From assembly GCA_017938405.1 (NCBI GenBank), contig JAGBBP010000014.1, forward strand, positions 386,702 through 450,701: a stretch of DNA of 64,000 nt, written 5' to 3'. The stretch is from Lachnospiraceae bacterium. GTDB lineage: Bacteria > Bacillota > Clostridia > Lachnospirales > Lachnospiraceae. Shown one piece after another: positions 1 to 64,000 of the stretch. Made by a program: the position numbers and the translations under genes. The notes under the pieces were generated by a model. It had not been told where the DNA came from. It did no database searches and saw only the letters and a program-made list of their open reading frames with translations. The first letter of the stretch is position 1. Each line of letters starts with the position of its first letter.

Positions 1-1230
1 AATCGACTGATACTGTTCCAAAACAGAAAGTTCCGTCTTTTCTTTGCCACAATCGCAAAAGCCCACCAAATAGGTTCCGTCTTCTGTTTTCGCAACCACA
101 TCGATTTTGCCGGCCTTGCCGTACCATCCTCCGAAAGAACCGTAACGGCCCTCCAATTGATTATACCGGTTCATTACCTGCAAATACTCCCCGCATACAT
201 CACAAAAGGTCTCCCTCACATATGCGGCCAAATACGGAGCAATCGCCGTATCATATACCTGTTCGGCGTTTCCGAGGGCAATCTCCGACATATTCGGATA
301 AATAAACCGGTACCAAAACCTTAGAAACGGTTCCCGGATCCGATACAAACCCTTTTGCACACTCCGCGGATCCTCGGTATCAAAGGAAAAAATCTTCTCC
401 GTACAATCCAGTTCCGTAAGATTTTTCAGATACACACTGATTTTTGCTCTGGAAAACCCGGTATGCGCGTAAATATCGTTTAGCTTATACTTTCCTTCCG
501 CCAATGCGGCAAGAATGGTATTATACGCGGACAGCTCCCGCAACTCTTTTTTTAAATACAGCTCTGCTTCTCCGTAAAACGGTGCATCCTCCGAAAGGAA
601 CAAACGCATCACATTTTCTTTAAAACCATCCTTCTCGCGCCACAGGCGAAGATATCCCGGCACGCCCCCCATCACTGCCCGGGTATAAATATTATCCCGC
701 ACCGAACTGTCTTTATGGTATCCTGCCAGTTCCATAAAAGATAATTCTTTTAATTTAATAAAACCGTTTAACAGCCGGGTTGCATTCCCTAACACTGCAG
801 TCATTTCATTCTCCACCCAGCTGATACTGGAAGAGAGAAATACGACCAAAAGAGAACCGTCTCCGTGATGTTCCGCATAAAAACGCAAAAACGCCGATAA
901 AAACTCCTGGGAATCTTCCACCAGATTTCGAAACTCGTCAAATACCAGAACCAGCTTCCCTCCGTCATACTTTGCATCATAGAAGGAAGTAAGCGCCTCG
1001 TAAAAATCCGTAGCCTCCTCTGTTTTCCATTCCCGTTTCATACAGAGAAGCTGTTCTTCAGTTGTCACCCGTCGCGCCGCATAATATGCTGCCGTTTTCC
1101 CTTGCATAAAGCGACGCACCAAAGCTGTTTTTCCGATTCCGCTTCTTCCGTAGAGTACCATAATTCCGCTACGTTCCGAAGCGTACAAACCGTTCAGCCG
1201 TTCCAGTTCCTGTGTACGTCCAATAAACAT
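1..1230 (-). CDS. ATP-binding protein, archaeal-type ATPase family (3' end outside the window)
   Basis: Reads without a stop from an ATG at 1230 to the window edge, giving 410 codons, so the C-terminus is missing or nearly complete. A Walker A motif GRSGIGKT lies at residues 28-35 and a Walker B strand ending VFDEF near residue 100. The middle part holds a winged-helix-like stretch (YNTILAALAEGKYKLNDIYAHTG), followed by a C-terminal region like the DUF234 domain of these ATPases. The family is AAA-type (ATPase_2 plus DUF234); the substrate is unknown, and these genes are often stand-alone accessory ATPases. AGAAGGATT precedes the start. The gene lies 21 bp downstream of argS and is probably read from the argS promoter. 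Function beyond ATP binding is not assignable. Confidence 0.75.
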   Translation of the reverse strand, partial: MFIGRTQELERLNGLYASERSGIMVLYGRSGIGKTALVRRFMQGKTAAYYAARRVTTEEQLLCMKREWKTEEATDFYEALTSFYDAKYDGGKLVLVFDEFRNLVEDSQEFLSAFLRFYAEHHGDGSLLVVFLSSSISWVENEMTAVLGNATRLLNGFIKLKELSFMELAGYHKDSSVRDNIYTRAVMGGVPGYLRLWREKDGFKENVMRLFLSEDAPFYGEAELYLKKELRELSAYNTILAALAEGKYKLNDIYAHTGFSRAKISVYLKNLTELDCTEKIFSFDTEDPRSVQKGLYRIREPFLRFWYRFIYPNMSEIALGNAEQVYDTAIAPYLAAYVRETFCDVCGEYLQVMNRYNQLEGRYGSFGGWYGKAGKIDVVAKTEDGTYLVGFCDCGKEKTELSVLEQYQSI

Positions 1231-1251
1231 AATCCTTCTCCGTGTGTTGTC

Positions 1252-3027
1252 TTACATTCTGTCCGGTGCCGAAAAACCAAGTAAATCGATGCATACTTCC
1301 AATAAATGAAGTACCAGGGTAATCAGGGAAATCCACTCTCCCTGCTTCACCGCATCGGTTTCCGCAATAATTTTGTTGTTGTGATAAAAACTGTTAAAAG
1401 CATCCGCCAGTTCATAAATATACTGACAAAGCTTGTGCGGCGCCGTTTCCTCGTATACATGTTCCAATACATCGTTAAATCGTGCCGTAAGAAGCATTAA
1501 CGCCAGTTCGTCCGCTCCATACTCACGTACACTTGCATTGATTGCTACCGGCTTCTTTTCCGCGCCGTTTGCGGAATACTTTGCAAGAATCGACTTGATA
1601 CGAACCATGGTATACAAAATGTACGGACCGGTATTTCCCTCAAAGGAAGTAAAGCGCTCCAGGTCAAAGATATAATCCTTGGTTGCCTGATTGGACAAAT
1701 CGCCGTACTTGATTGCCGCAAGACCTACGATTTTTGCAATCTCCTTTGCTTCTTCTTCGCTCATATCACGGTTTTCCGTCATCTTCTTTAATACTTCTTC
1801 GTTGGTATCCGCAATGAGCTGTTCCAGACGCATTACACCGCCGTCCCTGGTCTTAAACGGCTTTCCGTCCTTGCCGTTCATGGTACCGAAACCAAGGAAC
1901 ATAATGTCCTTCTCCGGCTCCACGATTCCGGCCTTCTTCGCGGTACGGAATACCTGGGTAAAGTGCATTTCCTGACGCTTATCCGCAAGGTAAATATAGC
2001 GGTTCGGCTCGTAAAGCTTCTCACGCTCCACAATAGTCGCCAAATCGGAGGTGGCGTAAAGTGCCGCACCGTCGGACTTTCTTACGATACACGGCGGAAT
2101 TTCCTTCGTATCGCTTTCTTCCTGTACATCTACTACCATGGCCCCCTGACTTTCGTAAGCCAGCCCCTTATCAATCAAATCCTGTACCATATCCGGAATA
2201 TACGGCTGTACATCGCTTTCACCCTTCCAGATATCAAAGGAAATATTTAAATCTTCGTAATTACGCTTTAAATCCGGCACGGACACATTCATAATATGCT
2301 TCCATAAAGCCACATAACCCCGATCACCCAACTGGAACTCCAGCGTCGTACGATGGGCACGCTCCTTAAACTCCTCGTCCACCTTGGAACGGGCGGAAGC
2401 CGCCGGATAAATCTGCTCCAGCTCCGAAAGGGTAAACGGAGGCTCCGTCGGATACTCTCCGGAAAAATTCTTATCAAAATACGGCAAAGACACATCCTTT
2501 TCACGAACACCTTCGATTACAAGACCCATCTGAAGGCCCAAATCACCCAAATGCACATCACCGATAACGTTATGACCCGCATAACGGCAAATACGCTTAA
2601 TACTTTCACCGATAACCGCGGAACGCAAATGACCGATATGAAGCGGCTTTGCCACGTTCGGTCCGCCGTAATCCACAATAATGGTAAGCGGATTCTTTGC
2701 CTTCTCGTAGCCGTAGCTGTCCTGCTCCGTCATTTCCTGCAAATAGGCGGCAAGAAACTCATTATCCACCTTAATATTGATAAAGCCCGGCATAACCGCG
2801 GAAACTTCCGCAATCGTATCGCTGTCAGAAAGCTGCTCCGCTACCGCCTTAGCGATTTCAATCGGAGCCACCTTATACTGCTTCGCTGCCGCCATGGCAC
2901 CGTTACACTGGTACTGGCACAAATCCGGACGATTGGACAAAGACACCACGCCGAACTTTTCCTCATATCCGCAAGCAGAAAACGCTTCCTTTACGTCCTC
3001 TGCAATCATATCCATTAACTTCTTCAT
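1252..3027 (-). CDS. argS: Arginine-tRNA ligase
   Basis: Cytoplasmic class I aminoacyl-tRNA synthetase that charges tRNA-Arg with arginine using ATP. The 591 residues are a normal full length. The N-terminal Add1-type region occupies about residues 1-110. The HIGH signature (KPLHIGHLRS) is at 130-133, preceded by VDYGGPNVAKP, and the C-terminal anticodon-binding domain ends in LLGFSAPDRM, a typical ArgRS end. It has its own vegetative promoter about 55 bp upstream. The AAA ATPase gene follows after 21 bp. Confidence 0.97.
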   Translation of the reverse strand: MKKLMDMIAEDVKEAFSACGYEEKFGVVSLSNRPDLCQYQCNGAMAAAKQYKVAPIEIAKAVAEQLSDSDTIAEVSAVMPGFINIKVDNEFLAAYLQEMTEQDSYGYEKAKNPLTIIVDYGGPNVAKPLHIGHLRSAVIGESIKRICRYAGHNVIGDVHLGDLGLQMGLVIEGVREKDVSLPYFDKNFSGEYPTEPPFTLSELEQIYPAASARSKVDEEFKERAHRTTLEFQLGDRGYVALWKHIMNVSVPDLKRNYEDLNISFDIWKGESDVQPYIPDMVQDLIDKGLAYESQGAMVVDVQEESDTKEIPPCIVRKSDGAALYATSDLATIVEREKLYEPNRYIYLADKRQEMHFTQVFRTAKKAGIVEPEKDIMFLGFGTMNGKDGKPFKTRDGGVMRLEQLIADTNEEVLKKMTENRDMSEEEAKEIAKIVGLAAIKYGDLSNQATKDYIFDLERFTSFEGNTGPYILYTMVRIKSILAKYSANGAEKKPVAINASVREYGADELALMLLTARFNDVLEHVYEETAPHKLCQYIYELADAFNSFYHNNKIIAETDAVKQGEWISLITLVLHLLEVCIDLLGFSAPDRM

Positions 3028-3080
3028 AACAATCCCTTTCTGCCACTTGCAAAAATTAATTTTAAGTTTAACCCAATATT

Positions 3081-3109
3081 AGCATATCACACCTCAGAAA
3101 AAAGTACAA
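3081..3109 (-). promoter_or_regulatory. Promoter of argS
   Basis: On the minus strand TTGTAC (3104-3109) and TATGCT (3081-3086) are separated by exactly 17 bp. The position, about 55 bp before the argS start, fits a sigma-A promoter. No T-box leader is visible between it and the gene. Confidence 0.6.
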
Positions 3110-3149
3110 GGGTTTACAAAAAATGTTTCGAGAATCTACAAGTTTTATA

Positions 3150-3617
3150 TTATAGTAATCCTTTTCCCGCTAACATCTCCTCCAGAGTTTCCGTGGCACT
3201 TTGTACCATTTTCGGGCACATACTTTGAAACAGCCCCAACTCTCTTATTTTTTCCTTGTCCTCCGGTTTGGTCAAATCATAACCAAGCAGTTCTCTGCAT
3301 ACCACCGTTCCGTTTTTTTCAATAAATCGGTTCATAAATTCTTCCCCTATACCGTATGCTTCTGCTTTTTCTTCCGGCGCATTCCGATGGCAATGTCCAC
3401 ATAATAATCCCAACACCATCAACGCACCCGAGACCGCACCGCATACCTCTCCTTTTCTGCATCCGCCACCGAATTGTGTTCCAATCTTAAGTGCCAGTTC
3501 CTCTGGTATCCCTTTCTCCGTTGCAAAAGTAGTAAATACCGCCTGGGCACAATTAAAATTGCTTTCATAATACTCTGTCGCAATTTCTTTCTTGCTCTTT
3601 CCCTGCTTTTCTTTCAT
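3150..3617 (-). CDS. C-GCAxxG-C-C family protein
   Basis: A 155-residue protein with the family pattern: an N-terminal helix containing NCAQAVF, then FGGGCRKGEVCGAVSGALMVLG and a further CGHCH motif. The family name describes these conserved Cys and Gly positions; members are thought to be redox-active or metal/cofactor-binding, but no reaction is established. It starts 1 bp after the stop of the MarR gene, so the two form an operon controlled by the MarR promoter. The cysteine-rich partner regulator suggests a shared response to metals, arsenicals or oxidants; that is inference. Confidence 0.85.
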   Translation of the reverse strand: MKEKQGKSKKEIATEYYESNFNCAQAVFTTFATEKGIPEELALKIGTQFGGGCRKGEVCGAVSGALMVLGLLCGHCHRNAPEEKAEAYGIGEEFMNRFIEKNGTVVCRELLGYDLTKPEDKEKIRELGLFQSMCPKMVQSATETLEEMLAGKGLL

Positions 3618-3618
3618 C

Positions 3619-4056
3619 CTATTTCCCCTCCTCTACAGCAAAACATGCCTCATTATACAGTTTCAAGGCTTCCAGCACCTGTTCCTGTTTTTCTACAGGA
3701 ATCCGGTCCCACACTTCCTTAAACTTGATGTACATATCATGCTCTATCTTCTCAAACCGCTCCTGCCCTTTTTGCAACAAACGCAATTCCACATACCTCC
3801 TATCTTCTTTCGAAGGAGTACGCTCTACAAAGCCTTTTTGCACCAGCTCCTCTACCGAACGGCTGATACTGCTCTTATCCGTACGCAGTATCTCAGCAAG
3901 CTCTTTGACGGAAATCCCCGGCTTTCTTCCGATTTCAACAATCAAAAAGCACTGCGTCTGACTCACACCGCAACAACAGCAATCCGCCTGATTCATATTC
4001 CCCAGATGACATTCCAACTGCCTTGTATACTCACGAAACCTTTGAATCGAATCCAT
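3619..4056 (-). CDS. MarR family transcriptional regulator with a cysteine cluster
   Basis: A 145-residue winged-helix repressor. The recognition region reads VKELAEILRTDKSSISRSVEELVQ and the wing contains the MarR-typical PSKEDRRYVELRL. The N-terminal dimerisation helix carries Cys16, four consecutive cysteines at 26-29 and Cys36, which is unusual for MarR proteins. Such a cluster could bind a soft metal or arsenite, or sense thiol oxidation (inference). A perfect inverted repeat overlaps its own promoter, so autorepression is likely. The C-GCAxxG-C-C gene follows after 1 bp. Confidence 0.88.
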   Translation of the reverse strand: MDSIQRFREYTRQLECHLGNMNQADCCCCGVSQTQCFLIVEIGRKPGISVKELAEILRTDKSSISRSVEELVQKGFVERTPSKEDRRYVELRLLQKGQERFEKIEHDMYIKFKEVWDRIPVEKQEQVLEALKLYNEACFAVEEGK

Positions 4057-4089
4057 TCCTCTTTCTCCTATCTTTCCTGTATTTCTTAC

Positions 4090-4118
4090 ATTCTAAACCA
4101 TATAGTTGTATTTGTCAA
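4090..4118 (-). promoter_or_regulatory. Promoter of the marR operon
   Basis: TTGACA (4113-4118) and TAGAAT (4090-4095) are 17 bp apart on the minus strand, a near-consensus sigma-A promoter about 35 bp before the MarR start codon. Confidence 0.75.
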
Positions 4119-4122
4119 CTAT
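4102..4122. promoter_or_regulatory. Candidate MarR operator
   Basis: Perfect inverted repeat ATAGTTG (4102-4108) / CAACTAT (4116-4122) with a 7 bp spacer. It covers the -35 box and the promoter spacer, the usual place for MarR autorepression. A further GCAACTAT half-site lies at 4131-4138. Confidence 0.6.
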
Positions 4123-4146
4123 GTATATCAGCAACTATTTATGTAA

Positions 4147-4182
4147 TAAAAAAGCACTGTCTCAAACGTTATGAGACAGTGC
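4147..4182 (-). terminator. Rho-independent terminator
   Basis: An 11 bp perfect stem (4154-4164 with 4172-4182, 7 nt loop) is followed on the minus strand by seven T residues. It ends leftward transcription from the PspC/DUF4097 operon and insulates the marR promoter. Confidence 0.8.
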
Positions 4183-4240
4183 GACTTTCCTTCCTTTCAC
4201 CATTTACTAAACACATCTTATTCTTCGTGACCCCCAAAAA

Positions 4241-4527
4241 GGGAACCGCCGTCCACTTTTCGCCCCGGAAGCACCCTATACTATATGTTTTCTTTGAATA
4301 TCGTGGAGGATATTAGATTTTCTTATTGTCCCGTCTGCCATCAGCAACGTTCAGACAAGGATGTCTGAACGAAGTCGCCACGTAACAAGGAGGTTGCGTC
4401 AGACCGGTTGCGTTCCTTTTATTAACCCATTCCGGGACAATTAGAAAAACTTATATCCGTAACCCATGAAAAGAAAGCATATAGTATAGGGTGGTTCCGA
4501 TTCAACAAAAGTACCTCGGCGGTTCCC
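4241..4527. mobile_element. 287 bp palindromic element (MITE-like or structured RNA)
   Basis: The ends GGGAACCGCCG (4241-4251) and CGGCGGTTCCC (4517-4527) are inverted. Inside them a second, longer imperfect inverted repeat runs from CCCTATACTATATG (4274-4287) to TTGTCCC (4326-4332), matched by 4434-4491 on the other arm. The centre holds a 9 bp stem with a 4 nt loop at 4349-4370. No open reading frame of note lies inside. Nested terminal inverted repeats with a short non-coding core suggest a miniature inverted-repeat transposable element; a long folded RNA is the alternative. No clear target-site duplication was found. Confidence 0.6.
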
Positions 4528-4543
4528 TGTTTCACTTCGCAAG

Positions 4544-4735
4544 TTACGCTTCCGGCATAATGAGCGCCGCAATTAAGTAGGCAAGGATACCGGTTCCCGC
4601 TGCCAGTACAAGCAACACCCAAATCAGACGGATAATGGTCGGGTCAAGGTTAAGATACTCAGCCAATCCTCCGCAAACACCGCAAAGCTTTCTGTCATTT
4701 CTCGATTTTGTTAACTTCTTATTCTGCATATCCAT
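4544..4735 (-). CDS. PspC domain protein
   Basis: A 63-residue protein that is almost entirely one PspC domain: KLxKSxxDRKLCGVCGGLAEYL near the start, then one hydrophobic helix (about residues 37-60) ending ALIMPEA. PspC proteins sit in the membrane and act in envelope-stress signalling. The gene follows the DUF4097 gene by 23 bp in the same direction, so they form an operon. Confidence 0.92.
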   Translation of the reverse strand: MDMQNKKLTKSRNDRKLCGVCGGLAEYLNLDPTIIRLIWVLLVLAAGTGILAYLIAALIMPEA

Positions 4736-4758
4736 ACTCGTTTCCTCTCTTTCTTCTT

Positions 4759-5595
4759 TTAATCTTCAAAGCGAACATCCACTTCACCGATTCCGCATTT
4801 TATATCCATCCGGCTTGTTGCCGAAGATGTTCCGTAACTTTTACTTCCACTGCCTTCAATGCTGATATCCCCGAAATCAATTTCTCCCAAACCGCAATTC
4901 AAATCTCCGCGGTACTCCTCCTGTTCCCCTTCTACCTCAAGCTCCATGGAGCCGACACCGCAATCTACTGTGGTATCTCCGGTAAAGATTCCGGATAAAT
5001 TCATCTGTCCCACACCACACATCAACTCCGCATTGGTAAGTACCACCTCATCGGCATAAAATGCTCCGGCACCCGCATTAAACTTTGCCATCTCCGTCGC
5101 AGTCAGATTGTAAGCATTCAACTGTCCTGCTCCTACCGTAACATACAGTTCTTTTGCCGTAATCCCTTCCATCCCGATTTCCGCCGCACCGAATTCAAAC
5201 ACCGCGCTGTCCAAAACCGCATTCTTCGGAACGGTAAGGGTAATCTTCTGTTTGTCAATATCATTGTCATACATTAACTTTGACGGCCAGTTATCCTTCT
5301 GCCGGTAGGTAATCCGTAAAACACCGTCTTCATACCGGTCGGAAATGGTTCCGTACTTCAATCCTTCATAGCTGAGAATGTATTCCTCCGTATCTCCTAT
5401 CATTACATCAATCGTACTTGCCCCCACTTCAAAGACAAGGTCCTTTACCGTTCCCGGGAAAGTTCTGGTTCCGCTTTCTCCGCCTATGGTTCCGCCGTCA
5501 CTGTCCCGGCCTTTTTTCATAGCAATCAGACCTACAGCGAGTAAAATCATTGCAACTCCGATTGCAATAAAAACGATTTGCTTTGCACTCTTCAT
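4759..5595 (-). CDS. DUF4097-like membrane-anchored beta-repeat protein
   Basis: A 278-residue protein with an N-terminal membrane anchor (about residues 7-27) and then a beta-helix-like exterior. Recurrent units contain VGAS, FGAA, VGAG, CGVG, CGLG and CGIG, spaced about 20 residues apart, as in the DUF4097 and LiaF-C-like families. Pairing with PspC is a common envelope-stress arrangement in Firmicutes. It is the first gene of a two-gene operon with a good promoter and upstream 11 bp direct repeats. Exact ligand or partner is unknown. Confidence 0.75.
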   Translation of the reverse strand: MKSAKQIVFIAIGVAMILLAVGLIAMKKGRDSDGGTIGGESGTRTFPGTVKDLVFEVGASTIDVMIGDTEEYILSYEGLKYGTISDRYEDGVLRITYRQKDNWPSKLMYDNDIDKQKITLTVPKNAVLDSAVFEFGAAEIGMEGITAKELYVTVGAGQLNAYNLTATEMAKFNAGAGAFYADEVVLTNAELMCGVGQMNLSGIFTGDTTVDCGVGSMELEVEGEQEEYRGDLNCGLGEIDFGDISIEGSGSKSYGTSSATSRMDIKCGIGEVDVRFED

Positions 5596-5642
5596 ATACT
5601 CCTGCCTCCTATGTTGTATTGTTTCTTCTTTGAACTGTCCCT

Positions 5643-5671
5643 ATTGTATGCTACTTTTTCTCCGAATGCAA
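5643..5671 (-). promoter_or_regulatory. Promoter of the DUF4097-PspC operon
   Basis: TTGCAT (5666-5671) and TACAAT (5643-5648), 17 bp apart on the minus strand, about 50 bp before the start codon. Confidence 0.6.
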
Positions 5672-5684
5672 TAGGGTTAACCGT

Positions 5685-5703
5685 ATTCTAATGGAATTCT
5701 AAT
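5685..5703 (-). promoter_or_regulatory. Tandem 8 bp direct repeat upstream of the -35 box
   Basis: The octamer ATTCTAAT occurs at 5685-5692 and again at 5696-5703, exactly 11 bp apart (one helical turn), starting 14 bp upstream of the -35 box. This is the layout of OmpR/PhoB-type response regulator sites. Regulator identity is not known. Confidence 0.4.
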
Positions 5704-5756
5704 TTTCCGGGAAACACCATAAAAATCTTCAGAAATTGCGCAATTTCCTATAAAGC

Positions 5757-5787
5757 AAAAAACGGTTGCGCACTTACACGCAACCGT
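5757..5787 (-). terminator. Terminator of glnN
   Basis: A 9 bp stem ACGGTTGCG/CGCAACCGT (5762-5770 and 5779-5787) followed by a short T run on the minus strand, 24 bp after the glnN stop codon. Confidence 0.8.
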
Positions 5788-5810
5788 CCTTTATTAGATA
5801 TTCTCTTGTT

Positions 5811-7919
5811 TTACTGTTCAAACAGCAAGTCACCGTAACTCGGCACCGGCCAGTCTTTCTTCGCCACCAGCATCTCCAGCTTATCAATCGGTGCGCGAAG
5901 GGCTTCCATTGCCGGAACCACAGACCTGCGGAAGTATAATCCCTGTTCCTTGCCCGGCGTCTTCTCGGCTGCTTCCTCGATGCGAGCCTCAAGGGTCTTC
6001 TGTGCGGCTCTTGCCGTAACCAAAAGCTCGGAAATCTCGGACAGCATGGAAGTCTGTACGGTCACATCCGCCCCCGGAACAGCCTGACGAATGGTATTGA
6101 TGGAGTTAGCCAACTCCGTGGTATACTGGATTACCGCCGGAATGTACTGCTTTGCGGACATATCCACCATGGTTCTGGCCTCAATGTTAATGGCCTTGGA
6201 ATAAATCTCGTAGCTTACCTCCGCACGGGAATGTAACTCTGCCTCGGAAAGTACGTGATGCTTTTCAAAAATACGAACGGTATTTTCACTGAGTAATGCC
6301 GGAATAGACTCCACCATAGACGCAATGTTCGGAAGACCTCTCCGCTCTGCCTCCTTTACCCATTCCTCGGAATAGCCGTTGCCGCTGAACACGATACGCT
6401 CGTGCTTTCTGACGGTCTTTGCAATGAGTTCCTTCACTGCAGATTCAAAATCCGTTGCCTGCTCCAACTCATCCGCAAACTCACAAAGAGCTTCTGCTAC
6501 GATGGTATTCAATACGGAGTTTACGTCTGCAATGGACATGGAAGAACCCACGGTACGGAATTCGAATTTATTTCCGGTAAATGCAAACGGGGACGTACGA
6601 TTACGATCCATTGCATCCTTCTTTAAGGCCGGAAGGGTATGTACACCGGTATTAAGCTTGCCGCCCTTTTTGGACTCGGTAGCTTCACCGTTTTCTTTAA
6701 TCTGTGCCAAAATATCCTCAAGCTGCTCCCCGAGAAAAATAGAAATAATCGCCGGCGGAGCCTCGTGACCGCCCAGTCTGTGATCATTGCCCGGACAGGA
6801 TGCGGAATAACGAAGAAGCTCTGCGTTCTCGTCTACCGCCTTTAAAATAGCGGAAAGGAACAACAGGAAGCGGATATTCTCATGAGGTTTCTTGGTCGGC
6901 TTAAACAAATTCTCGCCGGTATCCGTCACCATGGACCAGTTATTGTGCTTGCCGGAACCGTTCACTCCCGCAAACGGCTTCTCATGAAGCAGACACTCCA
7001 TTCCGTGACGGTTTGCCACCTTCTTCATAACCTCCATAATGAGCTGGTTGTGGTCCGTGGCAATATTTGCAATATCGTAAATCGGAGCCAGCTCGTGCTG
7101 TGCCGGAGCCGCCTCATTGTGCTGGGTCTTGGCGGTAATACCGAGTTTCCACAGCTCAACGTTTAATTCCTTCATGAAGGAAGCAACCTTCTCCTTTAAC
7201 GTACCGAAGTAGTGGTCGTCCATTTCCTGACCCTTCGGCGGCATGGCACCGAACAAGGTACGTCCTGTAAAGATCAGGTCCTTTCTCTTTAAAAACTTCG
7301 CACGGTCCACAAGGAAGTACTCCTGCTCCGGACCTACGGAACAGGAAATGCTCTTCACATCGTCGTTGCCGAACAATTTCAAAATACGAAGTACCTGGGT
7401 ATTTAATGCTTCCATAGAACGAAGAAGCGGCGTCTTTTTATCCAGAGCCTCACCCGTATAGGAACAAAAGGCCGTCGGAATGCAAAGGGTAACGCCTGCC
7501 GCATCCTCACGGACAAAAGCCGGAGAAGTACAGTCCCATGCGGTATAGCCTCGTGCCTCAAAGGTGGCACGAAGTCCGCCGTTCGGGAAACTGGAAGCAT
7601 CGGATTCGCCCTTAATCAGCTCTTTTCCGGAAAACTCCATCATGACCTTACCACCCGGAGCCGGTGCAATAAATGCATCGTGCTTTTCCGCAGTAATACC
7701 GGTCATCGGCTGGAACCAATGAGAATAATGGGTTGCCCCCTTCTCGATTGCCCAGTCCTTCATGGCATTGGCTACCACTTCCGCCACCTGGGCATCCAAT
7801 TCTTCTCCGTTTTCAATTGTCTTCTTTAATGCTGCATATGTTTCTTCCGGAAGGCGCTCCGCCATAACTGTGTCGTTAAACACGTCAATTCCGAAAATAT
7901 CCGTTACCATTTCTGACAT
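5811..7919 (-). CDS. glnN: Glutamine synthetase, type III
   Basis: Makes glutamine from glutamate, ammonia and ATP in the cytoplasm. About 702 residues is normal for the large GSIII class, far longer than GSI. Visible GSIII features are the N-terminal [10 protein letters not shown] segment, the [14 protein letters not shown] region, [10 protein letters not shown] (catalytic Glu), the [16 protein letters not shown] block, and [12 protein letters not shown] near the active site. The reading frame is open to an ATG at 7937, but that ATG overlaps a Shine-Dalgarno (7929-7934) placed 9 nt before the ATG at 7919, so 7919 is the better start. The gene lies just downstream of the mscS remnant and probably shares its transcript; a terminator follows. 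Confidence 0.95.
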
Positions 7920-7946
7920 ACCGGTAATCTCCCTCATCGTTTCAAC

Positions 7947-8773
7947 TTATTTATTTTTAATCATAACATCCAACTGATTGAACGGAATGCTGATGCCTGC
8001 CGCATCGAACTTCTCCTTAATCTGCTCGGTAGCTTCCCACTTTGCGGTCCAGTAATCCTCTGCCTTTACCCAAAAACGAAGTCCTAAGTTAATGGCACTG
8101 TCCCCGTAGGTATCTACATATACCTGTACCGGATGTGTTTCATCTTCAAAAGAATACTCCAAATTGGAGCCGATGTCAAATAAAATCGCTTTGACATTTT
8201 TAATATCGCTGCCGTAGTCCACGGAAGCAACCAAATCCACACGGCGGGTCGGCTCATGGCTGACATTCACCAAATCGCTGTTGGAAAGGGAACCGTTCGG
8301 CAATACGACAGACGATTATCTGTGGTAAGGAGCTTCGTATAGAAAATATCAATACCGGTAACCGTACCTTCCAGGCCCTTTGCCACAATGTAATCCCCGA
8401 TTTTAAACGGCTTCAGAATCAAAATCAACACACCGCCTGCGAAATTAGATAAACTGCCCTGCAATGCCAGACCGATTGCCACACCTGCGGAACCGAGAAG
8501 CGTAATAATGGAAGTGGTGTTTATCCCTACCGTACTGACCAAAACAACCAGCAGTACGCCGTACAGTAAAATACGAAGCAGGGACATAAGGAAACTTTGT
8601 ACACCGTCATCTACCTTCCCTTTCTCCAACGCATGCTTTGTAATCTTTAGTGCAAGTCCGATTAACTTCTTACCCACAAACCAAATCAGCAGAATTACCA
8701 CAATCGTTTTAACAATCGCAAATACTGTCGGCCATGCCGCTTCCCAAAATGAAATCAATACAGATGTATCCAT
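7947..8773 (-). pseudogene. MscS family mechanosensitive channel gene with a frameshift
   Basis: The 5' part (8773 to about 8309) encodes an N-terminal TM region, the pore helix GSAGVAIGLALQGSLSNFAGGVLIL and the beta domain up to TTDNRL. The 3' part (8308 to 7947) continues in another frame with PNGSLSNSDLVNVSHEPTRRVDL and the C-terminal alpha/beta domain. Adding one G after the CTG codon at 8309-8311 restores the family sequence LVVLPNGS. Together the parts make about 275 residues, a normal small MscS. This is one missing base: either a true frameshift or a sequencing error. MscS channels release solutes on hypo-osmotic shock. AGGAGG precedes the start; glnN follows within 30 bp. Confidence 0.85.
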
Positions 8774-8858
8774 CTTTTGTACCTCCTAATTTCTTTTGTT
8801 TCAATATAGTAATTTCCCTAAACGGTTCCGAACCCTTTATTAATAAGCTTTCCTTTTG

Positions 8859-11159
8859 TTACTTGGAAGACTTCTTTGTTGCGGCTTTTGTTTCCTTTTT
8901 TGCCGGAGTCTTCTTTTCTGCAGTCTTTTTAGCCTTTTTCTCCGCAGCCTTCTTCGGAGCCTCCTCCTCACAGGAGAATACCATCATGGAAAGTCCCGGA
9001 ATCGTAAGCTCAATAGAATTGTCACGATTGTTCCAATTTACCGGCTTGGACCGCTTCACACGCGGATTTCCTTCACCGGAGCCGCCGAACTCCACCTTAC
9101 TGCTGTTGAAAATCTCCTTAAACTTACCGGCAAACGGAACCCCGACACGATACTCCGTATGGGTCACCGGAGTAAAGTTACATACTACCAAAAGCTGTTC
9201 CTTACTCTCCTTCGAACGGCGCAGGAACGTAATAATACTGCGTTCCGCATCCATGCAGTCAATCCACTCGAAGCCTTCCTGCAAATAATCGCCTTCATAC
9301 ATAGCCGGATGAGACGTGTACAGCTGATTTAAAGCCTTATAATACGCTTGCATCTGACGATGAGAGTCATACTGCTCGGTCAACTCCCATTCCAGACTCT
9401 TTGCTTCGTTCCACTCCGCAAACTGGGCAAAATCCTGCCCCATAAATAACAATTTCTTACCCGGATGAGTCATCATATAACCATAAGCCGCCCGCAGGTT
9501 ATCAAACTTCTGCTCGTAAGTACCCGGCATTTTATTTACCATGGAGCCCTTTCCGTGCACCACCTCATCATGAGAAAGCACCAACACAAAATTCTCACTG
9601 TGGGCATACATAATACTGAAGGTAAGTGCTCCCTGATTTCCCTTCCGGTATACCGGGTCCGCCTTCATGTAGTTGGTAAAATCATTCATCCAACCCATGT
9701 TCCACTTATAATCAAAGCCGAGACCACCGTCTTCTACCGCATGCGTCACCAGCGGCCATGCCGTAGATTCTTCCGCAATCATCACCACGCCCGGATTCCG
9801 TTTATGCATCATGGAATTTAAGTGTTTGAACAGCTCAATTGCCTCCAGATTCTCATTGCCGCCGTACTTATTGGCAACCCAGCCGCCGTCTTCTTTTCCG
9901 TAATCCAGATAAAGCATGGAAGCCACCGCATCGATACGGATACCGTCCGCATGGAACTCCTCAGCCCAATACATGGCATTGGCAATTAAGAAATTGGACA
10001 CCTGCGGTCTTCCGTAATTAAAAATCAACGTGCCCCAGTGCGGGTGACTGCCCTGACGCGGATCCTTATGCTCGTACAGGCAGGTACCGTCAAAATCGGA
10101 AAGCCCGAAAGTATCCCGCGGGAAATGAGCCGGTACCCAGTCCAAAATCACGCCGATTCCCTTCTCGTGCATATAGTTCATAAAGAACTTAAAATCCTCC
10201 GGGGTTCCGTAACGGGCCGTCGGTGCATAATAACCGGTTACCTGATATCCCCAGGAGCCGTCAAACGGGTGCTCCATGACCGGTAGCAATTCAATATGGG
10301 TATATCCCATCTTCTTCACATAATCCGCCACCATTACCGCCAGTTCGCGATAATTGTAAAAACTGCCGTCTTCCTCTTCCGGCTTTTTGAAAGAACCGAG
10401 ATGAAGTTCGTAAATCGACATCGGCTTTTCTTTCGAAAGTCCCTTGGCCTTTTCCGTCTGCCAGGCCTCATCCGTCCATGCAAAGGCAGAGGAATCAAAT
10501 ACAACCGAAGCCGTATCCGGACGCTTCTGCGCCGCAAAGGCATACGGGTCAGCCTTTAGTACCGCCAGGTCACCCTTTACCTTTATCTCATACTTATAAA
10601 TATCACCCTGTTTGATTCCCGGTACAAACAACTCGAAAATCCCGTATTTCTCATGGCGATGCATCGGAAGCCGTCTGCCGTCCCAGAAATTGAAATCCCC
10701 TACCACGCTGACACGAACCGCGTTCGGCGCCCATACGGCAAACCGGACACCTTCCACACCGTCTACGGTCATCGGGTGCGCACCTAACATCTTGTACGCA
10801 TTATAATGGATTCCTTCGGAGAAGGACTGCATTTCCGCTTCGGAAAGCGTCGGTGCGAAACGATATACATCCTCCGCTTCCGTTTCTCCCGATTCATATT
10901 CCACATGATAACGGTAGGTCTTTACATTTTTCTGTTCCAATAAAACAGCAAAAAAACCGTTCTCATCTACGCACTCCATCGGGTACTCTTTTGTCTTATA
11001 CCGTACGCTCACTTTACAAGCCTCCGGAAAATAAGCCTGAATCAATGTACCTTCTTCTGTCTGTCGTGCACCTAAAAAGTCATAAGGCTTGTCCTCTTCC
11101 CCGTACACAACCGCTTCGATTCTTCCCCAATGCATCAAGTCATACAATTTTTTCTCCAT
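8859..11159 (-). CDS. glgB: 1,4-alpha-glucan branching enzyme
   Basis: Adds alpha-1,6 branches to glycogen. The 766 residues comprise an N-terminal glycogen-branching region, a CBM48-type domain (GVRFAVWAPNAVRVSVVGDFNFWDG, about 135-160) and a GH13 barrel. Catalytic motifs are DGIRIDAVASMLY (Asp nucleophile), MIAEESTAWP (Glu acid/base) and LSHDEVVHGKGS. After the C-terminal beta domain comes an odd tail of about 36 residues made almost only of Lys, Ala, Glu and Thr, like histone H1 tails, absent from E. coli GlgB. AGGAGGG precedes the start. No other glycogen genes are nearby. Confidence 0.95.
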   Translation of the reverse strand: MEKKLYDLMHWGRIEAVVYGEEDKPYDFLGARQTEEGTLIQAYFPEACKVSVRYKTKEYPMECVDENGFFAVLLEQKNVKTYRYHVEYESGETEAEDVYRFAPTLSEAEMQSFSEGIHYNAYKMLGAHPMTVDGVEGVRFAVWAPNAVRVSVVGDFNFWDGRRLPMHRHEKYGIFELFVPGIKQGDIYKYEIKVKGDLAVLKADPYAFAAQKRPDTASVVFDSSAFAWTDEAWQTEKAKGLSKEKPMSIYELHLGSFKKPEEEDGSFYNYRELAVMVADYVKKMGYTHIELLPVMEHPFDGSWGYQVTGYYAPTARYGTPEDFKFFMNYMHEKGIGVILDWVPAHFPRDTFGLSDFDGTCLYEHKDPRQGSHPHWGTLIFNYGRPQVSNFLIANAMYWAEEFHADGIRIDAVASMLYLDYGKEDGGWVANKYGGNENLEAIELFKHLNSMMHKRNPGVVMIAEESTAWPLVTHAVEDGGLGFDYKWNMGWMNDFTNYMKADPVYRKGNQGALTFSIMYAHSENFVLVLSHDEVVHGKGSMVNKMPGTYEQKFDNLRAAYGYMMTHPGKKLLFMGQDFAQFAEWNEAKSLEWELTEQYDSHRQMQAYYKALNQLYTSHPAMYEGDYLQEGFEWIDCMDAERSIITFLRRSKESKEQLLVVCNFTPVTHTEYRVGVPFAGKFKEIFNSSKVEFGGSGEGNPRVKRSKPVNWNNRDNSIELTIPGLSMMVFSCEEEAPKKAAEKKAKKTAEKKTPAKKETKAATKKSSK

Positions 11160-11193
11160 AGAACCCTCCTAATCCGAAAGCCGTAGGTTTCCT

Positions 11194-11958
11194 TTATTCA
11201 TTGTACCAGCGATCAATCCCCGATTCCTCATCCGATTCTTCCTCTTGCGGCATATAGCGCTTAAAAATATGCTCCATCGGGAAAGAAGCAAGCAGAGTAT
11301 AAACGCCCGGTAATACCACCATAAGCGGCGGCATATAAAAGAACGAAAAATACATCAAAACACCGCAACCGAGGAACATGACCGCAAGAAGTAACGTCCA
11401 ACCGATATGGCGAATCGACATAAAAAACGCCCATTTAATCAAATTCTTTATGGTTACCGTAAAACGGGATAATACCGGAAAAACATAAACAATCGAAAAT
11501 ACGGTAAAAATAACAAGCACAAAAAACGCTCCCAGCATAATACCGCTCATCTTGGAGCCTTCTCCCGAGGACTCCAGCAAAAACATCATATCCACTGCCG
11601 CAACAAACGCAATAATCACATATATAAGCGCAATCAGCATGCCCTGTTTGAAATTCAACTTAAAGGAACGGAAAAACTCTTTAAACAAATAACTGCGCTC
11701 CCTGCGGATTACCTTTACCACCGTATAGTAAAACGCAGTACTTGCCGGTCCCATGAGACACGTAAGAAAAACAGACACAAGCAAAAGTACAAAGAACAAC
11801 CCGCTTCCCACTTCCACTATTCCGGTACCGATAAAGTATCCGGCAAGCATCAAACCGCTGATACTTAAAAGCAACCACACAATACTGAGCACAAGCATAT
11901 CAAAAATCTTGCTCATTAAAATAAAAAATTTGTTGTCGGAACTAAAAAAACCACTCAT
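11194..11958 (-). CDS. YesL-like (DUF624) integral membrane protein
   Basis: A 254-residue protein with about five or six hydrophobic helices. The start SSDNKFFILMSKIFDMLVLSIVWLLLSI and the segment GPASTAFYYTVVKVIRRERSYLFKEFFRSFKLNFKQG are typical of the YesL/DUF624 family, which often accompanies sugar transport genes and has no proven activity. It ends in an acidic tail. It lies 35 bp upstream of glgB on the same strand, so the two may be co-transcribed. Confidence 0.85.
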   Translation of the reverse strand: MSGFFSSDNKFFILMSKIFDMLVLSIVWLLLSISGLMLAGYFIGTGIVEVGSGLFFVLLLVSVFLTCLMGPASTAFYYTVVKVIRRERSYLFKEFFRSFKLNFKQGMLIALIYVIIAFVAAVDMMFLLESSGEGSKMSGIMLGAFFVLVIFTVFSIVYVFPVLSRFTVTIKNLIKWAFFMSIRHIGWTLLLAVMFLGCGVLMYFSFFYMPPLMVVLPGVYTLLASFPMEHIFKRYMPQEEESDEESGIDRWYNE

Positions 11959-12054
11959 AAAAAACTATCCTTCCTTTTGTATTTCCACAGCTGACGCGTT
12001 CCCCTAATCACACTTTTTTCTGTGCAATATTATTTTCATCTATTTTACCACATT

Positions 12055-13773
12055 TTAATGAAACTGTGAAGCATAAAGTTTATAATAAAACCCTTGTTTT
12101 TTCATTAATTCGGCATGAGTTCCGCTTTCCTCTATATTTCCGTTATTTACCACAATAATTTTGTCCGCATTTTGTATGGTGGAAAGTCGGTGTGCGATGA
12201 CAAAGCAGGTTTTTCCTTCCATCAGTTTTAACATGGCATTCCGGATGCGAAGCTCCGTCCGGGTATCTACATTGGAGGTCGCCTCATCCAAAATCAGCAT
12301 CTTTGCCTCGGAAAGCATGGCTCTGGCAATGGTCAACAACTGTTTCTGCCCCTTGGACAGATTCACACCATCCTCGGTAATTACCGTATCATACCCTTCC
12401 GGGAGACGCTTTACAAATTCATGCACTCCAGCCGCCTTTGCTGCGGCAATCACTTCTTCCCTGGTGGCACCTTCTTTTCCGTAAGCAATGTTTTCATGCA
12501 CCGTTCCTTCAAACACCCAGGTATCCTGCAACACCATGGCGTAGGAGGACCGCAGACTCTTCATGGTCACCTCACGATTTTCGTGTCCGTCTATGCGGAT
12601 TTCGCCGCTTTGCGGGTCATAGAAACGCATGAGAAGATTGATAATCGTAGTCTTTCCCGCTCCGGTGGGTCCCACAATCGCTACTAAGGTTCCGGCCTTT
12701 GCTTCCATGGACCAGTTTTTAATAATCGGCTTTTCCGGCACATAGGAAAAATCCACGTCTTTCATGGTAACATCGCCCTTCACCTGCGACAATTCCAATG
12801 CACCGTATATGTCCTCCGCCTCCGTCGGCTCTTCAATGACACGGAACACACGCTCCGCGGCGGAAAGGGCGGACTGAATCTCACTGACTACGTTTGCCAG
12901 CTCGTTAATCGGACCGGAAAACTTACGGGAATACAACACAAAGGAGGAAATATCCCCGAGAGACAAATACTTCAGCAAATATAATACGGAGCCTGCCACC
13001 GTTACCGCCGTCAGGGAACAGTTATTGATAAAGTTCACCGTCGGCCCGATCATACTGCCGTAATACTCTGCATTGTAATAGGCGGTCACCGCTTCTTCGT
13101 TTTTTACGTCAAACCGGTCTGTCATGACCTGTTCCTTTGCATAGGCCTGAATGGTTTTCTGTCCGGTAATCAATTCCTCCACCATACCGTTTAACTCACC
13201 GGCTTTCGCGGAACGCTTCCGGAACATGGGCCGGGTCTTTTTCGCCATATATCTGGTGTAGTATATGGAAAGCGGTATCATCAAAAACATAACAAGTACC
13301 AACTGCGGAGAAATTACAACCATCATCACCAAGGAGCCGATGACCGTAACCAGTCCCGCCACCACCTGCACAAAATCATTCGACACAGAGGTAGAAATTA
13401 CATCAATATCATAAGACACCCTGCTGATAATGTCTCCCGCCTGATTCCGGTCAAAATAGCTTACCGGTAAGGACAATAACCGGTCAAACACCTGCTGTCG
13501 CATCCGTGCCGCCATTTTCTGTGCGATATGCAGCATCAAAATGGACAATGCATAAGAAAGCAATGCCGAAGCCACGTAAAACAAAATCATCCAGCCGGCA
13601 TAATACCATACCGTATCAAAATCCACTTTTCCCTTTCCCAAGGCAATGGCATCCACTGCCTTTCCGGATAGGGACGGCCCCACCAGGGCCAAAAGGTTAC
13701 TGGATATGGCAAGTACCAGGGCCAGCAGAAGATGAAATTTAAAATTCGCCATATAACGTAACAATCGTTTCAT
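12055..13773 (-). CDS. ABC exporter subunit with the canonical ATPase site
   Basis: A 572-residue half-transporter: six TM helices (about 1-320) then a nucleotide-binding domain. Walker A is GPTGAGKTT, Walker B ends LILDEATSNVD with the catalytic Glu, and the switch is AHRLST. Its signature is LSKGQ rather than LSGGQ. It pairs with the next gene upstream, whose Walker B and switch are degenerate, so the two should form a heterodimeric exporter of the BmrCD/TM287-288 type; this subunit supplies the active Walker motifs. Substrate unknown, possibly drugs or lipids. It starts 11 bp after its partner. Confidence 0.92.
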   Translation of the reverse strand: MKRLLRYMANFKFHLLLALVLAISSNLLALVGPSLSGKAVDAIALGKGKVDFDTVWYYAGWMILFYVASALLSYALSILMLHIAQKMAARMRQQVFDRLLSLPVSYFDRNQAGDIISRVSYDIDVISTSVSNDFVQVVAGLVTVIGSLVMMVVISPQLVLVMFLMIPLSIYYTRYMAKKTRPMFRKRSAKAGELNGMVEELITGQKTIQAYAKEQVMTDRFDVKNEEAVTAYYNAEYYGSMIGPTVNFINNCSLTAVTVAGSVLYLLKYLSLGDISSFVLYSRKFSGPINELANVVSEIQSALSAAERVFRVIEEPTEAEDIYGALELSQVKGDVTMKDVDFSYVPEKPIIKNWSMEAKAGTLVAIVGPTGAGKTTIINLLMRFYDPQSGEIRIDGHENREVTMKSLRSSYAMVLQDTWVFEGTVHENIAYGKEGATREEVIAAAKAAGVHEFVKRLPEGYDTVITEDGVNLSKGQKQLLTIARAMLSEAKMLILDEATSNVDTRTELRIRNAMLKLMEGKTCFVIAHRLSTIQNADKIIVVNNGNIEESGTHAELMKKQGFYYKLYASQFH

Positions 13774-13784
13774 CCTTCCACCCC

Positions 13785-15524
13785 CTATTCCACATCGCCC
13801 ATTTGCTGGGTTGCGATTTCATGATATACTTCACAATGTTCCATCAGTTCTCCGTGGGTACCGTAACCGATGCATTCGCCCTCTTCCAGCACCAGAATGT
13901 TGGTCATCTGCATCACGGAAGACGCTCTCTGCGCCACCAGAATCGTTGTGGTATCTCCGTAATTTTCCCGGATATTCTTTCGAATCTCCGCATCCGTCCG
14001 GTAATCCAGCGCGGAAGACGCATCGTCTAAAAGTAACATCTCCGGTGTTCCGGCCAGAGCTCTTGCCACCAAAAGACGCTGCCGTTGTCCGCCGGACAAG
14101 TCCGCACCTTTAATGGCCGCTTTATGAAGATATCCCTCTTCCTTGCCGCCGATAAAGCCTGCCGCCAGGGCATGCTCCGCCGCCAGAGAAACCTCTGTAT
14201 CCTCCATACTTCTTCCGAATGCAATATTTTCCCGTAAGGTATCCGCAAATACCACATCGTTTTGGAATACCACACCGAACCGGTCCCGCAACTTTGTCAG
14301 CGGAATTTCCCGGATGTCTTTTCCGTCAATCAAAATCTGTCCTTCCGTCACATCATAAAAGCGCATCAAAAGGTTCAACAATGTTGTCTTTCCGCTGCCG
14401 GTAGCCCCGATAATACCAAGGCTCTCTCCATGGTATACCCGGAAAGAAATATCCCGGACGCAATACTTTTCCGTTTCTCCCGGTGCCGCATGATAACCGA
14501 AAGAAACATTCTTAAACTCAATGTGAGGAACACCCTTTTTCGGAGCGGTGGCAAAACCGTCTGCCTCTTTTAACAGTAACTCCTTCGGAGCCGCCAGTAC
14601 TTCCTCGATACGTCCCGCAGAAGCGGTTGCTTTGGAAGACACCATAAAAATACGGTTAATCATAATCACCGCATTTAAAATCATGGTAAAGTAAGAAAGA
14701 AAGGCTACAATCTTTCCCGGTTCGCTGGCTCCGGCATTTACCCGGTACGCTCCCACGATAACAACCAAAGTTAAACCTATATTTAACAAAAGTCCCATCA
14801 GTGGTCCGGACAAGGCCATCACACTCCCGGCATGCAACTCTCTCTGCAGCATCCCGTCATTGGCATCCTTGAACCGGTTCTTCTCGTATTCGGTTTTGGA
14901 AAGTGCTTTAATGACCCGGATACCGGAAATATTTTCCCGCATAATCCGCACCATGGAGTCCATGGAAGACTGCACCTTTTTATAAAGCGGAATACCTTTT
15001 CTTGAAATATAGAAAATAAGTCCGCCGAGAATCGGCAAAAGAATGACCAAAACAAGGGTCAACACCGGCTCCATGGTCAGGGTAATAATAATACCGCCCA
15101 CCAAAATCATCGGCGCACGTACCCCCAGACGCTGCATCATTCCCACCATGTGGTGAATATTGTAGGTATCGGAGGTCATACGGGATACTAAAGAAGGGAT
15201 ATGGAGCGTATCCGTCTGACTTCCGGACAAGTCCATGGTCTTGACAAACAAATCGTGGCGAACCGCCCGGGTCACATCCCGTGCTACCAAAGAAGCCTTC
15301 CGGTTTGCCCAGATATTACAATACCGGGCCGCCACAGCCAGAAACAACATAAAGGCACCCCAATAAAGCACCGGACGGATTTCTCCAAGCGGCACCACAT
15401 TGTCCAATATGTAGGAAAGCACCCAGGGAAGTCCCAGGTCCGCAAACGTACCTAAAATCTTAATCAGAAAGCCGTACAGCATACGAAATGCATACGGCTT
15501 ACAATATCTGACAATCAGTTTCAT
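13785..15524 (-). CDS. ABC exporter subunit with a degenerate ATPase site
   Basis: A 579-residue half-transporter with six TM helices and an NBD. Walker A is GATGSGKTT and the signature LSGGQRQRL is intact, but Walker B reads LLLDDASSALD (Asp in place of the catalytic Glu) and the switch His is Gln (VAQRAS). This is the degenerate partner of a heterodimeric exporter. The frame is open 20 codons further, into the upstream gene, but AGGAGA lies 7 nt before the ATG at 15524, which is taken as start. The upstream membrane protein stops 1 bp before this start, so the three genes form an operon. Confidence 0.92.
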   Translation of the reverse strand: MKLIVRYCKPYAFRMLYGFLIKILGTFADLGLPWVLSYILDNVVPLGEIRPVLYWGAFMLFLAVAARYCNIWANRKASLVARDVTRAVRHDLFVKTMDLSGSQTDTLHIPSLVSRMTSDTYNIHHMVGMMQRLGVRAPMILVGGIIITLTMEPVLTLVLVILLPILGGLIFYISRKGIPLYKKVQSSMDSMVRIMRENISGIRVIKALSKTEYEKNRFKDANDGMLQRELHAGSVMALSGPLMGLLLNIGLTLVVIVGAYRVNAGASEPGKIVAFLSYFTMILNAVIMINRIFMVSSKATASAGRIEEVLAAPKELLLKEADGFATAPKKGVPHIEFKNVSFGYHAAPGETEKYCVRDISFRVYHGESLGIIGATGSGKTTLLNLLMRFYDVTEGQILIDGKDIREIPLTKLRDRFGVVFQNDVVFADTLRENIAFGRSMEDTEVSLAAEHALAAGFIGGKEEGYLHKAAIKGADLSGGQRQRLLVARALAGTPEMLLLDDASSALDYRTDAEIRKNIRENYGDTTTILVAQRASSVMQMTNILVLEEGECIGYGTHGELMEHCEVYHEIATQQMGDVE

Positions 15525-15525
15525 T

Positions 15526-16038
15526 TTACTTCTCCTTTGATACACCGATCCGGTTACCCCATAAATACAGCAACCAATACACAATTCTTACAACAAAATG
15601 AATCATCGGCAAAATACCATACCGGTATCCGTCCGTTTGGGACAGGAATAATACCGTATAATTCTCCACCACCGTCACTCTGCGTAAAAACATATCAATT
15701 GCAGACACGCCTTCCGCCACCGGCAAATTAAACACTACATACACTTCCAGCAACAAATACCACAAAGCTAAAAGCACGCCGGAAAACAATGCTGCAAACA
15801 GCCATACCTTATAACTCTTAAATCTATCAAATCCACACTTTACGGTTCCCAGATATCCCGCAAGTACAAACAATACCGGCACAAGCAAAAGTTCAACCAC
15901 CATCCAGAAGGTAACCCCGTTTGCTCCCCCCTGTACTGCCCCGCGAATCACCGAACAGACTCCCGCAATCACGGAAATCACCACATAACTCAGTATCGTC
16001 CAAAGCACACACTTTCCAAACTTACCCGTCTTCTCCAT
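15526..16038 (-). CDS. Membrane protein of unknown function
   Basis: A 170-residue protein with about four hydrophobic helices (residues 10-32, 43-63, 76-103 and 145-162) and an aromatic-rich C-terminal half. I do not recognise a family. It ends 1 bp before the start of the heterodimeric ABC exporter, so it is probably translated with it and may be an accessory or immunity-like partner (inference from position only). Confidence 0.7.
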   Translation of the reverse strand: MEKTGKFGKCVLWTILSYVVISVIAGVCSVIRGAVQGGANGVTFWMVVELLLVPVLFVLAGYLGTVKCGFDRFKSYKVWLFAALFSGVLLALWYLLLEVYVVFNLPVAEGVSAIDMFLRRVTVVENYTVLFLSQTDGYRYGILPMIHFVVRIVYWLLYLWGNRIGVSKEK

Positions 16039-16064
16039 CTCCAGCCTCCATGGTTATTATTACG

Positions 16065-16217
16065 AATAGAGTTCCGCTCGCGGAACTCTCGCGCCGAGCG
16101 CGGTCGCTTGCGACATCTTCCAATCGCGCGAGTGTGCATCCGGCGGAGCATTTCTTACGACATGGGAAAGTTTTCTTTCCCATGTCGTAAGAAAGGGATA
16201 TCGAAAGTCGATATCCC
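16065..16217. repeat. Cluster of three hairpins downstream of cspA
   Basis: Three hairpins in 150 bp: an 8 bp stem with a CTCG loop at 16069-16088; a 20 bp perfect stem with a TTTT loop at 16151-16194; and a 10 bp stem with a 3 nt loop at 16195-16217. None is followed by a strong T run, so they are not simple terminators. The first is repeated in variant form at 57092-57125. The rest of 16039-16312 holds no gene. Confidence 0.6.
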
Positions 16218-16312
16218 CTTACTTCAATTCGTTCTTACAATATAACTAATTCCGTATAAAAATCTAAAACAATTTATATATGAGAAAAAGGTACACGTAA
16301 AACTTTCTTGAA

Positions 16313-16513
16313 TTATAACTTGGTTACGTTCGTAGCCTGCGGTCCCTTAGCACCCTCAACGATTTCGAACTCAACAGCCTGGCCCTCTTCTAAGGACTTG
16401 AAGCCTTCCATGTTTAAGCCGGTGTAGTGTACGAATACATCGTTACCCTGCTCATCGCTGATGAAACCGAAACCCTTCTGGTTGTTGAACCACTTAACAG
16501 TACCTTTGTTCAT
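16313..16513 (-). CDS. cspA: Cold shock protein
   Basis: A 66-residue single-stranded nucleic-acid-binding protein with the two RNP motifs KGFGFI and VFVHY. It acts as an RNA chaperone. The frame is open for 26 more codons upstream, but these contain the promoter and leader; GGAGGG lies 7 nt before the ATG at 16513. A perfect-consensus promoter and a hairpin at the predicted 5' end of the message precede it. Confidence 0.96.
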
Positions 16514-16526
16514 AGATGTTCCCTCC

Positions 16527-16560
16527 AAAAAAATAATAGCGGTATACTTGATACCGCTAT
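16527..16560 (-). promoter_or_regulatory. 5' leader hairpin and T7 tract of cspA
   Basis: A 10 bp perfect stem (16536-16545 with 16551-16560, 5 nt loop) is followed by TA and seven T, directly abutting the ribosome binding site. Given the -10 box at 16563-16568, the transcript should begin at about 16557-16558, so the message would start within or at the hairpin. It may stabilise the mRNA 5' end or act as a terminator-like attenuator. Confidence 0.55.
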
Positions 16561-16562
16561 AT

Positions 16563-16591
16563 ATTATACGCTTCTTTTCAGAATGTGTCAA
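16563..16591 (-). promoter_or_regulatory. Promoter of cspA
   Basis: Perfect consensus: TTGACA (16586-16591), 17 bp, TATAAT (16563-16568) on the minus strand. Confidence 0.9.
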
Positions 16592-16623
16592 TTAATTTTT
16601 GCTTAGGTAAGCAACAATTTTGC

Positions 16624-17469
16624 TTACGGAAGTACAAACTCTACGAGATTTTCCCGGTCCTCTTCGGAACCGGTTACGAGGCGGTAGGTTCCTGCCGGTA
16701 AACTGCCATAAATATCCAAAGAATAAGTAAGTGTTGATTTCACACCCGAATCAAACCACGGCACTTCTCCCCTTGAATACCGTCCCCATACGGCAAACGG
16801 CAAATCATACCACACCTCATCCAGACAAACCTCTAACACATAGTCATACTTGTCTCCCATGTATGCAGTTTCTCCCTGATTGTCGACACTGACCGTAAGG
16901 GTGTCTCCCTCTTTTGTTGCCGACGTCACCAGCCCCGGAATCGTCGCCGCAGGCTGCGCCTCTGTCAAAAGCTCCTTCTTCCAGCCCTGCTCATCCACCA
17001 CCAACGGCTTCACCGCTGCAAGTGTTCTAATGGTGAAAAAAGGCTTCTCCTCCCACTCATAATCCTCCTTTAACGCCTCTGTAGGTAACTTCATTTTGTA
17101 CGCCTGTCCGTCAGCTGTAACCCAGTAGCCATTACTCCAATACCCGTATGTAATGTGCGCTCCCAGGGCATCCCCCTCCGGCTTCTGTAACACCGCAATA
17201 CCATAAATCGGCAAAGTAACCAGCTCGTTTGTCCACTCCTCCGCCGGTTCGGCAGACAGATGGTCTATCTGCTCCAAAAATTCATCAACCGCCTCGGAAT
17301 CCGACATCGTATAGCTTACGGAAGCTTCCTTTTGGTATTCTACAAAAGCAACTGTCTTGTCCTTTTCCGGAGTCACATCCGCCAAAAGTCCGTTGGATTT
17401 TCCGCAAGCAGCAAACCAAGTCAATATTCCCGCACAAAAACAGCACAATAACAGTATTTTCTTACCCAT
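16624..17469 (-). CDS. Lipoprotein with a C-terminal Ig-like domain
   Basis: A 281-residue lipoprotein: signal peptide with lipobox WFAAC (Cys22). The middle part has no recognised family. The last about 110 residues (VDNQGETAYMG, DEVWYDLPF, SLPAGTYRLV) resemble the bacterial Ig-like domain found in Bacillales and Clostridia lipoproteins that also carry a signal peptide; this is a pattern judgement. Single-gene unit with its own promoter. Role at the cell surface unknown. Confidence 0.75.
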   Translation of the reverse strand: MGKKILLLCCFCAGILTWFAACGKSNGLLADVTPEKDKTVAFVEYQKEASVSYTMSDSEAVDEFLEQIDHLSAEPAEEWTNELVTLPIYGIAVLQKPEGDALGAHITYGYWSNGYWVTADGQAYKMKLPTEALKEDYEWEEKPFFTIRTLAAVKPLVVDEQGWKKELLTEAQPAATIPGLVTSATKEGDTLTVSVDNQGETAYMGDKYDYVLEVCLDEVWYDLPFAVWGRYSRGEVPWFDSGVKSTLTYSLDIYGSLPAGTYRLVTGSEEDRENLVEFVLP

Positions 17470-17499
17470 AGCAACACTCCTTTCCTACTTCATAATTCG

Positions 17500-17529
17500 A
17501 GTATAGCATTGTAAAGAATTTACTGTCAA
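17500..17529 (-). promoter_or_regulatory. Promoter of the Ig-like lipoprotein gene
   Basis: TTGACA (17524-17529) and TATACT (17500-17505) with an 18 bp spacer on the minus strand, about 35 bp before the start codon. Confidence 0.65.
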
Positions 17530-17573
17530 TACATTCCTTGTCGGCAATTTAGGAAGAAAGAGATGCTTATTCT

Positions 17574-17628
17574 TCTCCATACAAACAAACGCCCCTCAAA
17601 CCTCAGCTTTCAACACTGACATTTGAGG
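17574..17628 (-). terminator. Terminator of locus A
   Basis: An 11 bp stem CGCCCCTCAAA/TTTGAGGGGCG (17586-17596 and 17618-17628), with a further weak inner stem, followed on the minus strand by TTTGTTTGT. It lies just after the last permease gene of locus A. Confidence 0.8.
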
Positions 17629-17643
17629 GGCGCACACATTCTT

Positions 17644-18411
17644 TTACACCTTCAACCCTTTTCGTAATTCATTATGAAACAACAAATACCACAACAACAC
17701 CGGCACCATAAACAACACCGCCGCCGGTAACAGTACCTCTGCCTCGTACCGGTCCGCTTCGCTAAACAGCAGGGAAAGATTTTTCCATTTGTCGTCCTCC
17801 AGATATAACAGCGGTTGTTCCACCAGATTCCAGGTCTCCGCAAAAATCAAAAGTCCCACCGCGAACACACAAACCTTAATCTGGGGCACAATACAGTTCC
17901 ACAAAATCCGCAGTGCAGAATTGGTTTCCAACCGCGCTGCCTCCACCACCTGCACATCACATTCCTTCAAGTACTGGTGCAGTACCACCACCGCAAGGGG
18001 TGAGAAACACAGCGGCAGTAAAATGGCAAAGGGCGTATTGAGAAGCTTCATATCCCGGAGGCCGATGTAGTTCGGTAAGATCATAACCTGCAAAGGCATC
18101 ATCATCAAAACAATGTATAAGACATACAATGCTTTTTTCCCCGGAAACCTTGCAAACTTAAAGGCAAATGCCGCCGGTATCGCGATTACTACCGCGCCTG
18201 TCGTAATTCCCACCGCGTACAGTACCGAATTCCAAAACATCCGGTAAAAGGGAAAGCAGTTAAAAAACAACTCCCGGTAGCCGACTACAGATCCTCTCCC
18301 GTCAATCAGAAAGGAGCCGATGACCGTCAGTACCACCGGCACTAAAAATATAATCCCGGCCAGAAAAAGCATTCCGAACAACAGCCCGGCAAACAACTTC
18401 TTTTTCGTCAT
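17644..18411 (-). CDS. Carbohydrate-type ABC permease, MalG-like (locus A)
   Basis: A 255-residue permease with six TM helices. LMMMPLQVMILPNYIGLRDMKLL is characteristic of MalG-type permeases, and the EAA loop reads EAARLETNSALRILWNCIVP. It is closely related to the permease at 54178-54981 (shared PNYIGLRDMKLL.TPFAI.LP). It overlaps the MalF-type gene by 4 bp, so they are translated together. No ABC ATPase gene is in the operon; a shared ATPase elsewhere is likely. Substrate not known; the carbohydrate label comes from the family only. Confidence 0.9.
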   Translation of the reverse strand: MTKKKLFAGLLFGMLFLAGIIFLVPVVLTVIGSFLIDGRGSVVGYRELFFNCFPFYRMFWNSVLYAVGITTGAVVIAIPAAFAFKFARFPGKKALYVLYIVLMMMPLQVMILPNYIGLRDMKLLNTPFAILLPLCFSPLAVVVLHQYLKECDVQVVEAARLETNSALRILWNCIVPQIKVCVFAVGLLIFAETWNLVEQPLLYLEDDKWKNLSLLFSEADRYEAEVLLPAAVLFMVPVLLWYLLFHNELRKGLKV

Positions 18412-19223
18412 GACTGTACCCTCCTTTGCAGGGAAAGTCCCGCGAACACAATCACCAGAACAAGCACAGAGGTCAGTACCGATGCCGATGCCAACGCCTG
18501 ATAATCAAATTTCAAAAAGTTATTATTCATGTAATACTGCAACGTATAGCTATGGTCCGGCGGATACTTCCCGCCGTAAAACAAAAAGCTCTCCTTAAAG
18601 ATTTTAAAGGTATTCATAATCGCCAACAGTAAGGTAAAAAACAAGGTCGGTGTAATAAGCGGCACACTGATTTGCAGGTGCAGGCGCAACGCTCCCGCTC
18701 CGTCTAACCTTGCCGACTCGTAAATCTCTTTTTCAACGGTAGTCAGTGCCGCCGTCAGAAGAATGATGCAAAGTCCCAGATTCTTCCACACAAACAGCAC
18801 ATAAATCGGAAGTGCGGTTTCGGACGCCGCAAAAAACTCCCTCCATACCAGCACAATTGCCGCGGTGGGCACCACCATCGGAAAAATAAACAAATCCCGT
18901 AAGAAGGCAAACTTCCGCATGGAAAAGGAGAGCAAAAAGGACAACAAAAGAGAAAGCAACAAAAGCACCGGCACCCCGATTGCAATTAGCAGCAGGCTGT
19001 TTTTCATGGCAAGCCGGAAATACTCGTTACTCAGTACCTCTATGTAATTGTCAAACCACACAAACTTCTTCTGGAACTGGTTGTTAATGACCGAATAATA
19101 CAACACCCGGATATAAGGTAGCAGAAAAAACACCGCAATTCCCAGAAAGCTTGGTACCAGGCAGCAGATACAACGCAAATTCCATTTAGTACCATGACTT
19201 AAGGTCTTCTTCATTTTCCACAA
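18408..19223 (-). CDS. Carbohydrate-type ABC permease, MalF-like (locus A)
   Basis: About 268-271 residues, six TM helices, EAA loop YESARLDGAGALRLHLQISVP. It is a close paralogue of 54994-55788; both end with a PPDHSYTLQYYMNN segment. The start is either TTG at 19223, only 3 nt from AGGAGG, or ATG at 19214, 12 nt from it; I favour 19214 by analogy with the locus B copy. The 5' end overlaps the 3' end of the small TM gene by about 30 bp. Confidence 0.9.
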   Translation of the reverse strand: MWKMKKTLSHGTKWNLRCICCLVPSFLGIAVFFLLPYIRVLYYSVINNQFQKKFVWFDNYIEVLSNEYFRLAMKNSLLLIAIGVPVLLLLSLLLSFLLSFSMRKFAFLRDLFIFPMVVPTAAIVLVWREFFAASETALPIYVLFVWKNLGLCIILLTAALTTVEKEIYESARLDGAGALRLHLQISVPLITPTLFFTLLLAIMNTFKIFKESFLFYGGKYPPDHSYTLQYYMNNNFLKFDYQALASASVLTSVLVLVIVFAGLSLQRRVQS

Positions 19224-19599
19224 ACACCTCCTGTCCCTCGGTCAGCTCCTCCGCCCCCTCCGTAATCAACGGCCAAAGGGACGACATTCCTTTTATTACC
19301 GGGCAATATCCTTCCTCTTCTTCCCCAAGGACTACTTCATCCAACGCCCGGGCAATGTAACGAATCTCTCCATTCTTTTCCTCCTCCGACAGATAATACA
19401 GCTCCGTTTCGCAAAGCTCCCGGGGCAGTGCCGAAAAAAACGATTGGCTTTCTCCCACCGTGAATACCCTCTGCTCCAAATAGCCGATACGCACCCGCGG
19501 CAGGGATGCCGTATGAATCTTTTCCGCAAACAACGCCAGGAGGGCCATCCCGAAATAAAATACAATGCTGATTGCAAGAAGCCATTTTTTCTTTCCCAT
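19186..19599 (-). CDS. Small single-TM protein of locus A
   Basis: About 137 residues from ATG 19599 (AAAGGGG upstream). One N-terminal TM helix is followed by LFAEKIHTASLPRVRIGYLEQR and an acidic exterior part. The start matches the TM protein at the other locus (LFAEDLYCLTLPKVAVEAVERR at 53450-54181), but this copy is shorter and lacks the C-terminal TM part. The LPxVxV segment after a TM helix recalls the N-terminus of HlyD-type membrane fusion proteins (weak resemblance). It overlaps the MalF-type permease and likely works with it. Confidence 0.65.
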   Translation of the reverse strand: MGKKKWLLAISIVFYFGMALLALFAEKIHTASLPRVRIGYLEQRVFTVGESQSFFSALPRELCETELYYLSEEEKNGEIRYIARALDEVVLGEEEEGYCPVIKGMSSLWPLITEGAEELTEGQEVFVENEEDLKSWY

Positions 19600-19636
19600 A
19601 CCGCACCCCTTTCTTCGTTTTTCCATATCTATCTGC

Positions 19637-21598
19637 TTACTCCCTTAAATACACCTTTAACTTCCGATCGGTCTCCGTAATATACGCATCTAACTTTGTA
19701 ACATCCGCAAGCACATCCTCATAACCGTCCGTAATTTCTTCCTCTATGGCAAAGGAAATCTCACCGTTTTGGTATAACGCATACAAGGATTGTTCATAGG
19801 TATCCTCACCCACCGGCCGGTCCGCGAAAAACAGCGGTTGCTCCGATTGCTTCCCGGTATAGGCAATCAAATCCCCCAGATACTGCAGGGTCTCCTCCAA
19901 CCGGTCGGACTCCGGATTCACCGCCAGAAACAGGCAAGTTCCCGAGTTCTTTTCTTCTCCGGTCACTTTCGGCCAGGAGTATACTACCTTATTTTTGGCA
20001 AACTCCGTAATATAATAAGCTCCGTAGCTATCCGCCCGTGTCGCACAATGGTAAATTGCCGGACTTCCGTCGCCTCTTGCGCTATAGCCGCTGATACAAT
20101 CCATGTACTCCGAAAACAGCTTTACGGTATCCCGGAACACCACGGTATCCACCGTATCGTTTTTCCCGAAATACTGATAAAAGAAATGATTCAAAAACGC
20201 CACCCACGGGGTATCCGTCTGATTCCGTTCCTCTTCCGGCAATGCCGCCTGCGCCCGGAAATACGCTTCAAAGGTCATTTGGTCGGTAAAACCGAATTTT
20301 GACACTTGGTCCGCATCCATAACAAAGCCCGGAATATTCACCTCTATCGGCAACATCCAAATCAGACCGTCCTCATCCGTTGCCGCCTCCCGCACATAGG
20401 GAAAACAGGCATCCAGATATGCTTCGATTCCCGGCACATCATTTAACGGGTAAAACACGCCGTTTTCCTTCAGGTTATAGCTGATGGAATCGGAGGTATC
20501 CACCATACACAAATCATAATCCGAATCCTGAGCCAGTATCTTTAAGGCAAACTTGTCCATCTCCGTTTCCGAAAAATCCCTCCGGTCAATCCGATAGCCG
20601 CAACCGTACGGAGTCTGGGTTTCAAACCCTACGGAAAGGTAACGGATGGTCTCTGTCTCTTTCTTCACCTGCTCCAACGGAAACTGCACCAGCTCGTGAT
20701 TCCACCCCCGGCATGCCACGCTTCCGTTTACATAACATAACCCCTTGTCCCAAAAGTTGGTATCCGGATATAGTTCACTTTCCACTCCAAGCTCCGAAAG
20801 CTTCGACAGTACCAACCCCCGCTCGGTGTGATACAGGATGCTCTCTTCGTCCTCACAAAGGGTAAAACAATTCATCTTATATTCCGGGGTCTTTGCCAGG
20901 GTCTCTACCGTATCTGATTTCTCATTGTAGCTTACGAAAGAAAAACCGTCCTCCTCGTGAATATAAAACACCGGTGTCCCGTCCTCTCTCATTGCCATAT
21001 CAATGGGCTCCCCAAAGCCCAGTTCAAACACGTCCTTTGTATCCAGAGAACACCACAACACCCGTTCTCCGTTATAAGAATAACTGTCGGAAGTACCTCC
21101 CGCCGAAGTAACCCGGTTCCGTCCCAAAAGATACACCCGGTTCTTATTCACAAAAATCCGGTCCACCCGTTTCAAATACCGGAAGGACTGTAAAAAGGTA
21201 ATCTCCGAACTGTCCAAATCATAAGTATACAAAAAGCTGCATACATCCTTCCCGTCAAACCCGTCTGCCACAAAATACAGCAGGTTGTCCTGTATTGTCA
21301 TTGCGGAAAGGCCGCTGCTCTTTTCCGAATCAAAGGGCCGGGAAAAGACCGAATTTCCCTTCTTGTCCCACTTGGTTAACCGTGCCTCCGAGGTTCCGTT
21401 TTCCATATCAAATTCCACCTGAAAGCAATACAGATTTCCATCCCCATCTATGGTATAGGACTGCACATCCTTCAAATCATAGACCGTACTGACCTCCTGC
21501 ACCGGTACACCTACATAAGCCTCTTCCTTTTTACACGCAACACCGATAAGACTCAAAACCACCGCTCCCGCGAGCACCCATTTCATACTCTTCTTCAT
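19637..21598 (-). CDS. Lipoprotein: propeller-like region fused to a solute-binding domain (locus A)
   Basis: A 653-residue lipoprotein with lipobox IGVAC. About residues 35-300 contain repeated YxxDxxxxEIT-like beta blades (SYTIDGDGNLYCFQVEF, NLLYFVADGFDG, RVYLLGRNRV) suggesting a propeller. About residues 330-653 resemble an ABC solute-binding protein: AQDSDYDLCMVDTSDS, FYPLNDVPGIEAYL, REAATDEDGLIWMLPIEVN. The same fusion occurs at 57200-59284, and the motifs recur in the SBP at 55840-57072. It is probably the receptor for the two downstream permeases, displayed on the outer face of the membrane. Ligand unknown. Confidence 0.8.
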   Translation of the reverse strand: MKKSMKWVLAGAVVLSLIGVACKKEEAYVGVPVQEVSTVYDLKDVQSYTIDGDGNLYCFQVEFDMENGTSEARLTKWDKKGNSVFSRPFDSEKSSGLSAMTIQDNLLYFVADGFDGKDVCSFLYTYDLDSSEITFLQSFRYLKRVDRIFVNKNRVYLLGRNRVTSAGGTSDSYSYNGERVLWCSLDTKDVFELGFGEPIDMAMREDGTPVFYIHEEDGFSFVSYNEKSDTVETLAKTPEYKMNCFTLCEDEESILYHTERGLVLSKLSELGVESELYPDTNFWDKGLCYVNGSVACRGWNHELVQFPLEQVKKETETIRYLSVGFETQTPYGCGYRIDRRDFSETEMDKFALKILAQDSDYDLCMVDTSDSISYNLKENGVFYPLNDVPGIEAYLDACFPYVREAATDEDGLIWMLPIEVNIPGFVMDADQVSKFGFTDQMTFEAYFRAQAALPEEERNQTDTPWVAFLNHFFYQYFGKNDTVDTVVFRDTVKLFSEYMDCISGYSARGDGSPAIYHCATRADSYGAYYITEFAKNKVVYSWPKVTGEEKNSGTCLFLAVNPESDRLEETLQYLGDLIAYTGKQSEQPLFFADRPVGEDTYEQSLYALYQNGEISFAIEEEITDGYEDVLADVTKLDAYITETDRKLKVYLRE

Positions 21599-21617
21599 TC
21601 TGTCTCCTCCATAGAAC

Positions 21618-22841
21618 TCATTCTCCTAAGGGATGCAATACCGCCTCATAACAACCGACTGTAAAAGACCGTCCCGGAAGCTCTGACGTTGTATAACCGG
21701 TTTCCATCACCTTTTCCTCTTCATACAACCACAGCATACCATCCGCCAGAACAAAAAGCGACTCTCCGTCTGTATAAAAATTAGCAATATGTGCAGATTC
21801 CTTTTCCCGGATTTTTACCAGATGCTGTTTATCCTCGGCAAAGGAATAACGGAGTCCGTTCGAAAAATAGACAGCATCCTCCGTATGAAGAAACCCACTC
21901 GGAAAAGTCGACGAAAATGCAAGCTCTGTCACCGTTTCCGTCGTATCCGTTTCCACATCATAATGCATTAGAATATCCTTCTTTGTGTCATAATAATAAA
22001 TCCCGTCCTCCATAGTACAAAACAATGCCGGAAGCTTCGTCCACCCCACCGAACGTCCGTCAGACTCTCCCTGCGGCGTTTCCAGACGATATCCCACTAC
22101 GCCCCTGTTCTCGTCTTCCGAGATTTCCGCCACCAACTGATACTCCTTCCAACGGGATATTGTACGCATCGGCGGCGGTAATTCCTTACTTTCTTTGGTT
22201 TCAAAGGAGTAAAAGAATTGATGCCTTGTTACTATACGGGTGCTGCCTTCGTTACTATGCTCCTCATCCACCTCATAAAGCATCCCGTCCGGATATACCA
22301 CCATCTGAAAGGTCGGCTCATTCATCACTACCTCCACACTCCCCTTGGTCGGGTCATAGGCCAGAATAGCGCCGTCCGCAAAGGAATCAAACGTATACAT
22401 ATCAAATTCATCGGTCCGGAAATACAGGACTCCTTCCCTACAGTACAAATCCCTTGCCGGAATTTCTACCGCACATTCCGATTCTTCTCCTCGCTTGGCA
22501 TAGATATAATAGTCCCGCCCGTAATTCACATAATAGGTAATATTATACACTGGATCCTTACATACAAGGACCGGATGATCCTCCGGCATATAGCTATAGG
22601 TTCCGATCATATTTTCCGTCAGATTGCAGTAATACGGGCCGTCTTCTCCCACCACCGTAAGATTCTTTAACACAGCACCCTGCAGCCTACTCACCGCATC
22701 CTCTCCTACCGGCTTACTGAGACCGCCTTTATTTCCCTCTGTACCCGGTTTCGAGACCTCAATATCTTCTCCCGGCTTCTTACATGCTCCCGAAGCAAAC
22801 ACCAATACGCAGATAAGTAAACATAACACTCCCTTTTTCAT
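21618..22841 (-). CDS. Lipoprotein, propeller-like, copy 2 (locus A)
   Basis: About 407 residues with lipobox FASGAC. From LTVVGEDGPYYCNL to the C-terminal RSFTVGCYEAVLHPLGE it is highly similar to the next gene upstream, so the two arose by tandem duplication. The body is beta-rich with recurring DGxLYxxD-type blades and no catalytic motif I recognise. The frame opens at a TTG, but AAGGAGAGG lies 6 nt before the ATG at 22841. It ends 19 bp before the propeller-SBP gene. Confidence 0.8.
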   Translation of the reverse strand: MKKGVLCLLICVLVFASGACKKPGEDIEVSKPGTEGNKGGLSKPVGEDAVSRLQGAVLKNLTVVGEDGPYYCNLTENMIGTYSYMPEDHPVLVCKDPVYNITYYVNYGRDYYIYAKRGEESECAVEIPARDLYCREGVLYFRTDEFDMYTFDSFADGAILAYDPTKGSVEVVMNEPTFQMVVYPDGMLYEVDEEHSNEGSTRIVTRHQFFYSFETKESKELPPPMRTISRWKEYQLVAEISEDENRGVVGYRLETPQGESDGRSVGWTKLPALFCTMEDGIYYYDTKKDILMHYDVETDTTETVTELAFSSTFPSGFLHTEDAVYFSNGLRYSFAEDKQHLVKIREKESAHIANFYTDGESLFVLADGMLWLYEEEKVMETGYTTSELPGRSFTVGCYEAVLHPLGE

Positions 22842-22870
22842 TCCGTCCTCTCCTTTCAAAAAGCACTTTT

Positions 22871-22917
22871 AAAATTCTACACATGGTAGAATTATCTATA
22901 TTCTACCATGTGTAGAA
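22871..22917 (-). terminator. Perfect 18 bp hairpin between the duplicated lipoprotein genes
   Basis: The stem pairs 22875-22892 with 22900-22917 (7 nt loop), followed on the minus strand by TTTTAAAA. Each arm is itself an inverted repeat of TTCTAC/GTAGAA, so the DNA holds four half-sites. Partial terminator is the first reading; a two-site operator is an alternative. Confidence 0.55.
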
Positions 22918-22943
22918 CGGAGTGTCAAGGTAAAATTATGAAT

Positions 22944-24128
22944 TTACTCTCCTAAGGGATGTAACTCTGCCTCATAGCAACCGATTGTAAACGTACGTCC
23001 CGGAATCTGTGATGTAACATACCCTGTTTCCTCCACCCTTTTTTCTTCATACAACCATAGCATCCCGTCCGCCAGAACATACAACTCCTCTCCGTCTGTG
23101 TAATAGCCCTGTATCCATGCACTTCCCTTTTCCTTTATTTCCACTTTATACTGCTTGTTTTCCGAAAAAGAATAACGAATTCCGTTGCTCAAATAAACTA
23201 CATCTTCCTGCACAAAAAACACAGTCGGAAACGTTGACGGAAGTGCCGCTTCTACCAACGTTTCATATTCTCCCGTTTGTATATCGTAATGTATCAAAGC
23301 ATTCTCTTTCACATCCAAATAGAATATTCCGTCCTCCCGGACGCGATAAACTGCCGGAAGTTCTGACCAGTTCGGTAACATGCCTCCAGATTCTCCATCC
23401 GGTGTTTCTAAACGATATCCTACCTTTTTAGCCCCTTCCTCACCCACAGAAGTCTCCGCTACCAACTGATACTCCTTCCAGCAAGACACGGTACGCAACG
23501 GTGGCGGTAATTCCTTACTTTCCTTGCTTTCAAAGGAATAGAAGAACTGATGTCTCGTTCCGCTACGGGTTCCGTCATCGTTGATACGTTCCTCATTCAC
23601 CGTATAAAGAATCCCATCCGGATATACCGCAATCTCATAAGTCGGCTCGTTGATCACAACCTCAACGCTCCCATCAGTCGGGTCATAAGCCAATATTGCT
23701 CCGTCTACAAAAGAATCAAACTCATATAAGTCGTGACCATCTGTCCTAAAATACAAAATACCCTCGCTACAGTACAAATTCCGCGCCGGAATCTCCACCA
23801 CACATTCCGATGTATCCCCACGCTTGGCATAAATATAATAGTCCCGCCCGTAATTCACATAATAAGTAATATCATACACCGGGTCCTTACAAACCGGCAC
23901 CGGATAATCCTCCGGCATATAGGAAAAGGTCCCGATTAAATTTTCCTCCAGATTACAGTAGTACGGACCGTCTTCTCCCACCACCGTAAGTTTCTCCGTT
24001 TTCTCCCCTTGTTGCAACGAAATCACATTATCGGCTACTGACTTACTGAGGCCACCCTGTGTAGATTTGCATGCCGCAATCCCAAACAAAAAAGTGCATA
24101 TAAACAAATAAAATATCCTTTTTTTCAT
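22944..24128 (-). CDS. Lipoprotein, propeller-like, copy 1 (locus A)
   Basis: A 394-residue lipoprotein with lipobox GIAAC. It is a tandem paralogue of the following gene; the segments VNYGRDYYIYAKRG, IPARNLYCSEGILYFRTD and GAILAYDPTDGSVEVV are near identical in both. The fold is probably a beta-propeller like the DUF5050 lipoprotein of locus B. GGAGGG precedes the ATG. A weak -10 (GATAAT) lies 70 bp upstream, but it can also be read from the peptide gene promoter. Confidence 0.8.
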   Translation of the reverse strand: MKKRIFYLFICTFLFGIAACKSTQGGLSKSVADNVISLQQGEKTEKLTVVGEDGPYYCNLEENLIGTFSYMPEDYPVPVCKDPVYDITYYVNYGRDYYIYAKRGDTSECVVEIPARNLYCSEGILYFRTDGHDLYEFDSFVDGAILAYDPTDGSVEVVINEPTYEIAVYPDGILYTVNEERINDDGTRSGTRHQFFYSFESKESKELPPPLRTVSCWKEYQLVAETSVGEEGAKKVGYRLETPDGESGGMLPNWSELPAVYRVREDGIFYLDVKENALIHYDIQTGEYETLVEAALPSTFPTVFFVQEDVVYLSNGIRYSFSENKQYKVEIKEKGSAWIQGYYTDGEELYVLADGMLWLYEEKRVEETGYVTSQIPGRTFTIGCYEAELHPLGE

Positions 24129-24229
24129 TGAAATCCCTCCAAAAATATCTGCGCTATTTTTGTGTCAATATTCTTATGTAAAAATGCTCAAATATTATCC
24201 AATTCCTTTTGTCTTGTGTCCTTGTATTA

Positions 24230-24639
24230 GACATTCACTATTCATTTTACCTAATAAATGTATTTTTCATTTATTCCATAAAGATCGCAATTTACATTTT
24301 TATGATTCGTCACTTGCTTCCAATATGTACCCACTTCAATAAAGCACTTCGTACATATTGATGCCAACTTAAAATTCTGCACTGTATAGTAACAGGTTTC
24401 TGTGTGATACTGTAGCGTATCATGATCCATTACTTCAATCGCATGCGAAGTATTTGACGGAGCCTCTGCATACGCATATCTATCCACACAATTATGTGGC
24501 GGACATGTTGCAGCCTCTGCAACAGCACCTTCAAACGTTCCGACTACTACCATCATAGCTAACACTACAACCGCTGTCAACTTTTTTGCTATTTTCTTCA
24601 TTAGAATTCCTCCTCTTTGTGGTATGAATAGTGAATGTC
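24230..24639. repeat. 16 bp perfect inverted repeat flanking the locus A peptide gene
   Basis: GACATTCACTATTCAT at 24230-24245 and its exact reverse complement at 24624-24639. One copy lies in the leader just before the ribosome binding site, the other just after the stop codon. Both would be in the same mRNA and could pair end to end, or they could be protein sites or ends of a small mobile cassette. Confidence 0.7.
24251..24601 (-). CDS. Small secreted cysteine protein (locus A)
   Basis: A 116-residue precursor with a signal peptide (KKIAKKLTAVVVLAMMVVV...AEAA). The mature part has CPPHNC near its start and then the pattern C-x12-C-x2-C-x18-C, close to C-x12-C-x4-C-x17-C in the agr-linked protein at 60535-60876. 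The frame is open 23 codons upstream, but GGAGG lies 7 nt before the ATG at 24601. A perfect promoter drives it after a leader of about 100 nt. It is followed by the lipoprotein/permease genes of locus A. No family is recognised; a signalling or envelope-binding role is inference. Confidence 0.7.
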   Translation of the reverse strand: MKKIAKKLTAVVVLAMMVVVGTFEGAVAEAATCPPHNCVDRYAYAEAPSNTSHAIEVMDHDTLQYHTETCYYTVQNFKLASICTKCFIEVGTYWKQVTNHKNVNCDLYGINEKYIY

Positions 24640-24708
24640 CTTTATAACATAGATAAGACGATATATACATTCAACATATCCTGCATCCATCCCGTCTACG
24701 CTTTTTAG

Positions 24709-24737
24709 ATTATATCACTTATTATTATTTTTGTCAA
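24709..24737 (-). promoter_or_regulatory. Promoter of the locus A peptide gene
   Basis: Perfect consensus TTGACA (24732-24737), 17 bp, TATAAT (24709-24714) on the minus strand. Transcription would start near 24702, leaving a leader of about 100 nt. Confidence 0.9.
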
Positions 24738-24759
24738 CAATATTATTCCGTGCATACTA

Positions 24760-24787
24760 TTGACACCGGCATATTTTGTGTTATACT
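24760..24787 (+). promoter_or_regulatory. Promoter of the padR operon
   Basis: TTGACA (24760-24765), 16 bp, TATACT (24782-24787) on the plus strand. Divergent from the peptide promoter, with 22 bp between the two -35 boxes. Confidence 0.7.
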
Positions 24788-24793
24788 TTAAAC

Positions 24794-24803
24794 AAGTTAA
24801 CTT
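24794..24803. promoter_or_regulatory. Candidate PadR operator
   Basis: Perfect 10 bp palindrome AAGTTAACTT at about the +1 of the padR promoter, a good position for autorepression. Only position and symmetry support it. Confidence 0.35.
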
Positions 24804-24845
24804 AGTCGGCTATTTTTAATGAATTCATTTATCTCGAGGTAAAAC

Positions 24846-25208
24846 ATGGCAGTTTCAGACAACGTCAAACGCGGAACCATTGAGCTTTTAATTCTTACGC
24901 TGTTGGATTCCGCAGATATGTACGGCTATGAACTGGTTCAGGAAATCAAGAACCGCAGTAATGGCCTTTATACCATGCAGGAAAGTTCTCTCTACCCTTC
25001 CCTTTATCGACTTTTGGATAAAGGCTTTATTTCTGACCGTCAGGAAAAGGTAGGCAAACGACGCATGCGTGTCTATTATCACATTGAAGATGTGGGAAAA
25101 GCGTATTTAGCGGAGATTCGCAAAGAATATCTTTCTCTGTCAAGAGGAGTTCTTTCGATTTTGAATATCAATTCTCTGGAGGAAATGGTGGATGAAGAAC
25201 ACGAATGA
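24846..25208 (+). CDS. PadR family transcriptional regulator
   Basis: A 120-residue winged-helix repressor: KRGTIELLILTLLDSADMYGYELVQEI, then ESSLYPSLYRLLDKGFI and RMRVYYHIEDVGKAYL, which are family hallmarks. It has its own promoter, divergent from locus A. The next gene starts inside its last codons (17 bp overlap), typical of PadR plus membrane-partner pairs. Confidence 0.93.
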   Translation: MAVSDNVKRGTIELLILTLLDSADMYGYELVQEIKNRSNGLYTMQESSLYPSLYRLLDKGFISDRQEKVGKRRMRVYYHIEDVGKAYLAEIRKEYLSLSRGVLSILNINSLEEMVDEEHE

Positions 25209-25593
25209 TTCAGTAATCAAGAAATATGTCAAGGAAGTACTACAGCTTACTCCCGGTACATATCGCTTCCGTTTAAAAAAAGAGTTAACAAGCAGTATCT
25301 GCGAACATTTCCATGACATGCCGGAAGTCACACAATCCATGCTTCACGAGTGCTTCGGCACACCTCAAATCTTTGCCGCAAATTACCTATCCTCAATGGA
25401 TCCCGATGAGCTTCAGGCCCACTTGGCACGTACCAACAAACAAAAGAAACACTTGTTGGTTGCTCTTATCTGCTTGTTGCTTCTGCTGATTCCGATTGGT
25501 ATTTGGATATTCAGCGAAGAAGAACGACATAAAGGAAATATTTATGCCGTAGAACTCTTTGATTTCAGCACACAACAACAATTTAATCATTAA
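25192..25593 (+). CDS. Small membrane protein coupled to PadR
   Basis: A 133-residue protein. The N-terminal part (VIKKYVKEVLQLTPGTYRFRLKKELTSSICEHF) resembles the helical region of DUF1700-type or similar PadR-partner proteins; one TM helix lies at about residues 87-109. The start overlaps the end of padR by 17 bp, so translation is coupled. The function is unknown; partners of this type are often envelope-stress or antimicrobial-response proteins. Confidence 0.75.
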   Translation: MKNTNDSVIKKYVKEVLQLTPGTYRFRLKKELTSSICEHFHDMPEVTQSMLHECFGTPQIFAANYLSSMDPDELQAHLARTNKQKKHLLVALICLLLLLIPIGIWIFSEEERHKGNIYAVELFDFSTQQQFNH

Positions 25594-25609
25594 ATTCCAA
25601 GGAGACCTT

Positions 25610-26138
25610 ATGAAAAAAAATTATTATAACCACAGCATGTATCCTTATTTCCCTACTAACCTTTGCATTCGCCCCTGCAACACCTGTTAATGCATCATTA
25701 ACGCGTGAAGAAACTCAAATAGTTTCCGACTACATTGACATCTTAGAAGATGGCTCCTGTTTCCACATTACCATAACAGAAACTTTACCGGAACCGACCA
25801 CTCCGCTATCAAGGACTACATGGTCTGCCCGTTCCACACAAACAAAATCCGGTGCTAAAAGAGTAACCTACTATAATTCAGATGGAGAATTAGCATGGGA
25901 GTTCACCTTATACGGTACCTTCCAATACATTCCAGGCTCCAGTGCTGCTTGTACATCCAGTTCCTACTCATTCAACATCTACGATAGCAATTGGGAAAAC
26001 ACCTATGCATCTGCTTCTAAAAGAGGAAATCAAGCCATCGGTAATGCCACCTTTAAGGAAAGAGTACTCTTCATTACAACCACCACTGAGAATGTATATG
26101 CGACCTTATCCTGCAGTGCTTACGGTACCCTTTCTTAA
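25610..26138 (+). pseudogene. DUF6147-like secreted protein gene, out of frame by an A8 tract
   Basis: AAGGAGA precedes an ATG at 25610 that is followed by eight A. Read directly, the frame stops after 26 codons. With seven A (or ten) the frame opens into a signal peptide (ITTACILISLLTFAFAPATPVNA) and a 150-residue secreted domain with SGAKRVTYYNSDGELAWEF, LYGTFQYIPGSSAACTSSS and SAYGTLS, the pattern of DUF6147 proteins of Lachnospiraceae. The open frame runs to a TAA at 26136-26138. The A tract could cause phase variation or transcript slippage, or be an error in the sequence. Confidence 0.7.
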
Positions 26139-26172
26139 GACTTTAATTATCTCTACATAACTATATTAAAAC

Positions 26173-26213
26173 GCCCCACATTCACCGATCTTTTGCACCG
26201 ATAACTGTGGGGC
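26173..26213. terminator. Bidirectional terminator between convergent operons
   Basis: Stem GCCCCACA/TGTGGGGC (26173-26180 and 26206-26213). It is followed by TTCCTTT on the plus strand and GTTTT on the minus strand, between the DUF6147 gene and the ABC exporter gene read towards it. Confidence 0.65.
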
Positions 26214-26277
26214 TTCCTTTATGAATTATTCTATTTCCTTCGATAGCCGACATCTAAGGAATACACCTTGGCTAACT

Positions 26278-28479
26278 TTACGCCCCTACCGTCTCCTTCT
26301 TCGCCTGCATCTCAAGCTGGGCGGTTACAAGGCCGTAGTAAATACCCTTTCTTTCCATCAGCTCGTCGTGACTACCCATTTCCGCAATGCGGTGTTTATC
26401 GATCACTACAAGGCGGTCTGCGTTTTTCAGGGTAGACAAACGATGTGCGATGGCAAAGGTAGTCTTACCGGAGGTAAGACGCTCTAACGCCGTCTGAATC
26501 AGGTATTCGCTCTCGGTATCGAGACTTGCCGTTGCCTCATCCAGAATCAAAATCTTCGGGTTATTTAAAATCGCTCTCGCAATAGCAATACGCTGACGTT
26601 CTCCGCCGGAGAGACGGCTTCCTTTTTCGCCGACATAAGTGTTGTAGCCGTCCGGCATGCGGGTGATAAAGTCGTGGGCATTTGCCATTTTCGCAGCCAT
26701 AATGACTTCCTCTTCCGTGGCATCCGGCTTTGCGTAGCGGATATTGTTAAAAATCGTACCGGAGAACAGGAAGGTCTCCTGCAATACCACACCGATTTTG
26801 GAGTGGTAATAGTCGATATCGATGTCCTTAATATTCTCTCCGTCTACCATAAGCTCACCGTCGTCCACATCATACAAATGCATGATGAGATTGATGAGGG
26901 TGGACTTCCCGGCACCGGAGGCACCTACAAGACCGATCATTTCTCCCGGCTTTACCGTAAGGTTAATCCCCTCCACCACCGGCTCGTAAGAATGATAACC
27001 GAAGGTGGCATTCTTAAACTCAATGGCGCCGGTAATTTCCGGCTTACATGCCTTCTCGGTATTCTTAATCTTCGGCTCCTGGGTCATAATATCGTTGATA
27101 CGCTCCATACTGGTTACCAGGTCCATGAGCTGACGCGGCAGGTTGTTAATCCATCCCAGGTACATATAAAGCATGGAAGTATAGCTGACAAACTGCATTA
27201 CTTCACCGGCGGTCATGGTCTCTCCCAGTACGCTTCTTCCGCCGTAAAAAATAACCAGATAGACACCGGCACCCATAAGGAAGTTAAGAAGCGGGAAGAA
27301 CATGGCCCAGAACACTTCGTTCCGCTTCTGCACATTGGCAAACACATCGGAAAACATATTAAACTTTTCGGACTCATCCTTTTCCTTACCGTAGCCCTTT
27401 ACTACGTTCATACCGGAAATCACGTCCTGCAATGCACTATGTACGTCGTCGGATTTTTTACCCTGTAAACGGAACCGGCGATGAATGTTCTTTCTCCACA
27501 GCATGGAAACCACGGCCGCAATCGGTACAAAAATGAAAGAAATCAGCGCCAGCTTCCAGTTCAACACCAACATGTAAATCACAACCGCTATAAACATAAT
27601 AACAACCGTAAACATGTTACAGAATACATGCTCCACGAACATACGAATTCTGCCCGTATCATGCATAATACGGTTCATCAAAGCACCCGGACGCTTCTCA
27701 TGAATGTACGACAGGGAAAGCATCTGAATCTTATTGTATAACTTGGATCGCAAATCCTTACCGATGGTGGAACCGAGTCTTGCACAACCGTAGCTCTTTC
27801 CGATATCCACCACCGCAATACCGATACCCACAAAGAACATGACAATAAGTACCAGCACAGCCATAGAATACTTCTTTTCTCCGCTGTACAATATCTCATC
27901 CACCAGATACTTCTGCAGTTCCGGGCTGAACAAGCCGATAATTGCACGGGTTACCATCAAAGCGATAATCGGAATCAACTGCTTTTTGTAAGAACCGAGG
28001 AGCTGTACTATCTGGAAAAAGACGCCTCTGCCTTTCTTGTTACAATACGGACACTCTTTGGTTCCCGGCAACGCTCTGCCGCAGACAAAACAAGTCTTTT
28101 CGTTTTCTTCGCTCTCCGCACGTTCATTGCTTCCGCTTTTAAGCAGAGCCACACCTCTTGCCACATAAGCATACCGCGCCAGGTGCTTTGCGGAATATCG
28201 TACAATGAGATAATCCTGTCCGTCCTTTACCGCATACAACACACCGCAGTTAATCCGCGGTTCTGCCTTTACCGCATCGTACTCGGACAAATCATATTCT
28301 TTTTCCTTTACGGCATTCTGTAGTAATACCAGGCGCTTGTTCGTCACTACCGTAAACCCGTTTTTTACATACTTGCCGGAAAGGTCACAATCGTAAGGAA
28401 CCGCATACAGCACCTCTTCGCCCGCTGAAAGGGCCAGAGCCGCCAGCTCCTTTTGATTTAACTCAAATTTTAATATCAT
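26278..28479 (-). CDS. ABC exporter subunit with N-terminal PH-like domain and zinc ribbon
   Basis: About 733 residues from ATG 28479; AGAGGAAA supports this start over an earlier one. About 1-115 form a bacterial PH-like domain (LVLLQNAVKEKEYDLSEYD). Residues 130-150 have a C-x2-C...C-x2-C zinc ribbon (CFVCGRALPGTKECPYC). Then come six TM helices and a canonical NBD: Walker A GASGAGKST, signature LSGGERQRI, Walker B LILDEATASLD, switch AHRLST. The partner at 29106 has the same architecture, and the DUF1854 gene lies between them. The substrate is unknown; the DUF1854-associated ABC families have been tied to cyanophycin metabolism in other bacteria, but no cyanophycin gene is seen here. Confidence 0.9.
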   Translation of the reverse strand: MILKFELNQKELAALALSAGEEVLYAVPYDCDLSGKYVKNGFTVVTNKRLVLLQNAVKEKEYDLSEYDAVKAEPRINCGVLYAVKDGQDYLIVRYSAKHLARYAYVARGVALLKSGSNERAESEENEKTCFVCGRALPGTKECPYCNKKGRGVFFQIVQLLGSYKKQLIPIIALMVTRAIIGLFSPELQKYLVDEILYSGEKKYSMAVLVLIVMFFVGIGIAVVDIGKSYGCARLGSTIGKDLRSKLYNKIQMLSLSYIHEKRPGALMNRIMHDTGRIRMFVEHVFCNMFTVVIMFIAVVIYMLVLNWKLALISFIFVPIAAVVSMLWRKNIHRRFRLQGKKSDDVHSALQDVISGMNVVKGYGKEKDESEKFNMFSDVFANVQKRNEVFWAMFFPLLNFLMGAGVYLVIFYGGRSVLGETMTAGEVMQFVSYTSMLYMYLGWINNLPRQLMDLVTSMERINDIMTQEPKIKNTEKACKPEITGAIEFKNATFGYHSYEPVVEGINLTVKPGEMIGLVGASGAGKSTLINLIMHLYDVDDGELMVDGENIKDIDIDYYHSKIGVVLQETFLFSGTIFNNIRYAKPDATEEEVIMAAKMANAHDFITRMPDGYNTYVGEKGSRLSGGERQRIAIARAILNNPKILILDEATASLDTESEYLIQTALERLTSGKTTFAIAHRLSTLKNADRLVVIDKHRIAEMGSHDELMERKGIYYGLVTAQLEMQAKKETVGA

Positions 28480-28541
28480 ATGGATTTCCTCTCTTGCTGT
28501 TATGTAAGACATCTTTTATGCCTTGCATAAAAACCACAACC

Positions 28542-29096
28542 CTACAGGAACAGATCTAACTTCTTCTGCTCCTTTACGGTAAGCTTCGATACATCCGGAA
28601 TTTCAAACCGGTTCTCATCAATATCCGAAATAATAATTCTCGTATCGGAAAGATGCACCACCGCATTACCGCCCATACGAATCACAAAACGGCAATGTCC
28701 CCTGTCGGTATCCACGTCAAAATACGCAAATCCGTACTGGTCCTTAATCTGATAAATCTTTGTGATAATCGGGGTAAAGTAGCGTAATGCCAGCTGCTCC
28801 AATAACATCTCCTGTACCTCTTTCGGAAACACTTCCATCTTCTCTATCACGCCGATTTCTTTGGAGGTTTCCTCCGCGGTACGGATGGAAATGTACTTGC
28901 CCGGCTCGGAAAACGGGAACATCCGCACCACCTGTACACGGGCATACTCCTCTCCCTCTACCTTAAGGCTCACAAAACCGCCTTCGGTACGGGCAAAGGT
29001 TGCCGTTTCCGGAGAAAGATAACGGAGGCGGAGCATCGCTTCCGTTTCCTGCTCCATCTGCTCTAAACTAAATTCTTCTTCAAAATGCTCTCTCAC
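28542..29096 (-). CDS. DUF1854 family protein
   Basis: A 184-residue cytoplasmic protein. EARLRYLSPETATFARTEGGFVSL and a C-terminal region with KIYQIKDQYGFAYFDVDTDRGHCRF, then RIIISDIDENRFEIPDV, match DUF1854. The family is usually found next to ABC transporters of this architecture. It sits between the two ABC genes with gaps of 9 bp and 62 bp, so it is probably a subunit or chaperone of this exporter. No catalytic residue is recognised. Confidence 0.85.
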   Translation of the reverse strand: MREHFEEEFSLEQMEQETEAMLRLRYLSPETATFARTEGGFVSLKVEGEEYARVQVVRMFPFSEPGKYISIRTAEETSKEIGVIEKMEVFPKEVQEMLLEQLALRYFTPIITKIYQIKDQYGFAYFDVDTDRGHCRFVIRMGGNAVVHLSDTRIIISDIDENRFEIPDVSKLTVKEQKKLDLFL

Positions 29097-29105
29097 AATA
29101 GCCTC

Positions 29106-31418
29106 CTATTCCAGTCCCTTTAAAGCCAGTGCCTTCGTCTGCAATTCCATCAATTTGTAATAAGTACCCCGAAGTTCGGTAAGCTCCTCCTGGGTTCCTT
29201 CCTCCGTAATCTTTCCGTGATCCAGTACAATCAAACGGTCCGCATCACGCAGGGTAGACAAACGATGGGCAATGGACAACGTGGTACGGTTTTTTACCAG
29301 ATACTGCATGGACGTCTGAATCGCCTTCTCCGTCTCCGTATCCACGGAAGCCGTCGCTTCGTCCAAAATCAAAATCTTCGGATTTGCAAGAATCGCACGG
29401 GCAATGGAAATACGCTGTCTCTCACCGCCGGAAAGCTGGCGTCCCGAGGAACCGATGACCGTATCGTAACCGTCCGGCATGCGAAGGATAAATTCATGGG
29501 CACTTGCCAGTACCGCTGCCTGAATAATCTCTTCCTTGGTTGCCGTAGGATTTGCATAGGCAATATTTTGCTCTACCGTTCCCATGAAAATATAGGTCTC
29601 CTGGGATACCATGGCTACATTACGACGTAAATCGTAAAATGCCATATCCCGCACATTGACACCGTCAATTAAAATCTGACCTTCCTGCGGGTCATACATA
29701 CGGGAAATCAGGTTTACGAGGGTCGTCTTTCCCGCACCGGAACGACCTACAATACCAAGCATTTCGCCCGGCTTAATATGTAAGGTAATATCCTTTAAAA
29801 TCGGCTTACTGAGTTCATAACCAAAGGTCACGTGATCCAATACAATCTCGCCATCCGGCTCTGTCAGGCGCACCGCCTGTTCTTTTTCCGTCACTTCCGG
29901 AATGGAGTCTAAGATTTCAAACATACGCTGTGCACTGTTCATACTGTCGGACCAGTTATTAAAGAAGCGGGAAAAGAAGTCCATCGGACCGGAAAGCTGA
30001 CCTACATATCCGGTAAAGGTCAGTAACATACCAACTTCAAAATAATCCGTAGCCATTACAAACCAGACACCCAGTGCCCAGACAATCAGGTTTATGAGTT
30101 CTCTCACACCGGAGAAAATAATCGTAAACTTATTGTTATAACGGACGATATCCACCTCTGCCTCGGAAAGCTTTTTGTTTCCCTTCTCAAAACGGGAAAT
30201 CTCATTTGCCTGCTGACCGAAGGCCTTTACCACACGGGCACCGGTCAGGTTATCGTTTACATTACTGTTTACGGTACGCTCTTTTCTGTGACGTCGTCCG
30301 TACAATCCCCAAAGCTTCGGACGGAGCTTCATACTGATCAAAACCGTAACCGGCATCAAAACAACTGCCACGATGGCCAACTGCCAGCGCATGGAAAACA
30401 TAACCGCCAAAGTCGCAATAATGGTAAATCCGTGTACAAATGCATACGGCAATACGTCTACGAAAAAGCCGGTGACACGGTCCGCGTCACTTAACACACG
30501 GGTCATCAAACTACCGGTCTGTCTGCTCTTAAAGAACTGAATGGACAATTTCCCCATCTGATGGAAAACATCCTTTTTCATGTCTCTTACAACGCTTACC
30601 ACAACTTTTGCGGTAATTACGCCGTGGATAATCTGGAAAATCTGCAGTACCAGTCTCGTTAAAAACATTACCACTACAAGAAGTGTAAGTGCCGTAAATA
30701 TCTCAATCTTCTCCAGACCGAACGGTTCCAAGAACGTAAGATTCTTCCGTAACACATAGTCATACAGCACCGTACCGCTCAAATACGGCCAAATCAAATT
30801 TAAAAGTGCCGTAATCACAATACTGAGAAACAGCAGGATAACCGCACCGGTATACGGCCTAAAATAAGAGAACGTACGAACAAAAACGGACTTACGGTCC
30901 ATACATTTCGGACAAATCTTCCGGTTCATATCCGGGTACATGGTACCGCACTTCGGACAGTACTCCTCTTCCTCCGGTTTTTCCTGCTTTTCTCCATCCT
31001 CCTCTTTGTCAAGGTGTTCCAAGCGACGAACCAACTCATATGCATGTTTGATACATAAATTTGAAAATGCGGCAAGAATACGATCCGTTCCGGCTACCTT
31101 CGCGGTAAAAACGGCGCATGCCACCTGACGTTCAATCCTGGTCTCGGAAAGCTCTTCCACGGAATACACCGTAAGATACCATTCCCGTAATTCCTTCGGC
31201 TCATCCGACACCGGATATCCCTTAAAGATATGCACTTCCGACGGCACCGCCGGAGAAGAGGCTACCGCCAGCTTCTCCTTTGTCAGTACCAAATATCCGT
31301 CCGCATACTCACAGGCGGTATTCATATCGGTGCGTGCACCTAATAAAATCTGATTTTTTTCGATTCCCTGTTGCTTTAACAGGTCCCATACCTTATCCGG
31401 CATGTTTGGTATACGCAT
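29106..31418 (-). CDS. ABC exporter subunit with N-terminal regulatory region and zinc ribbon
   Basis: About 770 residues from ATG 31418, with GGGAG ahead; the longer frame is rejected because it runs into aspS. The N-terminal part (about 1-140) resembles the PH-like region of its partner and includes YLVLTKEKLAVASS. A zinc ribbon CPKCGTMYPDMNRKICPKC follows, then six TM helices and an NBD with Walker A GRSGAGKTT, signature LSGGERQRIS, Walker B LILDEATASVD and switch AHRLST. Both subunits have full catalytic motifs. It starts 13 bp after the aspS stop, so the four genes form one transcript. Confidence 0.9.
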   Translation of the reverse strand: MRIPNMPDKVWDLLKQQGIEKNQILLGARTDMNTACEYADGYLVLTKEKLAVASSPAVPSEVHIFKGYPVSDEPKELREWYLTVYSVEELSETRIERQVACAVFTAKVAGTDRILAAFSNLCIKHAYELVRRLEHLDKEEDGEKQEKPEEEEYCPKCGTMYPDMNRKICPKCMDRKSVFVRTFSYFRPYTGAVILLFLSIVITALLNLIWPYLSGTVLYDYVLRKNLTFLEPFGLEKIEIFTALTLLVVVMFLTRLVLQIFQIIHGVITAKVVVSVVRDMKKDVFHQMGKLSIQFFKSRQTGSLMTRVLSDADRVTGFFVDVLPYAFVHGFTIIATLAVMFSMRWQLAIVAVVLMPVTVLISMKLRPKLWGLYGRRHRKERTVNSNVNDNLTGARVVKAFGQQANEISRFEKGNKKLSEAEVDIVRYNNKFTIIFSGVRELINLIVWALGVWFVMATDYFEVGMLLTFTGYVGQLSGPMDFFSRFFNNWSDSMNSAQRMFEILDSIPEVTEKEQAVRLTEPDGEIVLDHVTFGYELSKPILKDITLHIKPGEMLGIVGRSGAGKTTLVNLISRMYDPQEGQILIDGVNVRDMAFYDLRRNVAMVSQETYIFMGTVEQNIAYANPTATKEEIIQAAVLASAHEFILRMPDGYDTVIGSSGRQLSGGERQRISIARAILANPKILILDEATASVDTETEKAIQTSMQYLVKNRTTLSIAHRLSTLRDADRLIVLDHGKITEEGTQEELTELRGTYYKLMELQTKALALKGLE

Positions 31419-31431
31419 AATAGTCTCCCTT

Positions 31432-33225
31432 TTACTCTTCCGACTGAGCGGTAATGGCAAGCGCCAGCTCGGTAAGCTGCTTGTCATCTACCACGTTCGG
31501 AGCATCCGTCATCAGACAAGAAGCATCCTTTACCTTCGGAAATGCGATGACATCACGGATGGAGTCTTCTCCGGCCATAAGCATCACAAGACGGTCCAGA
31601 CCGTAAGCAAGGCCCGCATGCGGCGGAACCCCGTACTTAAACGCATTCAGTAAGAAACCGAATCTTTCGTAAGCTGCTTCTTTCGTAAATCCTAACTTTT
31701 CAAACATCTTTTCCTGTACGTCATTCTGGAAAATACGTACGGAACCGCCACCGATTTCGGTGCCGTTTAATACAATATCATACGCCTTTGCACGTACCTT
31801 GCCCGGATCGGTATCAAGGAGTGCCAAATCTTCATCCATCGGCATGGTAAACGGATGGTGCATTGCCACATAACGCTTCTCTTCCTCATCGTACTCCAGA
31901 AGTGGGAACTCCGTTACCCACAGGAAGTTAAACTGCTTTTTATCCAATAACTCCAACTGCTTTGCAAGTTCCAAACGAAGTGCACCCAGCACATCGTAAA
32001 CCACCTTGTTCTTGTCGGCCGCAAACAAAAGTAAATCCCCCGGCTCGCCGCCCATAGCGGCAACCAGAGCCTTAAGCTCCTCTTCGGTCATAAACTTTGC
32101 GAAGGAAGACTTTAAGTTGCCGTCTTCTTCCACCGCAAGGTAAGCAAGACCCTTTGCGCCGTAGCCCTTTGCAAACTCAACCAGTGCGTCAATCTTCTTA
32201 CGCGGCATAGTAGCCTGACCCTTGGCGTTAATACCACGAACGGAACCGCCATTCTCAAGTGCGCCGGTAAATACACCGAAACCGCAACCCTTAACCACAT
32301 CGGAAACATCGGTAAGTTCCATGCCGAAACGGGTATCCGGCTTATCGGAACCGAAACGGTCCATGGCCTCCTGCCAGGTCATTCTCTGAATCGGAAGCGG
32401 TACCTCAACATCCAAAACTTCCTTAAAAAGCTTGTGAAGCAAACGCTCGTTAACATCGATGACATCGTCGATATCCACAAAGGAAAGCTCCATATCAATC
32501 TGAGTGAACTCCGGCTGACGGTCCGCACGTAAGTCTTCATCACGGAAGCACTTTACAATCTGGAAATAACGGTCATAACCGGAACACATTAAAAGCTGCT
32601 TAAAAATCTGCGGAGACTGCGGCAACGCATAGAAATTGCCCGGATGCACACGGCTCGGTACCAGATAGTCTCTTGCTCCCTCCGGCGTACTCTTGGTAAG
32701 CATCGGCGTCTCGATTTCAAGAAAACCTTCGTCGGAAAGGAATTGTCTGGTCAGAGTTGCCACCTTACTTCTCATCATAAGATTTCTCTGTAAATCCGGA
32801 CGACGTAAATCAATATAACGATACTTCAAACGAAGCTCTTCCTTTGTCTTGGAATCTTCCTCTACCGGGAACGGCGGAACCTCTGCCTCGGAAAGCACAC
32901 GAAGTTCCTTTGCACGGACTTCGATATCACCGGTTGCCAAATTCTCGTTCACCGCGCCGGAACGCTTTACCACTTCACCCACAACCGCAATTACAAACTC
33001 ACTGCGAAGCTTCTCTGCTTTTGCAAAATTTTCACATCCGCAGGTGTCTTCCTCGAAAATAATCTGAAGCAAGCCGGAACGGTCACGTAAGTCTAAGAAA
33101 ATAATACCGCCCTTATTACGGCTCTTCTGTACCCAGCCCATAACCGTTACGGTTTCGCCGATATTTGCGTTGCTTACCTCGGTACATCTGTGGCTTCTCT
33201 TTAAGCCCATCATTGATTCTGCCAT
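31432..33225 (-). CDS. aspS: Aspartate-tRNA ligase
   Basis: Class II synthetase charging tRNA-Asp. The 597 residues are full length for the bacterial type. N-terminal OB fold (VTVMGWVQKSRNKGGIIFLDLRDRSG), motif 2 (FRDEDLRADRQPEFTQID), the bacterial insertion domain and motif 3 (GLAYGLDRLVMLMAG) are all present. GGAGGAG precedes the start. The first gene of an operon with the ABC/DUF1854 genes; a TATAAT-like box lies about 30 bp upstream with a poor -35. Confidence 0.97.
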   Translation of the reverse strand: MAESMMGLKRSHRCTEVSNANIGETVTVMGWVQKSRNKGGIIFLDLRDRSGLLQIIFEEDTCGCENFAKAEKLRSEFVIAVVGEVVKRSGAVNENLATGDIEVRAKELRVLSEAEVPPFPVEEDSKTKEELRLKYRYIDLRRPDLQRNLMMRSKVATLTRQFLSDEGFLEIETPMLTKSTPEGARDYLVPSRVHPGNFYALPQSPQIFKQLLMCSGYDRYFQIVKCFRDEDLRADRQPEFTQIDMELSFVDIDDVIDVNERLLHKLFKEVLDVEVPLPIQRMTWQEAMDRFGSDKPDTRFGMELTDVSDVVKGCGFGVFTGALENGGSVRGINAKGQATMPRKKIDALVEFAKGYGAKGLAYLAVEEDGNLKSSFAKFMTEEELKALVAAMGGEPGDLLLFAADKNKVVYDVLGALRLELAKQLELLDKKQFNFLWVTEFPLLEYDEEEKRYVAMHHPFTMPMDEDLALLDTDPGKVRAKAYDIVLNGTEIGGGSVRIFQNDVQEKMFEKLGFTKEAAYERFGFLLNAFKYGVPPHAGLAYGLDRLVMLMAGEDSIRDVIAFPKVKDASCLMTDAPNVVDDKQLTELALAITAQSEE

Positions 33226-33307
33226 TTGTTTCTCCTCCTTCGTTTCTTTTTCATTATAAGAAAATTATCAAAAAGAAACTTCACTCATTTTTATATAGTA
33301 CACCATT

Positions 33308-33979
33308 TTAAGCTCCGTGTAAATAGTGTTTTTTCTGATTTGCAAAAGTTGCATACTCTTTTATTTCATCAAATTCTTCGGAATGATATAATTTTAAAAA
33401 TTCTAAGAATATTCCCATATCCAGGTCCTTGGAATCCTCAATCATCATCTCTAACGCCGTGTCAAATTCAAAGGCCTTCCGGTACGGGCGAACCGACACA
33501 AGAGCACAGAAAGTATCACAAACCTTTAGCATACGTGCGGAAAACGGAATCTTGCTTCCTGCCAGATTATCCGGATATCCGGAACCGTCAAAATTCTCAT
33601 GGTGATGATACACCGCCTGAATAATGGCCTCGGGATAACCGCACTCCTCCAACATCTTCTTTGCATTTTCCGCGTGCATTCGCATGTAACGCATTTCTTC
33701 GATTTTCATGGCACTTTTATCACGTCCGTAAAGAACCCGGCCCAGCTGCAGCTTTCCGATATCATGTACCCCCGCTGCCGTTAAAAGCATTTCCTTAAAT
33801 TCCTCGGATATACCGGAAGCATCGCAAAGTAGGCGCACGGTTTTCGTCACCAGCACCCCGTGGTCGATGGCATCCGCCATATCTTCCTGTAAAATCACAC
33901 CATTTCCGGTCCGTTCCACAATCTCTCTGATATTGTAATATGTCCGTTCGAAATCATCCGTCCCCTGGTACATTGTCAT
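33308..33979 (-). CDS. HD-GYP domain protein
   Basis: A 223-residue cytoplasmic protein. It carries His72-Asp73 in AAGVHDIGKLQLG and the HD-GYP signature HHHENFDGSGYP (about 125-136), then FSARMLKVCDTFCALVSVRPYR. HD-GYP proteins hydrolyse cyclic di-GMP; no sensory domain is attached, so activity must be set by another route. It starts 27 bp after hemZ and is the last gene of the apt-relA-MBL-hemZ cluster. Confidence 0.88.
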   Translation of the reverse strand: MTMYQGTDDFERTYYNIREIVERTGNGVILQEDMADAIDHGVLVTKTVRLLCDASGISEEFKEMLLTAAGVHDIGKLQLGRVLYGRDKSAMKIEEMRYMRMHAENAKKMLEECGYPEAIIQAVYHHHENFDGSGYPDNLAGSKIPFSARMLKVCDTFCALVSVRPYRKAFEFDTALEMMIEDSKDLDMGIFLEFLKLYHSEEFDEIKEYATFANQKKHYLHGA

Positions 33980-34006
33980 CCTCGCTTTCCCTTTCCTCGC
34001 TCCCCG

Positions 34007-35503
34007 TTAATACAGGCCTTTGTATTGTTCAAAAAATGCCTGTTTTCGCGCTATCATTTCATCGGTACGCTCCAGATAGTCCTTTAAGCTCTTTACATTC
34101 TCGGAACGTTCAATCCGCTCGCCTCCGGAAAGCACCAGCTTTGTTGCGCCTCCGGCTCCCAGCGCTAATATGGAATGCTTCTCTTCCATAATCAGGATAT
34201 TGTAAAGCCCCTCTTTTCCCGGTCTTGCGTACCCCACATTTTCCAGATTCTCTTCCATATTTTTCTGGCGATATAAATAATACGGCAAGTAACCGTTTTC
34301 CTTTGCAAACTTCACCGATGCCGCCAGCATATCACTCACCTGTACCGCACCCTTGTCCTCGTACTGTGCTTTCTCGATATTCAGGCGAGCCGCACGTTTT
34401 AATGCCAACGTATGTACCGTTACACTGTCCGGGGACAATTCTCCGATTTTACGAAGAGTAACTTCCACATCTTCCGCATTTTCCCCGGTAAGACCGATAA
34501 TCAAATCCATATTGATATTGTCAAAGCCGATGCGTCTCGCTTCCGCATAAGCCCTGCAAATATCCTCTGTGGTATGCATTCTTCCGATGACATCCAGTGT
34601 CTTTTGATTCATGGTTTGCGGGTTAATGGAAATCCGGCTGATTCCTTCCTCGTAAAGCATCAAAAGCTTCTCCGTGGTAATGGTATCCGGACGACCGGCC
34701 TCCACCGTCCACTCCGCAATTTCTTCCGTCGGAAAGTACTGTTTTACGGTACGAATCACATCCCGCAACTCCTCTGCCGAGAGAGCCGTCGGCGTTCCGC
34801 CACCGAAATAAACCGTTGCCAGTCGTTTTTCTGCCAACAGTTTCGCGCTTGCTTCTATCTCTTTTTTTAATGCTTCCACATAAGCACCGGTCTGATGCCC
34901 GAACCGGGATAACGGATAGGACGTAAAGGAACAATACAGACAGGTGGTCGGGCAAAACGGAATCCCCACATACAGGCTGTAGCTGTTTTTATAGTCAATC
35001 TTTGTAAGAAGCTCCTTTTCCTTCGCCGCCACGGAAAGACTTAACTTTCTCTTTTCTTCCGAACAATAATATTCTTCCTTCAAAAAAGCATCAATGGAAT
35101 CCTTACTTTCTCCCGCTTCCAGACGTTCCAACACCTGCTTTACCGGACGTACGCCGGTTAACGTCCCCCAGGGAAGGGCTTTCCCCGTTTCCGCGGACAA
35201 CATCCGGTATACGGCGCGTTTCACTTCATCCCGGAACTTCTTCCGTTCTGCCAATGCTACCGTTTTTTCCTCCCGCTGCACCGCCACGGAAAGGTCCCCA
35301 TCCCGGAAAAGGGAAAGAACAAATCCGTCTTCCTTCCATTCCCCCACAAGCAAATATCGTCCCCAATCCGCAGGCTCATAAGGCAAATTCACCGGCTTCC
35401 CTCCTCCGTAGGAAAACACATACTCTTCCTTCGGAAAAAAAGACAGATACAGAGGCCGGATATCCTGTTCAAAGGCCTCACTTGTCAAATCTAATCGAAT
35501 CAT
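34007..35503 (-). CDS. hemZ: Coproporphyrinogen III dehydrogenase-like radical SAM protein HemZ
   Basis: A 498-residue radical SAM protein. The iron-sulfur motif CPTTCLYC lies in YVGIPFCPTTCLYCSF, GGGTPTALS follows, and EAGRPDTIT and RISINPQTMN complete the barrel. The N-terminal about 150 residues and the C-terminal part are typical of HemZ. The family is linked to anaerobic haem synthesis, though the exact reaction in this group is unproven. It follows the MBL hydrolase gene by 25 bp. Confidence 0.9.
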   Translation of the reverse strand: MIRLDLTSEAFEQDIRPLYLSFFPKEEYVFSYGGGKPVNLPYEPADWGRYLLVGEWKEDGFVLSLFRDGDLSVAVQREEKTVALAERKKFRDEVKRAVYRMLSAETGKALPWGTLTGVRPVKQVLERLEAGESKDSIDAFLKEEYYCSEEKRKLSLSVAAKEKELLTKIDYKNSYSLYVGIPFCPTTCLYCSFTSYPLSRFGHQTGAYVEALKKEIEASAKLLAEKRLATVYFGGGTPTALSAEELRDVIRTVKQYFPTEEIAEWTVEAGRPDTITTEKLLMLYEEGISRISINPQTMNQKTLDVIGRMHTTEDICRAYAEARRIGFDNINMDLIIGLTGENAEDVEVTLRKIGELSPDSVTVHTLALKRAARLNIEKAQYEDKGAVQVSDMLAASVKFAKENGYLPYYLYRQKNMEENLENVGYARPGKEGLYNILIMEEKHSILALGAGGATKLVLSGGERIERSENVKSLKDYLERTDEMIARKQAFFEQYKGLY

Positions 35504-35528
35504 AACATTATCCTTCTTTGTTCACTTT

Positions 35529-36164
35529 CTACAGGGCCGGTACAAAGGGATTCTCTCTCTTCTCCGTCCCGATATCCGTTTCTTCCCCGTGTCCGGCATA
35601 TACAACCGTCTCCTCCGGAAGGGTATAAAGCTTCTCTCTGATGGAACGGGCAAGCATTCCCATACTGCCCCCCGGAAACTCCGTATTGCCGATACTATGG
35701 TAAAACAGCGTGTCTCCGGAAAACAAAATCCCGTTGTCCGGCAAGTAATAACAACATCCGCCCGGCGTATGTCCCGGGGTATGAAGTAATTTTACCGGAA
35801 CGCCTGCCACAGTAAACTCTGCACCATCCTTTAACCCGATGACGTCTTCCAGCACACAGCCGTGTCGCATAAACCGGCTCGTCAAATTCTGTACCGGGTC
35901 GGCAAGCACGGAAAGCTCCGCTTCCTGGCAATACACCGGCACCTTATATTCCTCCCGAATCCGCTCTGTGGCCATAAAATGGTCCAGATGTCCGTGAGTC
36001 AGATAAATTGCGGAAAGCTTTACTTCCTCTTTCCGCAAAACCTCTAACAGCTTCTCTTCATAATCACCCGGATCGATTAAGAACCCTTCCTTGGTCTCTG
36101 TGTTCTGCACCAGATAACAATTGGTGGAAAACACACTCACCCGGATACTTGATACCTTTATCAT
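35529..36164 (-). CDS. MBL fold metallo-hydrolase
   Basis: A 211-residue protein of the glyoxalase II-like (YqgX) group. Metal-binding motif THGHLDH (HxHxDH), with LLHTPGHTPGGCCYYL and FSGDTLFYHSIGNTEFPGG, and a final AGHGEETDIGTEK. These enzymes hydrolyse thioesters or related substrates with two zinc ions. It lies 13 bp downstream of relA in the same transcript. Confidence 0.92.
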   Translation of the reverse strand: MIKVSSIRVSVFSTNCYLVQNTETKEGFLIDPGDYEEKLLEVLRKEEVKLSAIYLTHGHLDHFMATERIREEYKVPVYCQEAELSVLADPVQNLTSRFMRHGCVLEDVIGLKDGAEFTVAGVPVKLLHTPGHTPGGCCYYLPDNGILFSGDTLFYHSIGNTEFPGGSMGMLARSIREKLYTLPEETVVYAGHGEETDIGTEKRENPFVPAL

Positions 36165-36177
36165 AGCAAATCCTTCC

Positions 36178-38481
36178 TTAGCCGGTGGTACGGGTCACAT
36201 CCAGAATACTCTCCACCGCACTGAGTTTTGTAATCAAATACTGCAACTGGTCTTTTCCCTTTACCTGGAAGCCCACGCTGATGGTGGCAGTTCCCTGCTT
36301 ACTGGTACGGGAATTCAACGACAAAATGTCAATCTTGTTTTCCGAGAAAATCTTGGAAATATCCAAAATCACACCGCTGCGGTTATTGGCGTACATTACC
36401 AGCTCCGCATAATAGCTTTCGGAAGCCTTTTCTCCCTCCGGCATACTCCATTCCGCCGTAATCATACGATGCCGGTCTTCTTCCGACGCATTGACGATAT
36501 TGATACAATCCGTACGATGTACGGACACACCCCGGCCTCTCGTAACAAAACCGATAATTTCATCTCCCGGCACCGGCGAACAGCATTTGGACAAATGAAC
36601 CGCCACATCATCCAGACCCTGTACGATAATACCGGCCTTGGCCTTATGGGTAACCGGCTTTGCATCTTTACCGCTGCCGATGCTCTCCAGTAACTTTTCG
36701 TCGGTAATTTCCTTCTTTGCCTTTTTATTGTATTCTTCCTGTAAGCGGTTTACAATCTGGCCTTCTTTTAATGCCCCGTGACCGATGGCTGCAAGTACCG
36801 AATCCCAATCCCGGAAACCGTATTTCCGCATACACACATCCATGAACTCCGGTTTGGATAAATCGGAAAACTGGATGCCCTTTGCCTTACAATAGGCCAA
36901 AAGCATTTCCTTTCCTCTGGCAATATTGTCTTCCTTTAATTCGGTCTTAAACCACTGATTAATCTTATTCTTTGCCTGGGTACTCTTTACAATAGCAAGC
37001 CAGTCACGGCTCGGTCCCTTGGTATTCTGGGAGGTAATAATCTCTACCCGGTCACCGTTTTGCAGCTGATGGTTAATCGGCACCAGTTCTCCGTTTACCC
37101 GGGCGCCTAACATCTTATTTCCTACCGCACTGTGGATCGCATACGCGAAGTCTACCGGACAGGAACCTGCCGGAAGATTCTTTACGTCTCCCGTCGGGGT
37201 AAAGCAGTAAATACGATCGGAGAACAAATCAAGGTCGTCCTTAATAGAACTTAAAAACTCCTTACTGTCCGACATATCCTGCTGCCATTCCAGAATCTGA
37301 CGCAGCCAAGCAAGCTTCTCCTCTTCCGTATCGGAACTCTTTGCGCCGCCCTGCACTTCTTTATACTTCCAATGGGCTGCGATACCGTATTCCGCCGTAC
37401 GGTGCATGTCAAAGGTACGAATCTGAATTTCAAACGGTGTACCGTTATGTCCGATTAAGGTCGTATGCAGGGACTGATACATGTTGGCCTTCGGCATGGC
37501 GATATAATCCTTAAAACGTCCCGGAATCGGTTTGTACATCTCATGAATTACACCCAGTGCCGCATAACAATCCTGCACGGAATTCACAATAATACGCACC
37601 GCAAACAAATCGTAAATCTGGTCCAGGGTCTTATTCTGGTTTACCATTTTTTTATAAATACTGAAAAAGTGCTTTACACGACCGGTAATCTCTGCCTGAA
37701 TCCCCGCCTTGCTGATTTGCTCTCCCACTTCTTCGATAATTCCGTTTATAAACTTGGTCCGCTCATCCTTGCGAAGCTCAATCTTTTCTTCCAGCTCCTT
37801 ACACACATCCGGTTCCAAATAACGGAGGGACAAATCGTCTAACTCTACCTTTATTTTGGAAATACCGAGACGGGACGCCAAAGGAGCGTAAATATCCATG
37901 GTTTCTCTTGCTTTTTCAATCTGCTTTTCCGGCTTCTGATACTGCAAAGTACGCAAATTGTGAAGACGGTCCGCCAGCTTAATCAAAATTACCCGGATAT
38001 CCTTTGCCATGGCAAGGAACATCTTACGCAGGTTCTCCGCCTGTAACTCCACCTTATCCATAGAATAATTAAGCTGTGTCAGCTTCGTCACACCGTCAAC
38101 AAGCAGTGCCACTTCACTGCCGAACATCTCGGTCAGTTCCTCCAAGGTACATGCGGTATCCTCCACCACATCATGCAAAATACCCGCAATGATGGTCTCC
38201 TTATCCAACTCCAATTCAGCCAAAATGATGGCAACACAAATCGGATGAATGATATAAGGCTCTCCCGACTTACGAAGCTGTCCTTTATGGGCCTCGTCTG
38301 CCAGGCGGTATGCCTTCTCAATCATCGTCAAATCCGCGGAAGGATGGTACGCTTTTACCGTCTCAATCAGTTTCTGATACAGCACCTCCGGATCGGTAAA
38401 ATCCGCCGGTGTACTCAGTTCCTTTTCATCCGCACGCTTAATTTGTGTATTTCCCGGTTTATCTGCTAATTTTGTATCCAT
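36178..38481 (-). CDS. relA: Bifunctional (p)ppGpp synthetase/hydrolase
   Basis: Makes and degrades the stringent-response alarmone. About 767 residues from ATG 38481, where GGGGG precedes the start; the longer frame is not supported. Domains in order: HD hydrolase (GEPYIIHPICVAI, GILHDVVEDT, IKLADRLHNLRTLQYQ), synthetase (RVKHFFSIYKKM, DLFAVRIIV), TGS (DRIYCFTPTGDVKNLP), and a C-terminal ACT domain with the CCSPVPGDEI element. Both the HD and synthetase motifs are intact. It follows apt by 65 bp. Confidence 0.95.
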   Translation of the reverse strand: MDTKLADKPGNTQIKRADEKELSTPADFTDPEVLYQKLIETVKAYHPSADLTMIEKAYRLADEAHKGQLRKSGEPYIIHPICVAIILAELELDKETIIAGILHDVVEDTACTLEELTEMFGSEVALLVDGVTKLTQLNYSMDKVELQAENLRKMFLAMAKDIRVILIKLADRLHNLRTLQYQKPEKQIEKARETMDIYAPLASRLGISKIKVELDDLSLRYLEPDVCKELEEKIELRKDERTKFINGIIEEVGEQISKAGIQAEITGRVKHFFSIYKKMVNQNKTLDQIYDLFAVRIIVNSVQDCYAALGVIHEMYKPIPGRFKDYIAMPKANMYQSLHTTLIGHNGTPFEIQIRTFDMHRTAEYGIAAHWKYKEVQGGAKSSDTEEEKLAWLRQILEWQQDMSDSKEFLSSIKDDLDLFSDRIYCFTPTGDVKNLPAGSCPVDFAYAIHSAVGNKMLGARVNGELVPINHQLQNGDRVEIITSQNTKGPSRDWLAIVKSTQAKNKINQWFKTELKEDNIARGKEMLLAYCKAKGIQFSDLSKPEFMDVCMRKYGFRDWDSVLAAIGHGALKEGQIVNRLQEEYNKKAKKEITDEKLLESIGSGKDAKPVTHKAKAGIIVQGLDDVAVHLSKCCSPVPGDEIIGFVTRGRGVSVHRTDCINIVNASEEDRHRMITAEWSMPEGEKASESYYAELVMYANNRSGVILDISKIFSENKIDILSLNSRTSKQGTATISVGFQVKGKDQLQYLITKLSAVESILDVTRTTG

Positions 38482-38546
38482 GTTGCCCCCTACTCCGGCA
38501 AACTGCCTTTTGTACAAAACCCACCATGAAACTTACATACGTCTTT

Positions 38547-39071
38547 TTACTTGCCCGGATATGTTACTACAGTCTCCACATCATATTTCGCAAGCTTCTT
38601 TCTGCCCTCTAAGCCGGCAAGCTCTAATAAGAACACAATCTTTACAACTTCACCGCCCAGTGCTTCGATTAACTTTGCGGAAGCCTCGATGGTACCGCCG
38701 GTTGCAATCAAATCATCCACAATAACCACCTTCTGGCCCGGTTTGATGGAATCCTTATGCATCTCGATGGTTGCCGTGCCGTACTCCAAATCATAGGTAG
38801 CCTCAATGGTCTCGCACGGAAGCTTTCCCTTCTTACGCACCGGTACAAATGCCTTATGCATACTGTACGCCAAAGGAGCACCAAAAATGAATCCTCTGGA
38901 TTCCGCACCTACAATCACATCAAACTCCACGCCCGCAAGCTTCTTCTGCATTTCCTCAATGGCAAGCGCAAAGCCCTCCGCATCCTGTAACACGGTGGTT
39001 ACATCACGGAACATAATGCCTTCTTCCGGAAAATCCGGTATGGTTCTGATATAATCTTCTACCTTCTTCAT
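38547..39071 (-). CDS. apt: Adenine phosphoribosyltransferase
   Basis: Purine salvage enzyme converting adenine and PRPP to AMP. 174 residues, normal length, with the PRPP loop KVVIVDDLIATGGTI and an N-terminal IRTIPDFPEEGIMFRDVT typical of Apt. AAAGGAGA precedes the start. First gene of the apt-relA-MBL-hemZ-HD-GYP cluster, an order often seen for apt-relA in Firmicutes. A TATACT-like -10 lies about 90 bp upstream without a clear -35. Confidence 0.96.
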   Translation of the reverse strand: MKKVEDYIRTIPDFPEEGIMFRDVTTVLQDAEGFALAIEEMQKKLAGVEFDVIVGAESRGFIFGAPLAYSMHKAFVPVRKKGKLPCETIEATYDLEYGTATIEMHKDSIKPGQKVVIVDDLIATGGTIEASAKLIEALGGEVVKIVFLLELAGLEGRKKLAKYDVETVVTYPGK

Positions 39072-39196
39072 AAGTGTCTCCTTTCAAGGTCGCCTTCCGT
39101 CAGGCAAATTCCCGGCTTTGGGCACACTTTCTCATTTTCGAATATATAGAATATAGTATAGCACTTTTTGTTTGGAAAGAAAAGGGGGTAATGTGC

Positions 39197-39231
39197 AAAA
39201 AATACCGCTACAGATTTCTCCATAGCGGTAT
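39197..39231 (-). terminator. Terminator of the DUF4143 ATPase gene
   Basis: Stem ATACCGCTA/TAGCGGTAT (39202-39210 and 39223-39231) followed by six T on the minus strand, just after the gene's stop codon. Confidence 0.85.
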
Positions 39232-39247
39232 AAGTAACTGTTCAATA

Positions 39248-40522
39248 TCAATCCTTCAAACATCCGATTGGTACGACATATACTCCATCCTGACGACGAT
39301 ATGCATAATCGCCTGTTCCGGTCAACACCATGAGAAAGGCCGGTGCATTCATCTTGTCCGTATCAATTTTAGCTTCCATCGCTTTCAAACTGTTTGCACC
39401 TTCCTCAACAAGCCTGTCTCCCCCCAGCTTAATTTCAATCAGACCGTATTTCCCGTTTCTCAAATGAATCACAGCATCACACTCCTGCCCATCTTTGTCC
39501 CGGTAATGATAAACGGTTCCGTTCAGCACATCTGCAAAAACGCGCAAATCCCGGATACACAACGTTTCAAAAAGGAAACCAAAGGTTTTCAAATCACTCA
39601 TCAGGTCATTCGGACCGATTCCCAACGCTGCCGTCGCAATCGACGGGTCGATATAATATCTTGTATCCGATGAACGAATCGCTGTTTTTGACCGAAGATT
39701 CGGATTCCATGCAGGCATATCTTCCACCACAAAAATCTTCCGAAGTGCATTGACATAGGATGCCACTGTCTCTTCACTGATTGGTGTCTCGTCATTTGCT
39801 GCTATATCCTGTGCAAGTACCGTATTCGGAACCTGCCCTCCCTGATTCCTTGCATAAGAACGCATGAGTCTGCGCACTCTTTCCGGATTCTTTTGTACAT
39901 TATCGGCGCGGTTAATATCCGAGTGAACAACCGCATCGTAATAATCAAACGCTTGATCCAACGCAATCTCCTCACGCATATCTACTGCTTGCGGCCAACC
40001 GCCGCGACATATCAGAAAAGCAAGGCGTTCTATGCTTAACCCGGAAGCACCGTCAACCTCTTTCCCACCGTCAAATAACTCTTTTAAACTCACCTCTCCG
40101 GTAGAATCTCCCGACTCATATAAACTCATCGGGCGCATCGTAAACCACGTAAAACGCCCCGTACCGGAATGTGTAATCTCCTTCGTATCCGCAGGTACCG
40201 CAGAACCCGTAAGAACAAATTGACCTAGTTCGCCGCGATGGTCCACCTCAAAGCGAATCGCATCCCAAAGCTTAGGTGCAAGCTGCCATTCATCAATCAG
40301 CCTCGGCGTTTCTCCCATTAACAATCTCTTGGAATTCAATTCCGACATGGTAATATTCTGTTCTTTCTTCTCAGGGTCGTCCATATACAAAATACTGGCC
40401 GCCAACTGTTCCGCTGTTGTGGTTTTGCCGCACCACTTCGGTCCCTCAATCAACACGGCCCCTTTTCCTTCCAGCTTACGCTTCAGGATATCATCGGCAA
40501 TTCTTTTTCTGTATTTCTTCAC
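39248..40522 (-). CDS. ATP-binding protein with a DUF4143 C-terminal domain
   Basis: A 424-residue ATPase. The GTG at 40522 is taken as start because AGAGGTG lies about 7 nt before it and the promoter lies at 40556-40584, inside the longer open frame. Walker A is GPKWCGKTTTAEQ, the Walker B-like strand ends RLIDEWQLAP, and the sensor strand reads FVLTGSA. The C-terminal part (YVVPIGCLKD) matches DUF4143. Members of this family are often solitary accessory ATPases; no toxin or nuclease domain is seen here. Its single-gene unit is bounded by terminators. Confidence 0.88.
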   Translation of the reverse strand: MKKYRKRIADDILKRKLEGKGAVLIEGPKWCGKTTTAEQLAASILYMDDPEKKEQNITMSELNSKRLLMGETPRLIDEWQLAPKLWDAIRFEVDHRGELGQFVLTGSAVPADTKEITHSGTGRFTWFTMRPMSLYESGDSTGEVSLKELFDGGKEVDGASGLSIERLAFLICRGGWPQAVDMREEIALDQAFDYYDAVVHSDINRADNVQKNPERVRRLMRSYARNQGGQVPNTVLAQDIAANDETPISEETVASYVNALRKIFVVEDMPAWNPNLRSKTAIRSSDTRYYIDPSIATAALGIGPNDLMSDLKTFGFLFETLCIRDLRVFADVLNGTVYHYRDKDGQECDAVIHLRNGKYGLIEIKLGGDRLVEEGANSLKAMEAKIDTDKMNAPAFLMVLTGTGDYAYRRQDGVYVVPIGCLKD

Positions 40523-40555
40523 TTGGAACACCTCTTTTCCGTTTATCCTATCTAT

Positions 40556-40584
40556 ATTATACACCATGTTTTTTCTTTTTACAA
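40556..40584 (-). promoter_or_regulatory. Promoter of the DUF4143 ATPase gene
   Basis: TTGTAA (40579-40584), 17 bp, TATAAT (40556-40561) on the minus strand. Upstream, GATTGGCGAA occurs at 40597-40606 and 40620-40629, 23 bp apart. Confidence 0.75.
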
Positions 40585-40672
40585 ACATTTTCCTACGATT
40601 GGCGAAATATTTTTCCGATGATTGGCGAATTATTTCCCAGGTAGTTGTCGGTTTTTTATTCCGATACTTGTC

Positions 40673-40701
40673 AAAAAGCCGAAGCATCGCTTCGGCTTTT
40701 T
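40673..40701. terminator. Bidirectional terminator
   Basis: Stem GCCGAAGC/GCTTCGGC (40678-40685 and 40689-40696) flanked by five A and five T. It closes the surface protein gene. Confidence 0.88.
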
Positions 40702-40724
40702 CAATCATATTCCGTTACACAGAC

Positions 40725-43700
40725 TTACTGCAACAACTCGTTTACCTTATCCTGTACTTCTCTGTAATTATATCCGGCCTTAGTCAAACGGTCCTTACGT
40801 TCCTTGCCGTTGCCCCACTTACCGTCGATGACTTCTTTTGCTAAGGCTTCGATGGACTTCGTCTCCGGCTCCACCGGTAAAACAGGGTCCTCCGGTTTTA
40901 CCGGCTCCTTCGGAACCTCCGGCGTCTCTTCTCCTTCCGGAACCACCCATCGCTGGGCCTTAAGAATAAAGTTATCCATGCCTGCGGCAGTCAGTTTCTT
41001 TGAAACCTCCACCGCTTCCGCTTTGGTTTCAAACACATCGGTTTGTACCTTAAAGAAATCGCCGTCTTCGATGATAAACATCGGAATACCGGTTGTTTCC
41101 CCCTTCTGCCCCTTCTTCTTTGCATTGGCTTCCTTTGCGTATCCACCGATTTGTACCGTATAGCCCTTCTTTAATACAGGCTCCTTCACTTCCGGTTCCG
41201 GCTCCATGGAAGTTTCACTCAGCACAATCAGGTAATCGGATGCATGGGTAAATGTAAGGTCTGCCGTGCCGTCCTTTGCGATTACATCCGCACATATAAA
41301 CTCTAATTCTTCCGTATCCTCATTGTAGAAGAACAGGTTTGCATACAAACCGGCATTCTTCTCTTCCAAATCCACGGTAAGAACCGCCTCGAAATCAAAT
41401 TCTCCGGAATAAGCAAGTTGCATTTCCACGCCGGTACGGTCTCCCGTAACCGTGTTGATTACTTCGGCCGGGATACTCTCGATCGGCTTCTCCTTAGAAC
41501 CTACGGTAACTGCAAAATCAATCTCTTTCATCTTGTCTGCTTTCACCGTTGTACCGTTCACGGTCCACATCAAACCGTTGTCGAGCACAAATTCTACAGA
41601 AACATCTTTACCCGCAATCTGTTCGAAAATATCCTTCGGAACCTTGGTTGCACCATTCATATCTATCGCAACAACCACATTTTTCTCAGCATCCTCAGCA
41701 TCCGCTATCGTTTTTTCAATCTCGTCGCCAATCACATCCCAGCCGGATTTTCCATCCTCGTCCTGAATCTGCGGAAGTTTTTCCGGCTCCTGAGTCGGAG
41801 CAGGCGTCGGGGTTGCCGTCGGACTCGGCACCGGGGTCGGCGTACTCGTCGGTGCTACCGTCGGTGTCGGTTCCGGGGTCGGCGTCGGACTCGGCACCGG
41901 GCTCGGCGTACTTGTCGGTGCCGGCAGCTTCGGTATGCTCTCCGTATAACTGTCCCCACAATTCTCACAGGTATAGGTTCTTACGCCCTCGCTTGACGTA
42001 GTAGGTCCTGTAGTGACCTGAGAATTGTAATCATGGCCCATTGCAGAGATTCCCTGTCCTACAGAAATACGTGCTCCACACCCCTTACAATAGGTATCTC
42101 CGGTATATCCTGCCGTAGTACAAGTAGCTGCACTTGCATTCCTAATCTCCGTATCACTATGACTGCATGTGCTTCTTGTAATGGCTACCTCTACGGTCTC
42201 CGTTTCATAATTACCCGCATCCGTTCCCTTATACAATGCAATTGCCGTTACTGCTTCACCTATGGTCAGAGTCTTAGTAACATCCTCTGTTTTCCATTCC
42301 CATCCTGTCGGCAGCGTTACCGTCCCAACGGTTTCCGTATCGTAGGAAACATTCATGGTTGCAGACGGCTGATTCGGAGCAACAGCCGCTTTGTTTACGG
42401 TTACTGCGATTTTTCTTTCCACCCTGTGCGCTCCGGAGTTATAACCTTCAACACCGGTGAAATCATAGTTGCGGTCGTCAACTCCAATATATGCCATATA
42501 CATGTCACCCGGAACAACAGGAGCTATCGTTTCATCCTCCCATACCCATGCACTGTCGCTTAATACCGCGTCAGCAAGCGTCTCGCCGTAGGTAATTGCT
42601 GTCGCAGTCGGAATCGTAATTGCGGCAGGAATCGCCTTCTGAATCTCAAACGTAAGAACTCTCTCGTCGGTATAATTACCTATCCCCGTTACCGTAACCG
42701 TGGCAATACCTACGTTGATATGGTCTTCATAAGCAAGGGTAAAATCCTCACCCTCAACCATATCTTTCATCGAGGTATAAACGGAAACATTACCGCTAAC
42801 CGGAGACCCGGTATAAACACAATCTTCTGCACGAATGGTTACATTCGCCCCGGAAATCTGCATAGGATTTATCGTAAACTCTGTGCTTGCCACATATTTT
42901 GTCCCCTCGGCATCGGTGTAGGTAATGCTTGCAATGTAGGTTCCTGCGTTTACAGGTACCGCATCAAGAGCCGCACCGTCACTCCTTGCATAGGAAACCG
43001 TGAAATTTTCCTCCTCGAAAACACCGGTTGTTTCTACGGTTACCACCGCCTCTGCTCCGTCATAGGTCTTGCCCTCTGCACTGATGGTTGCTGTACCTGC
43101 GGTGTAGCCGCAGCCATTGCCACAGGAAAGGGTAATGGTGTTGCCGTTTACAAAACAGGACAAGCTATGGTTGTTCTCGTCAACCTCGCCGTAACTTGCA
43201 CCGCAGAGGTCACAAACTGCCTTGCTGTTGCAGGTAGCCTTGTTTTCCATCTCCTCACTGATGTGCGGACGCCCTACATAATTACCAAGTCCCTCGCCGC
43301 AGACTGCACATTTTCCGTCGTGAGTCTCTCCGTCGCCGTTATCAACAAATTCCACGTCATCACTGTGGTCCGGTTTCGTCTCACTTGCAGAAGACACATT
43401 GCTGTAAACCGCCTGTGCATCCTCGGCGCAGGAAATATAGCCGTAGTACACCGCTTCGCCACTGAAATTAGGGGAAGCATCGGTGCCGATGGTCTGTTTC
43501 CAGATGCCTTCGGTCCCTGAACCGTTCAGCAGATATGCCACTTTACCGGAGGTAAAAGCTTCCTCCGTCATAAATTCAGTACCGGTAAAGTTGTCCGTTT
43601 CAGAGTCCGCCAGGTAATAGCAACCGGTTATAGGATAATCCGAATTCCGAAAACCTGCGATACCTCCCACATCTCCATTTCCACTAACAGAACCATAAAA

Positions 43701-45434
43701 GTAGCAATTACGAATGCTGCCATAATTCCTACCTGCCACACCGCCAATAGCACCGTATCCGCTGACAAAGCCGTTAGAATAGCAGTTTTCAATAATACCG
43801 CTGATGCCGTTAAAGCCTGCCACACCTCCGACCATGTTTCCTCCGTTCAAATAGGAATTGACTACTCCTACATTCTTCACTGTTCCACCCAGAACATAGC
43901 CAAACAGACCTATTACATCTCTAGAACCGGTATAATACAAGCCGGAAACCGTTTTATAGTTACCGTCAAAGGTACCTCCATAACCATTTGGTACGCCACC
44001 GATAGGTGTCCATGTCCGGATACTCTCGCCATTTACAGGAGTATAGCTTCCGTCTGCGGCAAAGGTGCCTGGGTTGACGATAATATCCGCCATCAGCTTA
44101 CCATGAATGCTTCTGTTACCGTTATTCACCTGCTCCGCAAACCAATAAAGCTGACCGGCGTTAGAAATTTCATAAACAGCTTCGTTATTTCGTACGGCCT
44201 CCTGCTTTAAATCACATACTTTACAGAAGCCGTTGGAGCCCTCACCGTAATCATGAGCAGGGCGTTCATTTGCCTCACCGGAGTTATTGGAATAAGTAGC
44301 AGCTCCGCAGGTTGACCACTTTGCATAAACAGAATCTCCGGTAAATCCCGGTAAATTATCAACATCAATGGTCTGCTTCCATACACCGTCGAAGTTCAGA
44401 TAACTCAACAGATATGCCACCTCACCGGAAGCAAACTGCTGCGCCGTCTTTGCCTCGGCAACTCCCGGCTTGTCCGTTCCTTGGATACCACCGGAGGCAG
44501 AGCCTGCCAAATAATAGCAGTTTATGATAGCTCCATTATTACAACCTGCTATACCACCGCTATAGCCTCCGTCAACACTACCGGCGCTGTAGCAATCAGT
44601 AACACTGCCGGACATGTTATCGCCGACAATACCGCCGATATCACTATCACCGAAGATGAACGCTGTGCTATAGCAGTTCCCAATAGAAGCATCAACGGCA
44701 CTTCCCGCAATGCCACCAACACACCCTGCTCCCTTTAGATAAGAATTCAGGACACCCACATTGCATACTGTTCCACCGGAAACACGACCAAACAAGCCTA
44801 TATAGTCGGTGTCCGCATTGTTAAAATACAGACCGGATACGGTTTTGTAGTTACCGTCAAAGATACCTGAATAAATAACGTCCTCATTACCGATTGGTGT
44901 CCATGCACGGACTGCCTCACCATTTACAGGCGTATAGCTTCCGTCTGCAGCAAAACTACCGGGATTCACAACAATATCCGCCATCAGCTTACCGTCGAGA
45001 TCATCGGTACCGCTGTTCACCTGCTCTGCAAACCAGTAGAGCTGACCGGCGTTAGAGATTTCGTAGTAGCCTTCGTTGTTGAGCTGTGCAGGCTCGTAGC
45101 AGCCTGCGCAACCGTTCCGACAGAAGCCGTTGACAAAATCTTCGTGGGTACATTCATCGCCGCATTCGTCGCACACGCCATCGGTGTAGCTGTCATGTGG
45201 ACACTCATACCCACACGTCGCATCATGCACATGGTTACATACAGTCAATGCACTTCCGGTGACCGCCTGCATTCCTCCGCAGTTCTCATTGTGCACATGG
45301 TTACAGGTCGTCTTTATTCCTTCCTCTGTCGCCGCCACGGTTGCCAGAGCAGAAACATTTACCGCGGTTCCGATCATCAGCACGGCAAGCACTGTCGCAG
45401 TGATTCTCTTTATTCTCCTCATCCGTTTTTTCAT
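40725..45434 (-). CDS. Large cell-wall surface protein (GLUG, Ig-like, SPOR-like and CW_7 modules)
   Basis: A 1569-residue secreted protein. After a signal peptide (about 1-36) comes a Cys/His-rich stretch with CNHVHNENC and CNHVHDATC repeats. Two tandem GLUG modules (about 120-360 and 420-640) share YEISNAGQLYWFAEQVN and FDGNYKTVSGLY. Ig-like/MBG-type domains follow (about 760-1090), a Pro/Thr-rich linker (about 1165-1220), a SPOR-like domain (about 1415-1495, GYTVQIGGYAKEANAKKKG) and a final CW_7 (Cpl-7-like) cell-wall binding unit (IDGKWGNGKERKDRLTKAGYNY). The anchoring is thus by murein binding rather than sortase. It starts 1 bp after the TetR gene and is co-transcribed with it. Confidence 0.9.
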   Translation of the reverse strand: MKKRMRRIKRITATVLAVLMIGTAVNVSALATVAATEEGIKTTCNHVHNENCGGMQAVTGSALTVCNHVHDATCGYECPHDSYTDGVCDECGDECTHEDFVNGFCRNGCAGCYEPAQLNNEGYYEISNAGQLYWFAEQVNSGTDDLDGKLMADIVVNPGSFAADGSYTPVNGEAVRAWTPIGNEDVIYSGIFDGNYKTVSGLYFNNADTDYIGLFGRVSGGTVCNVGVLNSYLKGAGCVGGIAGSAVDASIGNCYSTAFIFGDSDIGGIVGDNMSGSVTDCYSAGSVDGGYSGGIAGCNNGAIINCYYLAGSASGGIQGTDKPGVAEAKTAQQFASGEVAYLLSYLNFDGVWKQTIDVDNLPGFTGDSVYAKWSTCGAATYSNNSGEANERPAHDYGEGSNGFCKVCDLKQEAVRNNEAVYEISNAGQLYWFAEQVNNGNRSIHGKLMADIIVNPGTFAADGSYTPVNGESIRTWTPIGGVPNGYGGTFDGNYKTVSGLYYTGSRDVIGLFGYVLGGTVKNVGVVNSYLNGGNMVGGVAGFNGISGIIENCYSNGFVSGYGAIGGVAGRNYGSIRNCYFYGSVSGNGDVGGIAGFRNSDYPITGCYYLADSETDNFTGTEFMTEEAFTSGKVAYLLNGSGTEGIWKQTIGTDASPNFSGEAVYYGYISCAEDAQAVYSNVSSASETKPDHSDDVEFVDNGDGETHDGKCAVCGEGLGNYVGRPHISEEMENKATCNSKAVCDLCGASYGEVDENNHSLSCFVNGNTITLSCGNGCGYTAGTATISAEGKTYDGAEAVVTVETTGVFEEENFTVSYARSDGAALDAVPVNAGTYIASITYTDAEGTKYVASTEFTINPMQISGANVTIRAEDCVYTGSPVSGNVSVYTSMKDMVEGEDFTLAYEDHINVGIATVTVTGIGNYTDERVLTFEIQKAIPAAITIPTATAITYGETLADAVLSDSAWVWEDETIAPVVPGDMYMAYIGVDDRNYDFTGVEGYNSGAHRVERKIAVTVNKAAVAPNQPSATMNVSYDTETVGTVTLPTGWEWKTEDVTKTLTIGEAVTAIALYKGTDAGNYETETVEVAITRSTCSHSDTEIRNASAATCTTAGYTGDTYCKGCGARISVGQGISAMGHDYNSQVTTGPTTSSEGVRTYTCENCGDSYTESIPKLPAPTSTPSPVPSPTPTPEPTPTVAPTSTPTPVPSPTATPTPAPTQEPEKLPQIQDEDGKSGWDVIGDEIEKTIADAEDAEKNVVVAIDMNGATKVPKDIFEQIAGKDVSVEFVLDNGLMWTVNGTTVKADKMKEIDFAVTVGSKEKPIESIPAEVINTVTGDRTGVEMQLAYSGEFDFEAVLTVDLEEKNAGLYANLFFYNEDTEELEFICADVIAKDGTADLTFTHASDYLIVLSETSMEPEPEVKEPVLKKGYTVQIGGYAKEANAKKKGQKGETTGIPMFIIEDGDFFKVQTDVFETKAEAVEVSKKLTAAGMDNFILKAQRWVVPEGEETPEVPKEPVKPEDPVLPVEPETKSIEALAKEVIDGKWGNGKERKDRLTKAGYNYREVQDKVNELLQ

Positions 45435-45435
45435 A

Positions 45436-46128
45436 CTACTTTTCCTCCTCTTCCAACTTCTTCCGGTTTTTCTCTTCTACATAGTTACAAAACTCTTCAA
45501 ACACATAACGTGCCTTATTTCGGTAGTCCTCCGCCATTACGTCGGCAATGATTTGTTCCCTGATTTCTGCCGGTACCTCATAGAGCTTCATAATCGCATC
45601 CAGACTGCTTGTCACCCTCTGTTCGAAAGAAAGCTTCTCCGTATTCTCCGTCATAAGCATGGCATACTCGATCCCGGATGCCACATTCTCTGCCTGAATA
45701 AATTGCGTTTCTGTCCACTCCGGGCAAAATTCACTAAAAGCTTTCTTTACCCTTTCGGTATCATTGGCACGAATAATCTCCAATGCCATCGGTCGTGTAT
45801 AGGCGGATATCATAAAATCCTTTACATTCGGGCTTTCCGCACAGTTGGAAGCATGCATGACCAATTCAAACAGATAGGCACGAATGGAGGCATACTCGCC
45901 CTCCGCTTTCTGCTCCTCCGTCTGCGCCTGAAACGCGCACAGTTCCTTAATCAGCTCCGCAAGAATATGCTCCTTGGTAGGGAACCAGAAGGTAAGGTTT
46001 CCGGTACTGATATGTAGCATTTTTGCTATAACCGAAACATAGGTATCGGTATATCCCTTCTCTAAAAAAAGTTTGGTTGCACACTGTAATATTTCATACT
46101 TAGTACGTTGCATCTTTGGTCTAGCCAT
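45436..46128 (-). CDS. TetR/AcrR family regulator
   Basis: A 230-residue regulator from ATG 46128 (GGAGGTG upstream); the earlier part of the frame is the promoter region. The N-terminal HTH reads TKYEILQCATKLFLEKGYTDTYVSVIAKMLHISTGNLTFWF, which is typical TetR. The C-terminal ligand domain is unlike any specific subfamily I know. It ends 1 bp before the start of the surface protein gene, so it likely regulates this surface protein and itself. Confidence 0.9.
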   Translation of the reverse strand: MARPKMQRTKYEILQCATKLFLEKGYTDTYVSVIAKMLHISTGNLTFWFPTKEHILAELIKELCAFQAQTEEQKAEGEYASIRAYLFELVMHASNCAESPNVKDFMISAYTRPMALEIIRANDTERVKKAFSEFCPEWTETQFIQAENVASGIEYAMLMTENTEKLSFEQRVTSSLDAIMKLYEVPAEIREQIIADVMAEDYRNKARYVFEEFCNYVEEKNRKKLEEEEK

Positions 46129-46161
46129 TTCTGCACCTCCACGGTTTTTAGCAACAGTCCT

Positions 46162-46191
46162 ATTATAATCTTTTTCTCCCAAATCCGTCAA
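46162..46191 (-). promoter_or_regulatory. Promoter of the tetR-surface protein operon
   Basis: TTGACG (46186-46191) and TATAAT (46162-46167) with an 18 bp spacer, about 35 bp before the TetR start codon. Confidence 0.7.
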
Positions 46192-46199
46192 TAGGAATG

Positions 46200-46215
46200 T
46201 TGCGATTAATTGCAA
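46200..46215. promoter_or_regulatory. Candidate TetR operator
   Basis: Imperfect palindrome TTGC-G-ATTAAT-T-GCAA (14 of 16 positions symmetric) 8 bp upstream of the -35 box. Support is symmetry and place only. Confidence 0.35.
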
Positions 46216-46223
46216 TTTCCAAT

Positions 46224-46255
46224 AAAAATACCGCCTATCTCCAAGATAAGCGGTA
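46224..46255 (-). terminator. Terminator of the dut gene
   Basis: Imperfect stem ACCGC..TATC/GATA..GCGGT (46229-46255), followed by five T on the minus strand, about 50 bp after the dut stop codon. Confidence 0.8.
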
Positions 46256-46306
46256 CTCAAAACATCTTCATTTCTTATCGATCATACAATCTCTGTCTGC
46301 GTTTTT

Positions 46307-46840
46307 CTACTTCCCCGTCGTACTTCCAAACCCACCGTTCCTCTTCCCTTCCGCCGCATCATCCACGGTAATGCCGTACGGCAAAAAGATTCCCTGGGCA
46401 AAACCGGTGCCTTCCATAAGCTCCACCGTCTTTCCTTCGTTGGAATCGTTGGTAAGCTTTACGAAAATATGCCCCTCGTTATCGGAGTAGGCGTAATCGC
46501 TATCGATGACTCCCACAGTATTATTTAACTGCAGGCGGTACTTAAAGCCCAGGCCGCTTCTCGGAAACAGCATGAGAACAAAGCTCTCCGCCATCTCTGC
46601 CCGGATACCGGTGGGTATTTTCACCGTCTCACCCGGCGCTAATGTCACCGTTACCGGCATAAAGAAGTCATATCCGGCAGAGCCTGTGGTGGCTCTCACC
46701 GGAAGCTTTAAACTCTCATAAATCCCGCCCGCACGTCCCGCTTCCTTCGGAAACGCATCGGAGAAATCTGCTACAAACCGCTCCTTACTGACCTTAGAAA
46801 AGGCCGCAATCCGCGGTGCACCCGGATAATCAAACGTCAT
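46307..46840 (-). CDS. dut: dUTP diphosphatase
   Basis: Hydrolyses dUTP to dUMP and PPi, keeping uracil out of DNA. 177 residues with all five trimeric dUTPase motifs: ATTGSAGYDF, FPRSGLG, GVIDSDY, GTGFAQGIF and the C-terminal GGFGSTTG. It is a little longer than the usual 150, with an extra N-terminal segment. The gene starts 3 bp after the aminopeptidase stop, so both are translated from one message. Confidence 0.93.
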   Translation of the reverse strand: MTFDYPGAPRIAAFSKVSKERFVADFSDAFPKEAGRAGGIYESLKLPVRATTGSAGYDFFMPVTVTLAPGETVKIPTGIRAEMAESFVLMLFPRSGLGFKYRLQLNNTVGVIDSDYAYSDNEGHIFVKLTNDSNEGKTVELMEGTGFAQGIFLPYGITVDDAAEGKRNGGFGSTTGK

Positions 46841-46843
46841 TGT

Positions 46844-48268
46844 TTACATCTCCTTTAAGAATGCAACATAACCGCAATATGCTTCGTATAAATCGGACTT
46901 ACTGATAATCTCCCACGGTGCGTGCATGTTAAGCACTGCAACACCGCTGTCGATGACCTCCATGCCGTAGTTTGCCATAATATAAGCGATGGTTCCGCCG
47001 CCGCCCTCATCCACACGACCAAGCTCTGAGGTCTGGAAGGTTACCTTGTGGGTATCCAAAGCAGCACGAAGTCTTGCCATGTACTCTGCGTTGGCATCGT
47101 TGGAGCCGGACTTACCGCGGGAACCGGTATACTTGTTAAATACAAGGCCCTTACCGAAGTATGCGGTATTCTTCTTTTCGCTCACCGACGGATAGTTCGG
47201 GTCGAACGCCGCACTTACGTCGGAAGAAAGCATCTGAGAATTGGACAGTGCACGACGTACCTTAAGTTCGGAATAATCGCCACACAGATTCATGACCTCA
47301 GCCACCGCATTTTCAAAGAAACGGGAATGCATACCGGTAGCGCCTACGCTGCCGATTTCTTCCTTGTCTACCAAAATGCAAACCGCCGTACGGTCCACCT
47401 TCTTTAATGCAAACAATGCTTTTGCGGACGGATATGCACACACACGGTCATCATGGCCGTAGCCCATAATCATGCTGCGGTCGATGCCGAACTCTCTTGC
47501 CGCACCGGCCGGAACCGCTTCGATTTCCGCAGATACAAAATCGTCCTCTTCGATATCATACTGTTCTTTTAACATGGCAAGGATATTGCTCTTTACCGCT
47601 TCCTTTTCCTCGCCCTCAAGCGGGATGCTTCCCACTAAAATATTTAAGTCTTCGCCTTCTACTACCTTTGCGGCGTTCTTTTCCATCTGCTTTGCGGACA
47701 GGTGAATGAGAAGATCCGTAATACCAACCACCGGGTCCGTGTCCTTCTCACCGATGACTACGTTAACTACCGTACCGTCCTTCTTTACCACAACACCGTG
47801 AAGAGCAAGCGGCAGGGTTACCCACTGGTACTTCTTGATACCGCCGTAGTAATGGGTATCTAACATCGCCATCTCCGTATCCTCGTAGAACGGAACCTGC
47901 TTTAAATCAAGACGCGGGGAATCGATGTGAGCGCCCAAAATCTTCATACCGTTCTCTAACGACTGCTCGCCGATTAAGAACAATGCCACAGCCTTTCCCA
48001 TGTGATTCACATAGACCTTATCGCCCGCCTTAAGCTTTGTATTCTTTGCAATGGCATCCTTTAAATCCACATATCCTTCTGCCTTTGCCTGGCGAAGCAC
48101 CTCATCCACGCACTCACGCTCGGTCTTACAATCGGAAATAAACTTGCGATATCCTTCCGCAAAGTCAAATACTGCCTTTTTGTCCTTTGCAGTATACTTT
48201 AACCAAGCGTTCTTGCTCGGTTTCGTACCCTTCTTGTCCTTTGTCGGTTCTGCCTTTTTCGTTGCCAT
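46844..48268 (-). CDS. M18 family aminopeptidase
   Basis: A 474-residue zinc aminopeptidase of the aspartyl aminopeptidase group. It shows the metal-binding segments ILGAHIDSPRLDLKQ and VDKEEIGSVGATG, GHDDRVCAYPS, and the C-terminal AVLNMHAPWEIISKSD. The N-terminal about 30 residues are lysine-rich. It acts in the cytoplasm on N-terminal residues of peptides. AGGAAGGTAAA precedes the ATG. Co-transcribed with dut. Confidence 0.94.
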   Translation of the reverse strand: MATKKAEPTKDKKGTKPSKNAWLKYTAKDKKAVFDFAEGYRKFISDCKTERECVDEVLRQAKAEGYVDLKDAIAKNTKLKAGDKVYVNHMGKAVALFLIGEQSLENGMKILGAHIDSPRLDLKQVPFYEDTEMAMLDTHYYGGIKKYQWVTLPLALHGVVVKKDGTVVNVVIGEKDTDPVVGITDLLIHLSAKQMEKNAAKVVEGEDLNILVGSIPLEGEEKEAVKSNILAMLKEQYDIEEDDFVSAEIEAVPAGAAREFGIDRSMIMGYGHDDRVCAYPSAKALFALKKVDRTAVCILVDKEEIGSVGATGMHSRFFENAVAEVMNLCGDYSELKVRRALSNSQMLSSDVSAAFDPNYPSVSEKKNTAYFGKGLVFNKYTGSRGKSGSNDANAEYMARLRAALDTHKVTFQTSELGRVDEGGGGTIAYIMANYGMEVIDSGVAVLNMHAPWEIISKSDLYEAYCGYVAFLKEM

Positions 48269-48343
48269 ATTATTTACCTTCCTTTCGGATTTATTGTTTC
48301 ACTCTTTCCTATCGTACATTCGCACAATTCACCGAATTGTTTC

Positions 48344-48374
48344 AAAGGAGTGCCAAATCAATCAGCACTCCTTT
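48344..48374 (-). terminator. Terminator-like hairpin after the MATE gene
   Basis: Stem AAAGGAGTGC/GCACTCCTTT (48344-48353 and 48365-48374), 11 nt loop, 9 bp after the MATE stop codon. The T run after it is short. Confidence 0.6.
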
Positions 48375-48382
48375 AGTATAGC

Positions 48383-49759
48383 CTATTTGGCGTTTTCAAT
48401 CAAGTAGAAGTTTCGCTTCCGCATGTAGTAATACGCAATTCCCAGTGGTACCGCCGCCGAAATCCAGGCAAGCGGTCCTGCCAGACAAATCCCCCGGAAA
48501 CCGATAAGGCCCGGCAAGATGTAGGATACCAGCACGCGGGTAATGAGTTCAAACACTCCACCCATGAGTGGCATAAAGCTTCGTCCGATACCCTGCAATA
48601 CATTCCGGTATACAAATATCATGTTCAAAAACGGGAAAAATATCGCCGCCTGACGTAAATACAACTGCGCCGAAGCCAAAATTTCCTCGATAACGGAGGC
48701 CTCTACATCTTCCGTCGTCATAAACAGCTTTGTAATCGGTTCTCCCAATATAAACAAAATCACCATGGAAATCACCGCACAAATCAACGTCAGCATGGTA
48801 CACTTTGCCACACCTTCTTTGATACGATCGGTACGTCCCGCGCCCATGTTCTGTCCGGAGTAATTGGCCATGGCCACACCGAAGGTCAGAGCCGGCTGAG
48901 TCACCAGCTGTTCTGCTTTACAAGCCGCCGTAAATGCCGCAATTTTTGCGGTTCCGAACAAATTCAGTGCCCCCTGCACCACTACGGTACCGATGGCGGT
49001 AATACAAAACTGAAAGGCCATGGGAAGACCGATATTTAAATGTCTCCGGTACATGGCCACAGGAGCCTTAAAGTGACCTTTTTTCAAGTGTAAAATCGGA
49101 TACTTTTTCCAAATATAAAACAAACAGCACACGCCGGATACCAGCTGGGACACTACCGTCGCCAATGCTGCTCCCGCCACACCCATGTGAGCGTAACGTA
49201 TCAAAACAATATCCAACACAATATTAAGCAAAGAAGAAATAATCAAAAAGTACAACGGACTCTTACTGTCGCCTACCGCACGCAGAAAACAAGCCAACAA
49301 GTTGTACATCATGGTTGCCGCAATGCCGGCGTAAATGATGCTGATGTAGGTCGTCGCATCTCCGATAATATCCTCCGGCGTATGAATCAGTTCCAACAAC
49401 GGTCTTGCCGTAAGTAAAGCAAGAAGAGTAATCAATATCGTAAATCCGACACTTAAGGCCACCGCACTTCCTTCCGCTTTCTTAAGCCCCTCCTCATCCT
49501 TCGCTCCGAACCGTTGCGCCACCAATACCGCAAAACCGCTGGTCAGGCCGTTGGCAAAACCAAGCACCAAAAAATTTAACGAACCGGTGGTTCCCACCGC
49601 CGCAAGTGCCTGATATCCCAGATATCTTCCTACAATAATCGTATCCACCATATTGTACAGCTGCTGAAACACATTTCCCAAAAGAACCGGCAGGGCAAAC
49701 AGAATAAGCAGCTTTAACGGACTGCCTTTCGTCATATCTTTGACTTTCGTATTACTCAT
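48383..49759 (-). CDS. MATE family efflux transporter
   Basis: A 458-residue membrane protein with twelve TM helices. N-terminal GSPLKLLILFALPVLLGNVFQQLYNMVDTIIVG and the FGAKDEEGLKKAEGSA segment are typical of the MATE DinF/NorM-like group. It exports drugs or metabolites using Na+ or H+. GAGGTGACCT precedes the ATG. Single-gene unit; no regulator is adjacent. Confidence 0.94.
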   Translation of the reverse strand: MSNTKVKDMTKGSPLKLLILFALPVLLGNVFQQLYNMVDTIIVGRYLGYQALAAVGTTGSLNFLVLGFANGLTSGFAVLVAQRFGAKDEEGLKKAEGSAVALSVGFTILITLLALLTARPLLELIHTPEDIIGDATTYISIIYAGIAATMMYNLLACFLRAVGDSKSPLYFLIISSLLNIVLDIVLIRYAHMGVAGAALATVVSQLVSGVCCLFYIWKKYPILHLKKGHFKAPVAMYRRHLNIGLPMAFQFCITAIGTVVVQGALNLFGTAKIAAFTAACKAEQLVTQPALTFGVAMANYSGQNMGAGRTDRIKEGVAKCTMLTLICAVISMVILFILGEPITKLFMTTEDVEASVIEEILASAQLYLRQAAIFFPFLNMIFVYRNVLQGIGRSFMPLMGGVFELITRVLVSYILPGLIGFRGICLAGPLAWISAAVPLGIAYYYMRKRNFYLIENAK

Positions 49760-50394
49760 AGGTCACCTCATCTATTTTCAAAATATGAATACTACACGCA
49801 TATATTCCGAAAGTCATTCTAATTTGTTTTTCTTATGCTGTCAACAAAGTCTTGTTATAGAATTTCCGACATTTTATAAATATTTAAGCATCCGCATTAG
49901 GTCATTTTACTTTTTCATCCGCAAGAAACTATTTTCCATCCCGCTCCCTTGGGAGAGATTATCTACAAAACCATGAAAACCGAACTGTTATACCCAAACT
50001 TTGAATGATTCCTTATGAAAAAAAGGAAAACAGAAAGCCAAATGAGCCTTATTATCACCGCATTATCTATAATACATAATTTTCCGATGAATTATAGATA
50101 AAAAGCCGCCATACATTGGGTATAAAATACTTGAAAAGCTGAGGTTATAGATAAAACATGCATTTATCCTGCATATAGACGCCATTTTCGCCTCAGCCTA
50201 CTGAATTTTTGGGCACAAACAAGGCCAAACACCACTTTTATAGATAATTGAAAACATTCGCACCAAATTCTTCTATCTGCGCAAGAAAATGTCATAGTTT
50301 CTATCAAAAAAACTGCCATACCTGCAGATTCAATCCTGCAAATATGACAGCCTTTTGCTCCAACAAACTCTTTTTCTATATTACGTTTTCTCTT
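49760..50394. other. 635 bp intergenic region with four TTATAGATAA decamers
   Basis: No gene is supported here. The decamer TTATAGATAA occurs at 50092-50101, 50145-50154 and 50238-50247, and in reverse at 50063-50072. The first two form an inverted repeat with an 18 bp spacer. GCTGAGG/CCTCAGC (from about 50137 and 50196) could form a long-loop stem. The region is AT-rich; a small RNA or regulatory site cluster is possible. Confidence 0.35.
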
Positions 50395-51288
50395 CTACGA
50401 ATACTTCCTTGCCAAATCGTTTAACTCCTCCAGAAGCTTCTGATTGTTCACCTTTCGTGCCAGCGGCAGATAGAACTCGATGGTTTCCTTTGCTTTTACG
50501 GCACGCTTTTCTTCCGCCAGATACTCGATGGTACGCATATTGTGCAGACGTTCTGCCAGCTTAATGAGGACCACTTCCTCCGGACAGTTCTCTCGGTCCG
50601 TATGCCACAGACCGATCTTCTCCACAATATCCAATACATCCTTCGGCAACTCAGCAGACAAATCCACCGTCTCTGTGCGCTCCGATATATCCGAAAACAA
50701 TCCCGCCAGTACCGTGTCCGCATCTGCTCCCATATCCGCCAGTAACATCGCTACGTTCAGGGTATGGGTTACAAACTCGTCTCCGGAATACCGGTACTTT
50801 CCTTCGTATACCTTACAAGCCGTGTCGTACACCTTAGTAAGCACCGCTTCTTCCACCGCAACATTGTTTTTCTTAAGTAACTCTTTTAATCCTGCAAGTA
50901 ACTCCTCCTTCGGGGTTCCAAGCTTCGTACTGTTTAAAAAAATCTGTTCCATACAATTCCCTCCTATGCAATCAAGCTCCAATCTCAAGGTTCTGAGTAA
51001 GGACGGAGAAAAACCGAATTCCCGTTTAAACGCTCTGGAAAAAGCACTGTGGGATTCAAAGCCGTACCGGAATGCCGCATCAATGATTCTGCCTCCCGCA
51101 ACAATCTCATCCATAGCACGGAACAACCGTCTTCTGCAGATATACTCCATGACCGTTTCTCCGGTGTGCCCCTTAAACAACTGCAGAAAATGATACTCCG
51201 AATACCCGGCAATATCCGCCAGCTGCCCGTTTGTTATTTTTTCTTCCAGATGTTTTTCGATATAATCTAAAACTCGGTTCATTTCCAT
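50395..51288 (-). CDS. AraC-type HTH fused to a Rel/SpoT-like HD domain
   Basis: About 297 residues from ATG 51288. Residues 1-100 are an AraC DNA-binding domain (LEEKITNGQLADIAGYSEYHFLQLF, AAFRYGFESHSAFSRAFKREFGFSP). About residues 150-295 align with the hydrolase domain of RelA (compare FVTHTLNVAMLLADMGADADT, IKLAERLHNMRTIEYL). The HD dyad His is Ser (LFSDISERT instead of LHDVVEDT), one catalytic Asp is Arg, and the KLADR Asp is Glu, so hydrolysis is probably lost. It may be an alarmone-sensing or purely structural domain. It lies upstream of nothing obvious; the lipoprotein gene at 51360 is close and on the same strand. Confidence 0.75.
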   Translation of the reverse strand: MEMNRVLDYIEKHLEEKITNGQLADIAGYSEYHFLQLFKGHTGETVMEYICRRRLFRAMDEIVAGGRIIDAAFRYGFESHSAFSRAFKREFGFSPSLLRTLRLELDCIGGNCMEQIFLNSTKLGTPKEELLAGLKELLKKNNVAVEEAVLTKVYDTACKVYEGKYRYSGDEFVTHTLNVAMLLADMGADADTVLAGLFSDISERTETVDLSAELPKDVLDIVEKIGLWHTDRENCPEEVVLIKLAERLHNMRTIEYLAEEKRAVKAKETIEFYLPLARKVNNQKLLEELNDLARKYS

Positions 51289-51359
51289 CAACTTCCCTTC
51301 CACGTGGTAGCTTAAGCATAGCATAGTAAAAAAAGGAATGCTGTACCGAAAACGGGATG

Positions 51360-53282
51360 TTACTGTTCCCCATTACTTCTGTCAATCAATTCCTGCCAGG
51401 AATCCCAGACCTCTTCTACACACCCCTCCGGCGTTTTATCCGCAAACGGATAATGTTTTGTCAAATCGCGAATATCCAGTCCGTCCACCAGATAACGGGT
51501 TAAGAAATTTACAGTCCCTTTACTCCTCTCGCTATAATAGGAAAGGGTTTCAATGATTGCCCGTTCATCATATTCCCCGTTTCTGTAAAAATCGTTTTCA
51601 TAGAGCTCACCGTAGAAGATTGGATCATTATATCCCGGTGTCTCATTCGTATAAAGGTTATAGGCAAACGCAATATCCGCTGCCGTTTCCGCATCATAAC
51701 AGGACGGAATTACCCATACATTTCCGTACACATAGGTGTAATACTCTTCCTGCCCGTCCGGCTTCGGTGGCACCACAAAACCAATCTCATCGGTCATACC
51801 ATTCACTCCGTAAGGTGCATCCGGCTTACAAAGAGCTTCCTCCCCGAACTGCATAGCAGCCTTTCCTTCCTGAAATGCTGTAATATGCCGGTCCGCATCC
51901 GCCTGTACCGGCATTTCATATCCCTTTTCATAAAGCTTCGCCGCAAACTCCATGGCGCCCAACACATCTTCATCCAGACAATTATTATAGATTATTCCGT
52001 CTTCCGCCACTGCCACAAAATCTTTTCCGGTGGAAGACACCAAACACTGCAGGGTATCCGTCCCATCCGAACAGGTAGCATACACATCCGTCTGCCCGTC
52101 GCCGTCCGTATCACGGGTTAATCTTTCGCAAATCTCCTCAAACTTCGACCAGGTCCATTCTCCGGTAGCCTGTAAATCATAAGGAAGATTCGGGTCAATC
52201 CCCGCTTCCGCAAGCAATCGCTTATTAAAAAGGATTCCTCCTCCCGGCTCCATCGGTTCCGTCACTACCGAACGCATGCCGTATACGCTTTTTCCTTTGG
52301 TCATAACTTTTTTTACCGCACTGTTCCATTTCCTCTCCCGTTCCCGGTCCGTAATCCCTAACTCATCAAGGGAAGCAAGATCATAGAACAGTCCCATAGA
52401 CAGCGGTTTTGCAAAATCTCTGTAGTCCAGTTCAAACACCTGTGCAACCGGCTCACCTTCCGTCACCGACTTTATGTAAGTCTCCTTCATCTCTTCCGGT
52501 TCGGCTACCTTCTTTGCCAAAATCGTATAGTTATATTTTCCCATCATTGCCTCACGATATTTCCCGGTGGCCTCCTCCTGTGCATTGGTGGGTTCCGGCG
52601 TAACCTCCGGAGAATAGGTATCTCCCACAATAATCTCCAAGCCCTTTAGGTCTCTTACCTCCTCCGGTTCCGCTGTTACCCCTGGTGTCACAGCACTTTC
52701 CGGTGTAGCACTCGAAAGTATCCCGGAAATCCAATCCACAATCTCGGTTGCCCGCGCATCATTGGCATTATGCTGTCCATGGGCATCGTACGCATACAGC
52801 TCTACCCCTTGAAGATTTCCGTCCTTATCATAATAGCCTCCCCACCATCCGCCTTTCGCTGACTCAACCGCCGGTCCAAAGTCCGGTCGTTTTACTTCAT
52901 AATCTTTATTCTTACTGATTTCACATAGTTTTTTGTAGTTCTCAAACAACTCCTCCACTTCACAAGTGGCATATAACTTCATTTTTTTCGACAATTCTCC
53001 CGATGCAAACTGCTCTTCAATATCCCAAATTGCCCAGGACTCTTCGCCCCATTCCTCCAGCTTGTAAAAGTTTCCGTTTCTGTCACAAAAGGTCCAGACT
53101 CCCTGCAGTTCATATTTATCTGCCACATCCGTGAAATCAGTTGATGACCAGAACACAATCTCCGGCATCTGTTCCGGCTTTCTAAGCTTTTTCGCCACCG
53201 TACGGTCACCGCCGCAACCGCATAGCATGGTTGCAAACAACGTAACAATACAAAGTAGTTTCTTACTCTTTCTCTTTCGCAT
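51360..53282 (-). CDS. Solute-binding lipoprotein with an extended N-terminal region
   Basis: About 640 residues from ATG 53282 (GGGGGAG upstream). Lipobox TMLCGC. Residues about 30-270 contain tryptophan-rich segments (WTFCDRNGNFYKLEEW, AKGGWWGGYYDKDGN) of unknown family; residues about 270-640 resemble an extracellular solute-binding protein (GGGILFNKRLLAEAGIDPN, WTWSKFEEICERLT, YGNVWVIPSCYDAETAADIAFAYNL). An acid Pro/Thr-rich linker separates the parts. It follows the locus B permease operon after a terminator, so it is a separate unit. Confidence 0.8.
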   Translation of the reverse strand: MRKRKSKKLLCIVTLFATMLCGCGGDRTVAKKLRKPEQMPEIVFWSSTDFTDVADKYELQGVWTFCDRNGNFYKLEEWGEESWAIWDIEEQFASGELSKKMKLYATCEVEELFENYKKLCEISKNKDYEVKRPDFGPAVESAKGGWWGGYYDKDGNLQGVELYAYDAHGQHNANDARATEIVDWISGILSSATPESAVTPGVTAEPEEVRDLKGLEIIVGDTYSPEVTPEPTNAQEEATGKYREAMMGKYNYTILAKKVAEPEEMKETYIKSVTEGEPVAQVFELDYRDFAKPLSMGLFYDLASLDELGITDRERERKWNSAVKKVMTKGKSVYGMRSVVTEPMEPGGGILFNKRLLAEAGIDPNLPYDLQATGEWTWSKFEEICERLTRDTDGDGQTDVYATCSDGTDTLQCLVSSTGKDFVAVAEDGIIYNNCLDEDVLGAMEFAAKLYEKGYEMPVQADADRHITAFQEGKAAMQFGEEALCKPDAPYGVNGMTDEIGFVVPPKPDGQEEYYTYVYGNVWVIPSCYDAETAADIAFAYNLYTNETPGYNDPIFYGELYENDFYRNGEYDERAIIETLSYYSERSKGTVNFLTRYLVDGLDIRDLTKHYPFADKTPEGCVEEVWDSWQELIDRSNGEQ

Positions 53283-53390
53283 TTTTCTCCCCCTCTTCCA
53301 CTCATATTGTATCATAATGGATTCCCATGCCTAATTCCTTCATTTCACCTACTTTCATTTTACTCCCGTACCTGTTTTACTGTCAATCGC

Positions 53391-53432
53391 AAAACAAAGG
53401 CAAAGAAATTCTCAAAGAACTCCTTTGCCTTT
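53391..53432 (-). terminator. Terminator of locus B
   Basis: Stem AAAGGCAAAG/CTTTGCCTTT (53396-53405 and 53423-53432) followed by GTTTT on the minus strand, just after the locus B TM protein gene. Confidence 0.75.
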
Positions 53433-53449
53433 CTATCCTTTTTCCTTCC

Positions 53450-54181
53450 TCAAATCGGAAACCTTTCCATATTCACTTTCCACCCGTTCCAGTCAATGAG
53501 CTTTCCCGGAATCCACTCCCCCGGAAGCAGAACGGTTGCCCGCAAGAACAGGCACACCAGTATGCACCATAAAATCAGCACCGGCACCTTTGCAAAGCGC
53601 CATCGTCCCTTACAAAAACGATTGCACAGCACCACTACGCCCACCGTTGTAAGTGCCGCCCCGACGACACAAAGGATGTCGATTTTCAGGCGGTTTCCCA
53701 TGACAGCGGCATGACTTGTAATATCTTCTCCCCGCTCCCTTGCGGTATGCAGGGCCACTGATTCATTCATTTCCGTCAGCAGTACCCGCTGTCCGCCGTA
53801 TATGTCCCGGTCACTGCCTACCACCACCTTTGTCTTTGTAAATATTCCGCTCTTTACTTCCACATACCCCTCCGCTTCTTCCCCGGTTACAATATAATAT
53901 TCCACCAAAAACGTACCATCCTCAGTCTCGTTTACAGCATATACCATATCCCCGAAATCTCCCCGTAATGCCGCTTTCGGAACAGCAGGCACAGTCCGCC
54001 ATTTGTCGTAAACCACACCGTCTGTTTCGATGGTTCCGTCCGGAAATCCCCTACGTTCCACCGCTTCCACCGCCACCTTCGGCAGGGTCAGACAGTACAA
54101 GTCCTCCGCAAACAGGGTAAGTAACAGCATAATGGTAAAGAACACCGCAAAAATAATATCCGCCGCTTTTTTCGTTTTCAT
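53450..54181 (-). CDS. Two-TM-region protein of locus B
   Basis: A 243-residue protein with one N-terminal TM helix (about 8-26), then LFAEDLYCLTLPKVAVEAVERR like the shorter protein of locus A, an exterior domain, and C-terminal TM helices (about 170-190 and 200-225). It overlaps the MalG-type permease by 4 bp, so translation is coupled. No known family. Given its position at the end of both permease modules, a role in transporter assembly or substrate delivery is plausible. Confidence 0.7.
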   Translation of the reverse strand: MKTKKAADIIFAVFFTIMLLLTLFAEDLYCLTLPKVAVEAVERRGFPDGTIETDGVVYDKWRTVPAVPKAALRGDFGDMVYAVNETEDGTFLVEYYIVTGEEAEGYVEVKSGIFTKTKVVVGSDRDIYGGQRVLLTEMNESVALHTARERGEDITSHAAVMGNRLKIDILCVVGAALTTVGVVVLCNRFCKGRWRFAKVPVLILWCILVCLFLRATVLLPGEWIPGKLIDWNGWKVNMERFPI

Positions 54182-54981
54182 AGCTTCATACTCTCCAATC
54201 CGACCTCCAGACTGTCATGGAAGTACAAATACAAAATGACAATGGGAATCATAAAAATCACCGAGCCCGCCAGCACCTCCGAGGTGGTCAGGCCCTCCCC
54301 GATGGCAAGGAGCCCGGAAAGCGGTTTTAGAGTTTCCCGTTTCAAATAGATATCCGCCTGCTCCACCATATTCCAGTATTCCGCAAAGACAAATACGAAC
54401 ACTGCCAGAATACAGGTCCGAAGCTGGGGCACAATCATCTGCAACATAATCCGGAACACCGACTTGGTTTCCAAAAGTGCCGCTTCCACATAGGACTGCT
54501 CCAGCCCCTTCATATACTGGGTCAAAAGGAACACACTGAAAGGCGCAAATATGGACGGCAATACAATGGCAAAGGGCGTATCCAGAAGCTTCATATCCCG
54601 CAGCCCGATGTAGTTCGGAAGCAGTGTCACCTGTAAAGGCATCATCATGAGCATGATGTAGAAAAAGAACAACAACTCCTTTCCCTTAAACTTCGCCTGG
54701 GAAAAGGCGTAAGCCGCCGGCACCGACACCGCGATATTGAGACACGTAATACTGCCCGCATAAAACACCGAATTCCAAAAGTTCCGCAACACATAAAAAT
54801 GCTCGATAAGCAAATCATAATATCCCACCAAAGAAAATCCGGAAGGCATCAGACTTGTAAGCCGGAAATTCCCTTCATCCACAGACTGGGTTCCGAAGGA
54901 ATGCACTACCGTTAACAGAATCGGAAGCAGAAACAACAGGGCGCACAGAACCAGAACACTTTTCACCAAAAACTTTTTCAT
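54178..54981 (-). CDS. Carbohydrate-type ABC permease, MalG-like (locus B)
   Basis: A 267-residue permease, six TM helices, with MLMMMPLQVTLLPNYIGLRDMKLLDTPFAIVLP and an EAA loop VEAALLETKSVFRIMLQMIVP. Close paralogue of 17644-18411. It starts 12 bp after the MalF-type permease. No ATPase gene nearby. Confidence 0.9.
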   Translation of the reverse strand: MKKFLVKSVLVLCALLFLLPILLTVVHSFGTQSVDEGNFRLTSLMPSGFSLVGYYDLLIEHFYVLRNFWNSVFYAGSITCLNIAVSVPAAYAFSQAKFKGKELLFFFYIMLMMMPLQVTLLPNYIGLRDMKLLDTPFAIVLPSIFAPFSVFLLTQYMKGLEQSYVEAALLETKSVFRIMLQMIVPQLRTCILAVFVFVFAEYWNMVEQADIYLKRETLKPLSGLLAIGEGLTTSEVLAGSVIFMIPIVILYLYFHDSLEVGLESMKL

Positions 54982-54993
54982 CCATCGCCCTCC

Positions 54994-55788
54994 CTATACG
55001 GTAAATTTCTTTTGCAGTCTGACACCTACCACTACGATGACCGCCACAATAAGGGAGGTCATCACCGCGGCAGAGGCCAGATTCTGGTAATTTAACTTAT
55101 AGAAATGATTGTTCATGTAATACTGCAAGGTATAGCTGTGGTCCGGCGGATAGCTGGTCCCGAAATACAAATAGCTTTCCCGGAACACCTTAAAGCTGTA
55201 TACCACGCCGATTAACACCGTAAACAACAGGGTCGGCGAAATAAGAGGCAATGTAATTTTTCGATGTAATACAAATCCGCAGGCTCCGTCCAGCCGTGCC
55301 GCCTCGTAGATGTCTCCCTCTAACGTGGAAAAGGCCGCACTGAGCAATATAATGAGAAGTCCGATATTTTTGTAGATAAACAACAAATACACCGGCCAGA
55401 CCGACTCACTCCCGTCAAACAAGGTCCGCCATACCACCACCACACTGGCGGTGGGTACCAGCATTGGGAAAATAAACGCAATCCGCAACAGCTTCCAGTA
55501 CCCCTTCATTTTCAGGAGCAATAACGACAGTAAAAACGCCGCCACCACCAGCACCGGTACCGCAATGACTATGAGCAGCAGGGAGTTTTTCAGTGCCAGT
55601 CGGAAATACTCGTTTTGGAATACCTTTTCATAGTTTTGTACCCCCACAAACTTCCGGCTGAACTGATTTTCAATGAGCGAATAATAAATGACACGCACAT
55701 AGGGCAGCACATAAAACAGTGCTACCCCAAATAAGCTTGGAATCAACAACAACCGACACTTCAGTAAATACTTCTTCACCCTTTTCAA
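54994..55788 (-). CDS. Carbohydrate-type ABC permease, MalF-like (locus B)
   Basis: A 264-residue permease; EAA loop YEAARLDGACGFVLHRKITLP and the PPDHSYTLQYYMNNHF segment are shared with the locus A copy. The start is TTG at 55788 (3 nt from AGGAGGTT) or GTG at 55779 (about 11 nt away); both are possible, as in locus A. It follows the solute-binding protein gene by 51 bp. Confidence 0.9.
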   Translation of the reverse strand: MKRVKKYLLKCRLLLIPSLFGVALFYVLPYVRVIYYSLIENQFSRKFVGVQNYEKVFQNEYFRLALKNSLLLIVIAVPVLVVAAFLLSLLLLKMKGYWKLLRIAFIFPMLVPTASVVVVWRTLFDGSESVWPVYLLFIYKNIGLLIILLSAAFSTLEGDIYEAARLDGACGFVLHRKITLPLISPTLLFTVLIGVVYSFKVFRESYLYFGTSYPPDHSYTLQYYMNNHFYKLNYQNLASAAVMTSLIVAVIVVVGVRLQKKFTV

Positions 55789-55839
55789 AACCTCCTCTGC
55801 TTCAGATAACAGATACTACGGTCTGCCCCCTTACCCCGT

Positions 55840-57072
55840 TTATTCTTCCTTGTACATCTTTATATTTCTCTGAATCTCCGTTATCATCGTATCGAAGTCC
55901 TGCTTACCTTCCCGGTAAGCCATAAGCTCCGCCCCTACCACATCATAGGGATATGTAGCGTACACCTCTGCCTCCGAAATCAGACGGTAAATATCCTGCC
56001 GTAACGCATTGTCGGAAAAATCCTCTCCTCGAGACATCCACCGGAACGGAAGGGAAGTGTCCTTTTGTAACTTCTCACATAGCTGGGATACATATTCTAT
56101 GGTTTGTTCCAGCTTTGCGGACTTGGGATTGATTACAATAAAATACACCGTTGCCCCGCTCGGACAATCCACTCCCTCCTCCAAATCCGGTAGCTCTATC
56201 GCCCGGAATCCGTCAATACGGAAAAAGTCCAAACTGATAGAAAGTGTCATATTATCGCTGCGTTCCAGCTCAAATATCATTTTCTTCATGGATTCCTCCG
56301 ACAGGTGACTCACCGTTTTCTCACTGCTGAGAAACCACCATTTTCCCTCGTTAAAAGGCACATCATAGACACGCATCTTCTCCATATAGTTCCGGAGCAA
56401 CGACTTCTCCGATTCGCTCATATTTTCATACCCGTAAACCTGTTCAAATTTACTCGTAATATCTCCGGTCATTAAGCCATAAGGAGTGAAAAATGTATGC
56501 TCTCCGTTTTTCGGAAGGGCCTCTACCTGTTCCAAAAACTCCGTATACGTCATGTTGTCAAAATCCAGACCAAACTCCTCACATACGTCCTCCCTGTAAA
56601 GAACAAAGGGAACATTCACCCCGCAGGGAATCATCCAGATATCTCCGTTTTCTGCCGTTGCCGCCTCCTTGATGTAGTCGTGATACCGGTCAAGAAGTCC
56701 GGCCACCTCCGGAATCTCATTTAAGGCATAGTACGCGCCGGTCCGCAAAATATCTGTTGCCAGGGAACTATCCGTAGACAGCATCATAAAGTCATAATCC
56801 GAATCCCCTGCCAGAAGCTTTGTCACCATAAGCTCACTATCCTCCGGCTCAACAAGCTCTGCTTTCACATCACAAGTACCAAGCTGGTAAGGCGCATAAA
56901 TTTTGGAATAGGTATACCCCAAAAGGGTATCCTCCGGCACACCGGTCACTTCCCCCGGGTTCTGCGTCTCCGGCGGAGTCTGCGTCTTCCCGCATCCTGC
57001 AAACAGCAAACCTATCACTCCCCATACCGCCAACCACTTTTTCTTCGTTTTCTTCGTTTTCTTTCCCTTCAT
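55840..57072 (-). CDS. Solute-binding lipoprotein (locus B)
   Basis: A 410-residue lipoprotein with lipobox LFAGC. The body matches the C-terminal half of the propeller-SBP fusions: LLAGDSDYDFMMLSTDSSLAT, ALNEIPEVAGLLDRY, EAATAENGDIWMIPCGVNVPF, and a C-terminal FDTMITEIQRNIKMYKEE. It is the stand-alone solute receptor for the two permeases that follow. Substrate unknown; it need not be a sugar. Confidence 0.88.
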   Translation of the reverse strand: MKGKKTKKTKKKWLAVWGVIGLLFAGCGKTQTPPETQNPGEVTGVPEDTLLGYTYSKIYAPYQLGTCDVKAELVEPEDSELMVTKLLAGDSDYDFMMLSTDSSLATDILRTGAYYALNEIPEVAGLLDRYHDYIKEAATAENGDIWMIPCGVNVPFVLYREDVCEEFGLDFDNMTYTEFLEQVEALPKNGEHTFFTPYGLMTGDITSKFEQVYGYENMSESEKSLLRNYMEKMRVYDVPFNEGKWWFLSSEKTVSHLSEESMKKMIFELERSDNMTLSISLDFFRIDGFRAIELPDLEEGVDCPSGATVYFIVINPKSAKLEQTIEYVSQLCEKLQKDTSLPFRWMSRGEDFSDNALRQDIYRLISEAEVYATYPYDVVGAELMAYREGKQDFDTMITEIQRNIKMYKEE

Positions 57073-57091
57073 CTCTTTCTCCCTTCAAAAA

Positions 57092-57125
57092 CATAGCGTT
57101 TTGCTTGCGAAACTCTCGCGCCGCT
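57092..57125. repeat. Second copy of the GTT..GCT.GCG hairpin repeat
   Basis: ATAGCGTTTTGCTTGCGAAAC then TCTCGCGCCG matches the repeat at 16065-16097 (ATAGAGTTCCGCTCGCGGAAC then TCTCGCGCCG). The base changes in the stem are matched on both arms, so the hairpin is kept. The rest of 57073-57199 holds no gene. Confidence 0.55.
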
Positions 57126-57199
57126 TATGCTTATACAAAGAGCATAGCAGAAAAAGATAAAGATTTTCGGCAGAAAAAACGAAAGAAAAAGGAAAGAAT

Positions 57200-59284
57200 T
57201 TATTCCTTCAGATACAGATTCAGTTTTCTCTCCAATTCCGGAATCACCTCGTCCAAGGACTTCTTCCCGTTTATGTATTTCAGGTACTCTTCCTCAAACA
57301 CATCGTCCGGATATGCAAAAACAATTCTTGCCTCCGCATAAATGTCATGCACCTTACGTTCCAGTGCATTATATTCCCTTTGTAATTCCTTTGTACGGTA
57401 TATACTCTCCTCTGCATTCAGTCGCTCCGTCAACACAGTCAAGAACTCTTTTGCCTCTGCCAAGTGAGTCGAATTCGGATTTAACACCAAAATATATGCA
57501 GAGGCAAGCTGACTTCCGAACTCGCCCCCCTCCAGGGCCGGCATAGGCTTTACCGAGAAAAAATCATAATCCAAAAATCCGTAAGAGCCTCCGTCAATAT
57601 TTACACTATACTCCTGCGATAAGGTATGCTTATCCGTCGCCACAAAAGCAACCTGGGAAAAATAATCTTCAAAATATACCGCCACTTCTTCCTCGGTACT
57701 ATTATAAGATGGCGCTTCCGCTCCCGGATTTAACCGTGCATAGCGATACACTCCATCCTTTTCCCGAAAATTTTCTTCTTTGTACCATTGGGAATACTTT
57801 CGGAACAACGGGGTATCAAAGTTTGCCTTTCCGTTTACCACCGCATAATCTGCCAAATAACGCCCCGTGACACGAAACCTGTCCCGCAAAAAACTATAAC
57901 TATAGTAGGACGGCTCCCCGGATTCTTCCGCTTTCTCCAATGTCTGTTGCAATTTCCACAAAGCTTCATTGGAATATTCCGTTTCCAAATCCGCCCCGTA
58001 CGCCTTACAAAGCTCCGGGTTATATACCAACACATCGCAACTGATATCACAGGGAAGCATCCATATCGCTCCGTTCTCATCCGTTGCAGCCGCCTCCATA
58101 AAGGCAAAGCTTTCCTGCAGATATTCTCCCACTCCATCCACACGATTCAAAGGTTCGTATGCACCTACTCTTCGAATCTGCTCCGCCACCGGTGAATCGG
58201 TGGAAAGCAGCAGAAAATCATAGTCACCGTCCCCTGCCATCATGGACATTGCCATGGTTTCCTCATCAACCTCCACCATGTTGATTTCAAAACCGGTTCC
58301 CTCCGGCATCGTAAACACATGCGTATTATAATAAATTCGTAACGGCTCATAATCTTTTATATAATTACTGTTCTTAATTCTGTGAAGCTGTCCGTTTAAA
58401 AGGTAATAGCTTCGTCCGTCCTGACACCAAAGACCGGTTCCGCTAAGGAATCCGTCCACCGTATAAAAACTGGACTGATTATTAATCTCTGCCGGGTCCA
58501 TGGCAATCAGCACCGACTTAAAAACATCCCCCGTTAAAAGCTTGTCACATTCTGCATCATAGGCAAAGCACTCTAAAAACACATTAAAATAATCACCTAC
58601 ATGGCTTTTTTCTCCCAGCACCCCTTTTTCTGTATCATAGGGTGCAAAATAATATTTTCCGTATTCAAAATCATAGCCATAAACAAAAAGTGTCCGGTCA
58701 TCCTTCTTTGCAACGGCACGAATCCGTTCCACCGGGACCTCCTCTGCACTTCCTGTATCCAACGAGTAACACAGGAACCGTTCTCCGTAATAATAATACT
58801 CCCCCGCCGGATCACTTAACAAATCCGTCTCCACCGGTTCTTTCTCAACAAAGAACAATCTTCCGTTCCCGTAAGACAAATCTTGTGCTGTCCAAGCTTT
58901 CGGATTCTCATAAAGCGTCTTCCGGCTTCCGTCCTCCAAGGATATCTCTACCAGACAAATTCCGCACGAATACAGGTCTTCCCCTTCTCCCGAGACAATG
59001 GCATACAAGGTATCTTCTCCATAGCAAAGGGTAAAAAACTCTTTTTCGTCTGCCGGGATATTCTTTGTCTGCGCTCCGCTAGAATCAAATACACTGATAC
59101 AGCCGTCCTCTTTTCGATAGGCATACAGATTCCCTGCCTTATCCACACAAAACTGCGAAACGCCGTTTACCGGATAAACGAAATCCGCTTCCTTTACTTC
59201 CGCATTGTTTTCTTTGTTCTTCCTGCAACCGCAGATTCCCCAAACACAAAACAATAACACAAAAAAAAGTATTCCACGCTTCAT
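57200..59284 (-). CDS. Lipoprotein: propeller-like region fused to a solute-binding domain (locus B)
   Basis: About 694 residues from ATG 59284 (AGGGAGA upstream; the 11 extra codons are not supported). Signal peptide with GICGC. The N-terminal half has blade-like repeats (KAGNLYAYRKEDGCISVFDSSG, ETDLLSDPAGEYYYYGERF). The C-terminal half has MAGDGDYDFLLLSTDSPVAEQ, EPLNRVDGVGEYLQ, EAAATDENGAIWMLPCDISCDVLVYN and an ending LDEVIPELERKLNLYLKE, like locus A. It is the paralogue of 19637-21598. Confidence 0.82.
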   Translation of the reverse strand: MKRGILFFVLLFCVWGICGCRKNKENNAEVKEADFVYPVNGVSQFCVDKAGNLYAYRKEDGCISVFDSSGAQTKNIPADEKEFFTLCYGEDTLYAIVSGEGEDLYSCGICLVEISLEDGSRKTLYENPKAWTAQDLSYGNGRLFFVEKEPVETDLLSDPAGEYYYYGERFLCYSLDTGSAEEVPVERIRAVAKKDDRTLFVYGYDFEYGKYYFAPYDTEKGVLGEKSHVGDYFNVFLECFAYDAECDKLLTGDVFKSVLIAMDPAEINNQSSFYTVDGFLSGTGLWCQDGRSYYLLNGQLHRIKNSNYIKDYEPLRIYYNTHVFTMPEGTGFEINMVEVDEETMAMSMMAGDGDYDFLLLSTDSPVAEQIRRVGAYEPLNRVDGVGEYLQESFAFMEAAATDENGAIWMLPCDISCDVLVYNPELCKAYGADLETEYSNEALWKLQQTLEKAEESGEPSYYSYSFLRDRFRVTGRYLADYAVVNGKANFDTPLFRKYSQWYKEENFREKDGVYRYARLNPGAEAPSYNSTEEEVAVYFEDYFSQVAFVATDKHTLSQEYSVNIDGGSYGFLDYDFFSVKPMPALEGGEFGSQLASAYILVLNPNSTHLAEAKEFLTVLTERLNAEESIYRTKELQREYNALERKVHDIYAEARIVFAYPDDVFEEEYLKYINGKKSLDEVIPELERKLNLYLKE

Positions 59285-59341
59285 ACAATATCTCCCTATA
59301 AATAATACTTTTCGCAATTTTATAACTAACGTGATATCATC

Positions 59342-60445
59342 TTACAAAACCAAGCCAATTTCCCCTGTCTCTAAATCATAGAACCGAAACACCGGGAGGT
59401 CCACATCCGTAGTTTTTTCAGTGAAATACAGACGATTATTCGCAACACCGTATAACTCCACTTGGGTATCTATTTTATCTGAATTCTCCGAATAGATAAC
59501 TTCTACCACATCCGTACTTGTGGTAATTGCACTTATCTGTCTCATATTTGTATAATATAGTTTTCCGTTAAAGAAAACACTCCGTAGCCCATAGGTTCCC
59601 TTCCACTCCTTCTCTTCTCCTGTTGCCAGAGAAACTGCACTCATATTCCCTGTCCCTTTCAAAAAGAAAAGCGTCTCTCCGGAAATCTGCGGATACATTG
59701 CTCCGTTATACAACGTTACTGCTTCGCTTCCATCCAGCTTTACCGCCTCAATTTTTGCCCCGCCCGAAACACCTCCGGTAATTATCGAATCTCCGTAAAT
59801 ACAAAACCAACCGAAATCGCCTCCATCCTCCCTCTTAAATACTATGTCAGTTCCGCTTCCGTCCAATTCCATTCTCCCAATATAATCTACTTCGTTAAAA
59901 AAAATCCCTTTTTCTGTCACAAGAATACTTCCTGCTCGTTCTTCTCCGAGAACTTCCGCTTCTATACCATCCTTATGTACCCTTTTAATTCGATTGTAGG
60001 TGTTACTTTGTATTCCGTCGTCAATGTAATATATGTAGTCACCTACCACCTGAATTGCCCGCGGACTATCTTTAGACAACACCCTCTTATCTGTTCCGTC
60101 CGGCTTGCTGACACACAAATACCCCTCATGATTTAAATCTTTGTAGTAAAGCATTCCTTCATTCTCACAAATATATCCCAATGCCAAAAGATTCGCTTGC
60201 GAGTTTCCTAGCTCCCATACTTCTCCTTTTATAATCTCATTTATTTTTCGTTCCGGTACTTTCGTCAACTTTGGCGTAGTAGTTACCTTTTGTTTACTTA
60301 CACCTTCTGTTATCTTTATATCTGCGGTTATCTTTGAGACTTCCGTTACCGGCGGTGATACCTTCCCCCCCTCTTGTTTTTCTTCGCATGCCGTCATGCA
60401 AAAAATAAAAAGAGTTAATAATGAACAGATTTTTAACCTTCTCAT
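59342..60445 (-). CDS. DUF5050-like propeller lipoprotein (locus B)
   Basis: A 367-residue lipoprotein with lipobox CMTAC and a Thr/Val-rich linker. Repeats such as GDYIYYIDDG, EGMLYYKDLNHEGYLCVSKPDG and KLYYTNMRQ are typical of DUF5050 propellers. It corresponds in position to the two lipoproteins of locus A. It follows the agr operon's last gene after a weak hairpin, so it can be co-transcribed with it. Confidence 0.82.
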   Translation of the reverse strand: MRRLKICSLLTLFIFCMTACEEKQEGGKVSPPVTEVSKITADIKITEGVSKQKVTTTPKLTKVPERKINEIIKGEVWELGNSQANLLALGYICENEGMLYYKDLNHEGYLCVSKPDGTDKRVLSKDSPRAIQVVGDYIYYIDDGIQSNTYNRIKRVHKDGIEAEVLGEERAGSILVTEKGIFFNEVDYIGRMELDGSGTDIVFKREDGGDFGWFCIYGDSIITGGVSGGAKIEAVKLDGSEAVTLYNGAMYPQISGETLFFLKGTGNMSAVSLATGEEKEWKGTYGLRSVFFNGKLYYTNMRQISAITTSTDVVEVIYSENSDKIDTQVELYGVANNRLYFTEKTTDVDLPVFRFYDLETGEIGLVL

Positions 60446-60485
60446 ATTTCTTTCTCCTTTACAAATTCATCTTCACCTTCATAAA

Positions 60486-60515
60486 CAAGAGAGACATCTA
60501 AGGACATCTCTCTTG
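60486..60515 (-). terminator. Weak terminator-like hairpin after the agr operon
   Basis: Stem CAAGAGAGA/TCTCTCTTG (60486-60494 and 60507-60515, 12 nt loop) followed by TTTAT on the minus strand. The short T run suggests partial read-through into the lipoprotein and permease genes. Confidence 0.55.
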
Positions 60516-60534
60516 CTTATCCATTTCAATAACA

Positions 60535-60876
60535 CTATTCTATCTGACAAAGCCCTGTTTCTGACGGACAATATTCATGATCCATTTCATGTAAACGAGG
60601 CCCCATGCTCAAATGAATCTGACATGCCGAATTAGCACAATACAAATCATGACGGCCTGCCCCTGCAGTTTTCCAGCACCGAGCTTCTCCATTTGGCGTA
60701 ACATACAGCACATGGTACCCTGCTGATGTATAATAAAACGGTCCCGTGCATCTTATCTCTATCGCGTTAGCACTACATCCCGTTTTATGCTCCGCCGCAT
60801 AGACACTAATACCTCCTGTTGCTAACACTGTTGCAGCAATTAATGCTCCTGCAATTACTTTCTTCGCTCTCTTCAT
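60535..60876 (-). CDS. Small secreted cysteine protein, fourth gene of the agr operon (locus B)
   Basis: A 113-residue precursor with a signal peptide (AKKVIAGALIAATVLATGG...YAA) and a mature part holding the pattern C-x12-C-x4-C-x17-C (ARCWKTAGAGRHDLYC...). It overlaps the end of agrB by 4 bp (ATGA), so translation is coupled. This is not a normal part of agr. The same kind of protein starts locus A. Possible roles are a second signal, an agr-controlled effector, or a surface protein binding the transporter's substrate; none is shown by the sequence. Confidence 0.75.
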   Translation of the reverse strand: MKRAKKVIAGALIAATVLATGGISVYAAEHKTGCSANAIEIRCTGPFYYTSAGYHVLYVTPNGEARCWKTAGAGRHDLYCANSACQIHLSMGPRLHEMDHEYCPSETGLCQIE

Positions 60877-61517
60877 ATCATTTTCCTCCTGTCAAACAAA
60901 ACTTTTTTATCAACTGTTTCTTCAACTTTTTTACACATTCTCTTTCTCAAATACACATTCTTCCACTTTCCTAACAGTAACATCAGTGCCAGAACGCACA
61001 AAACCAAAGTCATGCACATTCCCAGGCGCTCCCAACTAAAAAACATAGTCAAAAGTGAAATTATACTCTCCGTCAGAACGATTCCTCTTGCCCGTTTCCT
61101 ATAAACCACCTTCTCCACATCATCCAATGGTTTGTTTCTGTCTTCCACAGGCACAAGGAACCAAATCATACTGCCGGAAACTGCTGTCAGACAAACGCAA
61201 ACAAGACTGGAACACATCACATATCTCATTACCCAAAGCACTGCGCTTATCATCACAATTGAGAAAAAGTAACAGCGAACCGCTGTCTTGGCATGGTATC
61301 CTCCGGCAAAACTTCGAAGCGGTATATATGCCGCCATAAACAAAAGACTCTCTAAAAGCTTTCCGAATACCATACCGATAACCATTGTTGTCCCAAGATT
61401 TAACAAAGCAATCATACCCTGTTGAATTCCGTACCGGTAGATTTCTTTGTCTTCCCTTGAAATTGCTTCATTTGTGAGTAACCATCCGGTTATTCGCTCT
61501 GATAAAACCTCAAACAT
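60873..61517 (-). CDS. agrB: Agr-type autoinducer peptide processing protein
   Basis: A 214-residue membrane peptidase that cuts AgrD and forms the thiolactone peptide. The catalytic residues His75 and Cys82 lie in RSFAGGYHAKTAVRCYF, the AgrB signature. About six hydrophobic helices. The start ATG overlaps the stop of agrD (TAATG), and the end overlaps the secreted protein gene (ATGA), so all three are translationally coupled. Confidence 0.96.
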   Translation of the reverse strand: MFEVLSERITGWLLTNEAISREDKEIYRYGIQQGMIALLNLGTTMVIGMVFGKLLESLLFMAAYIPLRSFAGGYHAKTAVRCYFFSIVMISAVLWVMRYVMCSSLVCVCLTAVSGSMIWFLVPVEDRNKPLDDVEKVVYRKRARGIVLTESIISLLTMFFSWERLGMCMTLVLCVLALMLLLGKWKNVYLRKRMCKKVEETVDKKVLFDRRKMI

Positions 61518-61660
61518 TAAAACTTTCGAAGTCTCTTAGCAGTCTCCGGTAACGGCTCTTGGTATATAACAAAATGACATGTCGAATTCGAAACCAATGT
61601 CGTCACTACCAATGCAAATGTCGCCAATACATGTGCATATTTCCCGCAAAACCTCTTCAT
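61517..61660 (-). CDS. agrD: Agr-type cyclic lactone autoinducer peptide precursor
   Basis: A 47-residue precursor with a hydrophobic N-terminal leader (about 8-24) and the signal core NSTCHFVIYQEPLP, where Cys28 would close the thiolactone; the charged tail ETAKRLRKF is the processed part. NSTC-HFVI resembles the STC-DFIM core of S. aureus AIP-I, with a ring of Cys28 and about four following residues. GGAGGGG precedes the ATG at 61660; the longer frame is not the gene. It is the first gene of agrD-agrB-secreted protein. Confidence 0.93.
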   Translation of the reverse strand: MKRFCGKYAHVLATFALVVTTLVSNSTCHFVIYQEPLPETAKRLRKF

Positions 61661-61734
61661 GCTACAGTCCCCTCCTTTCCACAAATCTTTTGGGCAACTG
61701 TAGTTTAACATAAAACGACACATTGTGCGGGAAG

Positions 61735-61762
61735 TTGCAGTAAAATGCCTACTTTTTGCAGT
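61735..61762 (-). promoter_or_regulatory. Candidate AgrA binding repeats upstream of agrD
   Basis: The heptamer TTGCAGT occurs at 61735-61741 and 61756-61762, 21 bp apart (two helical turns), about 75-100 bp before the agrD start and partly inside the agrC 3' end. LytTR regulators bind such spaced direct repeats. No strong -35 is visible before agrD (a TAAACT -10 is possible), which fits an activator-dependent promoter. Confidence 0.4.
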
Positions 61763-63056
61763 CAACGGTCAAATACAACAAAGCATCTACAGTAAACACT
61801 CCGTTATTATGATTCACATTCATGCATCCGTTGTATTTTTTCGCTACCGCTTCTATATTTTTCAAACCGAACCCATGCTCTTTTCGGTTCGTTTTCGTAC
61901 TTACAATTTTACCATTCTCATATTGCACCTCCGTCGCATACGGATTTGCACAATGAATCATCAAACGTTCTTTATCAAACACTACCTTCAGCTTCAAATA
62001 CCGCTCGGACTCTTCTACCTGTCGCACGGCATGTAGGGCATTATCCAAAAGATTTCCCAACACAGTAATACTGTCCGAAACATTCATCCCAAAGTCTTCC
62101 GGAACCGCAACCTCTGCCTCCACTCGTATCTGTTCATTTCCGACACTTTGCAACTTGTAATTAATGATACTGTCTATCGGTATGTTTCCTGTTGCACTGA
62201 ATAAAATCTTCGTGTTCAATTTTCCTGACAATCCACCTACCAATTCTTTCGCTTCCTCATACTTTCCCACACCCATAAGCTCAGACACCCCAATCAACTG
62301 ATTCTTTAAGTCATGACGAAACGCCCGTAGTTCATTCGTAGAGTTCTGCATCATAGTACACTGATTGTAGTAAAGTTCCCGTTCTTTTTCTAATACCGCT
62401 GCCTCCGAAAGTTTTATATAATTTGCAGTTAGAGAATCATATAAATAAAAAGTAGTGACATTCACCAATAAAATCAATATCGTTGCTACAATCACCTCTG
62501 TTTGTGTAACATCCTCAGAGTGTACAATCAACACATTCAATATAAATGTAACTACCGGCATCAGCACAGACGCTAACCAAGTAGACAATTTTACATTATG
62601 ATATCGACGAACCGACTTAAAATTGTAAAGAAGCAATGCCGCCACATAAGTAATCAACGGCACAGCTATTACACCTAAAACGTTATTATATCCACCTTCA
62701 CTAAAAATTGAAAATTGAAAATATCCCGTACATGCTACAATAATAGTTTCCGTGATAACACAAAAAATAAGTATGTACAGAGCACTTAATACACGTTTTA
62801 ACATCCCTGCTTTATAATTAAGTGAAATAAAAAAAAGAAGAGCATAATTCGCAAGTAACGTCAATATCGGAATATCCACATACAAATACAAAAGACTTGT
62901 CCCCACAAAATAAGAAAAATAGGACAGTCCACAAATCCACACTTTAGAACGCCTTTGCTCAAAAAATGCCATCATAAATCTATGGTTCACCGCTATACTA
63001 AACAAATTCGTTATCAAATACACAATCGTATAAGTATCAAACTTCACCTTACACAC
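61749..63056 (-). CDS. agrC: Agr-type sensor histidine kinase
   Basis: A 435-residue membrane kinase: about six TM helices (to residue about 200), then a cytoplasmic part with the phosphorylated His in FRHDLKNQL (about residue 250) and a GHKL ATPase domain with TVLGNLLDNALHAV and GFGLKNIEAVAKKYNG. It senses the processed AgrD peptide. It overlaps agrA by 8 bp, and agrD lies downstream, so this is a complete, if reordered, agr system (agrA-agrC-agrD-agrB). Confidence 0.93.
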   Translation of the reverse strand: MCKVKFDTYTIVYLITNLFSIAVNHRFMMAFFEQRRSKVWICGLSYFSYFVGTSLLYLYVDIPILTLLANYALLFFISLNYKAGMLKRVLSALYILIFCVITETIIVACTGYFQFSIFSEGGYNNVLGVIAVPLITYVAALLLYNFKSVRRYHNVKLSTWLASVLMPVVTFILNVLIVHSEDVTQTEVIVATILILLVNVTTFYLYDSLTANYIKLSEAAVLEKERELYYNQCTMMQNSTNELRAFRHDLKNQLIGVSELMGVGKYEEAKELVGGLSGKLNTKILFSATGNIPIDSIINYKLQSVGNEQIRVEAEVAVPEDFGMNVSDSITVLGNLLDNALHAVRQVEESERYLKLKVVFDKERLMIHCANPYATEVQYENGKIVSTKTNRKEHGFGLKNIEAVAKKYNGCMNVNHNNGVFTVDALLYLTVDCKK

Positions 63057-63768
63057 CCCCGTTTTCCATTTTCATTTGTAGCATTGCGACATCCTTTCGC
63101 TTTCCCTTTGCAACCGGTATTCTTTCGTCGTTTACCAGATACATACAATCCGGGTGAAAGGATTTCACAAATCGATAGTTCACAATATAAGATTTGTGCG
63201 GTATAAAAAAGGATTTGTTTTTTACCCGCTCCCACACATTCTGAATCGCTCCGTAAAATATTTCCTCTCCGGTCAGCATCTTTATTTTCACCTTCCGGTC
63301 AACACTTTCAAAATACAAAACATCACCCAGCTTTACAAAATATGTACTGTGACCGGACTTGTATTCAAACCGCTCCTGTGTTTCACCATAGATACGCACA
63401 TACTTAGAAAGCATCTCCCTTATTTTTTCCTGCGATGCCGGCTTCTCTATAAATCCAAAAGGGCGGAACTCAAACAACTGTCTGTCATATCCGTTCTTTC
63501 CTGTCAAATAAACAATCTGGGTCAGTTCATCCTGTAATGTCTCCCGGATAAAGCGGCTCACATCGATTCCGCTATAGTCCCCCATCTCAATATCCAGGAA
63601 AATCAAGTGATACATACACTCATGCTTCAGAGAACCGACTGCCTCTTCTCCCGAGCCCAACACATCGATTTCCGCCTCTAACCGTAATTCCTTACGCACC
63701 TCTGTCAGTAGGCATTCCGTCTGCGCCGCTACTGATTTTTCATCGTCTACCACAGCTATTTTTAACAT
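63049..63768 (-). CDS. agrA: LytTR response regulator, Agr-type
   Basis: A 239-residue regulator from ATG 63768 (AAGGAGA upstream; the longer frame is not used). Receiver domain with VVDDE, LIFLDIEMGD (phospho-Asp) and the Lys in FIEKPAS; then a LytTR DNA-binding domain (ENKSFFIPHKSYIVNYRFVK, RIPVAKGKRKDV). It activates agr promoters when phosphorylated by AgrC. Its own promoter is at 63797-63825. Confidence 0.93.
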   Translation of the reverse strand: MLKIAVVDDEKSVAAQTECLLTEVRKELRLEAEIDVLGSGEEAVGSLKHECMYHLIFLDIEMGDYSGIDVSRFIRETLQDELTQIVYLTGKNGYDRQLFEFRPFGFIEKPASQEKIREMLSKYVRIYGETQERFEYKSGHSTYFVKLGDVLYFESVDRKVKIKMLTGEEIFYGAIQNVWERVKNKSFFIPHKSYIVNYRFVKSFHPDCMYLVNDERIPVAKGKRKDVAMLQMKMENGGV

Positions 63769-63796
63769 AAGCATTCTCCTTGGTTGTAATACCTTC

Positions 63797-63825
63797 ATTT
63801 TATCATGAAATCGAAGGTTTTTCAA
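63797..63825 (-). promoter_or_regulatory. Promoter of agrA-agrC
   Basis: TTGAAA (63820-63825), 17 bp, TAAAAT (63797-63802) on the minus strand, about 30 bp before the agrA start. Confidence 0.75.
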
Positions 63826-63826
63826 C

Positions 63827-63866
63827 AAAAAAACAGCCCCTCTCCGATACCTCGGAAAGGGGGTTG
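63827..63866 (-). terminator. Terminator upstream of agrA, facing left
   Basis: Imperfect stem CCCCTcTCCGA/TCGGAaAGGGG (63837-63863), followed by seven T on the minus strand. It would stop leftward transcripts entering from the right, but the only start seen to the right is a plus-strand ORF, so its own gene seems to have been displaced. Confidence 0.75.
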
Positions 63867-63898
63867 TACACTTTAGATGGGGGTAAATAAAAAATAGA

Positions 63899-63976
63899 AT
63901 AGGCATAGGACTTCAATTCCTGTATAATTAAGTCACCACAACAAAACACACAGAAAGGATTGAAGCCTATGCCTAT
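63899..63976. repeat. Inverted repeat around the start of the IS-like ORF
   Basis: A near-perfect inverted repeat: ATAGGCATAGGACTTCAAT (63899-63917) against ATTGAAGCCTATGCCTAT (63959-63976), one unpaired base. The right arm covers the ATG. A -10 TATAAT lies at 63923-63928 with a -35 TAGGCA at 63900-63905, so the left arm is upstream of the own start of transcription. Confidence 0.65.
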
Positions 63977-64000
63977 ATATGATTTTATAACAGAACTCCT
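63969..64000 (+). CDS. Start of a probable transposase gene (cut by the window edge)
   Basis: ATG at 63969 after AGAAAGGA, giving MPIYDFITELL before the edge. The flanking GGGGGTAAATAAAAA stretch, own promoter and protective inverted repeat suggest an insertion sequence left end; the family (an ISL3-like start is possible) cannot be fixed from 11 residues. Confidence 0.35.
   Translation, partial: MPIYDFITEL

Follow-up and report, generated by a model that had tools for sequence, protein, structure and literature searches.

In this window of a gut Lachnospiraceae genome (the whole stretch of 64,000 nucleotides that was analysed, whose end is also the contig end), the agr genes lead directly into the gene for CysP, as we call a small cysteine protein that carries a predicted secretion signal. 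Behind it come a strong predicted hairpin and then genes for lipoproteins and a transporter. With slightly less than even confidence, we read this arrangement as a density-controlled secreted-effector cassette in which CysP is made in excess over its likely partners, the lipoproteins and importer. A single agr promoter would drive agrA through CysP, AgrB would produce a thiolactone peptide from AgrD, and AgrC and AgrA would respond to that peptide; the hairpin would end part of the transcripts or shield the CysP mRNA, and the lipoproteins and importer may bind CysP or a CysP complex, giving self-protection or re-uptake. The substrate-binding protein (SBP), permease and TM genes are probably transcribed from a promoter of their own as well. 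The first-pass annotation had listed these genes in this order and on one strand, as ORF calls and domain searches bear out: from 53450 to 63825 all reading frames are open and lie on the minus strand. The features are as follows.

63837..63862, minus strand: terminator-like hairpin with T-run upstream of agrA, resembling the hairpin behind ilvC in G006 and G003
63797..63825, minus strand: predicted agr promoter TTGAAA-17-TAAAAT, a consensus match only; the G006 counterpart is closely similar
63049..63768, minus strand: agrA, LytTR response regulator (PF00072, 46.9 bits; PF04397, 50.5 bits)
61749..63056, minus strand: agrC, GHKL sensor kinase with FRHDLKN box (PF14501, 87.2 bits)
61517..61660, minus strand: agrD, 47-aa pheromone precursor (TIGR04223, 27.6 bits, cut-off 19)
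60873..61517, minus strand: agrB, AgrD-processing peptidase with H...C pair, YHAKTAVRC (PF04647, 144.4 bits, cut-off 23)
60535..60876, minus strand: CysP, a small protein bearing a predicted Sec signal, in the slot after agrB (from alignments; without Pfam or NCBIfam family)
60481..60520, minus strand: strong hairpin whose tail is low in U; it probably acts as a leaky internal terminator or stabilises the 3' end (computed fold)
59342..60445, minus strand: DUF5050 lipoprotein (PF16472, 83.2 bits)
57200..59284, minus strand: propeller-SBP fusion lipoprotein (AlphaFold2 model; PDB profile matches)
57166..57190, minus strand: core of a promoter-like block (TTTCG...CGAA) upstream of the SBP gene, common to G006 and G003
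55840..57072, minus strand: single SBP lipoprotein; the C half of the fusion is its homologue (32% identity, E 6.9e-37)
54994..55788, minus strand: ABC permease 1 (PF00528)
54178..54981, minus strand: ABC permease 2 (PF00528)
53450..54181, minus strand: module membrane (TM) protein, without Pfam match, accompanying the permeases in G003, G006, G007, G008 and G009
53396..53432, minus strand: hairpin with T-rich tail, likely transcript end (-22.3 kcal/mol)
16624..24670, minus strand: locus A, a related module without agr (CysP-type gene 24251-24670, propeller-SBP 19637-21598)

Each component of the Agr systems of Staphylococcus (agrBDCA) and C. difficile (agrACDB) is recognised here, in the order that the available part of PMC3754575 gives for C. 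difficile; what differs is the secreted-protein cassette directly behind agrB and AgrD rings that vary between relatives. AgrA has receiver and LytTR domains and AgrC a PF14501 domain, over the Pfam cut-off in both proteins, and the NCBIfam equivalog models fall far below theirs (27.5 of 500 bits for AgrC, 26 of 400 for AgrA). Judging from its ribosome-binding site, agrA most likely starts at 63768 rather than at the ORF start, 63906. AgrD exceeds the cut-off of its precursor family and is predicted to form the ring C-H-F-V-I. AgrB matches its peptidase family strongly and has a histidine and a cysteine 7 residues apart, which we take to be the catalytic pair; it is 214 aa long, compared with 192-206 aa in genus relatives. 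A scan of the agr promoter against the consensus found no AgrA-type direct repeats beyond chance.

Four of the ten genus genomes (G000, G006, G007, G009) keep agrACDB upstream of the permease and TM genes on the same strand, with Agr proteins 65-86% identical, and in G008 agrB and the permeases are on different contigs. The agrB genes of G006, G007, G008 and G009 are 72-86% identical to that of the window, and the gene that follows is CysP in G000 and G007; in G006, G008 and the second G009 copy it encodes a protein of 142-156 aa with no detectable similarity to CysP. Intact CysP adjoins agr in only those two of the ten genomes, with a remnant in G009, which counts against the cassette reading. 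G003 (86% complete) keeps the SBP, permease and TM genes, and no agr was found there. Upstream of agrA, ilvC is present in G007 and G006, and in the window genome it lies at the edge of another contig.

The first-pass annotation saw only a weak hairpin between agr and the rest, but the hairpin at 60481-60520 is strong, with an 18-bp stem, -23.9 kcal/mol and a z of -5.7 that none of 200 shuffles equalled. Of the five genus loci, four have a hairpin at z <= -3 behind the small gene (z -3.2 to -6.4; G008 has none there), as against 0 of 20 other gaps (Fisher p 0.0004), and the stem sequences are dissimilar to each other. Across a family census of 100 agrB loci, such hairpins lie behind 8 of 13 distinct small-secreted genes and in 9 of the 77 remaining gaps (p 0.0002). 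The signal detector was tightened before this census, after a looser version had given no significant excess either at z <= -3 (7/19 vs 28/144 gaps, p 0.080) or at z <= -4 (6/19 vs 20/144, p 0.057), and the stricter version missed two genes found by eye, one without a hairpin (L121) and one with (L163). Nor does the hairpin depend on agr: of 11 CysP-type loci without agr, 4 reach z <= -3, and five others of the 11 (locus A, L018, L020, L071 and L072) fall far short of it.

Clostridial ABC importer operons carry low-U internal terminators (PMC9045158), and PMC8219983 describes related SRPS work. The hairpin shares their long stable stem, low-U tail and position between genes of an inferred operon, separating an abundant extracellular component from membrane parts; unlike theirs, it is predicted behind a small secreted protein and not behind an SBP. 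It may terminate part of the transcripts or protect the CysP mRNA, and it likely lowers expression of the genes behind it. The position behind agrB is a recurring slot, in which a gene for a small secreted protein precedes a strong hairpin with a low-U tail and then lipoprotein and/or ABC genes.

These observations bear on what the quorum signal controls. On the first-pass reading, cell density would control deployment of the transport and lipoprotein module, on a single agr-driven transcript bringing out nutrient uptake at high density with CysP as an accessory. The shared strand and mostly short gaps, the agr-transporter adjacency in 4/10 genus genomes and the sugar-SBP fold of the fusion speak for such a transcript, but we consider it unlikely: the strong hairpin follows CysP, slot cargo is dissimilar between genomes, G003 keeps SBP, permeases and TM without agr, and a separate promoter-like block conserved in G000, G006 and G003 precedes the SBP gene, so these genes may belong to more than one transcription unit. 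Density control of the transporter is thus only partly supported: the link to agr is real and conserved in the genus, and the likely target of control is the small protein. Because genomes differ in the post-agrB gene with no similarity detected between its versions, the hairpin likely lowers the genes behind it, the SBP has its own conserved promoter-like block, and no agr was found in G003, crowding would likely switch on mainly the small secreted protein and not the transporter. A general promoter scan found 26 sites against 20.9 expected, so single hits were not counted as evidence.

CysP, whose secretion signal was judged from sequence pattern alone, matched no Pfam or NCBIfam family, bacteriocin families included, and specifically not lactococcin 972 (PF09683/TIGR01653); PF09683 had no match at E <= 0.001 across the whole genome. 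A single-sequence search returned only CysP itself, and an alignment search collected 17 proteins (query included), none with Pfam domains. Alignments show a conserved C-H-C-CxxC-HxxC pattern in CysP. This pattern would also suit a metal-binding or a signalling protein. Fold assignment was abandoned, the predicted model being too weak. No other protein of the module is as poorly conserved as CysP in any of the three genome pairs compared: 38% identity between G000 and G007, where the permeases are at 90-91%, the agr proteins at 68-71% and the fusion at 70%, and, for locus A in two further pairs, 40% vs 77-93% and 27% vs 41-79% for the others. We predict that CysP is a bacteriocin-like effector.

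Its presumed partners are importer-like. The AlphaFold2 model of the propeller-SBP fusion has a mean pLDDT of 83.7, and PDB profile matches assign its C half to sugar-binding proteins and its N half to beta-propellers; it scores 23 against the Pfam SBP_bac_1 cut-off of 26, and Pfam matches nothing in the single SBP. As in a sugar-type ABC importer, there are an SBP and two BPD_transp_1 permeases; no ABC ATPase was matched among the ten scanned proteins of 53450-63768. Locus A repeats the theme with a CysP-type gene, two lipoproteins, a propeller-SBP, a TM protein, two permeases and a further lipoprotein. One could see CysP as part of a quorum-controlled, proteinaceous uptake system: secreted in excess at high density, it would capture zinc, a different metal or a glycan, and the propeller lipoproteins, fusion SBP and permeases would retrieve it or its cargo. 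The cysteine-histidine pattern, the importer-type permeases, the precedent for SBP in excess (PMC9045158) and the CysP-type genes that, outside the genus set, adjoin 11 of 22 loci with a propeller-SBP (10 of the 11 are in the alignment used) fit this picture. We nevertheless find it doubtful, since CysP diverges fast, as is more to be expected of a protein in conflict than of one that captures an unchanging ligand, the SBP matches point to sugar and not to metal binding, and the slot of other agr loci is filled by a bacteriocin or by gene sets that include membrane and ATPase genes.

One such case, L174 in the genome of a distant Lachnospiraceae relative (G371), has agrA, agrC, agrD and agrB followed by two lactococcin-972 genes (PF09683/TIGR01653) and by genes for a membrane protein (TIGR01654) and an ATPase (PF00005), so a lactococcin 972 cassette occupies the same slot behind agrB. 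L174 and L219 are the exceptions; no other small secreted protein behind an agrB gene matched above a curated NCBIfam or Pfam cut-off. Like lactococcin 972 cassettes, the window locus places further genes after a small secreted protein, but CysP is outside that family, and propeller/SBP lipoproteins and importer permeases stand in place of membrane protein and ATPase. In the case described in PMC11161930, a long distance separates the agr cluster from the lactococcin-972 cluster. As a separate observation running against a bacteriocin-like cassette, the partners of CysP are importer-type, and those of the other cassettes are exporter- or immunity-type.

Outside the genus, no agrB was found near the propeller-SBP gene in 22 loci, several of them ended by contig ends (23 were scanned, and L066, a fragment without profile match, was left out), and neither CysP nor propeller-SBP was found in 60 agrB loci. 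Chance could also have placed the agr block and the module side by side downstream of ilvC, with the module driven by its own promoters, as the agr-free G003 site, these outside loci and the promoter-like block before the SBP gene would allow. We regard this as quite improbable: four genomes with Agr proteins at 65-86% identity retain the adjacency, a small gene with hairpin recurs behind other agrB genes, and in two outside loci (L063, L069) an AgrA/AgrC-like (LytTR/GHKL) pair adjoins the same fusion.

Extending the effector-cassette reading, we suggest more tentatively that Lachnospiraceae Agr operons have a general plug-in slot behind agrB, into which would fit a small effector that is Sec-secreted and evolves fast, a low-U hairpin making it the dominant product, and its own receptor/immunity set; CysP would then be a new cysteine/histidine-rich effector class with a cognate propeller-SBP importer rather than an exporter. 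AgrB occurs in 126 of 397 family genomes (E <= 1e-10), and to our knowledge the targets of these systems in Lachnospiraceae are mostly untested. The Fsr system of Enterococcus is agr-like. As far as the available part of PMC5454873 goes, Fsr controls secreted proteins, and we propose the same kind of peptide quorum sensing here, with different cargo. A rumen review describes the evidence as limited (PMC10838665), and no title or abstract opening among those covered, which exclude most subscription papers, described such an agr-linked Lachnospiraceae cassette. A recognisable slot behind agrB would make candidate quorum-controlled secreted proteins, new bacteriocin classes included, readable from genomes, with each agrD-cargo pair a testable signal-output prediction.

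An ATGA overlap joins agrB and CysP in the window, and the first-pass annotation had called the two genes translationally coupled. The overlap is real, but in the four genus relatives' copies that retain a small gene it is absent and the gap is 39-63 nt, so a coupling role was dropped. A locus of another genus, L161, has a separate overlap of its own.

The adjacency between a complete agr quorum system and a transport and lipoprotein module, noted in the first-pass annotation, is real in the window, and part of the genus shares it. The run is laid out as follows, in window positions.

63837-63862: T-tailed hairpin ahead of agrA
63825-63797: promoter-like site ahead of agrA
63049-63768, reverse strand: agrA
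between agrA and agrD, reverse strand: agrC
61517-61660, reverse strand: agrD
between agrD and CysP, reverse strand: agrB
60535-60876, reverse strand: CysP, a small cysteine protein with a predicted Sec signal
next after CysP, reverse strand: DUF5050 lipoprotein
after the DUF5050 lipoprotein, reverse strand: propeller-SBP fusion
after the fusion, reverse strand, in this order: separate SBP, two permeases, membrane protein (TM)
53396-53432: hairpin with a T-rich tail behind the last gene of the run

Behind the operon, a TTGACA-18-TAAAAT promoter-like site (11/12) at 53357-53386 precedes another SBP-like gene (51360-53315). At the other side, the window's end at 450701 coincides with the contig end (G000:C7:386702-450701). 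As agrA has ilvC upstream in the genus genomes G007 and G006, and the window's own genome (G000) carries ilvC at the edge of contig C17, the agr site is probably the same in all three, split here by a contig break. By the contig end lies an inverted repeat, GCATAGGCTTCAAT / ATTGAAGTCCTATGC (63900-63973), which resembles an insertion-element edge.

Across the genus, it is the gene behind agrB that changes. AgrB proteins 72-86% identical to the window's were found in G006, G007, G008, and G009 (two copies), G008 additionally encoding an AgrB of another type (27.7%). In G003, SBP, permeases, and TM adjoin ilvC and no agr was found; G001, G002, G004, and G005 likewise gave no AgrB match, the genus genomes being 72-97% complete. 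CysP follows agrB in G000 and G007, and secreted-type proteins of 142, 144, and 156 amino acids take the position in G006, G008, and the second G009 copy, respectively. Behind the first G009 copy stands only an open reading frame ending in GLCQY (L015:14254-14502), apparently what is left of the C terminus of a CysP that was deleted. The second G009 copy (L015:1553-5746) consists of agrD-agrB, with no agrA or agrC beside it, followed by the 156-amino-acid protein, a hairpin, and two lipoproteins. Downstream genes encode two lipoproteins, an ABC ATPase (PF00005), and a 664-amino-acid protein in G006 and three lipoproteins and a 716-amino-acid protein in G008; both large proteins look membrane bound and had no Pfam match.

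Control of the module by cell density, as first proposed, holds up in part: the agr adjacency stands, but SBP, the permeases, and TM are likely served by a promoter of their own, which would partly separate them from agr and in part counts against the proposal. G006 and G003 share, base for base, a 25-base block around TTTCG...CGAA upstream of SBP, from which G000 deviates at one position, although the genes preceding the block differ; the fetched G007 and G009 loci, which lack a separate SBP, showed no such block. A promoter scan gave no site in the CysP-DUF5050 gap and one 9/12 match within CysP (60568-60595), at chance frequency. The better unit, in our view, is agr together with a cassette for a secreted effector that can be swapped and that includes a hairpin likely to set stoichiometry.

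That hairpin, in the CysP-DUF5050 gap, is predicted to form 18 pairs (-23.9 kcal/mol, z -5.7). In the five genus loci where a small secreted gene stands behind agrB, the gap after that gene scored z -4.9 (G000), -6.1 (G007), -3.2 (G009, second copy), -6.4 (G006), and +0.3 (G008), compared with 0/20 other testable gaps at z <= -3 (Fisher p 0.0004); the stems are unlike in sequence and their U-tails poor. Among eight loci of other genera, selected by eye, ahead of any folding, because their genes run in this order, z <= -3 occurred in 6/8 gaps after the small gene versus 1/9 others. A loose automatic test of 60 loci gave 7/19 versus 28/144 gaps at z <= -3 (p 0.080) and 6/19 versus 20/144 at z <= -4 (p 0.057). 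A stricter signal detector, adopted only after that test, gave 8/14 versus 9/80 gaps in 100 loci (p 0.0004), or 8/13 versus 9/77 with double entries removed (p 0.0002). Nor is the hairpin confined to agr: among 11 CysP-type loci without agr, z was <= -4.5 in L047, L057, L058, and L067 and about -2.5 in L061 and L073, and no such hairpin was found in L018, L020, L071, L072, or locus A, the window's related module without agr (16624-24670). Locus A has a strong hairpin (z -6.6) at 22845-22943, separating two lipoprotein genes, and none in its CysP gap. In Ruminiclostridium, low-U stems like this one act as partial terminators with efficiencies of 20.7-96.1% (PMC9045158); those stand behind SBP genes, whereas the stem here stands behind a small secreted gene.

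CysP relatives share C, H, C, CxxC, and, in most cases, HxxC. CysP-type genes adjoin 11/22 propeller-SBP loci outside the genus set; the alignment used already contained 10 of these 11, which had been chosen by eye. CysP was the fastest-diverging protein in all three pairs compared: 38% identity between G000 and G007 (DUF5050 42%, TM 52%, agr 68-71%, fusion 70%, permeases 90-91%), and, for locus A, 40% between G000 and G003 (others 77-93%) and 27% between G000 and G006 (others 41-79%). Locus A and the agr-locus module share 57% identity in permease 1 and 23% in the fusion. Slot, gene order, and divergence, not sequence family, suggest that CysP is bacteriocin-like. The fusion, modeled as a beta-propeller followed by an SBP (pLDDT 83.7) with sugar-binding proteins as best PDB matches, is rare (6/61 relatives; 3/397 family genomes at E <= 1e-15; 29 loci by a pattern-based scan in which each species was represented by one genome). 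No agrB was found in the 22 outside-genus loci, several ended by contig edges, and neither CysP nor fusion in 60 agrB loci. In two of the 22, L063 (4017-6064) and L069 (41-1627), a LytTR regulator and a GHKL kinase adjoin the fusion, the kinase overlapping its start in L069; neither locus contains an AgrB match.

In the family at large, a 100-locus agrB census turned up small secreted genes downstream of agrB in 15 loci, 16 distinct genes in all, with predicted multi-membrane or ATPase genes within five genes behind 10 of the 13 having a testable gap. L174, from family genome G371, has two lactococcin-972 genes (47.2 and 45.5 bits, cut-off 22) immediately behind agrA, agrC, agrD (TIGR04223, 37.1 bits), and agrB (PF04647, 118 bits); genes for a TIGR01654 protein (245.5 bits, cut-off 189) and a PF00005 ATPase come next. 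Lactococcin-972 occurs in 5/397 family genomes, adjoining agrB in G371; G300 encodes an AgrB (E 4.8e-13) some 5.5 kb downstream of it, on the same strand but beyond a gene of the opposite strand, and no AgrB was found at the remaining three loci, one ended by a contig edge.

The predicted AgrD rings are CHFVI (G000), CFYIA (G007), CCFIM and CRFIM (G009), and CCFLV (G006), assuming that the rule of Cys plus four, taken from Staphylococcus, applies; a conserved QEPLPE tail follows them. The AgrD ahead of the lactococcin-972 cassette (L174:2902-3027, STSGIGFYEPKMP) contains no cysteine, so its pheromone could possibly be a serine lactone. Apart from these loci, the window carries a TwoAYGGAY RNA motif (RF01731) at 4301-4465 on the forward strand (102 bits versus a gathering score of 43).
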